A stretch of 36,818 nt of DNA, taken from a virus. Both the position numbers and the translations under genes were made by a program. Below the pieces are notes generated by a model that was not told where the DNA came from, did no database searches, and saw only the letters and a list, made by a program, of their open reading frames with translations. How positions within the stretch are numbered: the stretch's first letter is position 1; every line of letters begins with the position of its first letter. This document shows positions 1-36,818 of this stretch, one piece after another. The stretch covers positions 1 to 36,818 of IMG/VR virus record IMGVR_UViG_3300021356_000064; one strand, written 5' to 3'.

Positions 1-76
1 GTCTATACTTTATTTTTTTACCAGTAACAGGTAAATACAACTCATAGGTTGGTGTAGAAATGACAGGTAATGGCAT
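1..76 (-). CDS. 26: Baseplate hub protein, gp26-type (5' end only)
   Basis: Only the first 25 codons are inside the window; the gene continues past the left edge. The ATG is at 74-76 and the protein starts MPLPVISTPTYELYLPVTGK, followed by a KIKYR stretch. This N-terminus resembles what I recall of the cyanophage versions of the T4 baseplate protein family that includes gp26, a central hub component needed to assemble the baseplate. The call rests on recall of that opening and on the neighbouring tail genes, not on a full domain. A CTAAATA box at 98-104 (minus strand) lies 21 nt before the start and overlaps the stop codon of the upstream gene, so this gene may have its own late promoter. Confidence 0.6.
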   Translation of the reverse strand, partial: MPLPVISTPTYELYLPVTGKKIKYR

Positions 77-96
77 ATAGAATAATATCAGTAAAA

Positions 97-957
97 TTAT
101 TTAGTAGGTAATTTGAAGTCTCCGAAAGATTCTCCAGCAACAAATTTAGTTTTAGTTGGTACTTCCCATCCTACAGTAGAAAAATCTTCCATTGTATACT
201 TATTAGCCCATCCAGGATCATTTTCTAATAACTTAGAAGCTTCTGTAAAGTTTACTGATGTTTTTAATTTACCCCATATATTAGTAGAATCTTTATTATT
301 TGAAGTACCTCTCTTCTCATCAATACTATTGATCTTTCCAGAAACATAACGAGTATATTCAAAACTAGCAGATGCTACTAAAGTTCTAGATTGATCATAT
401 CCAACATTAATAGGAGATACTGCTCTTGGAAACAATCCAAAGAAAGTGTACTCTATACTATTAAGGTAGTCTCGTTCAAACTTAGTAATCTTAGTCTGAT
501 CCATCTTATAAGTATCTGGATATTGCATTTTCGCAAAGTAATTTGGATCTGCTTGCGAAAATCCTCCAGAATTTGATGTTCCATTTTGTGGATTATATGA
601 ACCGCTGTTCATAAATTCCATCCAGTGCTCTAAGAATTTTATAACCTTATAATCTTTATCGACGTAAAACTCCATAGTAATAGGAGTATACAATCTTGTA
701 TGAGCAAACTTTTCAGTTACTCCCGCAAAGTTACCAGTTACATTAACAGTCGCATTCGAAGCAACAGGTAAAGATGTACTATAACATAACAATCCACAAT
801 CACCAGCGATGAACCTTTGGTCTACACCTCTTGAGGATAGATACTCCTTTAACGCTGCAGGAGGTGCGCCAAACCGAACCTCATATTGAGACGTTTGTGC
901 GACATTCGTAATAGTTCTTTTGAAATCGCTTATTCTTCTTGGGAATGGTGCTGACAA
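97..957 (-). CDS. Tail tube / baseplate-tube initiator protein (gp19/gp54 type)
   Basis: This 286-aa protein carries the polar, beta-rich pattern of the T4 tail-tube fold. Around residues 50-100 it has the 'cysteine, then S-LPVAS' region and a TPITMEFYVDKDY strand, followed by FLEHWMEFMN. It is much longer than T4 gp19 (163 aa) and close to gp54 (about 320 aa). With gp48 and a gp26-type gene nearby, gp54, which starts tube polymerisation on the baseplate, is the better guess; a second gp19-like tube protein is the alternative. No ATG exists at the N-terminus: the frame opens after a TAA and the best start is TTG at 955-957, about 28 nt downstream of a minus-strand CTAAATA box (986-992). Non-ATG initiation is unusual among the structural genes here. 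Confidence 0.6.
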   Translation of the reverse strand: MSAPFPRRISDFKRTITNVAQTSQYEVRFGAPPAALKEYLSSRGVDQRFIAGDCGLLCYSTSLPVASNATVNVTGNFAGVTEKFAHTRLYTPITMEFYVDKDYKVIKFLEHWMEFMNSGSYNPQNGTSNSGGFSQADPNYFAKMQYPDTYKMDQTKITKFERDYLNSIEYTFFGLFPRAVSPINVGYDQSRTLVASASFEYTRYVSGKINSIDEKRGTSNNKDSTNIWGKLKTSVNFTEASKLLENDPGWANKYTMEDFSTVGWEVPTKTKFVAGESFGDFKLPTK

Positions 958-958
958 A

Positions 959-992
959 CTAAATACCAGTATGATTAGTTATTATTATTTAG
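959..992. promoter_or_regulatory. Divergent pair of CTAAATA boxes (putative late promoters)
   Basis: The 35-nt gap between the divergent tube and gp4 genes holds CTAAATA on the plus strand at 959-965 and on the minus strand at 986-992. Each lies 27-28 nt from the start codon it faces. The motif differs by one base from the T4-family late box NATAAATA. Promoter function is inferred from sequence and spacing. Confidence 0.5.
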
Positions 993-1427
993 ATGGCATA
1001 TTCGGGAAAATATCAACCATCGTTTCCAAAGAAATATAAAGGAGATCCAACTAACATAATTTATAGGTCTCTTTGGGAAAGAAAGTTCATGAGATACTGT
1101 GATCTGAATGAAAACATTTTAGAATGGGGAAGCGAAGAAATTATTGTACCATATCGTTCTCCTGTTGATAGAAGGGTTCATAGATATTTCCCAGACTTCT
1201 ATATTAAGATAAAGGAGTCAAATAAATCTATAAAGAAATATCTAATTGAAATCAAACCAAAGAAGCAGACTGTTCCTCCAAAGAAACCTCAGAGACAAAC
1301 AAAAGGTTACCTCAGAGAAGCATATGAATATGCCAAGAACCAATCGAAATGGGCAGCAGCAAGAGAATATTGTGCTGATCGCGGTTGGGAATTTAAAGTT
1401 ATTACCGAAATCGAGTTAGGAATATGA
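993..1427 (+). CDS. 4: Head completion protein gp4
   Basis: This 144-aa protein matches T4 gp4 (also called gp50/65), which is needed to finish DNA-filled heads before tails attach. The family has a TnsA-like nuclease N-terminal fold. Visible here are the opening YRSLWERKFMRYCD (about residues 25-38), a hydrophobic strand with WGSEEIIVPY, then YFPDFYI (65-71) and YLIEIKPKKQ (84-93). The 'PDF...EIKP' pair corresponds to the D...ExK pattern of this nuclease-like fold. The ATG at 993 has no strong ribosome-binding site. It starts the only plus-strand block, and its stop overlaps the next start (ATGA). Confidence 0.85.
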   Translation: MAYSGKYQPSFPKKYKGDPTNIIYRSLWERKFMRYCDLNENILEWGSEEIIVPYRSPVDRRVHRYFPDFYIKIKESNKSIKKYLIEIKPKKQTVPPKKPQRQTKGYLREAYEYAKNQSKWAAAREYCADRGWEFKVITEIELGI

Positions 1428-1777
1428 GTCGCTTATCGGGATTAGTACGAAAGAAAATCGGCGGGGAAGATCCCGACGACACAATGCAAGACATTATGGA
1501 AGCATTGGGATCTGAATCCCAAGGAGTACCAGAAGTCGGAAAGTATTATACTTTTGTATATTCCCCTAAGACACCAAACATTCAATATGACGAATTTCCT
1601 CTAGTTGCTGTTACTGAAATATTCTCTTGGGGATTCAGAGGTTTAAATTATCATTGGCCAGGTTTTAGACAGTATACCTATCCAGAAATTGTTGGTGGAA
1701 CATACAATGTTGAAGATGGTGAAGAACTTGAAGATGCTAAAAGATTGTCATATGGAAAAAAGCGTCTAAATAACTAA
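1424..1777 (+). CDS. Conserved hypothetical protein between gp4 and gp48
   Basis: This 117-aa protein begins in a 4-bp ATGA overlap with gp4, so it is probably translationally coupled. The segment from about residue 42, YTFVYSPKTPNIQYDEFPLV followed by AVTEIFSWGFRGLNYHW, follows a pattern common to small myovirus proteins: 'Y.PKT....YD.FPLV...GF.GLN.H'. I remember that pattern from proteins linked to head completion or DNA-end protection, but this is only a resemblance. The C-terminus is charged. Its place between gp4 and gp48 suggests a virion assembly role. The function is not established from sequence. Confidence 0.75.
   Translation: MSRLSGLVRKKIGGEDPDDTMQDIMEALGSESQGVPEVGKYYTFVYSPKTPNIQYDEFPLVAVTEIFSWGFRGLNYHWPGFRQYTYPEIVGGTYNVEDGEELEDAKRLSYGKKRLNN
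1766..1772 (+). promoter_or_regulatory. CTAAATA box upstream of gp48
   Basis: The box overlaps the 3' end of the preceding gene and lies 17 nt before the gp48 ATG. It has the same sequence as the boxes at 98-104, 959-965, 986-992, 7620-7626 and 8022-8028. It is a putative late promoter, inferred only from position and similarity to NATAAATA. Confidence 0.4.
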
Positions 1778-1789
1778 AAATAGTCTTCT

Positions 1790-2827
1790 ATGTCCAAAGA
1801 AGAAAGGATTGCTGCAAATATTGCCAGAGCAAGAGCGGGAAGGTCCAATAATGGAACTACAACACCCGCTTCGGATACTACTGCCAAAGCATCCGAAACA
1901 TCTAACGAAGAAGCAAAAGATGAAAACAAACCATTAAGATATCCATATAGTAAATTATATGAATCTGACGACTATCTAAAAATAGAGGTATATGATTTCG
2001 TACCCCCTGGATTCGAATTAGCAGGACCTGAGCGTAATCTAAGATTAAGAACAACTGATGAAACTTTTGAGAAAGGACTGCACAAATTACTCAGGACTAT
2101 CATATTACCAATACCAGAAGGTGTTGCAGATAGTAATGCTGCAAGTTGGGAAGCAGGTGGATTAGGTCCTGGAGGCGCAGCAATTGCAGCTGTAGCTGGT
2201 TCTTTTGTTGGTGGAGAGGGAGCAAAATCAGGTAATATTGGACAATCACTTAAAGAAGCTGGCGGGACAATACTGGATATGGTAAATAGTGTTACAAAAA
2301 CTGACTCTGCTACATTAAGAAACGTAGTAACAGGAACAGCAGCAGGATTAGCTGCTAATGCACTAGTTGGAGCAAATGTTAATGTATTTTTCGGTAGATC
2401 TACTGGATTAGCACTTAATCCTAATCAGCAACTATTATTCAATTCTACCGTTGGTAGACAATTTACTTTTGGTTGGGACATAGTTCCAAGAGGTAAAAAA
2501 GAAGCGGAGATGATAAAAGAAATTATTAGAGAATTTAAGATAAGAATGGCTCCAACAAGAGATACTGACAAATCTTTTAACGGACTATTTTTAAAATCTC
2601 CATCAGTTTTCAGACTACAATATATGAGTGGATCGGAACCTCATCCATTTTTAAATAAATTTAAAACTATGGCATTGACGGGAATGTCAGTCAATTACAC
2701 GGGTTCAAATACTTATGCAACCTATGATGATGGAACACCAGTTCACATGAAACTATCACTAGGATTTGCAGAACTTACTGCTATCTACAGCGGAGATTAT
2801 AAAGGAACAGGAGGAGTAGGTTACTAA
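1790..2827 (+). CDS. 48: Baseplate tail-tube cap protein gp48
   Basis: This 345-aa protein corresponds to T4 gp48, which sits with gp54 on top of the hub and forms the platform for the tail tube. The N-terminal 50 residues are a polar Ser/Thr/Ala/Glu linker. A folded part follows from YPYSKLYESDDYLKIEVYDF. The middle (about 120-200) is Gly/Ala-rich and hydrophobic, as in gp48/gp54 proteins. The C-terminal half has the tube-like pattern NSTVGRQFTFGWDIVPRGKKEAEMI and MALTGMSVNYTGSNTYATY. That final signature (NYTGSNTYATYDDGTPVHM) is typical of tube and cap proteins, whose last strands build the ring. The stop codon overlaps the gp53 start by one base. Confidence 0.85.
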   Translation: MSKEERIAANIARARAGRSNNGTTTPASDTTAKASETSNEEAKDENKPLRYPYSKLYESDDYLKIEVYDFVPPGFELAGPERNLRLRTTDETFEKGLHKLLRTIILPIPEGVADSNAASWEAGGLGPGGAAIAAVAGSFVGGEGAKSGNIGQSLKEAGGTILDMVNSVTKTDSATLRNVVTGTAAGLAANALVGANVNVFFGRSTGLALNPNQQLLFNSTVGRQFTFGWDIVPRGKKEAEMIKEIIREFKIRMAPTRDTDKSFNGLFLKSPSVFRLQYMSGSEPHPFLNKFKTMALTGMSVNYTGSNTYATYDDGTPVHMKLSLGFAELTAIYSGDYKGTGGVGY

Positions 2828-3483
2828 TGAGTTACTTTAGAGAAATACCAGATATTGAATATCCATCATTTCTTAATGATAAAAACTCTTCCCTAGACTA
2901 TGTTAGGGTAAAGAATTTATTTCGCAGAGTAAAATTAAGAGATGATTTACAAAATGTATTCACTTTATTCAACAACTACATTATAAGAGATGGTGCCCGC
3001 CCAGATAGTGTTGCTGAAGAAATCTATGGAAATCCAAACTATGATTGGGTTATAGTCATGAGTGCTGGGATTATTAATCTCAGAAATGAATGGCCACTTT
3101 CAAATTATGAATTGTACAATTATGCTTCCAACAAATATGGAACTGAACTCAATGCAGTCAAGCACTATATTACTAAAGAAGTAAGAGATAGTAACAATAG
3201 GTTGATTCTTCCTGCTGGCAAAATTGTCGATGGTAACTTTACTATTCCAGATCCAGCGAATACCAGACTAAACTTAGCACAAAGTAAAGTCGTAACTCCA
3301 GTAACTAACTTTAGTTATGAGACAGAACTTAATGAAGAAAAACGTCGTCTCAGAATCCTAAGACCAAGTTACGTCGAAACATTTGTAGATGACTTCAAGT
3401 CTATCATGAAGTATACGAAGTCTTCAGAATATGTTACCAGAACTTTAATAAGAACTACTAATCCAAACATCAAGTCGCCATAA
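2827..3483 (+). CDS. 53: Baseplate wedge protein gp53
   Basis: This 218-aa protein matches T4 gp53, the clamp that joins neighbouring baseplate wedges into the six-fold ring. Recognisable parts are the N-terminal MSYFREIPDIEYPSF, then LRDDLQNVFTLFNNYIIRDG and the segment PDSVAEEIYGNPNYDWVIVM. The 'R.D.VA...YG...YDWVI...N' pattern is characteristic of gp53 and LysM-like wedge proteins. The C-terminus EEKRRLRILRPSYVETFVDD is also usual in the family. The start overlaps the gp48 stop (TAATG), so the two are coupled. It is the last plus-strand gene and runs convergently into gp32. Confidence 0.9.
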   Translation: MSYFREIPDIEYPSFLNDKNSSLDYVRVKNLFRRVKLRDDLQNVFTLFNNYIIRDGARPDSVAEEIYGNPNYDWVIVMSAGIINLRNEWPLSNYELYNYASNKYGTELNAVKHYITKEVRDSNNRLILPAGKIVDGNFTIPDPANTRLNLAQSKVVTPVTNFSYETELNEEKRRLRILRPSYVETFVDDFKSIMKYTKSSEYVTRTLIRTTNPNIKSP

Positions 3484-3506
3484 AAAAAGGGGAGTTAACC
3501 TCCCCT
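3484..3506 (-). terminator. Rho-independent terminator between gp53 and gp32
   Basis: The six-base stem GGGGAG (3489-3494) pairs with CTCCCC (3500-3505) around a five-base loop. The run of A at 3484-3488 becomes a U-tract for transcripts read on the minus strand, so it best terminates gp32 mRNA. It could also slow gp53 transcripts, but the plus side lacks a U-run. Confidence 0.75.
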
Positions 3507-3562
3507 CAAAAGATTGATGTATGCTGCTATAACAAGTAACGTCAAGCAGATTTGGTTGTACT

Positions 3563-4492
3563 TCACTCTTCAGCGAGTTTGGCGAAGTAAGACATTGCAT
3601 CATCATCTTCATCAGAAGAACTAGAAGCAACGATATCCTCTGCGTTGAAGTCTCCAGGAGTAGAAGTTACTGCGGGTGCAGTGCCACGATTAGAAGCGCG
3701 GAACTCTTCTTCTGCTTCAACAGTTTCCTGATCTTGGAAGCGAGAAGTGCCCTTGTTACCAAGTACATAGTCCATACGCTTCTTCAGGTCTTCATAACTC
3801 TTGAACTGATCAGGAGCAACAAAGTCTTCTAGAGAATATTCTTTCTTCCAGATTGCTTCCATTGCATCATCATCGTCCAGCAGTGCAGAGGTGCGAGCGA
3901 ACTCAGAAGAGTCATAGTTACGATAACCAGCAACGTTCTTTGCCTTCAGTTTGAAGTTGGCACCTTGCCAGAAGTCGAACGGATCGATTGCTTCCTCGTC
4001 CTCAAACTCAGGTTGCATGGCAGCAGTCAGTTTGTCAAAGATCTTCTTGCCGAACTTGTACAGGAAGACTTTACCTTCATTCTCAGGATTTGCAGGATCC
4101 TTGACAACATAGATGTTTGCAATGTAAGTCAGTTTACGCTTCTGCTTACGTGCCATTTCTTTGCCAGCATCCGTGCCGTTATTCCACAGCATGGAGTTGT
4201 ACTCAGACACAGGATCTTTCTGTCCCAGAGTTGTCAGAGAGTTCTCAATATACCAACCACCAGGACCCTGGAAGGCATGGGAATATAGTTTAACGAACGG
4301 CAGGTCTTCGCCGTTAGGTGCAGGAAGGAAACGGATAACGGCATAACCATTGCCGCCTTTATCACACTCCAGTTTCCAGAGACGATCATCGCCAGAAGAT
4401 GAACCATTATTATTCATCTTTTCAACTTCCTTGACCAGTTTTTGGGTCAGGGAACCAAGCTTAGATTGCTTCTTAAGATCTGCGAAAGACAT
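3563..4492 (-). CDS. 32: Single-stranded DNA-binding protein gp32
   Basis: This 309-aa protein is the T4 gp32 homologue that coats ssDNA in replication, recombination and repair. The basic N-terminal cooperativity region is LKKQSKLGSLTQKLVKEVEK. The OB-fold core includes LWKLECDKGGNGYAVIRFLP, LPFVKLYSHAF and GGWYIENSLTTLGQ. The long acidic Ser/Asp tail ends DEDDDAMSYFAKLAEE and would recruit partner proteins such as gp59. The Cys residues that bind zinc in T4 gp32 are missing: the matching segment LTTLGQKDPVSEYN has none, and the only Cys is in LWKLECDK. A sigma70-like promoter at 4538-4566 and a terminator at 3484-3506 bracket it, so it can be expressed as a single gene. Confidence 0.95.
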   Translation of the reverse strand: MSFADLKKQSKLGSLTQKLVKEVEKMNNNGSSSGDDRLWKLECDKGGNGYAVIRFLPAPNGEDLPFVKLYSHAFQGPGGWYIENSLTTLGQKDPVSEYNSMLWNNGTDAGKEMARKQKRKLTYIANIYVVKDPANPENEGKVFLYKFGKKIFDKLTAAMQPEFEDEEAIDPFDFWQGANFKLKAKNVAGYRNYDSSEFARTSALLDDDDAMEAIWKKEYSLEDFVAPDQFKSYEDLKKRMDYVLGNKGTSRFQDQETVEAEEEFRASNRGTAPAVTSTPGDFNAEDIVASSSSDEDDDAMSYFAKLAEE

Positions 4493-4537
4493 TTGGATTA
4501 CCTCGGATAAATTTGGATTCGGGGGATTTACTTAGAT

Positions 4538-4566
4538 AGTATAACAAAGATCTTCTCAAGCGTCAA
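4538..4566 (-). promoter_or_regulatory. Sigma70-like promoter for gp32
   Basis: Read on the minus strand, TTGACG (4561-4566), a 17-nt spacer and TATACT (4538-4543) match the -35/-10 consensus at 5/6 each. The -35 lies inside the 3' end of the DUF1825 gene. The predicted mRNA start leaves a leader of roughly 35-40 nt before the gp32 ATG, containing GAGGT about 8 nt upstream of the start. Confidence 0.7.
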
Positions 4567-4888
4567 CATATGCTTTGAGAGATTCGATGGTTGCACTCAT
4601 ACTACTGAATAAATTTTGCATGTCAGTTTCTGGTGGGAATCCCATCATAGCAACCGACTTGCGTAGATTCTCTTTCATCTCAACCGCTTCTGGATCGTCT
4701 GAAAGAGATAATCTAGTATACATCACTCTTTGCTTTTCCAGCAAAGTCTGCAACATTTCGATGTGTTCTAACTTGTCCTTTCTGGACATACCACCAAAGG
4801 AAAGAAGACTTCCGTAGATTTCTTCCTGTAGTTTATTAATTTTTTTCAGTTCTTCTTGAATTATATCTGATTTAAAAAAGTCACTCAT
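4556..4888 (-). CDS. DUF1825 family protein
   Basis: This 110-aa, mostly helical protein is of the DUF1825 type, a family found in cyanobacteria and their phages; no function is known to me. It starts MSDFFKSDIIQEELKKINKL, followed by a heptad-like helix EEIYGSLLSFGGMSRKDKLEHIEMLQ. It then has the RVMYTRLSLSDDPEA turn and the C-terminal helix NLFSSMSATIESLKAYVDA. It overlaps the end of gp59 by eight bases and is cotranscribed with replication genes. It may be a host-derived regulator or a component of the replication/transcription block, but that is inference from context. The gp32 promoter is embedded in its last codons. Confidence 0.85.
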   Translation of the reverse strand: MSDFFKSDIIQEELKKINKLQEEIYGSLLSFGGMSRKDKLEHIEMLQTLLEKQRVMYTRLSLSDDPEAVEMKENLRKSVAMMGFPPETDMQNLFSSMSATIESLKAYVDA

Positions 4889-5477
4889 CTACCATGTCCC
4901 GCAATATTTTTTTGTAGTTAAACACATCAATATTTATGAAAGGTCCATATTTTTTTAATTTTAAACTGACGGTTTCCCACACTGGATCTTTCAGTTTTTT
5001 ATCGAAATTTTTTGAAAAATGGAAAATTTTGTCGTAGATCACTAAGTTTTCCAGCGATAATCTGCCGCTTAGATACTCTTTGAGAATTTTCGGATGACCC
5101 TGAGAGCAATCGAATAGACTCTCCAATCCGTTCTGAGAGAGCAATTCGTTGCTTTGTTCTTTGAACAAGTAGGTGGAACTCTGTTTCTTTTTCATCCATT
5201 CGGCGTAAGTCCTTTCTCCAGAATTGATAATTTCGCCAATCCATAGATTTTGTGGGTTGTCAGCAGCAGAAAAATTAGATACTAGAAAGTCTACGACTTC
5301 TCCATCAGAATACTTTCGAGAAGTCTTTTCAAACCAATACTTATCCTTACGCTTATTAAAAGAAGTTAGACTTGCTCTAGTCTTAGCTCCATATTTAAAA
5401 AAATCGTACTTTGGATTTGTAAAATGATTTTTTAATGACAAATAATGCTGATACGTTTCAAAGGGAGTCACTTTCAT
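4881..5477 (-). CDS. 59: Loader of replicative helicase, gp59
   Basis: The protein (198 aa from the ATG at 5477) matches T4 gp59, which binds fork DNA and gp32 and loads the gp41 helicase. The N-terminal HMG-like domain is seen in MKVTPFETYQHYLSLKNHF, YDFFKYGAKTRASLTSF and NKRKDKYWFEKTSRKY. That 'YDFFKY..KTRAS..SF.KRKDKY.FEK' string is the gp59 hallmark. The helical C-terminal domain follows from about residue 95. An upstream TTG (5501) would add eight residues, but the ATG matches the family start. It overlaps the upstream 67-aa gene by 20 bases and DUF1825 by eight, so expression is coupled. Confidence 0.92.
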   Translation of the reverse strand: MKVTPFETYQHYLSLKNHFTNPKYDFFKYGAKTRASLTSFNKRKDKYWFEKTSRKYSDGEVVDFLVSNFSAADNPQNLWIGEIINSGERTYAEWMKKKQSSTYLFKEQSNELLSQNGLESLFDCSQGHPKILKEYLSGRLSLENLVIYDKIFHFSKNFDKKLKDPVWETVSLKLKKYGPFINIDVFNYKKILRDMVDE

Positions 5478-5661
5478 CTTCAACCAAATCAAGACCTTCA
5501 ATACAATCTACGCTGACTTTATGCTTGCCAGCAATCAAATACCAATGTCGTTCTACACCCAGAATGTCTGGATAGAACCCAAGATATTCTAATTCATTAG
5601 AATTATTCTCACGCAACCATGCTTGTAGGCGATGGTGCATCAATTCATCACGAGAAATCAT
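5458..5661 (-). CDS. Hypothetical 67-aa protein between gp33 and gp59
   Basis: I do not recognise this small protein. It starts MISRDELMHHRLQAWLREN, has an aromatic middle LEYLGFYPDILGVERHWYLI and an acidic tail EGLDLVEDESDSL. The start overlaps the gp33 stop in an ATGA and its end overlaps gp59 by 20 bases. This tight coupling supports it as a real gene of the replication/late-transcription unit. No transmembrane segment or known motif is visible. Confidence 0.7.
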   Translation of the reverse strand: MISRDELMHHRLQAWLRENNSNELEYLGFYPDILGVERHWYLIAGKHKVSVDCIEGLDLVEDESDSL

Positions 5662-5918
5662 AAGGGGAGTTTTGCCCTTGAAGTCTTCTTCATGAAGTTA
5701 AGACGAATAGCGTCCCACTTCAGGCGTTCCTTCAGGGGTTTTGAAATGAGTTTCGTTACAGAGTCTACCTCAATACTGTTGATTTCGCAATAGTAACAGA
5801 TAGCATCAATATAATTCATTGACTCTTCTGCTACAATTTTTTCAATCTCAAGAGCAAACTTTGATGGTGTGAGAAATTTCTTCTCAATAGCTTGTTCTAG
5901 TTCTTTATTTGGTTCCAT
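5658..5918 (-). CDS. 33: Late-transcription co-activator gp33
   Basis: This 86-aa protein matches the cyanophage form of T4 gp33, which bridges RNA polymerase and the sliding clamp with the sigma-like gp55 at late promoters. The conserved part starts at about residue 14 with LTPSKFALEIEKIVAEESMN, followed by YIDAICYYCEINSIE. The ending LISKPLKERLKWDAIRLNFM plus KKTSRAKLPL is the best signature. The frame is open further upstream, but the ATG at 5918 is preceded by GGAG at about -10 and gives the family length. It overlaps the nuclease gene by 14 bases. Its presence implies gp55-dependent late promoters, as seen at 33380 and elsewhere. Confidence 0.88.
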   Translation of the reverse strand: MEPNKELEQAIEKKFLTPSKFALEIEKIVAEESMNYIDAICYYCEINSIEVDSVTKLISKPLKERLKWDAIRLNFMKKTSRAKLPL

Positions 5919-6585
5919 AGAGCTCCAGTTTATCTCCAACAAACTTTCTAATATATTTGCTGAGAAGTTTGATGTACTTTGATTTGTCTCTTTCTTCATA
6001 GACGACGCATTCTCCATTTTCACATGCCATGATGATTACAAGTTTTTTGACTGAGATACCAGTCAGTTCGTACAGCATACAACCATATGCCATGCACTGT
6101 ACAAAATAATGCTCAATCCACTCTCGTGGTTTGGGTTTCTTAGATGTTTTGAAATCGATTATTGCTAACTCACCGTTATATTCGGCAATACAATCAACTG
6201 TTCCAGCAATACCAAGTTCCTTACTATATAGGGAACCTTCCAAAGCGTATATATTATTTATATTTTTTAGTTTCTCTTTAGAGATCTTGAAAAGAAAATC
6301 TGAGATAGGTCGAACCTTTGGCAGATTTTCATTTTTCAGAAAGTGTTCAGTAAGAGTGTGCATATCAGTACCGCGACCAGTTGCCGCTTTAGTAATACGA
6401 TCTGCTTCCTCGTTACCAACTTTCTTTCGCCATTTGATAAAAATCTCCTTATTAAAATGACTGGTCACCGATGTGATGGAGACCAGTCGGAGGAGTTCTT
6501 CGTCTGTAGGAACTTTGTAAAACCTTACACCATCAATAGTCTCCCTTTCAAGTTTTGGGAGATCAATATCAACATGATTAAACAT
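5905..6585 (-). CDS. PD-(D/E)XK exonuclease
   Basis: This 226-aa protein belongs to the PD-(D/E)XK nuclease superfamily, near the RecB/MGME1-like exonucleases common in T4-like cyanophages. The residues line up with the core: H76 in RGTDMHTLTEHFL, E116 in YALEGSLYS, D131 in GIAGTVDCIAE, D144-x-K146 in ELAIIDFKTSKK and Q163/Y167 in YFVQCMAYGC. All catalytic and metal-binding positions are kept, so it should be active. It probably trims or degrades DNA during replication, recombination or host-genome breakdown; the exact substrate cannot be read from sequence. It starts immediately after phoH (the ATG overlaps the phoH stop by one base). Confidence 0.9.
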   Translation of the reverse strand: MFNHVDIDLPKLERETIDGVRFYKVPTDEELLRLVSITSVTSHFNKEIFIKWRKKVGNEEADRITKAATGRGTDMHTLTEHFLKNENLPKVRPISDFLFKISKEKLKNINNIYALEGSLYSKELGIAGTVDCIAEYNGELAIIDFKTSKKPKPREWIEHYFVQCMAYGCMLYELTGISVKKLVIIMACENGECVVYEERDKSKYIKLLSKYIRKFVGDKLELYGTK

Positions 6586-7343
6586 TAAATACCTGATTCT
6601 AATTTTGCAATGAGATACTCTTTGACAATACCAGAACGGACAATATCATCAATCCCAAATTCATGAATGTCAAACGATGGCATTGCTCTCAAGATTTTCA
6701 TAAAATCAACAACGCCATTCTTATCATTGGTTTTAACAAGATCGGTTTGTGTAGCATCGCCGCAGAAACAAATCTTACTATTTTCACCAACTCTTGTCAT
6801 TATACTATCAAGTTCATGAAAATTCAAGTTTTGGAATTCATCAACGATAATAATTGCATTATCTAGAGTTGTACCTCTAATAAAAGAAGTTGACCAAAAC
6901 TTGATAGTATCTTGTGCCTTAAGATTGCCATACAGCATTTCAAAGTCTGCATCAGATGGCATTTGGAACATGTATTTAACCATGTTCTTGTATGGGATCT
7001 GATAGATGTCTGCCTTATCTTCATGATCTCCAGGAAGGAAACCAATCTCTCTCGTAGCAACTAGAGAACGAACGAGATAGATCTTTTCATAAGGAGATCT
7101 TTCATCAAGAACATCACAAAGTGCATTGTAAAGTGTAATGAAGGTCTTACCAGTTCCCGCTACACCATATGCGACTTGCTGCTTTCCTTCGGCATAGGAA
7201 TCAAATAATCTTTTCTGATTTTCTGTAATCGGTTCAATGTCAACCAGATATTCAGAACTGAGAGGTTTTTTCCTCTTCATTTGTTTTGCCGTCAGTCCGA
7301 CACCAATTGGTTGTTCGGAATTACTTCTTTTTCTTCTTGCCAT
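6585..7343 (-). CDS. phoH: PhoH-like P-loop ATPase
   Basis: This 252-aa protein is a PhoH family ATPase, a common auxiliary gene in marine phages. Walker A is GVAGTGKT (60-67) and Walker B is IIIVDEFQN (164-172), followed by the sensor-like ICFCGDATQTD (about 191-201). Between them lies the PhoH-typical LVRSLVATREIGFLPGD. PhoH proteins are RNA/DNA-dependent ATPases related to superfamily I helicases. In E. coli the gene responds to phosphate starvation, but in phages the role is unsettled. No pho-box-like promoter is evident here; the gene is embedded in the replication operon. The basic N-terminus (MARRKRS) may bind nucleic acid. Confidence 0.93.
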   Translation of the reverse strand: MARRKRSNSEQPIGVGLTAKQMKRKKPLSSEYLVDIEPITENQKRLFDSYAEGKQQVAYGVAGTGKTFITLYNALCDVLDERSPYEKIYLVRSLVATREIGFLPGDHEDKADIYQIPYKNMVKYMFQMPSDADFEMLYGNLKAQDTIKFWSTSFIRGTTLDNAIIIVDEFQNLNFHELDSIMTRVGENSKICFCGDATQTDLVKTNDKNGVVDFMKILRAMPSFDIHEFGIDDIVRSGIVKEYLIAKLESGI

Positions 7344-7348
7344 TAGAA

Positions 7349-7597
7349 TCAGAGTTTTTTGATAGTTGAACCAGGTGCTTTTTGCGCTTTATGAAGTACG
7401 TCATTCCAACCAGGATGAGACTTACGAAGCTTATCCTTCCATTCCCCTACCTCAGCAGAAGATGGGCAAGTCGATGGATCTGACCAATCTCTTGTCCAAT
7501 CTGGGTTGTCTTCTTTCCACTGGTCCCAATCATGAACGCTAAGCACAACGCTCTTTTGTTCACCAGTTTCTTTGTTAATAACAGGATATGTCGCCAT
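7349..7597 (-). CDS. Conserved hypothetical 82-aa cyanophage protein
   Basis: It begins MATYPVINKETGEQKSVVLS, followed by VHDWDQWKEDNPDW and a charged helix with a conserved-looking HPGWNDVLHKA. I recall similar small proteins next to phoH in other cyanophages; some are labelled FmdB-like, but there is only one Cys here, so no zinc ribbon can form. The Trp-rich middle (seven Trp in 82 residues) is striking. A CTAAATA box at 7620-7626 lies 22 nt before the ATG. Function unknown. Confidence 0.8.
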   Translation of the reverse strand: MATYPVINKETGEQKSVVLSVHDWDQWKEDNPDWTRDWSDPSTCPSSAEVGEWKDKLRKSHPGWNDVLHKAQKAPGSTIKKL

Positions 7598-7619
7598 TGT
7601 TAAGAATTCACGATAAAAA

Positions 7620-7626
7620 TATTTAG
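7620..7626 (-). promoter_or_regulatory. CTAAATA box upstream of the 82-aa gene
   Basis: The box lies in the short gap between two small genes, 22 nt before the ATG at 7597. It is identical to the boxes before several structural genes. Putative late or secondary promoter; inferred. Confidence 0.4.
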
Positions 7627-7633
7627 ATACTGA

Positions 7634-7996
7634 TTACTCAGTTGCTTCTGGTTCCCAAGGGGCAGATGTTAGTTCTTCAGTTACACCTGCTTTCTTTTCT
7701 TCAATAATGTAAGCGAGTCTTGATTTCTTTGCCTCAACTTCTTCCTCAGCAATAGCATCAATGTGAGGTTGGCACCAAGACATTACTTGCTCTGCAGTGA
7801 GGGAAGATAGTTCAGAGAAATTTTCTGGATCTGGATCGGATAGTTCAACAATCAATCTTTCGTTTGCAAAGTATGTCGTTACACCAACAGTTTCAGTTGC
7901 TAGGTAAGATAAATCAGCAAGTTGAGCAACACCAACAAGTCCGTTGGTATTAGAGTGCTTTACAAAATTTACTACCCAAGTATATGAAATCGCCAT
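7634..7996 (-). CDS. Conserved hypothetical 120-aa protein (DUF7936-like)
   Basis: The first 60 residues form a beta-rich domain starting MAISYTWVVNFVKHSNTNGL, with GVTTYFANERLIVELSDPDP. The second half is acidic and helical, including SSLTAEQVMSWCQPHIDAIA and VEAKKSRLAYIIEEKK. It resembles a family of small proteins (DUF7936-like) that recurs in cyanomyoviruses; I know of no function. A CTAAATA box (8022-8028) lies 25 nt upstream of the start, inside the end of thyX. The family assignment is from memory. Confidence 0.75.
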   Translation of the reverse strand: MAISYTWVVNFVKHSNTNGLVGVAQLADLSYLATETVGVTTYFANERLIVELSDPDPENFSELSSLTAEQVMSWCQPHIDAIAEEEVEAKKSRLAYIIEEKKAGVTEELTSAPWEPEATE

Positions 7997-8021
7997 TGTA
8001 ATAGAAGTTATTGTTTTTTAG

Positions 8022-8028
8022 TATTTAG
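8022..8028 (-). promoter_or_regulatory. CTAAATA box overlapping the thyX stop
   Basis: CTAAATA on the minus strand overlaps the last codons of thyX and stands 25 nt before the ATG of the next gene (7996). Same motif and spacing as at five other places. Putative promoter; inferred. Confidence 0.4.
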
Positions 8029-8663
8029 GAGTTCCATTCTAGAGCTTCAGCAACAGTAGGAAATTGTTCCAAAAATACCTTCTTACATCCCTCAGCAATT
8101 TGCATATGTTCTTGCTGAGTTCCATTTGCAGAACGTAAATTGATATAGTGAATCCATGAACGACATGAACCACTCATATAAATCCTAGTCGGCGTGCAGA
8201 GTGGAAGCACATTTCTTGCACACTCTTTTGCCACACCGCGACCAAGCATTTGTTGATACAGTGCCATTGAAGAATCAAAAAGAGTCTGCATCTGCATCTC
8301 TAAAGATTGAGCAACGAACGGATCCAGGTCATCAATGCTGTTCTGACGATTCTTGGTGTCTTGGCGACGGAGTTTTGGTAGGGGGATCTTCTCACCGAGT
8401 AAGGAAGAATCAGCATAACGTTGGGAAAACTCTTGATATGTGAACGAACGATGACGCAAAATTTGAGCTGCGATTGCACGAGTAGTTTCAATCTCAAGAG
8501 TCATGAATGACTGCTCAAATACTGACCAATGGTTATGCTTAATGCAATAACGCAGAAGACCTGCATAATTGTCATTTTCTTGATTTGCAGGATTCGAGAC
8601 TCTGGCAACATATGCCATAGTCTGCTCTGCATCTGGAGTTACACTAATCAATTTTACACTCAT
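8025..8663 (-). CDS. thyX: Flavin-dependent thymidylate synthase ThyX
   Basis: This 212-aa protein is a ThyX enzyme, which methylates dUMP to dTMP using methylene-tetrahydrofolate, FAD and NADPH. The signature RHRxxSxxxxSxR motif is present as RHRSFTYQEFSQR (70-82). The N-terminal NHWSVFEQSFMTLEIETTRA and the C-terminal GSCRSWIHYINLRSANGTQQ, with substrate-binding Arg residues, are also complete. Length is typical of the family, so it should be functional. It would supply thymidine for phage replication, consistent with its place at the head of the replication unit. The start overlaps the stop of the upstream 54-aa gene (ATGA). Confidence 0.96.
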   Translation of the reverse strand: MSVKLISVTPDAEQTMAYVARVSNPANQENDNYAGLLRYCIKHNHWSVFEQSFMTLEIETTRAIAAQILRHRSFTYQEFSQRYADSSLLGEKIPLPKLRRQDTKNRQNSIDDLDPFVAQSLEMQMQTLFDSSMALYQQMLGRGVAKECARNVLPLCTPTRIYMSGSCRSWIHYINLRSANGTQQEHMQIAEGCKKVFLEQFPTVAEALEWNS

Positions 8664-8824
8664 TTACCAAATCCTTTTGAGTTTTGTTTTTCATATTCAG
8701 CAAGTTGCTGTTTCAGAGAATAGAGTTCTTTCTTAATCTCTGCAAGTTTATCACTATCATATAAGTGACCTTGCTCAACTAGGCGTTCGAGCAGTTTAAT
8801 AAGTTCTTTCGATTTACTTGGCAT
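8660..8824 (-). CDS. Small coiled-coil hypothetical protein (54 aa)
   Basis: From the ATG at 8824 the protein starts MPSKSKELIKLLERLVEQGH and is predicted helical. It carries heptad-like leucines in ELIKLLERLVEQ and EIKKELYSLKQQLAEYEKQN, suggesting a coiled coil. It is basic and ends in GFGK. The frame is open a little further, but the ATG just touches the end of the 57-aa gene upstream. Tight overlaps with both neighbours support it as a real gene. Function unknown. Confidence 0.65.
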   Translation of the reverse strand: MPSKSKELIKLLERLVEQGHLYDSDKLAEIKKELYSLKQQLAEYEKQNSKGFGK

Positions 8825-8997
8825 TAGTCTGGATACCCATCGTCGTCGTCCCAAATTTCATCATAATCATGATTCTTAGATTTTACATCAGAGTCTTGAC
8901 TGATGTATGCATCTTTGTCAGAGTAAACTTCTGCTTTAAGACTATCAACTAAAAGTTCAAGATTACGGACGATAAGTTTTAGTCTTTCTTTGTCCAT
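8824..8997 (-). CDS. Small acidic hypothetical protein (57 aa)
   Basis: It starts MDKERLKLIVRNLELLVDSL in a helix and ends in a strongly acidic tail, YDEIWDDDDGYPD. An ATG six codons upstream (9015) is possible, but the promoter at 9018-9046 predicts a transcript start around 9010-9012, downstream of that codon, so 8997 is the likelier start. It would be the first gene of the replication transcript. Function unknown. Confidence 0.6.
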   Translation of the reverse strand: MDKERLKLIVRNLELLVDSLKAEVYSDKDAYISQDSDVKSKNHDYDEIWDDDDGYPD

Positions 8998-9017
8998 AAG
9001 AAATGTTCTTTTCATAC

Positions 9018-9046
9018 ATTCTACACAAAAAAAGAGAGGTTGTCAA
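9018..9046 (-). promoter_or_regulatory. Sigma70-like promoter at the head of the replication block
   Basis: On the minus strand, TTGACA (9041-9046, a perfect -35) is followed by a 17-nt spacer and TAGAAT (9018-9023, 5/6). The -35 lies inside the terminator hairpin of the upstream small-gene unit. Transcription would start near 9011 and read into the small acidic gene, thyX, phoH and the gp33/gp59 genes. Strong match, but inferred from sequence. Confidence 0.7.
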
Positions 9047-9056
9047 TCAACCTCTC
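9026..9056 (-). terminator. Rho-independent terminator of the small early unit
   Basis: A perfect nine-base stem, GAGAGGTTG (9034-9042) with CAACCTCTC (9048-9056), closes a five-base loop. The A-run at 9026-9033 is an eight-base U-tract in minus-strand RNA. It ends the unit 9083-9820 and overlaps the next promoter. Confidence 0.85.
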
Positions 9057-9082
9057 CTATTAAGCATTGATATGTTTCCATT

Positions 9083-9178
9083 CTACCCTTTATGTAAGAG
9101 TAGAATCTCTCCATAAATTAAAGCGATAAATGCAGCACTAAAAACAGTAGTAAGACTAACTATTTGCAATTCTTGCAT
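9083..9178 (-). CDS. Single-span membrane peptide (31 aa)
   Basis: The peptide starts MQELQIVSLTTVFSAAFIAL and continues IYGEILLLHKG. It has one hydrophobic span from about residue 6 to 28 and a short basic end. The ATG at 9178 lies just after the DUF4278 gene and is preceded by GAGG at about -8. The same frame is open upstream to 9301, but that stretch lies antiparallel-in-frame over the DUF4278 gene and has no ribosome site of its own. Function unknown; an inner-membrane peptide is likely. Confidence 0.55.
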   Translation of the reverse strand: MQELQIVSLTTVFSAAFIALIYGEILLLHKG

Positions 9179-9185
9179 GGCAACC

Positions 9186-9353
9186 TCACTTTGCGTAAGA
9201 TGTACCGCGATAGCAGAAGACACCATGGGTATCTCTTGCTTCAAAGCAACGAGTATCATACTCAACACCACGATATGCGGTGTGAGTGATCTGTGCATCA
9301 TGCAATGCTGCAGCTTTTTTGATTTGCTTTTTGATTAGAGTAAGCGTGTTCAT
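9186..9353 (-). CDS. DUF4278-type small protein (55 aa)
   Basis: The protein starts MNTLTLIKKQIKKAAALHDA and contains the DUF4278 pattern twice over: AYRGVEYDTR (26-35), and near the end FCYRGTSYAK (46-55). 'YRGxxY' repeats are the mark of this small family, found in cyanobacteria and cyanophages, whose function I do not know. The start at 9353 has a perfect AGGAG about nine nt upstream, one of the best ribosome sites in the window. The gene was not visible as a long frame because it is short. It is part of the small early unit. Confidence 0.8.
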   Translation of the reverse strand: MNTLTLIKKQIKKAAALHDAQITHTAYRGVEYDTRCFEARDTHGVFCYRGTSYAK

Positions 9354-9416
9354 TTGTTTCTCCTGAAGTGGGTGATTAACCTTCTCATCTTTCGATGGAT
9401 CCGTTTCCCCGTTCCT

Positions 9417-9584
9417 TCAGTCGTTTGCGTCCCAATAACACTCAGGTTCGGTTGCTTCCCTTACGGTCTCAACCAACTCAATCTTTACCATAGGTGGTAC
9501 AGATTCGTTCTTGGTGATTCTGAGCATTAATGCTTCAGATTCTTGACAATTGAGTGCTACGTATAGAAGTGATTCTATCAGCAT
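9417..9584 (-). CDS. Small hypothetical protein (55 aa) in the early unit
   Basis: The frame from the ATG at 9584 starts MLIESLLYVALNCQESEALM and continues to a TGA at 9417 with an acidic C-terminus ending CYWDAND. GGAG lies about 13 nt before the ATG, a little far for an ideal site. It fits between the 66-aa gene and the DUF4278 gene with short gaps on both sides. I do not recognise the protein. An internal ATG at residue 20 would give a 36-aa form. Confidence 0.55.
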   Translation of the reverse strand: MLIESLLYVALNCQESEALMLRITKNESVPPMVKIELVETVREATEPECYWDAND

Positions 9585-9619
9585 GGGATGAACGCTCCGT
9601 TCCGCGACTTACTTGCGTC

Positions 9620-9820
9620 CTAGACCAGATGTTGCTTACATTCTCCCTCTACCTTAGATCTAAAGTAATCAATAAGATTATACTTAGATCGTCGGTCAAG
9701 ATTGTCATCCGTAAGGATTTCAATCCTCTTTTGTAAGAACCTTTCACACGACATGTGCCACCCGTAGGGGTTGTCGTTCGCATGATGGGCAAGGGTCAAT
9801 GCCAGCAACGTGCTGATCAT
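9620..9820 (-). CDS. Small hypothetical protein (66 aa), first gene of the early unit
   Basis: It starts MISTLLALTLAHHANDNPYG and then has WHMSCERFLQKRIEILTDDN and a C-terminal KYNLIDYFRSKVEGECKQHL. The 'GWHM.C.RFL..RIE.LTDDNL....K.NLIDYF' string feels familiar from other cyanophages, but I cannot name a function. It follows a strong sigma70-like promoter with a leader of only about 11 nt and no clear ribosome site, so the start could be Met23 (9754) instead. Confidence 0.65.
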   Translation of the reverse strand: MISTLLALTLAHHANDNPYGWHMSCERFLQKRIEILTDDNLDRRSKYNLIDYFRSKVEGECKQHLV

Positions 9821-9837
9821 TGGATGAACGTAGGTCT

Positions 9838-9866
9838 ATTGTAGACCATATGTTCTATATAGTCAA
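9838..9866 (-). promoter_or_regulatory. Strong sigma70-like early promoter
   Basis: TTGACT (9861-9866), a 17-nt spacer and TACAAT (9838-9843) on the minus strand match consensus at 5/6 each. It reads into the 66-aa gene and the other three small genes. The unit ends at the terminator 9026-9056. The high match suggests use by the host polymerase early in infection. Confidence 0.75.
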
Positions 9867-9894
9867 CTACGTATGTAATATACGATACAATTTC

Positions 9895-9956
9895 AAAAAA
9901 CCTTAAGAATCAAAAAATTTTGGGGAATTTTTTTCCCCGTATTTTGGAACTTAAGG
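9895..9956 (-). terminator. Long hairpin terminator after the 119-aa gene
   Basis: The outer arms CCTTAAG (9901-9907) and CTTAAGG (9950-9956) pair exactly, and an inner GGGGA/TCCCC stem (9922-9926 with 9934-9938) adds strength. Imperfect AT pairing fills the rest. The A-run at 9895-9900 gives a U-tract for minus-strand RNA, so it ends the 11140-9969 unit just before the early promoter. The inter-gene stretch 9821-9968 holds only this and the promoter. Confidence 0.75.
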
Positions 9957-9968
9957 TCGATTTTGGTT

Positions 9969-10328
9969 TTACTTCTTTTTTTTACTTGTCTTAGCAACTT
10001 CTCCCCAAAGTTTTGGATTATGTGTACCCATACCATACTGGATGTTACTAACACCTTTACCAAACTTGTCATAGTACATATCAAAAATACTTACTGCTTT
10101 TTGACTTCTTGCTAGGTCATAACGAACTTGACCGTCAACAACATAGGTGATAATTCTTGCATCATTGGGACATTCTTTAGTTGTCACTTGTTGCCAAGTA
10201 CCATTCTCAATCATAATTTCAACTCCATATCTCTTTTTAGAGTTTTCTTTTTCTGATTGTGTCCAAGAATACATAGGCTTCTTTTCGATAGCTGTCTCTG
10301 TTGACGCTTCTGCTAATTTATTTTCCAT
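9969..10328 (-). CDS. Conserved hypothetical 119-aa protein
   Basis: The polar N-terminus (MENKLAEASTETAIEKKPMY) leads into a small mixed domain with WTQSEKENSKKRYGVEIMIE, NGTWQQVTTKECPND and VDGQVRYDLARSQKAVSIFD. The C-terminus YGMGTHNPKLWGEV ends in a run of lysines. No known motif is recognised. A GAGG site lies about 9 nt before the ATG. It is the last gene before the long hairpin terminator. Confidence 0.7.
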   Translation of the reverse strand: MENKLAEASTETAIEKKPMYSWTQSEKENSKKRYGVEIMIENGTWQQVTTKECPNDARIITYVVDGQVRYDLARSQKAVSIFDMYYDKFGKGVSNIQYGMGTHNPKLWGEVAKTSKKKK

Positions 10329-10344
10329 TACAAAAACCTCAAGT

Positions 10345-10947
10345 TTAAGAACGATTGCCCCAAGTAATATCAGGATATGCTTGTGCGACGATATCTTTAG
10401 TAACTTTGTACTTAGTATCGAGTTTTTTATCTTTTGTAAGGACTAGAATTTCTGCTTCAAGAGGATGCAATCCTGAAAGGATATTGATGAACATAGTCTC
10501 TCTACGAATAGAACTCAAGGCATCATTACCACCCTTTACAAAGTTATAGAACTTTCTAGCTTCTTTGCGAATAGTAGATCTTCCTTGATCGTTTGCTCCT
10601 AGAGAGATAGTATCAAGTTCTTCCATTTTTTTGACAGCATCCTGAATTTTTTCAGAAAGTGTCCCGTTAAATCCAGACTCTTTATCAAGTGCTGCATAAG
10701 GAACATCACCTTCAGGCAAAACTGAGATTACAGTTTCGTCAAAGTTCCAAATAAAAATAGTTTTTAATGCTGGACAATTAAATTTCCGCAGTGCTTCTAC
10801 TTTTTTAGCAGCAGATCTTTGTTTGTTTACTATTTGAAGAATTTCAAATAGGAAGGGATTATTTGGTAGATCAGGAATAGGGGCAGGAGACTTCTTAGTA
10901 GTAGAACTACTCTTCGTCTTCTTCGCCGCTGTTGTCTTCGTAGTCAT
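10345..10947 (-). CDS. DUF6433-like conserved hypothetical protein
   Basis: The 200-aa protein resembles the DUF6433 group of marine T4-like phages; no function is known to me. The basic Thr/Lys-rich N-terminus is followed by a conserved helical part starting PFLFEILQIVNKQRSAAKKV. It has FNCPALKTIFIWNFDETVIS, then VLPEGDVPY and the strongest segment, ARKFYNFVKGGNDALSSIRR, plus ETMFINILSGLHPLEAEILV. The frame is open to a TTG at 10959, but ATG 10947 is the first ATG. Either way the gene overlaps the end of the membrane protein gene by about 40 bases. The N-terminal 30 residues may be an extension relative to relatives. Confidence 0.78.
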   Translation of the reverse strand: MTTKTTAAKKTKSSSTTKKSPAPIPDLPNNPFLFEILQIVNKQRSAAKKVEALRKFNCPALKTIFIWNFDETVISVLPEGDVPYAALDKESGFNGTLSEKIQDAVKKMEELDTISLGANDQGRSTIRKEARKFYNFVKGGNDALSSIRRETMFINILSGLHPLEAEILVLTKDKKLDTKYKVTKDIVAQAYPDITWGNRS

Positions 10948-11140
10948 GATAGTTTTCAAAATTAAATGCGATTACTTCATCAGGTATTAAGTTACCTTGC
11001 TCATCAAACATCTCTGGATGTGGTCTAGGCACTTCCCGATAGTTCATCATATATTCTCTAGCAGTCCAACCTCCAATCAGTCCAACGATAAGAAACAGAA
11101 TGGTCATAAATGAACCAAATACTAAACTAACTGCTAACAT
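10907..11140 (-). CDS. Small membrane protein (77 aa)
   Basis: One transmembrane helix, LVFGSFMTILFLIVGLIGGW (about 6-25), is followed by a basic-aromatic turn AREYMMNYREV. The soluble tail contains PHPEMFDEQGNLIPDEVIAF and ends in acidic residues. The 'PHPEM.DE.G.L..DE' segment recurs in small cyanophage membrane proteins I have seen, but the function is unknown. The start has AGAGG about eight nt upstream. It heads the 11140-9969 unit. Confidence 0.72.
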   Translation of the reverse strand: MLAVSLVFGSFMTILFLIVGLIGGWTAREYMMNYREVPRPHPEMFDEQGNLIPDEVIAFNFENYHDYEDNSGEEDEE

Positions 11141-11332
11141 TTTTCTTACCTCTGGCGAATTACTTTATTTTCCTTAAATTAAAGGAAATTTCGAAATAGA
11201 CAGTTACTTCCCTATTGAAAAAGCAAACCATCTTTTCAAGGATTATGTGTAGTGGTTTTTTCTGCTTCGTTTTCCCCCCATTAAGAATGAAATCGATACC
11301 ACGATTTGTGTGGTTATCATTATTTATGACAT
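11141..11332. other. Gene-poor stretch with a late-promoter-like box
   Basis: This stretch holds only very short frames. One frame (minus, 11160-11378) starting MSRNRKVPSGKESD overlaps the end of the glutaredoxin gene; it has no clear ribosome site and is not convincing. A CATAAATA box lies at 11321-11328 on the minus strand. If used, the membrane protein mRNA would have a leader of roughly 170 nt, so the stretch may be an untranslated leader. Confidence 0.45.
11321..11328 (-). promoter_or_regulatory. CATAAATA late-promoter-like box
   Basis: CATAAATA on the minus strand fits the NATAAATA late consensus of T4-like cyanophages. It lies just downstream of the glutaredoxin stop and about 180 nt before the membrane protein start at 11140. 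Inferred from sequence only. Confidence 0.45.
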
Positions 11333-11569
11333 TCAAATCAGATTCTTTTCCCGAAGGTACTTTACGGTTTCTAGACATCCGCCAATTTTTGTTTCGTTAA
11401 CGATTACTTGAGGAAATGTGCTTCCCTCTCCGAACTTAGAGTAAAACTCTTCTCGGGTAAAGTCATCCTCTAAAGTATAAACCACATGATCTATCTTTGT
11501 CAACTTTAAAACAGTTTTGACCTTATCACAATAAGGACATTGATCTTTTGTATAAACTTTAAAATTCAT
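11333..11569 (-). CDS. grx: Glutaredoxin
   Basis: The 78-aa protein starts MNFKVYTKDQ and has the dithiol active site CPYC at residues 11-14. The cis-proline loop is TFPQVIV (about 52-58), and the GSH-binding GGC follows. This is the complete, standard small glutaredoxin, which reduces disulfides and supports ribonucleotide reductase. The ATG at 11569 is preceded by GAGG. The frame is open far upstream, but that part only overlaps the previous gene in another frame. It is the last gene of the glycan/methyl cluster, ten bases after the oxygenase-like gene. Confidence 0.93.
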   Translation of the reverse strand: MNFKVYTKDQCPYCDKVKTVLKLTKIDHVVYTLEDDFTREEFYSKFGEGSTFPQVIVNETKIGGCLETVKYLREKNLI

Positions 11570-11579
11570 GAATACCTCA

Positions 11580-12179
11580 TCAATCGAAAAAGAACATGTG
11601 CCATAGTCTACAATTTTCTTTACAGTCTCCAAAATATTCGGAAGCGGAATGAATATTACCACCACTAAAAAGAACCAAACGATTAAAAACATTACCAGCA
11701 ACATCAACTGGTTCGTATGGTGTTCTATCTAGAAAAGTTCTCTGATTAAAGACTTTGAGACCTTCTCCTTCTTCCCATTTAATTTGAGAATTATGATGAA
11801 CCTTAGTCTCCTTATGTCTCCACATCGTAGTTCCACACTCTGGAGGTGCATCAGGAGTTAGATAAATCATGCCTGCCCAAGTTTGATCATCACAATGATA
11901 AACAAGTTTTTCTCCAGACCAATTATGCTGAAATCTACCATTCATTCCATGAGATTCCCATTCGGTAATCGTAATTCCAAGTAAGTCTTCAAATGCTTCT
12001 CTGGTCCCAGGAATAAAAAACTGTTTACGTGTTCTTCTACCAATGTATCCAGCATCGTCATGATAGTCTTGCTCTAAAGCAAACTCTCTTACCGCATGAG
12101 GATCTTTGTAAAAGTTATCAACAATAATTACTCTTTGCGACTTCCTATAATCAGGACTAACACTTAACATCTGATTCAT
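11580..12179 (-). CDS. DUF6445 / 2OG-Fe(II) oxygenase-like protein
   Basis: This 199-aa protein resembles the DUF6445 group, whose fold appears related to 2-oxoglutarate/Fe(II) dioxygenases. It opens with a typical VDNFYKDPHAVREFALEQDY and GRRTRKQFF. A candidate iron triad is H95 and D97 in LVYHCDDQTWAGMIYL, with H177 in FSGGNIHSASEYFG; R191 could bind the co-substrate. APPECGTTMWRH matches the 'GTxxxRH' turn of such enzymes. The substrate is unknown; protein or sugar hydroxylation are both possible. Neighbours are a glycosyltransferase and glutaredoxin. The collagen-like fibre downstream in the map makes a hydroxylase role attractive but unproven. Confidence 0.72.
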   Translation of the reverse strand: MNQMLSVSPDYRKSQRVIIVDNFYKDPHAVREFALEQDYHDDAGYIGRRTRKQFFIPGTREAFEDLLGITITEWESHGMNGRFQHNWSGEKLVYHCDDQTWAGMIYLTPDAPPECGTTMWRHKETKVHHNSQIKWEEGEGLKVFNQRTFLDRTPYEPVDVAGNVFNRLVLFSGGNIHSASEYFGDCKENCRLWHMFFFD

Positions 12180-12180
12180 A

Positions 12181-12963
12181 TTAGAAACCTAAATGCTTAC
12201 TCCTAACAAAATCTAAATCAAAAGTTGTTGCTGAAATTGGTTGCGGTTGACCTTCCCAAGGAAGTTGAGTTGGACCACATATTCTCCATTCGCTACCCCA
12301 CTTTTCAGTAAGATACTGAATGTTCATGGAATTACATGCATCCAATTTCTCAGCAAGTTCTGGTTCAGTCTTCTTAGTTTGACTTCCATGAGTATAGTAT
12401 TCATCCTTCTTACCAAAACCATGATAATACATTGATTCTAGTTCCATAACTTTACGGATAGGACGATGCAAGAATCTCATAATCATATCCGCATCTTCGC
12501 AGTAAGCAGGATATAGATTCTCATCAAACAAACCAAACTGTCTGATAATACTTTCCCTAATAAAGAAAACATCCCAACTTCCAACACCAAAGTCACCTTT
12601 GTTTCCATGAATCATTCCAATCATAGGATCAGATTCTGCAGTTTTGACCATTTCTTCTAGAAAACCAGGTCCAAAAGAAACGTCATCGTTACAAATGATC
12701 CAGTATGGTGCCATCAGATAGCACTTGATGATTAGATTCCATGCACCAGAAACACCTAGATTGCCAGGAAGATTAGCAACTTTGATACTTTTAACATACT
12801 TATGTTTAAAACTAGCAAGTTTTGCTAGTTCCTCATCCAGTTCCCCTCTTCCATTATTATTAACAATGAAGAGTTCATCAACTGGGTAGTCTATGCTCAT
12901 AAGCAACCGACTTACCCAAAAAGTGCTATTTACAACAGGAACGCCAATAACAGGAATAGACAT
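12181..12963 (-). CDS. Family 2-like glycosyltransferase
   Basis: This 260-aa protein has a GT-A fold of the GT2 type. The nucleotide-sugar region is LFIVNNNGRGELDEELA, followed by ANLPGNLGVSGAWN (63-76) and the metal/DxD-like ICNDDVS (91-96). The catalytic-base region is YCEDADMIMRF (154-164), with a preceding FGLFDENLYPA, both usual for rhamnosyl/GT2 enzymes. It has no membrane helix. Probable role: adding a sugar to a phage structural protein or host surface glycan; donor and acceptor are unknown. It is followed after one base by the DUF6445 gene. Confidence 0.85.
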   Translation of the reverse strand: MSIPVIGVPVVNSTFWVSRLLMSIDYPVDELFIVNNNGRGELDEELAKLASFKHKYVKSIKVANLPGNLGVSGAWNLIIKCYLMAPYWIICNDDVSFGPGFLEEMVKTAESDPMIGMIHGNKGDFGVGSWDVFFIRESIIRQFGLFDENLYPAYCEDADMIMRFLHRPIRKVMELESMYYHGFGKKDEYYTHGSQTKKTEPELAEKLDACNSMNIQYLTEKWGSEWRICGPTQLPWEGQPQPISATTFDLDFVRSKHLGF

Positions 12964-12967
12964 AATT

Positions 12968-14830
12968 TTACAGAGAATTCAACATGTAACTTTCAGCTTT
13001 CTTAGTTTCGCCATCAACACAAATCATCTTTTCAAGAATTGATTCGTCAACTAGATCGGGATGAACCCACCAATCTTCATAAGGTTTATCTTCGTTTGGC
13101 GAAATGTTATCTACAACTAATTTATATCCGAATGACTCAAGATACTTCCTAGACTTAGTTCGGAAAGACTTAGTATCATCGCAATAATAATCATGCTCAT
13201 AAGTAATTACCGCAAATCTATGTGTCTCAAAAGGCATATTCAGAAGAATCTTATAAGTAACTTCTGGAGGATCACAATCTAGTTGCAGATAGTCAATGTC
13301 TTCTGGCATATCAAGACCCATCAGGAGTCTCTCATAGTTTACCTTGAGAGCATCCTTGAGCAAACAATTATGCTTTCTCTCATTGTTATGTGCTGCTACG
13401 AAGTTTTCATCAATGTCAAGCGCAACACCATTCCATCCAAACTTAGTTTCTAGGAGAGCAGTATTGTTTCCATAGAAAGCATTACCTGCACCAATCTCAA
13501 GGTAAGTTCCATTCTTCTTACCATTAAGCATAGAAAGAACAAACATATCCTGATAAGACTCAGCATAGTTCTTTTCAATAGTTTTAGATCCTTTGAACTT
13601 ATGTCGAAGATCCTTATACTTTTTCTTGTTATACCAATTTAATCTAGGAAGACTATGATTCTGACCAGTAATTTTATTAAGATTGTTTATAACAGCCTGC
13701 CTATAGGAATCTTCTAGTTCATGATTATCGAGAAGATCCTGAAGCATATCTCGGGAATCATCGCATAAACCACACCACCAAGCAGAGACAGCTTTCTCAA
13801 AGAGAATACCATAAAAACCAGGATAATCTACTTTAGTGCGAAGGGCAGGAGGATTCCTATCACAGAATGCTTCTGCAACACATGCTGTCTGATAACAGTC
13901 CTTCCAACTTCCATCATCGGTATGACGCTCGTAGTATCGAGCAAGCAGGAAGTATGCTTCAGGACGCTCAGGCATAACGATCATGGCGTTTTGAATGAGT
14001 CCTTTAACCGTAAACTTCCTAGTTCCCTGCTTTTCATAGCACATAGAAGCACGAATCAAGCATTCATACTGGAGCAACTTATCTTCAGTTCTTTCAACTG
14101 TACGAAGATAATATGACATTGCTGCAGCAGTTTGACCAATATCATCATAAAAAATGGCAAGTTCGTAGTTGATCTCAGCATCATCTGGATCATTAATGTA
14201 AGTAATAAGAAGTTGATTCAAATATCTAGAATCATAACCTTGTTGTGTATTATCCATTAATTCTCTAGAAACAAATTGATCTGGGGTTATAAGGTTCAAC
14301 CATTCTTTTCTCTTAGTAGAGAAGGTATTAAAATCAAGATTATGAATCTTATCAAGTTTTTCTTGATATCCTTTTCTAATTACACCACATCCATAGTCAG
14401 TATCAACAACATACATTGCAAGATCATCTCTCTCTTGCCTTAGTTGGACATATGCTTTCCAACAATCACCATTCCAGATACCACCATTGAAAGGAATAAC
14501 CTGATGTTGCTCCAACTCAGGATTCATATCATGGCAGACGATATAACCATCATCATTCAGACAAAGGAGAGCATTTGCAATGTCTCGATATACCTGATCA
14601 GCATGATGTAGACCATCAATAAAGATTACATCAAACTTCTCCTGATTAGTTTTAAAGAAGTCATCAGATGTAACATGAATCGTAGCTGGAGTATTTGGTT
14701 CAGGATCTACTCCAACCTTATTATCACATTTAATCTCTCTGAAGTTTTCTCCTGCAGAAACTCCCACTTCCAAATACTTTTTTGCCCCGATCTTATCAAT
14801 AAGGGATTGAATGATATCAGTTCTTCTCAT
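12968..14830 (-). CDS. Fusion: methyltransferase - TPR - FkbM-like methyltransferase
   Basis: The 620-aa protein (ATG 14830; AAGG upstream) has three parts. Residues 1-165 form a class I SAM methyltransferase of the type 24 kind: motif I YLEVGVSAGENF, then VIFIDGLHHADQVYRD and CHDMNPELE. Residues about 200-390 are helical TPR-like repeats (ELAIFYDDIGQTAAAMSYYL, EAYFLLARYYERH). Residues 425-605 form a second methyltransferase of the FkbM kind: ESYQDMFVLSML, motif I YLEIGAGNAFYGN, ALDIDENF and DYLQLDCDPP. FkbM-type enzymes often O-methylate sugars. A two-domain methyltransferase with a TPR scaffold probably modifies a glycan or virion protein. It overlaps the GH130-like gene by 14 bases. Confidence 0.82.
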   Translation of the reverse strand: MRRTDIIQSLIDKIGAKKYLEVGVSAGENFREIKCDNKVGVDPEPNTPATIHVTSDDFFKTNQEKFDVIFIDGLHHADQVYRDIANALLCLNDDGYIVCHDMNPELEQHQVIPFNGGIWNGDCWKAYVQLRQERDDLAMYVVDTDYGCGVIRKGYQEKLDKIHNLDFNTFSTKRKEWLNLITPDQFVSRELMDNTQQGYDSRYLNQLLITYINDPDDAEINYELAIFYDDIGQTAAAMSYYLRTVERTEDKLLQYECLIRASMCYEKQGTRKFTVKGLIQNAMIVMPERPEAYFLLARYYERHTDDGSWKDCYQTACVAEAFCDRNPPALRTKVDYPGFYGILFEKAVSAWWCGLCDDSRDMLQDLLDNHELEDSYRQAVINNLNKITGQNHSLPRLNWYNKKKYKDLRHKFKGSKTIEKNYAESYQDMFVLSMLNGKKNGTYLEIGAGNAFYGNNTALLETKFGWNGVALDIDENFVAAHNNERKHNCLLKDALKVNYERLLMGLDMPEDIDYLQLDCDPPEVTYKILLNMPFETHRFAVITYEHDYYCDDTKSFRTKSRKYLESFGYKLVVDNISPNEDKPYEDWWVHPDLVDESILEKMICVDGETKKAESYMLNSL

Positions 14831-15815
14831 CGAATTTACCTTGAATAAAATCTTCAACTACTTCAGGATTTACCCTCAACAGGTAAGCAGCGTTATCTTG
14901 ATAACCAAAAGTCATAAGTAGGTCACCTTTATAATAGCACATACCAGTGCAGAACTCCACATGAGCATCCATGAAAGAAAAATCTCTGGAGAATCCTTGA
15001 CACTGCCACTTCTCATCCCAAATCATAAACCTATGACGATATAATCCATCCTTTCTGCCAACTTCGCTTTGGAAGAGATCGACTTCATGAGTCAAAGCGA
15101 AATGATATCTAGGATTAGAATTTAGAGGGATAACATGCGAACCGCCTCTAACGTCCCTAGGAATATTAACATACTCAGTCAAATGAGTTGTTTGAGAAGT
15201 TCCATTAATATGATCAACCTTTACAACTTCAGTTGGGTTAGACCATTTAACATAATGCCATGGCATATCAATGATTGGCATCCAATTCTTTTCACAGTAA
15301 GAATTTGGATCCTTAGGAGGTTCAATACGAACACGAGAAACTTCCCGAACAGAATCTTCATCAACAATAATCTTGGAAAGTTCCATCCTTCCTTGACCAT
15401 TTGTCGTAGTATCTCTCCTAACTCCAGAAATATAAAGATCTCCTTCCCAACGGAAAATTCTAGAATCCTCAAGACCAACGAAGTCCCAAAGAGGTTCTTT
15501 ATCTAACTCGGTTGTATCAATCTTATTATAACGGGAGATATTAAGATCGTCGTCCAGTTCAAGATAATAGTTTGTGGTCCTAAGGTGCATATCATTCTCT
15601 GGATGCACATAGGTCAAAGGACCCCATTGATGTTGGAAAGTCTTCTTTTCTGAATGATAAAAGGTATAATTAACGTGCCTAAGATTCACAATAATCTTAC
15701 CATTATCATTATAAACGGCAGGGTTCATAAGACCCGTGCCGTTTGTCAGATTAGATGGGATGATTAAAGGGTGAATACTGCCGCCATTATCTAAAGCGAT
15801 TTTCGCGAAATGCAT
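14817..15815 (-). CDS. GH130-like five-bladed beta-propeller enzyme
   Basis: The 332-aa protein resembles the GH130/GH43-type propeller. Key marks are LMNPAVYNDNGKI (29-41), GLEDSRIFRWEGDLYISGVR (114-133), EKNWMPI (175-181) and, near the end, HVEFCTGMCYYKGDLLMTFG. The 'GLEDxR' and 'EKNWxP' strings are family hallmarks; GH130 enzymes are mannoside phosphorylases or hydrolases. Glycan binding or trimming is likely, but substrate is unknown. The first ATG is at 15815. A sigma70-like promoter (15840-15868) directly upstream would drive this gene and the four below it. Confidence 0.75.
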   Translation of the reverse strand: MHFAKIALDNGGSIHPLIIPSNLTNGTGLMNPAVYNDNGKIIVNLRHVNYTFYHSEKKTFQHQWGPLTYVHPENDMHLRTTNYYLELDDDLNISRYNKIDTTELDKEPLWDFVGLEDSRIFRWEGDLYISGVRRDTTTNGQGRMELSKIIVDEDSVREVSRVRIEPPKDPNSYCEKNWMPIIDMPWHYVKWSNPTEVVKVDHINGTSQTTHLTEYVNIPRDVRGGSHVIPLNSNPRYHFALTHEVDLFQSEVGRKDGLYRHRFMIWDEKWQCQGFSRDFSFMDAHVEFCTGMCYYKGDLLMTFGYQDNAAYLLRVNPEVVEDFIQGKFDEKN

Positions 15816-15839
15816 ACACTTCAATAAAACATATCTGAT

Positions 15840-15868
15840 ATTATACCAAGTATATAGAGGTTTTACAA
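15840..15868 (-). promoter_or_regulatory. Sigma70-like promoter of the glycan/methyl cluster
   Basis: On the minus strand a perfect TATAAT (15840-15845) is preceded, with a 17-nt spacer, by TTGTAA (15863-15868, 4/6). It sits in the 62-nt gap between the RCC1 fibre gene and the GH130-like gene. It suggests early or middle expression of 15815-11333, separate from the late fibre genes upstream. Confidence 0.65.
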
Positions 15869-15877
15869 GTACCCCTC

Positions 15878-18034
15878 TTATGGAACCATTCTACCCATCT
15901 GATAAGAGTGTATTCCATTCCGCTGAGGATCAAATCCAGAACCTTCTCCCCAGAACATCAACTTATCATCCTCAGTAATGGCAAAGAAACCATCATTTAC
16001 ACAACCACTATCGATACTAGCGATCTTGGTGACGTAAGGAACTTCTTTTGTTCCATATGTTTGAGTTGGTGCAAATTCCCAAGGTAGTTTATTTCTACCA
16101 TCAATTTCATAAGCGGCACTACCCATTGAAGTTCCTCTACCTCTTGCTTCCGTATCTCCATTACCAGCAGTTGATGCTCTTCCAGAAGAATCTAAGAATA
16201 GACCCCATCTCCATTCATTATTACCAGAACCAGATCTCTTAACATCAATAATATCAGAATACCCTATCTGCATTGGTACAGGATACTGTTTGCCATTGTT
16301 AAGGAAAGGGTTATCTCCACTGTCCTGAGCGGTGGCCATTACATAATCAACATTCGAGTGTCGATAATAAGACTGCTGACCTACAGTATAAATCATTCCT
16401 GTTGATTTTTGCTTAATCCACATACTAAAGTTTCCTTGGTCCATATGGAACCAAAAATCTTCAACATCATTATAAAGATCAGTTACATTCCATAAATCTT
16501 TTAAGTCAGCTCCCGACACTCCAATTGATCTAGCACGATCCCACCAGAACTTTTGCATTGGAGAGAATCCACCACCATAATTTGACCAATCACCATCATA
16601 GTCATTAGAATTGTAAAGAGATCTACCACCCCAAGGACCATATCCTGCCACATGAAGAACTCCATCATGAGTCAGGACCATACTTCTGTAATAAGTATTA
16701 TAACCACCATTCATGTATTTCTTAATACCACCATGCTTTTGCCAATCATATGGAACTTTTTTGGGAGTACCTTGACGCCAATAATCACCAACACCTAGAT
16801 GGTCATAATTATTTTGACCCCAACCCCATAGATTTCCATCTTCATCTAGAGCATGACCATATTGATAGTTACCACCACCTAACCAGATGTCTATAATTTT
16901 TCTATTGTCAAAATAGTTTTGAGGAATCTTTGCAGGAACGTAACTATTGTACCAGTTGTTATTGTATCTAAAGTTTCTACCAAGTCCCGAATGTCCATTA
17001 TATCCCCAAGTCCAAACCTGCCCATTTATATCAAGTGCCGCATTAACACTACTGGAGTTTGTAGTATATGTTGTTGCAGTTGATGAGATCTTAATTGCCT
17101 GAATATCACGAATCAGACCTTGACCTCTATTACCAAACGATCCTTGATATTGTTGAATTTGTTGGTTGTAATTAAAACTACCACCCTGATTATTACATCT
17201 ACCTACTCTTCTAGAATAATATCTGTTAGTAGTACCACCATCTCCATGCTCTCCTGATCCCATCCAACCAGACCAGAATACCTCTCCAGTATCGTAAAGA
17301 TATCCCCACATATGGTAATGATCACCAACACCTTGAATGATTTTACCTCTTGCTCCAAAAATACCAGGATCTACAGTAGATTCTCTGTATCCATCATACT
17401 CATCCCAACGTTGGAATACTGATGCACTAGTGCCGTCTTGCTGTCCACCAAAACCAAATTCAGATGCACCGAAACTATAATCATTTCTATATCCACTATG
17501 AGATGCTTCATAGTTTCCATTGATGTACGATTGACCCGACTGCCCTGCATTTCCGTTAGTAATTTCACCAGAAGACCAACCAGCAGATCCATGTTTGGGA
17601 TTCCATCCAAGAGGATTACGATTCCAGAAACCAATACATCTATTTGATCTGTTTTGATTTGCGTTTGTAGTTAACTTGCTCCAATAAGTAGTGCGACTTG
17701 AATTATCAAAAATTGGGTGAATGTATTTACCGTGCTTAAGACATACATGCCTTTCACCATTATAATTTACAATATCTCCTGGATAATATTCTCCCTTATC
17801 TTTCCATTGACCAGTCCAACAATAACCAGCAGAGTATTTTTCCCATCCAGCACTATCATGCTCTGGTTTGTAATTATAACCAATCTTATTATGTTCCGAA
17901 TAATAATCAGTCTTACAAACGTAAGCAGTTCCGTTTACCCTTACGACATCATTTTTATTATAAACCGCACCATGTCTCCATTCACCACGATATTCTTGGC
18001 GTAGATTAGATGCTAGATCTCTTAGTTTTTCCAT
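15878..18034 (-). CDS. RCC1-propeller tail fibre / adhesin (718 aa)
   Basis: Two chitin-binding-like beta modules lie at the N-terminus: YRGEWRHGAVYNKNDVVRVN with GTAYVC (15-40) and WTGQWKDKGEYYPGDIVNYN with GERHVC (73-98). The rest, from about 240, is an RCC1-type beta-propeller with blades such as INGQVWTWGYNGHSGLG, EDGNLWGWGQNNYDHLG and DGVLHVAGYGPWGG. RCC1 propellers bind proteins or glycans, and CBM-like modules bind carbohydrate, so a receptor-binding role is likely. It is Gly/Asn/Tyr/Ser-rich, typical of secreted beta proteins. It is the smallest of three such genes and lies downstream of them in the minus-strand unit. No signal peptide; virion incorporation is inferred. Confidence 0.8.
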   Translation of the reverse strand: MEKLRDLASNLRQEYRGEWRHGAVYNKNDVVRVNGTAYVCKTDYYSEHNKIGYNYKPEHDSAGWEKYSAGYCWTGQWKDKGEYYPGDIVNYNGERHVCLKHGKYIHPIFDNSSRTTYWSKLTTNANQNRSNRCIGFWNRNPLGWNPKHGSAGWSSGEITNGNAGQSGQSYINGNYEASHSGYRNDYSFGASEFGFGGQQDGTSASVFQRWDEYDGYRESTVDPGIFGARGKIIQGVGDHYHMWGYLYDTGEVFWSGWMGSGEHGDGGTTNRYYSRRVGRCNNQGGSFNYNQQIQQYQGSFGNRGQGLIRDIQAIKISSTATTYTTNSSSVNAALDINGQVWTWGYNGHSGLGRNFRYNNNWYNSYVPAKIPQNYFDNRKIIDIWLGGGNYQYGHALDEDGNLWGWGQNNYDHLGVGDYWRQGTPKKVPYDWQKHGGIKKYMNGGYNTYYRSMVLTHDGVLHVAGYGPWGGRSLYNSNDYDGDWSNYGGGFSPMQKFWWDRARSIGVSGADLKDLWNVTDLYNDVEDFWFHMDQGNFSMWIKQKSTGMIYTVGQQSYYRHSNVDYVMATAQDSGDNPFLNNGKQYPVPMQIGYSDIIDVKRSGSGNNEWRWGLFLDSSGRASTAGNGDTEARGRGTSMGSAAYEIDGRNKLPWEFAPTQTYGTKEVPYVTKIASIDSGCVNDGFFAITEDDKLMFWGEGSGFDPQRNGIHSYQMGRMVP

Positions 18035-18040
18035 TTGGGT

Positions 18041-18709
18041 TTATTCGTCGTCTGGGGAAGGCAGTTCAGGTGCTCCAGTTAGGAAGTTAACATTATCATT
18101 AGGATCAGTAGATGGGGTAGATACTATAAATCCATCAACTTCATCCATAAATTCGCAAACGTGATTATGGGCAGATTCTGTGCAAGTACACAGACCTATA
18201 TTATATGCATAATCATTATCCTCTAGATATTTAGCTCTAGTATTTTGGTCGGCAAGGAGAACATTTTCAGTAAAATCAGAACCTAAAGTTTCTCTGTCTT
18301 CAAATCTAATCGCAAAAAGTTCTTCTTCAGTAGAAGAAGATAAACTTACTGAATCACCCTCATACCTCTCATCGTCACCTTCAACAGGAACATAATATCC
18401 CTGAGCAAGAATCTCTGGAGTATAGTCTTGATGAATAGAATAATAATCTCTATTAGTATCTACATCTCTATAAAGGAAAATTGCCTCTTCTTCACGAATA
18501 AAATCATCATCTTTAATTTCAATTTCAGTTGAAATAGTCTCTGTTCCAGTTTCATTCCCCTCATCATCAAATGTGAGAACTTCGCTGAATACAGTTGTTA
18601 TAGCAACAACAGGAGGTTCATATTGAATAGAATCTAATTCAGGAAAATTGAACGAATTATATGATCCGTCCATTGATATAATTTTTCTGGGTGTTGTACT
18701 AATCGTCAT
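18041..18709 (-). CDS. Acidic hypothetical protein inside the fibre cluster
   Basis: A 222-aa, very acidic protein with no recognised domain. It begins MTISTTPRKIISMDGSYNSF and contains VVAITTVFSEVLTFDDEGNE, then repeated acidic strands. Near the C-terminus is a Cys/His cluster, LCTCTESAHNHVCEFMDEVD, that could bind a metal. It sits between two RCC1 fibre genes in the same transcript with a GGAG ribosome site, so it may be a fibre chaperone or accessory virion protein. That is an inference from position. Confidence 0.65.
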   Translation of the reverse strand: MTISTTPRKIISMDGSYNSFNFPELDSIQYEPPVVAITTVFSEVLTFDDEGNETGTETISTEIEIKDDDFIREEEAIFLYRDVDTNRDYYSIHQDYTPEILAQGYYVPVEGDDERYEGDSVSLSSSTEEELFAIRFEDRETLGSDFTENVLLADQNTRAKYLEDNDYAYNIGLCTCTESAHNHVCEFMDEVDGFIVSTPSTDPNDNVNFLTGAPELPSPDDE

Positions 18710-18720
18710 TGTATTTCTCC

Positions 18721-21237
18721 TTATCCAATTAAGTGTGCGTTAAGAGAACCATAGATATGACCTCTGTTGTTTCCAAATCCCCAGTCATAATTACGACCAG
18801 AATGAGTTAGTTCTCCATTATCAAACAAACAAGCAGATCTTGTAGTGTGAGAAATGTTACCCTCATAGTCTCCAGTACTATGGATAGCAATACAGTGAAG
18901 TCCTCCATAATTTGTAGCATAACCATTATTGGCAGAGTTGGTAGATTGATTATTCAAAGAATTACTACCACCAGCACTATAGATAGGAGCGTGCATCTTT
19001 CTACCTAAAGCATATTGTCTCTGACCATTCTGTTGGAATCTGATTCTGTTATTTGTAAGAGTACCAGAAGTTCCTGCTCCTCCCTCACCATATCCATTCC
19101 AACCACACGCATAAACGTGTCCTTTATCAGTTAAGAACTGCTGGGTTGTTCCACCAGATCTTCCTGCAGATGACATAGCAACTAGATTCTTCAAGATTTG
19201 GTTGCTTGAAGTTCCAGGCATATAGATTGCAACTGGATTAGTTTGGTTAGTTGTATTACCATTGGTCATATTATAGTGACCATTATAACCCATACCATAA
19301 GTATCACCATTTGATCTTCTATACCAAGTATGGGCATAACCTCCGTCATCAGTGTCTCCCCAAACATTTGAAATAGTTCCAGCACCAGTCCATCCAGTTC
19401 TTCTAGTAATAGTAGAAGAGTTACTGTTGTTAGATTGATTTCCTTGACCAATTTGACCTCTGTTGTTCTTACCAACAGTCCAAACATAACCATTACCATC
19501 AAGAGCTATAATAAAGTCATTATTTGCCTCAGAAGCAACCGTGATAAACTTCTGAATCCCACCATAAGAGTTCCAGTTTACAGGTAACTTCTTAGGAGTT
19601 CTTGATCTGTCAGAACTTCTAAATCCGCTATTTGTTGGATAACCAAGTTGACCATAGTTGTTATAACCCCAGGACCATAGATTTCCATCTTCGTCCATTG
19701 CAAAAGAAGTTCTATGACCTGCCCAAATGTCAACGATTCTCTTTCCTTCAAAGAACATGTGACGGTTCATTGAATTAACTAACCAAGTTCTACTATCAAC
19801 AGACATGTTGTCATTTTGGAAGATAGCAATCTCTGGGTTACCATGAGAAACTTCAGAACTAATACCACACTGTCCAGTATCGTTTCTACCCCAGCAATGG
19901 ATTTCCCCATATTCATCTAGAGCGATGACATGTGCGTCACCATCTCTTGCTTGGTGTCCACCAGAAACAAGTTTTACAATGCTTCTATTTTTGAACATCT
20001 TTCTAGGAATTGCCCAACCAATGTTCGGAGAACCACTATTGCTACTACTAGAATAACCCCAAATACCATCTCCAGCAGAACCAGAAACAGTAATAGTTCC
20101 ATCAGTTCTTAATTGCCAACGACAATCATTCCAAGACTCATATGCCTGAAGGACTCTAGGTTGCTTCTTCTGTCTATAAGGAGATAGATTGCCAACATCA
20201 GGACTAATACCGCTGAGGTTATCTACAGGGAAACCGATGTCTATTTCTCTAGCATACTGGTGTGCAGTTCCTGCAGGGTTATAATTGCTATTTGAAGTTC
20301 CACCCTCTGCAATGACTTGCCCATTACCTGCAATGAAGTGTTCGGAATTTCTATAGGACATATGCCCTTTGTTCCAACCAGGATTCCATCTCCAAGCATG
20401 AGGAGATGTAGAACCAATTCCTAAACTAGTATTCCAAGGAATGTTTCCGTTGTATCTATTATTAGTTCCCCACTGAGGAAGATCAATATAAGGGTGTCCA
20501 TGCCAGTTCCATGGTTGATCATTAACGAATCCAATGCATCTATCATAAGGCATTAGATCATCTCCTCTAGAGAAGATCTCCCATACACCAGGGAAATCCC
20601 ACATAGGATCAATAGCAGAGTGACCAATTGCACAGATATAAGATGAATTTCTCATCTGAACAATATCACCTGGATAATATGTTACATCCTCCTGCCATTG
20701 ACCAGTGCAGTTATATGATTCTGACCACTCATCCCAATCTTGCTTATTAACAGCGATTTCATAAAAACCGCACATTCTTCTAGGTCCTAGGACAAATGAA
20801 GAATTACTAATAGTAGATGTGTTTACACCTACATTAGTCAAGTATAAATCTGCCTGCGTAGAGTTTACAGGACTTACAGAGTTAACACCTACTCCAGCAC
20901 CATAGTATTCATTGTAGAATACTAATCCTTGCATGGGTTCCCATTCTTCTGGACCATGAACAGCTGGTGGTCTGTAAGCGGTTACAATTCCAGCAGTTTG
21001 ACTACTTGGATTAAATCCACTAAAAGTAACTCTAACTTTACTGGTTTGAATACCAAGAGATGATATATTTCCGTTTAGAGTCTGAAGGAGAACTGGAGCA
21101 TGTGCTTTTGGAGTATCATTTACAAAAATGAATTTCCTATTGTCATGATCTACAATATCACCTTTACTGTAAGTAGTAGAAGCACTATAAGTGCCTCTAT
21201 ACATGAATTTAACTTTTCCTAGAGTAATAGTTGCCAT
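18721..21237 (-). CDS. RCC1-propeller tail fibre / adhesin (838 aa)
   Basis: Same design as the neighbouring RCC1 genes. CBM-like modules are at 11-40 (YRGTYSASTTYSKGDIVDHD) and 176-205 (NCTGQWQEDVTYYPGDIVQM, then SSYICA). The propeller covers about 370-800, with clear blades EYGEIHCWGRNDTGQCG (442-458), EDGNLWSWGYNNYGQLG (516-532) and GNGYVWTVGKNNRGQIG (581-597), then a KGHVYACGWNGYGEGG blade. Between the modules and the propeller is a spacer rich in Trp and His. Role inferred as host-surface binding. A GGAGGA ribosome site precedes the start. Confidence 0.8.
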   Translation of the reverse strand: MATITLGKVKFMYRGTYSASTTYSKGDIVDHDNRKFIFVNDTPKAHAPVLLQTLNGNISSLGIQTSKVRVTFSGFNPSSQTAGIVTAYRPPAVHGPEEWEPMQGLVFYNEYYGAGVGVNSVSPVNSTQADLYLTNVGVNTSTISNSSFVLGPRRMCGFYEIAVNKQDWDEWSESYNCTGQWQEDVTYYPGDIVQMRNSSYICAIGHSAIDPMWDFPGVWEIFSRGDDLMPYDRCIGFVNDQPWNWHGHPYIDLPQWGTNNRYNGNIPWNTSLGIGSTSPHAWRWNPGWNKGHMSYRNSEHFIAGNGQVIAEGGTSNSNYNPAGTAHQYAREIDIGFPVDNLSGISPDVGNLSPYRQKKQPRVLQAYESWNDCRWQLRTDGTITVSGSAGDGIWGYSSSSNSGSPNIGWAIPRKMFKNRSIVKLVSGGHQARDGDAHVIALDEYGEIHCWGRNDTGQCGISSEVSHGNPEIAIFQNDNMSVDSRTWLVNSMNRHMFFEGKRIVDIWAGHRTSFAMDEDGNLWSWGYNNYGQLGYPTNSGFRSSDRSRTPKKLPVNWNSYGGIQKFITVASEANNDFIIALDGNGYVWTVGKNNRGQIGQGNQSNNSNSSTITRRTGWTGAGTISNVWGDTDDGGYAHTWYRRSNGDTYGMGYNGHYNMTNGNTTNQTNPVAIYMPGTSSNQILKNLVAMSSAGRSGGTTQQFLTDKGHVYACGWNGYGEGGAGTSGTLTNNRIRFQQNGQRQYALGRKMHAPIYSAGGSNSLNNQSTNSANNGYATNYGGLHCIAIHSTGDYEGNISHTTRSACLFDNGELTHSGRNYDWGFGNNRGHIYGSLNAHLIG

Positions 21238-21255
21238 TTGTTTAGAATCTCCTCC

Positions 21256-23742
21256 TTATTGATGGGTATGTCTAGGTCTTCTCATGCTACCCATACCAGT
21301 ACCATCTCCAATTGAACCGATGTTTCCGCTGTTACCGAACGGACTATTTTGTGTACCAAAGACTTCACCAGTACGAAGATCTGCCCAATAAGCACCCTTC
21401 GAACTCGATTGTCCCGTCTGAGTCATAAACCAGTTTCCATAGTTTGCATATGGTTCAAAATAATTATTCTTTAGTCTATAATTATTATTTACACGATTTG
21501 GATCGAGGTCTCTCCTGTTCTCATAAGAGTCAGAGTGACAACGACCAGATACTCCAGCATCATATCCACCAAAGTACCATTCACCTTGATTTCCATAAGG
21601 TCTAGAAGCAAAGCTGCTGTTGTATCTATATATCGCAACACTAATATAGGAACTATTGTGACCTTGATTGGAGCAGGTCATCATAACGTTAGTCGCGTTA
21701 GAGTTATTATTAACTTTAACATTTTGGAAAGTATTTTGATTACTAGTGTTATTACTGCTATTACTCAAATTGTAATAACCATTATAACCACAAGCGTATA
21801 ATGTATTATTAGTAATAGAACTTCCTCTAGTCATATAAGAGAAAACATGACTATTTCCACCGCAAGTCCAGAAGTCTACACAATCAGTAAATGCTGTTCC
21901 TTGTCCAGAACCCTGATTACCAGTTGATGTAACTGGGTTAGATGCACCACTATATCCAGAAGTACGAACTCGAATCGGAACATAACAATTTCTAGTATGA
22001 TTATGTCCTAAGTTTCCATAACCATTATAACCCCATGTATATGCACTACCATCTCCTCTTACGAGAGCATTGAAACCATGAGAACCAGAACCATTAAGAC
22101 TAAATTTCTTAACTCTCTGGTTTGTTCCTGTTAGGGTTCCAAATGAGTTTGCATCAACCCTGTTTCCACTCAATGATCTTTGCTGAGAAGTATTACCACT
22201 ACCACACTGACCATATCCATTATATCCAGAACAATATAAATGTCCTTTATCAGTTAGGACCATCAGGTATCCATACTGACAACCTGTTGCCCAAATCTCT
22301 ACAACTCTACCATAAACTGAAGAGTTTAGAGATATCTGAGTAGGTTGACTTCTATTAGAAGTATCATTATGACCTAATTGACCATAACCATTATACCCCC
22401 AACTGTAAATACTTCTATTACCATTTGTTTCTTCAATTAGAGCATAGTTTGCACAAGATTGATCATTATTTCCACCATCAGTAGATGCAATGCGAATTGC
22501 TTTCTTACCTCTTAATACAGTTGTACCTGACTTATTAATATTTGCATATCCACATCTTAATGGACACTCCATTGTTCCTGTCCAGTTAGCACCAGACTGT
22601 CCGTGCCCATTATAACCACAATAATGAACTTCTCCATTATTGAATAGAACTAAAGTATTTCTTCCTCCAGATTCAACCTGAATAATTTTAGGATATTCTC
22701 CATCAGGAGTTGGTAACAATCCATCAATATAGTCAAGGTTAACAAAATTACCTTCTGAGAAGTTATTAGAATTACCGTCTCCGCTAGTAGATACGCAACC
22801 AGAACGATATTCATTTTCGCCCTGACTTACAAACATATATCGACGATTGATATATCTGTAATTATATCGAACTTGATGAGTTCCATAAGTCTTAGCAGGA
22901 CCAATACTGTCTCCCATACCTACAAGAACACTTGTTCCCGTAGCGCCTGCTGAACTATTAGTTGTTACATAAGTTGAGAAGGATGGATTAGAACCACCAG
23001 ATCTTCCAGTATATCCAGAAACACTACTGTCAATCTGAATCGTTGGGGAACCTGTATAACCTTCTCCAGGATTAACGATTTCACATAAGAAAATTTGACC
23101 AGAACTATTGATATGTGCTACACCTTCAAAACCTGAACCGCCGCCACCTGATGCAGTCAGGCGAATCATTCCTGTTTTTGGACTTCCAGTCTTACCATTA
23201 ACCTTATTGGTAGTCAACCAACCAGAACCTTGAGTACTAAGTCTTAAAGTATTAATTGTACCGATCTTTGACTGAGATCTGGCATTCCAAAGAGGTTTGT
23301 AAGGAGGTACAAAACCATCATTAACAGCACCTAAAAATGCATATCTCTTATGACATGCACCTGTCGAAAGACGATGCCATTGCGTAGAATATGCACTGTT
23401 TGTTGGATTGTAATTACTATTTGCTTGCTTACAGATGTAAGTCGATACATCATAATACTTCCAGACAGCGTTATACGCATACTCATGAATGTAACTAACA
23501 ATATCATTAACTTGATATTGTGTACTGCTACTCCAAAGTCCTCTCTCCCTAGTCAGACCAGACAACTTTGTCCAGTTTCCAGAGATACCAGGAATGTGTG
23601 CGCCAGAGGAATTATTAGCGTTTGCTTTATAAGTTCCACCAACGTAACTTACGATATCGTCAGTGTAATAAGATTCAGAGGTGGTATATTCACCTCTGAC
23701 GTTATATCTAACTTTCCCAAGTTCGTTAACTGTTACTGCCAT
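21256..23742 (-). CDS. RCC1-propeller tail fibre / adhesin (828 aa)
   Basis: The N-terminus has two CBM-like modules: VRGEYTTSESYYTDDIVSYV with GGTYKA (15-40) and RGLWSSSTQYQVNDIVSYIH (67-86), then STYICKQ. Blades of the RCC1 propeller include NNGEVHYCGYNGHGQSG, RSIYSWGYNGYGQLG, KGHLYCSGYNGYGQCG, DGSAYTWGYNGYGNLG and NTLYACGYNGYYNL. These are the most regular blades of the three proteins. A Gly/Ser insert (about 200-265) separates modules and propeller. The start lies one base before the stop of the collagen-like gene, so it is in the same unit; a TATAAATA box at 23938-23945 is 195 nt upstream. Confidence 0.8.
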   Translation of the reverse strand: MAVTVNELGKVRYNVRGEYTTSESYYTDDIVSYVGGTYKANANNSSGAHIPGISGNWTKLSGLTRERGLWSSSTQYQVNDIVSYIHEYAYNAVWKYYDVSTYICKQANSNYNPTNSAYSTQWHRLSTGACHKRYAFLGAVNDGFVPPYKPLWNARSQSKIGTINTLRLSTQGSGWLTTNKVNGKTGSPKTGMIRLTASGGGGSGFEGVAHINSSGQIFLCEIVNPGEGYTGSPTIQIDSSVSGYTGRSGGSNPSFSTYVTTNSSAGATGTSVLVGMGDSIGPAKTYGTHQVRYNYRYINRRYMFVSQGENEYRSGCVSTSGDGNSNNFSEGNFVNLDYIDGLLPTPDGEYPKIIQVESGGRNTLVLFNNGEVHYCGYNGHGQSGANWTGTMECPLRCGYANINKSGTTVLRGKKAIRIASTDGGNNDQSCANYALIEETNGNRSIYSWGYNGYGQLGHNDTSNRSQPTQISLNSSVYGRVVEIWATGCQYGYLMVLTDKGHLYCSGYNGYGQCGSGNTSQQRSLSGNRVDANSFGTLTGTNQRVKKFSLNGSGSHGFNALVRGDGSAYTWGYNGYGNLGHNHTRNCYVPIRVRTSGYSGASNPVTSTGNQGSGQGTAFTDCVDFWTCGGNSHVFSYMTRGSSITNNTLYACGYNGYYNLSNSSNNTSNQNTFQNVKVNNNSNATNVMMTCSNQGHNSSYISVAIYRYNSSFASRPYGNQGEWYFGGYDAGVSGRCHSDSYENRRDLDPNRVNNNYRLKNNYFEPYANYGNWFMTQTGQSSSKGAYWADLRTGEVFGTQNSPFGNSGNIGSIGDGTGMGSMRRPRHTHQ

Positions 23743-23743
23743 T

Positions 23744-26700
23744 TTATACTGCTGTTGTTACTACAAGATGTCCAGTGGAATTAATACTCATTGATAAAGA
23801 TCCAGTCAGAGTAAATACGTCTGCGAGGATTGGAGCCTTTCTAATAGTTTCATTCGTTTCATTCGCGGTGAATGAAGAAGAACCATCAACTTCAGTCATG
23901 GTCAATTGCCCATAATCCTCAGTGTCATTCTTATCGGTATTTATAGCCAAATAGTAGTATGCTGCTGTACCGCTGTTATTGACCCAGGCGACTCCAGAAC
24001 CAGTTGAAGATAGCAACTGACCCGAAGAACCACCGCTACCGTTAACGTCAATTAGTTTCTTATCTAGTTCAAGATCCTGCTTCGTAACGACCTTACCAGC
24101 ACTCGTGATCTCCATTGCGTAGGTGCCGTTTGGAGTCGTATTCGATTCGATGTTAGTTGTATTATTAACATAGAATCTGAAAGATCCGCCAGTAGCAGTT
24201 CTACCCGCGACCAGATAGTTTGTACCGTTGTTACCCCAGCAGGAACCATTCCACCAGGTGGTGTGTCTATAATTGGAAGAATTATCCTGATAATTAACGC
24301 GAAGTGCGCCACCACCCTGATAGATGGTCATATCGTCACCTTCATTTCTGAAGACCCAAGATCCGCCGCTATTCAGGAAACCGATTCGATTACTACTATC
24401 AGCGTAAACAGATCCTCTTCGACTGGTTCCATTAGTAGCAAATCTGAGTTCCATGCTGCCAGCAGAATCTCTAAGACGCATTACTGCGTTAGATGGAGAT
24501 TCAATATGAACACCAGTTGCTTCGTTATAAAGACCTTCGCCAGCATTATAGTTACGGAACCAATCATCCGCGTAGAAGTTTGTAGCGCGAATGTTCTTAC
24601 CAGAAGACATCCAGGTATAACCGTCAAGGTTATCAGCGTCTAGACCAGATCCAGATCCATCATTACCTGCGTGCCAGACGGTGCTTCCGCGCCATGTTAA
24701 TGCATTAGCACCGCTACCAACAACAAGTTGGTTGGTACTATCATTACCACCCCTACGAATGTAAACGTTGTTACCGCCAGTAGCAGAGATATAAGTATGA
24801 GAATCAGCACTCATAATCATATACTCAGAACTGCTCTGAGAAGAATGATAGAGACCCTTATAGGAACTACCTCCAGACCAATCACCAATTCTGGCACCAT
24901 TCATCGTTAGATGATTAGCACTGAAGTTAGCAGTTAACTTCGAACCTGCTTTTGGTGTCTGGTTGCTTCCAGTTGCACCAACCATGACTGGGAGCAAGGT
25001 TGACGTTGAGGTATCGTTGGTTGCATTGATCGCTGTAGAAGGACCAGTATTACCCTGAACACCTAGATTACCTTGAGTTCCCTGGCGACCTTGAGTGCCT
25101 TGACGACCCTGAGTTCCCTGGCGACCTTGAGTGCCTTGAGTACCTTGAGTACCCTGAGAACTTGAAGGTCCAAAGTATGCATAAACTCCAAAACCAGAAG
25201 TATTGATCGATGCATCAAGATATAACGCGCTACCAGGAGAACGAGCAACTGTTCTGAGTAGAGTGCTGTTCTTATAGTATCTGACATTAGCACCATCATA
25301 TGTTACATACACAACATCAGACGTTGTGTAACTTCCATGAGTACTGATCGAAGAACCAGACTCATAGATTCTTAGACTTCCATTATTGAAGTAAATCGCA
25401 TAATCAATAGAGGAGAAACTATCATCAGTTGTTGGGTCTGAGTTCAGACCGATCATTGCCTTGCCGCTTGTAGAATCTGGTGAGGCAGCTACATATGCAC
25501 CAAGAACAAATCCTTGTTCGGAAGAGAATCCACCGTTCCAACTATTTCCACCAGCAGTCTTTTCAAAGAGGTTTGAATCGCTAGTACTTTGAGTAACGTT
25601 ACCAGAAACAACAGCCTTCCAAGCAGAAGAACCGCGAGATCCTAGAACACCCTGAATACCTTGGCGACCTTGGTTGCCTTGGCGACCCTGAGTGCCCTGA
25701 GTGCCCTGGCGACCTTGATTACCCTGTGTTCCAGTGCCTCCAGTACCTTGGATACCTTGGCGACCCTGGTTACCCTGGCGACCTTGAGTTCCTTGAGTAC
25801 CTTGCGTGCCCTGACGACCTTGGATGCCTTGCTGACCTGTCGTTCCTTGGCGACCTTGGATACCCTGTTGTCCAGTAGTTCCCTGACGACCTTGACGACC
25901 TTGAACACCTTGAGTACCAGTTGCACCTTCAGTACCTTGGCGACCTTGCGTCCCTTGAGTACCTTGATTTCCATTTAAACCGTTAGCACCCTGAGTACCA
26001 GTCGTTCCCTGAGAACCAGTTATACCTTGGCGTCCTTGGCGACCTTGTGTACCCTGTTCGCCCTGAATACCTTGGCGACCTTGTGTTCCTTGGCGACCTT
26101 GCTGACCTTGAACACCTTGCTCTCCAGTTTGACCTTGGATACCTTGAATACCCTGACGACCTTGATTACCTTGAATACCCTGAACACCTTGGGCACCTCC
26201 CTCGCCTTGGATACCCTGGATGCCTTGTTGTCCAGTAGTTCCTTGGCGTCCTTGAATACCTTGTTCACCAGTTGTTCCTTGAGTACCAGTAGAACCCTGG
26301 GCACCAGTAGTTCCTTGCAGACCTTGCTCACCTTTAATTCCTTGGAAACCTTGGCGACCTTGGCGACCCTGAACACCTTGTTCACCCTTAATACCCTGAG
26401 CACCTTGAGAACCAGTAGTTCCCTGAATACCCTGAATACCCTGCTCTCCAGTAGTACCCTGAATACCTTGATCACCCTTAGTTCCTTGGCGACCTTGCTG
26501 ACCTTGAACACCCTGAACACCTTGAGTACCCTGTGTTCCTTGGCGTCCTTGAGTTCCTTGAATACCCTGTTCGCCTTGAATACCTTGGATACCCTGACGA
26601 CCTTGCTGTCCCTGAACACCTTGGACACCTTGGCGTCCCTGCTGACCTTGGATGCCTTGAACACCCTGAATGCCTTGGACACCTTGGCGACCTTGAATAC

Positions 26701-29700
26701 CTTGCTGACCTAAATCTCCAGTTCTGCTGAAGCTGAAGATCATTCTGGTTCCAGAAGAAGGAAGCGTTGTTCCTGCTACATGAGTAACACTGATTAGATA
26801 GTATCCAGATAGAGGAGTAACAGCATCAACCTGGAAGATCATCGATACAGTTCCAGTTGGAGCTGCTTCAAGAATCGTTATATAACCCTTAACGGTACTG
26901 GAAGAATCATCCCAAGTATCGTACCAAGCAGTCTGATTTGTACCTCCATCATCTAAATTATCAATATAGAGTCTTGAGATTGATGCGGCAGTTGCATTAT
27001 TAAATCTGAAGAATCCTTGTGTTGGGTCAGTATTACTGGTTGAAGTACTGAAGAGATACTCAACACCACCTCTCTTACCATCTTGACCTTGCTCACCCTG
27101 AACACCTTGTATGCCTTGCTGACCCTGACGACCTTGAACACCCTGAGTACCCTGAGGTCCTTGAGTACCTTGGATACCCTGAGTACCCTGTGTTCCTTGA
27201 CGACCTTGAATGCCTTGGCGTCCCTGTTGACCCTGAATTCCTTGTTGACCTTGAATACCTTGCTGACCTTGGATACCCTGTTCGCCTTGAATACCTTGAA
27301 TGCCTTGGCGTCCCTGTTGACCCTGAACTCCTTGGATGCCCTGAGTACCTTGCTCTCCAGTAGTACCTTGAATACCCTGACGACCTTGGCGACCTTGAGT
27401 ACCTTGAGTACCAATACCGCCATCTGCACCAGTTTCACCCTGAATACCTTGACGACCTTGAGTACCCTGAGGACCTTGAGAACCTTGGACACCTTGAACA
27501 CCTTGCTGACCCTGGAGACCTTGAATACCTTGCTGACCTTGAAGCGCAATATCCTCAACAAGTTGCCAAGATACTCCAGTTTCAGTAGAAGAAAGAACAG
27601 AAGTTGTTGTTCCAACCTGACTTGTAGAGTCATAGAGAGGACCCTTAAGGTCTAATCCTCCAAATGAAGTAACGATTCCAGAAGTGCTAACCGTTGAAGC
27701 ATGGAATACTTCAGCAGTTGTAATTCCAAGAGTGCTGATTCCGCTGACACTCAGACCAGTTAGTTTTGGAGTTTGAGCAACAGAAACAATACCAGCGTTA
27801 ACTGTCAGGTTCGTAGCATCAAATGATGCAATACCTTTTCTACCAACTGTTGTATCAGTAGCAAAAACATGGGTATTACTTGTAATAACACCAGTGACTC
27901 TACCGTAAGAATCAACAGCAACATCAGTAACAAAAGCAGCAGCTCCAGATGTTAAGACACTCTTAGAAGTATTGACAGTTGCTAGGTCAATATCGTCAGC
28001 ATTAACAACGATTCTATCTGTTCCAGCAGTACCAACAGAAACTTCAGTTACAAGACTGTTGAACAGACCAGCACCTGCCAGGGTCTGTGTTGGAGCAGTA
28101 AACTGAGTCCATTCCAGAGCAGAAACACCAATCGCAACATTACCTCTAGTAATGTGTACCCAACCAGTGCCTCCATTGATTGTACCATCAGCGATGAAGC
28201 TGAAGTCACCAGGAGAGATCTCTGCATTGGAGTCGTAACCCGTATCTCTGGTCAACTGCCATGAAGTACTACCAGAACCAACTCTACTTACAGTGTAAAT
28301 ACCATTCTCATAAAGAGTTGTCTGATTCTTAACCAGAATTCTTTCATCAAAGGTTGCGGAAACATCATCAACCGTTAGATTAGCATTTGTTTTACCCCAA
28401 AGAATAGCGCCAACACCGCTAGTTCCATTATCATAATTACCATCTACATCTACAGTTGTAGCAGCACCTACAGACTTCTGAATCGTAATCGCAGACTGGA
28501 AGTTGTCCAGATAATTCTTTGTTACGAGTTCGTTCAGTGCGCTTGGAATCGTCTCAGTAGCAAAGAAACGATATCCATAAACATTACTAGAAACACCAAC
28601 CTCACCATTAACAGTAAGAGTTCTGCTACCAAATACGTCCGTACCAATAGCAACTTTTTGAGTGGCAGAGTCATAATTTAGACCTGCAGCACCTTCAAAA
28701 ACTCCGTTATCATTAAACTGAACTTGCTTATTACTACCAGCAGCAGTTACTGCCTCAACAGTGATTGTTGAAATATTACCAGAAGCACTAGCAGTAACAC
28801 CAGAACCAACAAAATCAAGAATGGTTATGGAACCAAGAGTTCCTTTTTGAGTTCCCTCATCCTGAATTGTAATACCAGTAATGGCGTTTGATGGAGCACC
28901 AGTCTGCCAATCAACACCAGATCCAGTAGAAACAAGAATCTGTCCGCTTGTTCCTGCCTGATTATCCTTATCGTATAGAGCTCCTTGTAATCTTACTCCA
29001 CCATCAACATCTAAATCTCTAGATGGAATAGTCGAGTTAATACCAACTCTTCCAGTATTTCCATTTACATGGAGAACATCATTTAAATTAATATCTACGT
29101 CGCCACCGTCACCAAGTTTAACGTAATCTTGTGCGCCTTCAAATGCATCAATAAGTTGCTCGCCCCCAGCAAACAACCTAATTCTATCTTCAGTATAGTG
29201 AATATAAGTATCTGAATCGCCTGTATGATAAATTGTTTGACCAACAGAAACATGATCTCCAAGAGTAGTAATACCACTAACAGTTAGTGCTCCACCAAGA
29301 GCATCACTGATATTAACACCAGCAAATGTTGCACCCTCAAGAACAGTAAGGTCAGTTACTCTGCATTCACCATAAACATCAAGTTCTGCTCTTGCTAAAC
29401 TGGTTCCAATACCAACTTTACCATCCTGAATAATAGAAAGTGCTTCTACTTGAGTTCCAGTTTGATTATCAGCAAAAACAGATAGAGACTTATTATTGCC
29501 TCCATGACTACCTTGATACTTAATATTGAATCCATAATCACCACTATTAGCAGTGATATCATCAGCAAATCCGTTTACTCTTAAGATATCAACATCTCTT
29601 TGTACAATATTAGTTCTGATTATGGAACCTGTCTGAGCTGCTGTTCCAAAATCAAATCTAACTTCATTATCATCTACGTTTAGATTATCCTTAAATGTAG

Positions 29701-30406
29701 ATGTACTCGTTACAAATAAATTTGTAGTGCTAGTAATACCAGTTACAGTAACACCCGCACCTGCTGTCTCAAATTTCTTACTATTATTATAGAACAGTTC
29801 TGCCTGAGCACCATTAATAAACTGTGCTGCAGTAGAATTATCTGCAGTGTTCTTAATTAGAACATCATTACCAAGGATCTTCAGGTCTCCACCACCGTCT
29901 TCCTTAATAATGGATTCTGCACCATTATGATAAATTTCGAATGCCTCGGCGGCACCCATTAAAATCTTATTATTATCCCCTAACGTAGCATTAGATTTAA
30001 AGTTAGCATCCCCCTCAAATGTACCAATACCAAGTACAGTAAAGTTATCAACAAATACACCACCAGTAGCAGTAAGTCCACTACTGACAGTAGATAGACC
30101 ACCACTAACATTCAGATTAGTAATTTGAGCGATTCCGCCAATTACATTATCTGCTGTAGTAGCAGTAGTAGCAGTTCCTGTAAGATTTCCTGTTACATTA
30201 CCAACCAGTGTTCCAGAGAACGTTGTTGCAGTAATAATACCAGTTACTTCTGCCCCTCCCTTGACATAGAGATCTGCAGTCGCGTTTGTAGTTCCGATTC
30301 CAACGCGAGATAGAACCTGTAGCGAAGTTAATTCTTCACTGTGACCTTGAATACCAAGACGAAGGGTATCCTGTCTGCCGCTAAGATATCTTACTGGACC
30401 TGCCAT
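23744..30406 (-). CDS. Giant collagen-like tail fibre protein (2220 aa)
   Basis: The longest gene in the window. The N-terminal ~900 residues are beta-repeat fibre sequence of the cyanophage kind (GIGTTNATADLYVKGGAEVT, many 'GIGTS/VGINS' turns, and YLDNFQSAITIQKSVGAATT). Three collagen-like G-X-Q/R/T-G blocks follow: residues encoded at about 27064-27546, 25630-26718 and 25042-25155, separated by small beta domains of about 110-165 residues. The C-terminal ~370 residues include HAGNDGSGSGLDADNLDG and end in another beta domain. Bacterial and phage collagen repeats form triple helices, so this is probably a long trimeric fibre. Gln, Arg and Thr fill the repeats; proline is scarce. The start is ATG 30406. 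It almost certainly forms part of the virion, binding role inferred. Confidence 0.85.
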   Translation of the reverse strand: MAGPVRYLSGRQDTLRLGIQGHSEELTSLQVLSRVGIGTTNATADLYVKGGAEVTGIITATTFSGTLVGNVTGNLTGTATTATTADNVIGGIAQITNLNVSGGLSTVSSGLTATGGVFVDNFTVLGIGTFEGDANFKSNATLGDNNKILMGAAEAFEIYHNGAESIIKEDGGGDLKILGNDVLIKNTADNSTAAQFINGAQAELFYNNSKKFETAGAGVTVTGITSTTNLFVTSTSTFKDNLNVDDNEVRFDFGTAAQTGSIIRTNIVQRDVDILRVNGFADDITANSGDYGFNIKYQGSHGGNNKSLSVFADNQTGTQVEALSIIQDGKVGIGTSLARAELDVYGECRVTDLTVLEGATFAGVNISDALGGALTVSGITTLGDHVSVGQTIYHTGDSDTYIHYTEDRIRLFAGGEQLIDAFEGAQDYVKLGDGGDVDINLNDVLHVNGNTGRVGINSTIPSRDLDVDGGVRLQGALYDKDNQAGTSGQILVSTGSGVDWQTGAPSNAITGITIQDEGTQKGTLGSITILDFVGSGVTASASGNISTITVEAVTAAGSNKQVQFNDNGVFEGAAGLNYDSATQKVAIGTDVFGSRTLTVNGEVGVSSNVYGYRFFATETIPSALNELVTKNYLDNFQSAITIQKSVGAATTVDVDGNYDNGTSGVGAILWGKTNANLTVDDVSATFDERILVKNQTTLYENGIYTVSRVGSGSTSWQLTRDTGYDSNAEISPGDFSFIADGTINGGTGWVHITRGNVAIGVSALEWTQFTAPTQTLAGAGLFNSLVTEVSVGTAGTDRIVVNADDIDLATVNTSKSVLTSGAAAFVTDVAVDSYGRVTGVITSNTHVFATDTTVGRKGIASFDATNLTVNAGIVSVAQTPKLTGLSVSGISTLGITTAEVFHASTVSTSGIVTSFGGLDLKGPLYDSTSQVGTTTSVLSSTETGVSWQLVEDIALQGQQGIQGLQGQQGVQGVQGSQGPQGTQGRQGIQGETGADGGIGTQGTQGRQGRQGIQGTTGEQGTQGIQGVQGQQGRQGIQGIQGEQGIQGQQGIQGQQGIQGQQGRQGIQGRQGTQGTQGIQGTQGPQGTQGVQGRQGQQGIQGVQGEQGQDGKRGGVEYLFSTSTSNTDPTQGFFRFNNATAASISRLYIDNLDDGGTNQTAWYDTWDDSSSTVKGYITILEAAPTGTVSMIFQVDAVTPLSGYYLISVTHVAGTTLPSSGTRMIFSFSRTGDLGQQGIQGRQGVQGIQGVQGIQGQQGRQGVQGVQGQQGRQGIQGIQGEQGIQGTQGRQGTQGTQGVQGVQGQQGRQGTKGDQGIQGTTGEQGIQGIQGTTGSQGAQGIKGEQGVQGRQGRQGFQGIKGEQGLQGTTGAQGSTGTQGTTGEQGIQGRQGTTGQQGIQGIQGEGGAQGVQGIQGNQGRQGIQGIQGQTGEQGVQGQQGRQGTQGRQGIQGEQGTQGRQGRQGITGSQGTTGTQGANGLNGNQGTQGTQGRQGTEGATGTQGVQGRQGRQGTTGQQGIQGRQGTTGQQGIQGRQGTQGTQGTQGRQGNQGRQGIQGTGGTGTQGNQGRQGTQGTQGRQGNQGRQGIQGVLGSRGSSAWKAVVSGNVTQSTSDSNLFEKTAGGNSWNGGFSSEQGFVLGAYVAASPDSTSGKAMIGLNSDPTTDDSFSSIDYAIYFNNGSLRIYESGSSISTHGSYTTSDVVYVTYDGANVRYYKNSTLLRTVARSPGSALYLDASINTSGFGVYAYFGPSSSQGTQGTQGTQGRQGTQGRQGTQGRQGTQGNLGVQGNTGPSTAINATNDTSTSTLLPVMVGATGSNQTPKAGSKLTANFSANHLTMNGARIGDWSGGSSYKGLYHSSQSSSEYMIMSADSHTYISATGGNNVYIRRGGNDSTNQLVVGSGANALTWRGSTVWHAGNDGSGSGLDADNLDGYTWMSSGKNIRATNFYADDWFRNYNAGEGLYNEATGVHIESPSNAVMRLRDSAGSMELRFATNGTSRRGSVYADSSNRIGFLNSGGSWVFRNEGDDMTIYQGGGALRVNYQDNSSNYRHTTWWNGSCWGNNGTNYLVAGRTATGGSFRFYVNNTTNIESNTTPNGTYAMEITSAGKVVTKQDLELDKKLIDVNGSGGSSGQLLSSTGSGVAWVNNSGTAAYYYLAINTDKNDTEDYGQLTMTEVDGSSSFTANETNETIRKAPILADVFTLTGSLSMSINSTGHLVVTTAV
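23938..23945 (-). promoter_or_regulatory. TATAAATA late-type box inside the collagen fibre gene
   Basis: A perfect T4 late consensus on the minus strand lies within the last 70 codons of the 2220-aa gene, 195 nt upstream of the first RCC1 gene. It could give separate late expression of the RCC1 genes or be a chance match within the coding sequence. Confidence 0.35.
25042..25155 (-). repeat. Collagen-like repeat block 3 (C-proximal)
   Basis: About 38 codons of G-T-Q / G-R-Q repeats (GTQGTQGTQGRQG...) in the fibre gene, ending GNLGVQGNTGP. It is the shortest of three blocks. At the DNA level it is a repeated nine-base pattern. Confidence 0.85.
25630..26718 (-). repeat. Collagen-like repeat block 2 (central, about 360 codons)
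   Basis: The longest uninterrupted G-X-Y block, starting GDLGQQGIQGRQG and ending GVLGSRGSS. X and Y are mostly I/T/V/R and Q. It contains X-K-G triplets such as GIKGEQG. The DNA consists of near-identical nine- and eighteen-base units (complement of CCTTGGCGA/CCTTGA), so slippage and length variation are likely. The opposite strand is also open but is not a gene. Confidence 0.85.
27064..27546 (-). repeat. Collagen-like repeat block 1 (N-proximal, about 160 codons)
   Basis: Begins LQGQQGIQGLQGQQGVQG and ends QGEQGQDGKRGG. One short non-perfect turn, ETGADGGIGTQG, lies inside. The block separates the N-terminal fibre region from a 130-residue globular insert encoded at about 26720-27063. Confidence 0.85.
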
Positions 30407-30420
30407 TTGATTTTATAGAA

Positions 30421-30762
30421 TTAGAGGTTGGACGTTTCTAGAATGCTGGTTAAAAACTTTAGATCAGTAGCATTACTTCCATTTGTAACCAGAGAGTCAC
30501 CTGTTTCCAATACCAATTTACCAGCCAAAAGATTTACGGTATCATTAGCTGGTACAGGAATCGCAGAAATTAGGGGTACATCAGACCCATCTCTACGAAA
30601 CTGAAGTGTTACCGTTTGTGTTGATGATCCAGTGTTTGTACACTGTGCCAGAAGAACAACTCCAGTGTATCCAACTGGAGCAGTGTATACTACGACTTCC
30701 GATGTTGCTACTGTTTGAGTAACTGTTTGAAAGGCGTTTACCGCCGCTTGTGCTGCCGCCAT
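30421..30762 (-). CDS. Small conserved virion-type protein (113 aa)
   Basis: A single beta-sandwich-like domain starting MAAAQAAVNAFQTVTQTVAT, followed by VVVYTAPVGYTGVVLLAQCT. It then has TQTVTLQFRRDGSDVPLISA and a C-terminal KFLTSILETSNL. Proteins of this pattern are common between fibre genes of cyanomyoviruses; they are usually called structural, without an exact role. A GGAGGAG ribosome site precedes the start. Its end is 14 nt before the start of the giant fibre, and it follows the 853-aa fibre after four bases. Confidence 0.7.
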   Translation of the reverse strand: MAAAQAAVNAFQTVTQTVATSEVVVYTAPVGYTGVVLLAQCTNTGSSTQTVTLQFRRDGSDVPLISAIPVPANDTVNLLAGKLVLETGDSLVTNGSNATDLKFLTSILETSNL

Positions 30763-30766
30763 TTTA

Positions 30767-33328
30767 TTAGTCTCCTCCTAATGCTAGAATAAATGGTGTG
30801 ACCTGACTGAACAAACTCTTAACATAAATTGCTCCAGAAATGGTTCCTGTTGTTTGGTCAATAACAACACCATCGCCAATCCTGAAGTTTCCATCTTGAT
30901 CGGTACTTGTGTAGATAACTTCACCACCGTCAATCTTCATAACTTCATTATCTGAAATTGTCACTCCACCCTTAGAAGGTCTTGCAGTCTCAATCGCATT
31001 TCCAGCACCAACATATTCAAATGAATGCGATGAAGCAATTTGCAAACTCTGCCTTGCAAAGTATGCAGTTGTACCATATCCTACTGGGTTATTTAGATCC
31101 TGAACCAAAGTGATGGTTGAGATACCAGAAGAAGGTAAAGTTGCTTCTTCAACGAAGTAATAAATTGGAGTAATAACTGCAGTTCCTTCTGCAGTCGTGC
31201 CTCCTCCGACAGGTCCAGCAAACTGAATAGAAGGTGGACTGTCCAATTCATACTGGAAACCAGTAGAGAGAATGTTTACACTGACAACTTCACCTTGAGC
31301 ATTAATATTTGCAGTTGCCTGAGCAGGAATTGCATTGCCAGGACCAGTTGGAGATGAGATTGTAACTAGAGGAGAGGTCGAATAACCTGCACCAGGATTT
31401 GTAATAGTTACATCCTGGAGAGAGAAATATTTTTCTCCAAAGTAAAGTGCTTGCCCTCTGTATGGTCTAAAACTACCAATCCCCTCAACAGTAACTACAT
31501 TAGTGCTTTGACCATAAACAATAGTAGTACTTGTCGTAGTACCTACTGTCGCAGTATAACGATCATTACACTTACTCAACTGGTCTCCGATTCCTTCAGA
31601 AACCAAACCTTCTCTACCAAATGAGGAGTTGGAGTTAGTGATATCGCACTGACCCCCCTGTCCCGAGAAGATTGCTCTATCGTTACAGATGGTGAAAATT
31701 GAAACCAACTGACAATAAGCACCATTGGTTACAGAAACACCAATTCCTCCCTGGTTATACTGGGTGTAAGAGTCAACGTTGAATGAACCCTGAACGCCAA
31801 CAGTATCTCCAAAGTCTCCAACGTCTGCATTGAAACCATCAATCTTTGCACCGATGCTGTTTGAAATAAAGTTAGTGCAGTTACGAATGTAAGGACCCTT
31901 AGTGATAGGTCCAGTACCTTGAGATGGACTATAAATTGCAGTTAAGATTCCAGAGTTGATAGCACCGCTATTTCCTGGATACTGAGTAGTAATTCCAGTA
32001 AATGCTGCAGGTCCATTCTCAATAATGTCAGTTACGATACCTACACAAGTATAAATTGCAGAAACTACGTTCTGACAACCATTAACAGCATCATTAAATC
32101 CAGTAGAAGAGTCAAGTTGAATTGAACGATCTTTTACTTGATAGTGTTCGGACTGGTAGTTTTGTAATTTTTGTACTGTACCACCAGTATCATAAGTATG
32201 ATCAATAGTCGAAATACCAACTACAACTTCAAAACTATCATTATTAATGACTCTATTAACTGGATATGTAAATCCAAACTGACCATCTGGGAAAATAGTT
32301 GTCGTTACACCAGCATGTTCTGCAGAACATGTAAATGATAGGTTCTCCAATTTGATTGGATCATCCTTAATCAATCCATGAACAGGAGCAGTAACAGTTA
32401 GAATACCTGTTGCTTTATCGTAAGTAGCTCCAGTTACGTCAGAAGAAACGCCAACTGCAGTGCTTCCCCAAGTAGCATTGTTAATAATCGATCTTACAAT
32501 ACCAGCAGAATGATATACAGCATCAATAGTTTCAGAAGAAACACCAACAATGTGCTGTAAACTTACACCATTATAATAAGATTTACCTGCACCTACAGAC
32601 TTAGAGTTACCCCCTCTAGTAATATCATGACAAATTGAATTCCAAATTGATCTTACGTCTTCAATACAATTAGTTACTGAACTAACGCCAAGATTGAATG
32701 CTGGAGATTTATAATCTGTACTAGTAATATATCCTACCGCTTCATGAGCAATATACTCAACATTCTGCCTGATTAGTCTTGAAGCATCGAAGTACCTATC
32801 AGACGCATGACCTAATAGTGGTGTGTATGCAATTGCTGCTGCACCACCAGTAGCAGGTTGACCAATAAAACTTAGGTCAGTAATATGATTTCCTTGACCA
32901 ACATAAAACAAATCGGAACCAGGATTCTGTGGAGATACCAAACAGTTCCTAAGTTCCGCACCTTCTACACCTACATTCTTAGGTAAGTAGATAGGATTAT
33001 TTTCTACATAAGTTCCTGGAAGAACTTTAATTGTATCCCCCTCTCCTGCTGCTGCCGCTGCTGCCTTAATGGAAGCAAGAGAATCGTTTTGTGATAAACC
33101 TAGATTAGTATCGCTACCGTTCGTCGTTACGAATAATGTTTTACCTGCAGTAGTTGCTGCACCGACTTCAACAACTCGTGTGTCAATACCTACTCCGTTT
33201 CTATCTTGACGCAGAAACAGTTTACCATCAAAAGTATTGATTGCGAGTTCGCCCAGGGGCAACTGATCTAAAGTTGGTTTTTTACCAGCTACAGAAGATC
33301 TCTTAAACCTAATGATTGGGTCGGCCAT
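30767..33328 (-). CDS. Tail fibre with Mtd-type N-terminus and beta-helix (853 aa)
   Basis: Residues 1-55 (MADPIIRFKRSSVAGKKPTL, then LPLGELAINTFDGKLFLRQD) resemble the N-terminal attachment module of the phage major tropism determinant and related fibres. From about residue 60 comes a parallel beta-helix, with the pectate-lyase-like TLFVTTNGSDTNLGLSQND and DTIKVLPGTYVENNPIYLPK. A VGVEGAELRNCLV stack follows. A second beta domain with TITNPGAGYSTSPLVTISSP follows at about 640-660, and the C-terminus ends ISGAIYVKSLFSQVTPFILA. The N-terminus probably docks on the virion and the rest is fibre. It has a perfect TATAAATA box 52 nt upstream and starts the fibre transcription unit. Confidence 0.82.
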   Translation of the reverse strand: MADPIIRFKRSSVAGKKPTLDQLPLGELAINTFDGKLFLRQDRNGVGIDTRVVEVGAATTAGKTLFVTTNGSDTNLGLSQNDSLASIKAAAAAAGEGDTIKVLPGTYVENNPIYLPKNVGVEGAELRNCLVSPQNPGSDLFYVGQGNHITDLSFIGQPATGGAAAIAYTPLLGHASDRYFDASRLIRQNVEYIAHEAVGYITSTDYKSPAFNLGVSSVTNCIEDVRSIWNSICHDITRGGNSKSVGAGKSYYNGVSLQHIVGVSSETIDAVYHSAGIVRSIINNATWGSTAVGVSSDVTGATYDKATGILTVTAPVHGLIKDDPIKLENLSFTCSAEHAGVTTTIFPDGQFGFTYPVNRVINNDSFEVVVGISTIDHTYDTGGTVQKLQNYQSEHYQVKDRSIQLDSSTGFNDAVNGCQNVVSAIYTCVGIVTDIIENGPAAFTGITTQYPGNSGAINSGILTAIYSPSQGTGPITKGPYIRNCTNFISNSIGAKIDGFNADVGDFGDTVGVQGSFNVDSYTQYNQGGIGVSVTNGAYCQLVSIFTICNDRAIFSGQGGQCDITNSNSSFGREGLVSEGIGDQLSKCNDRYTATVGTTTSTTIVYGQSTNVVTVEGIGSFRPYRGQALYFGEKYFSLQDVTITNPGAGYSTSPLVTISSPTGPGNAIPAQATANINAQGEVVSVNILSTGFQYELDSPPSIQFAGPVGGGTTAEGTAVITPIYYFVEEATLPSSGISTITLVQDLNNPVGYGTTAYFARQSLQIASSHSFEYVGAGNAIETARPSKGGVTISDNEVMKIDGGEVIYTSTDQDGNFRIGDGVVIDQTTGTISGAIYVKSLFSQVTPFILALGGD

Positions 33329-33379
33329 TTATTACATTCGGTATGTACCAAAAACAAACAGTATCTACTGTCCTGGTTT

Positions 33380-33387
33380 TATTTATA
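33380..33387 (-). promoter_or_regulatory. TATAAATA late promoter of the fibre unit
   Basis: Perfect T4 late consensus on the minus strand, 51 nt before the ATG of the 853-aa fibre at 33328, in the 65-nt gap after the HNH gene. Expected to be recognised by gp55/gp33-modified RNA polymerase. Confidence 0.75.
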
Positions 33388-33393
33388 AGATTC

Positions 33394-33765
33394 CTAAGAA
33401 GCGTTATTCCTCCTTTTTCGATACGCATATAAATTGGATGGAGGATCAGGTTTCATCCAGTCCTTAATTTTTTCATATCTCTGCATACTAAAAAACTCCT
33501 GGGAATTATACCATTCTTCCCAAGGAGTATGACCCTTATCTTGATTACATTCATGGCAAGCGCAAACTACATTTTTAGTAAAATCTGCGCCACCTCTTGC
33601 CTTTGGAACTACATGATCAATAGTTAAATGATCTTCAGATCCGCAATATGCACAACTGTTTTTCCATTCATCTTTTATCTTCTGCCTCCATAACCTTTTT
33701 GCTTCTCCTGGACTCGTAGTTTTAAGATGAAACAAATACTGTTGGGGCGAAGATAGCATTTCCAT
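33394..33765 (-). CDS. HNH endonuclease (123 aa)
   Basis: A compact HNH nuclease. The zinc ligands are CAYC (38-41) and CHEC (70-73). Catalytic residues lie in LTIDHVVPKARGGA (D50, H51) and N65 in FTKNVVCACHECN. It ends with a GHTPWEEWY region typical of phage HNH proteins. It is small, lacks a DNA-binding extension and has no intron/intein next to it, so a free-standing homing or packaging-type nuclease are both possible. An AATAAATA box (33786-33793) precedes it. Initiation could also be at Met3. Confidence 0.9.
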   Translation of the reverse strand: MEMLSSPQQYLFHLKTTSPGEAKRLWRQKIKDEWKNSCAYCGSEDHLTIDHVVPKARGGADFTKNVVCACHECNQDKGHTPWEEWYNSQEFFSMQRYEKIKDWMKPDPPSNLYAYRKRRNNAS

Positions 33766-33785
33766 AAGTGCTTGCGACTTATGAT

Positions 33786-33793
33786 TATTTATT
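33786..33793 (-). promoter_or_regulatory. AATAAATA late-type box before the HNH gene
   Basis: Fits NATAAATA on the minus strand, in the 28-nt gap between the methyltransferase and HNH genes, 20 nt before the ATG at 33765. Likely late promoter. Confidence 0.6.
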
Positions 33794-34381
33794 TCAACCG
33801 CGATATTCGATGATATAAATTCCGCTATGAGATTCTATTAAAGAAGTTTTCTTTATGAGATCTTTATTATCATAAGTAAATCTCAGAGTTGCTTCTCTAG
33901 CAAACTTTTCGGAAACAAAATTACCAACTATAACAATTCTTGCTTTTCCAATAGTCAGTTCCAAATCATGATAAGTTCCATTATAACTCTTATCTCCATC
34001 AATATGAATTAAACGATAACTATCCTCTAGAGAATCTATCTCTTGACTATCTAAAGATTGAATATCAAATTCAACATTTTCTGGACAATATGAAGAGATA
34101 TTTTCTTTTGTTTTAGAAGATAATTCTTCATCCAATTCATAACCAACTACTTTTTTCAAAGTTGTGGAACCGAGCATTAACGAATATAGACTATATCCAT
34201 TTCTAGTTCCGATTTCTAAAATGGTGTCTGGATTATAATATTTTGAAATAGCGTAATAATATTCATATAGATCTCCAGAGTTAATATAATCTTTATGATT
34301 ATCATCCTCCCTCTCAAAAAATACTTCTTCAGCACCAACTTCAAAAATAGAATTTGGTTTTAACTGATAAATCTCTTTCAT
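33794..34381 (-). CDS. Class I SAM-dependent methyltransferase (195 aa)
   Basis: The N-terminal half has a polar lead (FEREDDNHKDYINSGDLYEY). The SAM motif I is TILEIGTRNGYSLYS (53-67). The acidic loop YELDEEL and motif IV-like LIHIDGDKSYNGTYHDLEL mark it as a type 24 methyltransferase, close to the first domain of the fusion protein at 12968-14830. Substrate unknown; sugar or protein O-methylation is plausible. A GATAAATA box (34403-34410) lies about 20 nt before the ATG. Confidence 0.85.
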   Translation of the reverse strand: MKEIYQLKPNSIFEVGAEEVFFEREDDNHKDYINSGDLYEYYYAISKYYNPDTILEIGTRNGYSLYSLMLGSTTLKKVVGYELDEELSSKTKENISSYCPENVEFDIQSLDSQEIDSLEDSYRLIHIDGDKSYNGTYHDLELTIGKARIVIVGNFVSEKFAREATLRFTYDNKDLIKKTSLIESHSGIYIIEYRG

Positions 34382-34401
34382 TTATCTATTGGGTCTTTTT
34401 G

Positions 34402-34548
34402 TTATTTATCTTGAACATGCTTTTTCTTACAAGCTCCGCGAGCATATGCTCTCGCTAAACTATTAGTGTAAGAGCAAGGTTCTCCTGATCTTCCACAGTA
34501 AGGACATTTAGATCCTGGAGGATCATTCGGGTATGAAAACTTGGGCAT
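34402..34548 (-). CDS. Small Cys-rich zinc-ribbon-like protein (48 aa)
   Basis: Starts MPKFSYPNDPPGSKCPYCGR, then SGEPCSYTNSLARAYARGAC and a basic tail. C15/C18 (CPYC) and C25 with C40 could form a zinc site. It overlaps the 113-aa frame upstream by 26 bases and its stop overlaps the GATAAATA box. The frame is too short to stand out, but the Cys pattern and the position make it likely. Function unknown. Confidence 0.6.
   Translation of the reverse strand: MPKFSYPNDPPGSKCPYCGRSGEPCSYTNSLARAYARGACKKKHVQDK
34403..34410 (-). promoter_or_regulatory. GATAAATA late-type box before the methyltransferase gene
   Basis: On the minus strand it overlaps the last codons of the Cys-rich gene and lies about 21 nt before the ATG at 34381. 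Fits NATAAATA. Confidence 0.6.
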
Positions 34549-34831
34549 CACTTTCTTTTAAAATTGGTTGAGAATCTACTTGCCAGGAACCACCAACACC
34601 ACCATCCATATTTACAACGATATCGTCAGAAATTGATTTGACTGGAATGTATGGTCTTAGTTGTTTAGTTTGATTTACATCAATGATGTCACCAGGCAAA
34701 GGGTTGAAAACAAAGTAGTGTCCATCCCATCGTTGATTTCTCATACTCATGAGATTGACTGCATCTCTTTCGATACCACAGTCAGCAATCTTTTCGCCTC
34801 TAGGGTTGAACACCGAATAGTAACCGTTCAT
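34523..34831 (-). CDS. Conserved hypothetical protein (102 aa)
   Basis: From ATG 34831 the protein starts MNGYYSVFNPRGEKIADCGI, then ERDAVNLMSMRN and GHYFVFNPLPGDIIDVNQTK. I do not recognise the family. The 4-bp overlap (ATGA) with the upstream gene and a second overlap downstream suggest a co-translated set 35480-34402. An 11-residue upstream extension is possible but overlaps the previous gene and uses no ATG of its own with a good ribosome site. Confidence 0.68.
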   Translation of the reverse strand: MNGYYSVFNPRGEKIADCGIERDAVNLMSMRNQRWDGHYFVFNPLPGDIIDVNQTKQLRPYIPVKSISDDIVVNMDGGVGGSWQVDSQPILKESDAQVFIPE

Positions 34832-35253
34832 GAAAATTGCCCCAGACCAGTACCAGAATTCCAACCACCAGGACCTTCTTGGAAGTTCTCAGAACCACCT
34901 TGAGTCTCCGACACAGTATTCCAATTCTTAGATGCAATTTTATACATCATTTCATGAATATTTTCAGGTTCAACAGAATGAGTTTCTTGATGCTGCTGCT
35001 GTTTAACAAGAGTTTCTTGCTCCATATAATCAAGTTGTTTTTCAGACTTAACAGGAGCAGGACCAAACCAAGGATCATCCTCTAGATATGCAGGAGCAGG
35101 AACACCAGTGTAAGGTGCATAATAGTTTAATGCATCCTGTGTAAATGCTTCACCTTCAGTTTCTTTGTTTAAAGGACTAGTTTTTGTTTCTGTTTTTTGA
35201 GCAGGTTCTTCTTTTTTTGGAAGTACTCCAGATAGTAGTTTTCGAAGTTTCAT
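34828..35253 (-). CDS. Hypothetical Gln/Pro/Glu-rich protein (141 aa)
   Basis: Low-complexity protein: a basic N-terminus MKLRKLLSGVLPKKEEPAQK, then a disordered, Pro-rich middle with YLEDDPWFGPAPVKSEKQLD. A helix with QQQHQETHSVEP follows, and the C-terminus is Gly-rich (GGSENFQEGPGGWNSGTG). No domain is recognised. It overlaps its neighbours by one and four bases. Confidence 0.65.
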   Translation of the reverse strand: MKLRKLLSGVLPKKEEPAQKTETKTSPLNKETEGEAFTQDALNYYAPYTGVPAPAYLEDDPWFGPAPVKSEKQLDYMEQETLVKQQQHQETHSVEPENIHEMMYKIASKNWNTVSETQGGSENFQEGPGGWNSGTGLGQFS

Positions 35254-35480
35254 TAGAATCCGTTGGGTATCTTTTTGGTTTTATTAATATCAAGGACTTC
35301 AATATGACTCAACCATGTTTTAGGAGATTGGAACCATGCACTTTGAACTTGATCCCAAGAATCAAATTCTACTGAACGTCCATCATCATATACTAATTTA
35401 TATCGATGCCTATCGTAATCTAAATTACTAGTATGAGTAAAGTAACGAGGATCAGATTTTTCAATCAACTTTGTAGCCAT
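35253..35480 (-). CDS. Conserved hypothetical protein (75 aa)
   Basis: From ATG 35480 the protein starts MATKLIEKSDPRYFTHTSNL and contains RYKLVYDDGRSVEFDSWDQV (about 27-46), then AWFQSPKTWLSHIEVLD. The pattern 'K.VYDDGRSV.F....QV...WF.......HIEVLD' is one I associate with small proteins near the photosynthesis genes of cyanomyoviruses. Function unknown. It overlaps the stop of the HExxH gene by 20 bases. Confidence 0.72.
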   Translation of the reverse strand: MATKLIEKSDPRYFTHTSNLDYDRHRYKLVYDDGRSVEFDSWDQVQSAWFQSPKTWLSHIEVLDINKTKKIPNGF

Positions 35481-36159
35481 TTTCAATCAACCATTTTTTA
35501 GTAAGGGGAGTTGGTTCATAGTCCGTCCACATTGTACCATTAGCACAGGATTCAAGTGCATTCATAGTTACATTTTCAGTACGTCCTGCCCAGGATGCTT
35601 CTGCTTCCCAAGGTTGTGCATGAGGGGGATATGTACGTTTTACCATCTCACGATATAGCATGGGGATATCTTCTTCAGGTTTAATGATAGCAATCATACT
35701 ATTCTCAATAGTACCTGCCATACAATCCTGTGCAGCGTGCCAACCCTCATGACGCATCACCGCCATCATAGTTCCAGGACGATGCATATAAGACACATTC
35801 AGAAAAAAGTTATTACCTACAGTATGATAGACACCGCGATGCCCAACAGGAAAATACTTTTCATCTGCTAGAAACACATTGACGCCGACATTTTCCAAGG
35901 CAGTGAGCATTCTACTGAACTCGTCAGCAATAAAATCAAAATCACTATCGGGATGAGCATCAGCAATAGTAGCGATACTTTCGACTCGTTGAACATCTTT
36001 GGTGCATTCGCGAAGTAGCATACACCCCATTGCATCCATAGTATAGTAACCCTTGGTGATCTTAGAGTCGTCTGCCCAAGATGAAATTGCGGTTGCCCCA
36101 ATAACTCCAGTATTTACTGCAGCAATTCCAAGTAGACCAAATAAAAACTTTTTAAGCAT
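35461..36159 (-). CDS. Exported HExxH metallopeptidase-like protein (232 aa)
   Basis: From ATG 36159 it has a classic signal peptide, MLKKFLFGLLGIAAVNTGVI followed by GATAISSWAD. It has several Cys, suited to an oxidising compartment. The zinc motif HEGWH (137-141), in MAVMRHEGWHAAQDC, matches HExxH, and E185 or E187 in QPWEAEASWAG could be the third ligand of a gluzincin-like site. The N-terminal helix also could act as a membrane anchor. A periplasmic protease or a virion-linked lysis/entry enzyme would fit; nothing shows the substrate. It lies just after the psbD terminator. Confidence 0.75.
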   Translation of the reverse strand: MLKKFLFGLLGIAAVNTGVIGATAISSWADDSKITKGYYTMDAMGCMLLRECTKDVQRVESIATIADAHPDSDFDFIADEFSRMLTALENVGVNVFLADEKYFPVGHRGVYHTVGNNFFLNVSYMHRPGTMMAVMRHEGWHAAQDCMAGTIENSMIAIIKPEEDIPMLYREMVKRTYPPHAQPWEAEASWAGRTENVTMNALESCANGTMWTDYEPTPLTKKWLIENGYKVD

Positions 36160-36177
36160 CGTGCAATTTTCAGAGGA

Positions 36178-36204
36178 CAAAAAAAGAGGGTTGTTAGACC
36201 CTCT
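36178..36204 (-). terminator. Rho-independent terminator after psbD
   Basis: The stem AGAGGGT (36185-36191) pairs with ACCCTCT (36198-36204) around a six-base loop. The A-run at 36179-36184 gives a U-tract in minus-strand RNA. It lies 34 nt beyond the psbD stop and would end psbD mRNA before the HExxH gene. Confidence 0.85.
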
Positions 36205-36237
36205 TAGTATACCATATATAGAATCTTTCCGCAAGTA

Positions 36238-36818
36238 TTAAAGAGCGTTTCCTCTAGGTAGAACTTCTTCTGGGAACACAAAGTTCTCATGTGGTTGGTC
36301 AGTTGATGCCATCCAGTTACGGAGACCTTCATTCAATAGAATGTTCTTAGTGTAGAACGTCTCGAACTCTGGGTCTTCAGCAGCGCGGATTTCTTGAGAG
36401 ACGAAATCGTAAGCGCGTAGATTGAGAGCAAGACCAATGATCCCAATGCTGGCAGTCCAGAGCCCCATAACGGGTACAAACAACATAAAGAAATGAAGCC
36501 AACGCTTATTAGAAAAAGCAATCCCGAAGATCTGAGACCAGAAGCGGTTTGCCGTAACCATTGAATAGGTTTCTTCTTCTTGAGTTGAATCAAATGCTTT
36601 GAACGTGTTTGCTGAATCGCCATCTTCGTACAGAGTGTTTTCAACTGTGACGCCATGAATTGCAGAGAGTAATGCGCCACCAAGTATACCAGCAACACCC
36701 ATCATGTGGAAGGGATTAAGCGTCCAATTGTGGAATCCCTGGAGGAATAGAAGGAAGCGGAAGATCGCTGCAACACCAAATGACGGCGCAAAGAACCAAC
36801 TGGACTGTCCAAGAGGGT
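36238..36818 (-). CDS. psbD: Photosystem II reaction-centre D2 protein, C-terminal half
   Basis: 193 codons of psbD are present; the 5' part runs off the right edge. It is D2, not D1: the sequence includes [59 protein letters not shown] and the ending [19 protein letters not shown]2 normally has about 352 residues, so about 160 are missing. His ligands in FHNW and HMMGVAG, the QA-region Trp and the membrane helices are intact. Phage D2 keeps photosystem II repaired during infection. It ends at the terminator 36178-36204. Confidence 0.97.

Follow-up and report, generated by a model that had tools for sequence, protein, structure and literature searches.

The window, meaning the whole stretch of DNA analysed here, is the complete 36,818-base virus record IMGVR_UViG_3300021356_000064, which is probably a genome fragment. 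PHROG matches in the window included tail tube cap, baseplate wedge, single-strand DNA binding protein, PhoH, thymidylate synthase, and photosystem II D1, a set that points to a T4-like cyanomyovirus. The D1 gene (psbA, 36238-36818) is represented by its 3' part only, as it is cut by the window end. When the region was searched at the nucleotide level against 50,697 phage records, no match was obtained. On the minus strand, the genes are ordered as an 853-aa tail fibre, a 113-aa ORF, a 2220-aa collagen-like fibre, RCC1 proteins a and b, a small ORF, RCC1 protein c, a 335-aa protein, a 629-aa protein, and a glycosyltransferase. The features of the locus are as follows:

30767..33328, minus strand: tail fibre protein of 853 aa (phrog_17885), leading the apparent fibre operon
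23744..30406, minus strand: collagen-like (Q-G-x) tail fibre of 2220 aa, with 1 bp between its stop and the start of a
21256..23742, minus strand: RCC1 protein a, 828 aa (Pfam RCC1/WD40_RLD), first of the trio in transcription
18721..21237, minus strand: RCC1 protein b, 838 aa (Pfam RCC1/WD40_RLD), the second propeller gene
18041..18709, minus strand: small acidic ORF of 222 aa (pI 4.05) between b and c
15878..18034, minus strand: RCC1 protein c, 718 aa (Pfam RCC1/WD40_RLD), last of the array
14817-15824, minus strand: 335-aa protein directly downstream of the trio
12968-14857, minus strand: 629-aa methyltransferase/TPR protein, followed by the glycosyltransferase

The intergenic gaps separating the collagen-like fibre, a, b, the small ORF, and c were 1, 18, 11, and 6 bp, and gaps of 1 to 18 bp suggest that the genes from the 853-aa fibre through c form a single operon. 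The T4 late-promoter-like core ATAAATA was matched seven times in the window, each time on the minus strand, and the matches at 33380, 33786, and 34403 lie about 20 to 55 bp upstream of three minus-strand gene starts; its frequency in the window was not enriched compared with shuffled sequences. Downstream of the trio, the 335-aa protein was 85 to 98% identical in the related loci L087, L093, and L094 and had no match in Pfam, PHROG, or NCBIfam and no convincing one in the PDB. The 629-aa protein has an N-terminal methyltransferase domain, a TPR-like central part, and a further stretch that resembles a methyltransferase, and together with the glycosyltransferase it recalls the sugar-modifying genes near the RCC1 genes of S-SRM01.

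A first-pass annotation of the DNA had placed three RCC1 ORFs of 718, 838, and 828 aa here, and both their positions and their family were borne out: all three lie on the minus strand, and their RCC1 similarity in Pfam is far beyond chance. WD40_RLD was matched with E values of 8.9e-18 (c), 1.2e-39 (b), and 3.2e-26 (a), and the RCC1 repeat PF00415 scored 32.2, 60.8, and 78.1 bits in the three proteins against a curated cut-off of 21.7. The carbohydrate-binding N-termini claimed in the same annotation were recovered in part, as CBM_5_12 (Pfam) matched two stretches in each of a, b, and c, but only b (31.6) passed the cut-off of 26.2, with c (19.7) and a (15.9) sub-threshold. The motif G.W.....Y..GDIV.....Y.C, which was said to occur twice per protein, was found to be degenerate, with no strict double occurrence in each protein. 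The annotation was silent on the 222-aa ORF inside the array and on the collagen-like fibre 1 bp upstream, and its statement that RCC1 is mainly found in eukaryotes and bacteria overlooked many phage RCC1 proteins, such as the virion trio of phage W70 (PMC11370258).

Protein a consists of two CBM5/12-like N-terminal modules, a glycine-rich phrog_460-like module at residues 155 to 257, and an RCC1 propeller at about residues 350 to 800. Protein b has CBM5/12-like modules near residues 15 to 38 and 179 to 213, and its RCC1 repeats begin at about residue 375. In protein c, the CBM5/12-like modules lie at residues 17 to 40 and about 75 to 98, followed by a divergent propeller at about residues 232 to 695. 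None of the three matched Phage_T7_tail (PF03906). Local identity among a, b, and c was about 25 to 43%, indicating, in agreement with the annotation, that they are not recent duplicates. Against phage RCC1 PHROGs (phrog_4219 and related), a and b matched at E values of 1e-10 or better and c more weakly (2e-4). The small acidic ORF and its counterparts gave no family match in Pfam and PHROG searches, so that the role proposed for it below is drawn solely from its position and acidity; the alignment of the small proteins showed conservation too low for a collection scan.

The fold of the propellers was examined with AlphaFold models of a and c, which were built from 11 and 13 sequences, respectively. 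The confidence was moderate, with mean pLDDT values of 64 (a) and 56 (c) and pTM values of 0.63 (a) and 0.54 (c). From the strand lists, seven blade-like strand units could be read in each model. In Foldseek searches of the PDB, UVR8 and HERC2 were the top matches and RCC1 ranked further down (E values of 5e-18 for a and 6e-14 for c, probability 1.0). The models covered most of UVR8, with TMt values up to 0.68 (a) and 0.60 (c) and low confidence in the outer blades. Profiles of a and c searched against PDB sequences matched HERC2 (9e-54) and UVR8 (4e-36). The models thus make a closed propeller ring likely in both proteins, the outer blades being of low confidence. Against viral models, protein a fell close to the tail fibres of two Pseudomonas phages, PollyC and Littlefix, and I3ULP0/P2/P3 were the top viral fold matches.

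When 17 related records were searched with PF00415, most showed three adjacent RCC1 reading frames. Exactly three complete RCC1 ORFs were present in 67 fetched loci, some records contributing several loci; clustering at position a yielded 27 clusters at 95% identity, 18 at 80%, 9 at 60%, and 5 at 40%. The layout in the 67 loci was a-b-[small ORF]-c, with the three RCC1 ORFs on one strand, an a-b gap of 3 to 37 bp, and a b-c gap of about 450 to 750 bp. The b-c gap was occupied by one ORF of 129 to 242 aa in all but one array, the exception being L015, in which gene b is split into two frames. To counter ascertainment, a second scan was seeded from gene c, and the layout of a, b, gap, and c recurred wherever the contig was long enough, save in a few records with broken frames. 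Gene b of L122 and of L126 and gene c of L169 are split into two frames, which may reflect disruption or assembly error. The trio recurs across many uncultured aquatic viruses. Photosystem genes were found in the window, G002, G003, and G004 and in none of the other tested trio records, any of which may be incomplete. Synechococcus phage metaG-MbCM1, a suspected carrier, was set aside, as its first 50 kb were without RCC1.

The related loci were divided into group A (the window and L093-L100) and group B (L101-L107 and kin). Upstream of a, a collagen-like fibre was found in the window, L093, and L094, and a fibre of 1200 to 1700 aa with several tandem CBM-like modules was found in group B. In a tree of 43 propeller regions, the four position labels required three changes, which is the minimum, compared with 23.8 for shuffled labels. 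The same relations were repeated for each position class within groups A and B, with matching topologies and no swapping seen. These relations firmly support, at the level of sequence, co-inheritance of the trio within each of the two groups. Support for a single origin across both groups was 47/21 for a and 79/81 for c, and b took two changes, with weak deep placement; common descent of each position across the groups is likely on these sequence relations.

These results bear on the earlier proposal that the three proteins are an expanded, possibly exchangeable set of receptor-binding proteins, taken here to mean alternatives of which one would be in use per virion or host. Fast, adhesin-like divergence (see below) is in keeping with such a set, as is the difference in RCC1 copy number among distant phages (one in BUCT-ZZ01, three in S-SRM01, and six in G017). 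However, number, order, and the small gene between b and c were constant across dozens of sampled arrays, and this constancy gives the array the look of a fixed machine rather than of random spare parts. The copies also grouped by position with matching topologies, and no swapping was seen. The reverse transcriptase PF00078 was absent from 16 records, which are possibly fragments, leaving a diversity-generating system unsupported, and a diversity-generating retroelement was rejected on this ground. Exchangeable use of the three proteins is thus unlikely, and that part of the first-pass annotation was abandoned.

In addition to gene order, module sharing links the trio to tail fibres. Tail fibre-like proteins of the cultured cyanophages S-CAM1, S-CAM3, S-SSM7, and P-SSM2, as well as of the pelagiphage Mosig, also contain the N-terminal module, and the CBM_5_12 match was strong (99 bits) in the group B fibre. 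The glycine-rich phrog_460-like module of a is shared with the window's 853-aa tail fibre and with the fibre of group B, and the N-terminal part of L106, a relative at position b, matched tail-fibre PHROGs. Because the CBM-like modules recur in tandem in fibres without RCC1, they are more likely to act as attachment or spacer repeats than as the specificity part. In two class-c proteins (L099:11875-14619 and L100:5305-8139), residues about 93 to 260 were homologous to residues about 1597 to 1740 of the window's collagen-like fibre, which suggests domain shuffling among fibre genes. In the Pseudomonas phages PollyC and SeaP4, a T7 tail-fibre N-terminal domain (PF03906, E value about 6e-5, slightly below the cut-off) is followed by RCC1 repeats in one fibre protein, and its gene sits at the tail-fibre locus, flanked by internal virion protein and holin/terminase genes.

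A DNA-related role has been proposed in print for RCC1 proteins of other phages. The authors of the phAPEC6 study, in which eleven RCC1 proteins were found, suggested a DNA-related role (PMC7247149), and those of the W70 study proposed a role in DNA packaging (PMC11370258). On this view, which takes its cue from the eukaryotic family name, the RCC1 proteins would act within the capsid to organise or condense the DNA of the phage. PHROGs also lists the matched RCC1 families under DNA metabolism, and the window's protein a has a basic pI of 8.95. However, the median pI of 201 array RCC1 ORFs was 6.25, with only 24 of them above 8; the genes lie in a fibre operon and carry modules common to tail fibres; and big CBM-like N-terminal arms are hard to fit inside a capsid. 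Moreover, the phrog_4219 profile spans the entire PollyC tail fibre gp38 (L116:4681-7284), N-terminus included, at 1112 bits. Since the profile covers a full T7-type tail fibre, its DNA metabolism category is doubtful, and its label as regulator of chromosome condensation is a probable misannotation. A DNA role for the trio appears very improbable, and for this lineage the DNA condensation label given to phage RCC1 proteins seems questionable.

The evolutionary rate of the cassette was compared with that of its neighbours. When the window was set against L087, its nearest relative, dS was about 0.4 to 0.6 along the whole locus, and this evenness indicates that the cassette was not recently swapped in. 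The omega values for this pair were 0.24 for c, 0.22 for the small gene, and 0.14 for b (partial gene), compared with 0.03 to 0.04 for four downstream genes, so that cassette omega was roughly 4 to 8 times the downstream-gene omega at similar dS. Mean identity between the window and L094 was 55% for the cassette (collagen fibre included) and 84% for the flanks (exact p 0.004); the corresponding values with L093 were 52% (collagen fibre included) and 82% (exact p 0.008). The faster protein divergence of the cassette can alternatively be read as relaxed constraint. Within c, omega between the window and L087 was 0.10 in the first 60 residues and 0.58 at residues 541 to 600, and an N-terminus more conserved than the propeller was seen in this comparison and also between L012 and L013. 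Among group B pairs, the N-terminal 60 residues showed no consistent extra conservation relative to the propeller. A general rule of conserved N-terminus and variable propeller was dropped because of this inconsistency, which also weakens the split into a conserved anchor and a variable tip.

RCC1 propellers in general are protein-interaction platforms. The trio could accordingly serve as structural spacers or as a baseplate or fibre scaffold, with the propeller as a protein-protein hub that makes no host contact, and the strict conservation of one each of three proteins would fit a structural assembly. However, the cassette is far less conserved than its flanks, which is unusual in a core scaffold, and the RCC1 part of PollyC lies at the fibre end opposite the attachment domain. 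We regard a purely structural function as an improbable alternative.

Altogether, the trio is best explained as a fixed, co-inherited tail-adhesin module of a T4-like cyanophage, and we place the probability of this reading, which infers that the proteins are in the virion, attach to the fibre, and bind the host, at roughly 0.68. The annotation's idea of a receptor-binding set in the fibre region, stripped of expansion and exchange, is indirectly supported by the gaps of the fibre operon, the modules common to cyanophage fibres, the fast divergence, and the RCC1-tipped T7-type fibres. The set would comprise propeller a, propeller b, the small acidic protein, and propeller c, with a, b, and c being putative virion tail components encoded directly after the long fibre. 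The N-terminal CBM5/12-like modules would most likely attach to or lengthen the fibre, and the C-terminal propellers may present variable surfaces that touch the host envelope. The small acidic protein is perhaps an assembly factor or adaptor. A more tentative extension of the adhesin reading is that three different RCC1 propellers, each from its own orthologous lineage, and the small acidic factor form an obligate hetero-complex on the long fibre, rather than three independent receptor binders, and that this adhesion device is common to T4-like phages of aquatic habitats whether or not they carry photosystem genes. We consider this joint proposal possible but rather doubtful. If true, it would represent a previously unrecognised multi-component adhesion device in aquatic T4-like phages.

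Which proteins T4-like phages use to recognise picocyanobacteria and other aquatic hosts is poorly resolved. A trio that is fixed, evolves quickly, and occurs in many uncultured viruses provides a concrete candidate for host contact and a metagenome marker for tracking that machinery. Phage RCC1 proteins, widely labelled as DNA condensation proteins, deserve re-examination as tail adhesins.

Phage RCC1 arrays and three consecutive virion RCC1 proteins are already known. In Escherichia phage W70 (Septuagintavirus), three consecutive RCC1 proteins, W70_237-239, were detected in virions by mass spectrometry (PMC11370258). W70 resembles the trio in having three adjacent RCC1-repeat genes in a myophage; however, its RCC1 proteins are 40 to 43 kDa, compared with 81 to 92 kDa in the trio, and CBM-like modules and an interposed small gene, both present in the trio array, are unreported for W70. 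The Rak2-like jumbo phages (GAP32, 121Q, PBECO4, and phAPEC6) also encode RCC1 proteins, often in multiple copies (PMC5259590, PMC7247149); one of those in GAP32 is virion-associated and has numerous homologues in 121Q (PMC5259590). Their copy number ranges from 1 to >10, and a fixed positional trio and fused N-terminal modules are undescribed in them.

Among cyanophages, the cultured freshwater cyanomyovirus S-SRM01 (NC_070963) has three RCC1 genes shortly downstream of genes for the baseplate wedge and tail fibre, and an unnamed ORF separates the first RCC1 gene from the second. Its RCC1 proteins are 344 to 405 aa and essentially propeller only, the third gene is set apart by six intervening genes, and they belong to another clade than the trio; the main text of the S-SRM01 paper does not mention chromosome condensation. 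G017 (L109, G017:80000-99999) carries a row of six neighbouring RCC1 genes, each encoding about 450 aa, in the same clade as those of S-SRM01 and BUCT-ZZ01 and apart from the trio, and BUCT-ZZ01 has a single RCC1 gene in its fibre region. No paper on a cyanophage RCC1 trio was found in the freely accessible literature searched.

Tail fibres offer two further comparisons. The fibres of Pseudomonas phages PollyC and Ppr_SeaP4 end in a C-terminal RCC1 propeller, as do the trio proteins, but they have a T7 tail-fibre N-terminal attachment domain and are encoded by one gene in a T7-like phage. The fibre-like proteins of S-CAM1, S-CAM3, P-SSM2, Sf-FS3, and Mosig EXVC030M carry several tandem copies of the trio's N-terminal module, and, unlike in the trio, no RCC1 propeller was found in the examined CBM-array proteins (L112, L114, and L115). 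The eukaryotic proteins UVR8, HERC2, and RCC1 have their fold in common with the trio, as indicated by profile and Foldseek searches, but share just about 15 to 20% sequence identity with it, and nothing points to Ran, ubiquitin, or UV functions. From these comparisons, the trio is best read as a variant within a class that is already known, the RCC1 virion proteins of phages.
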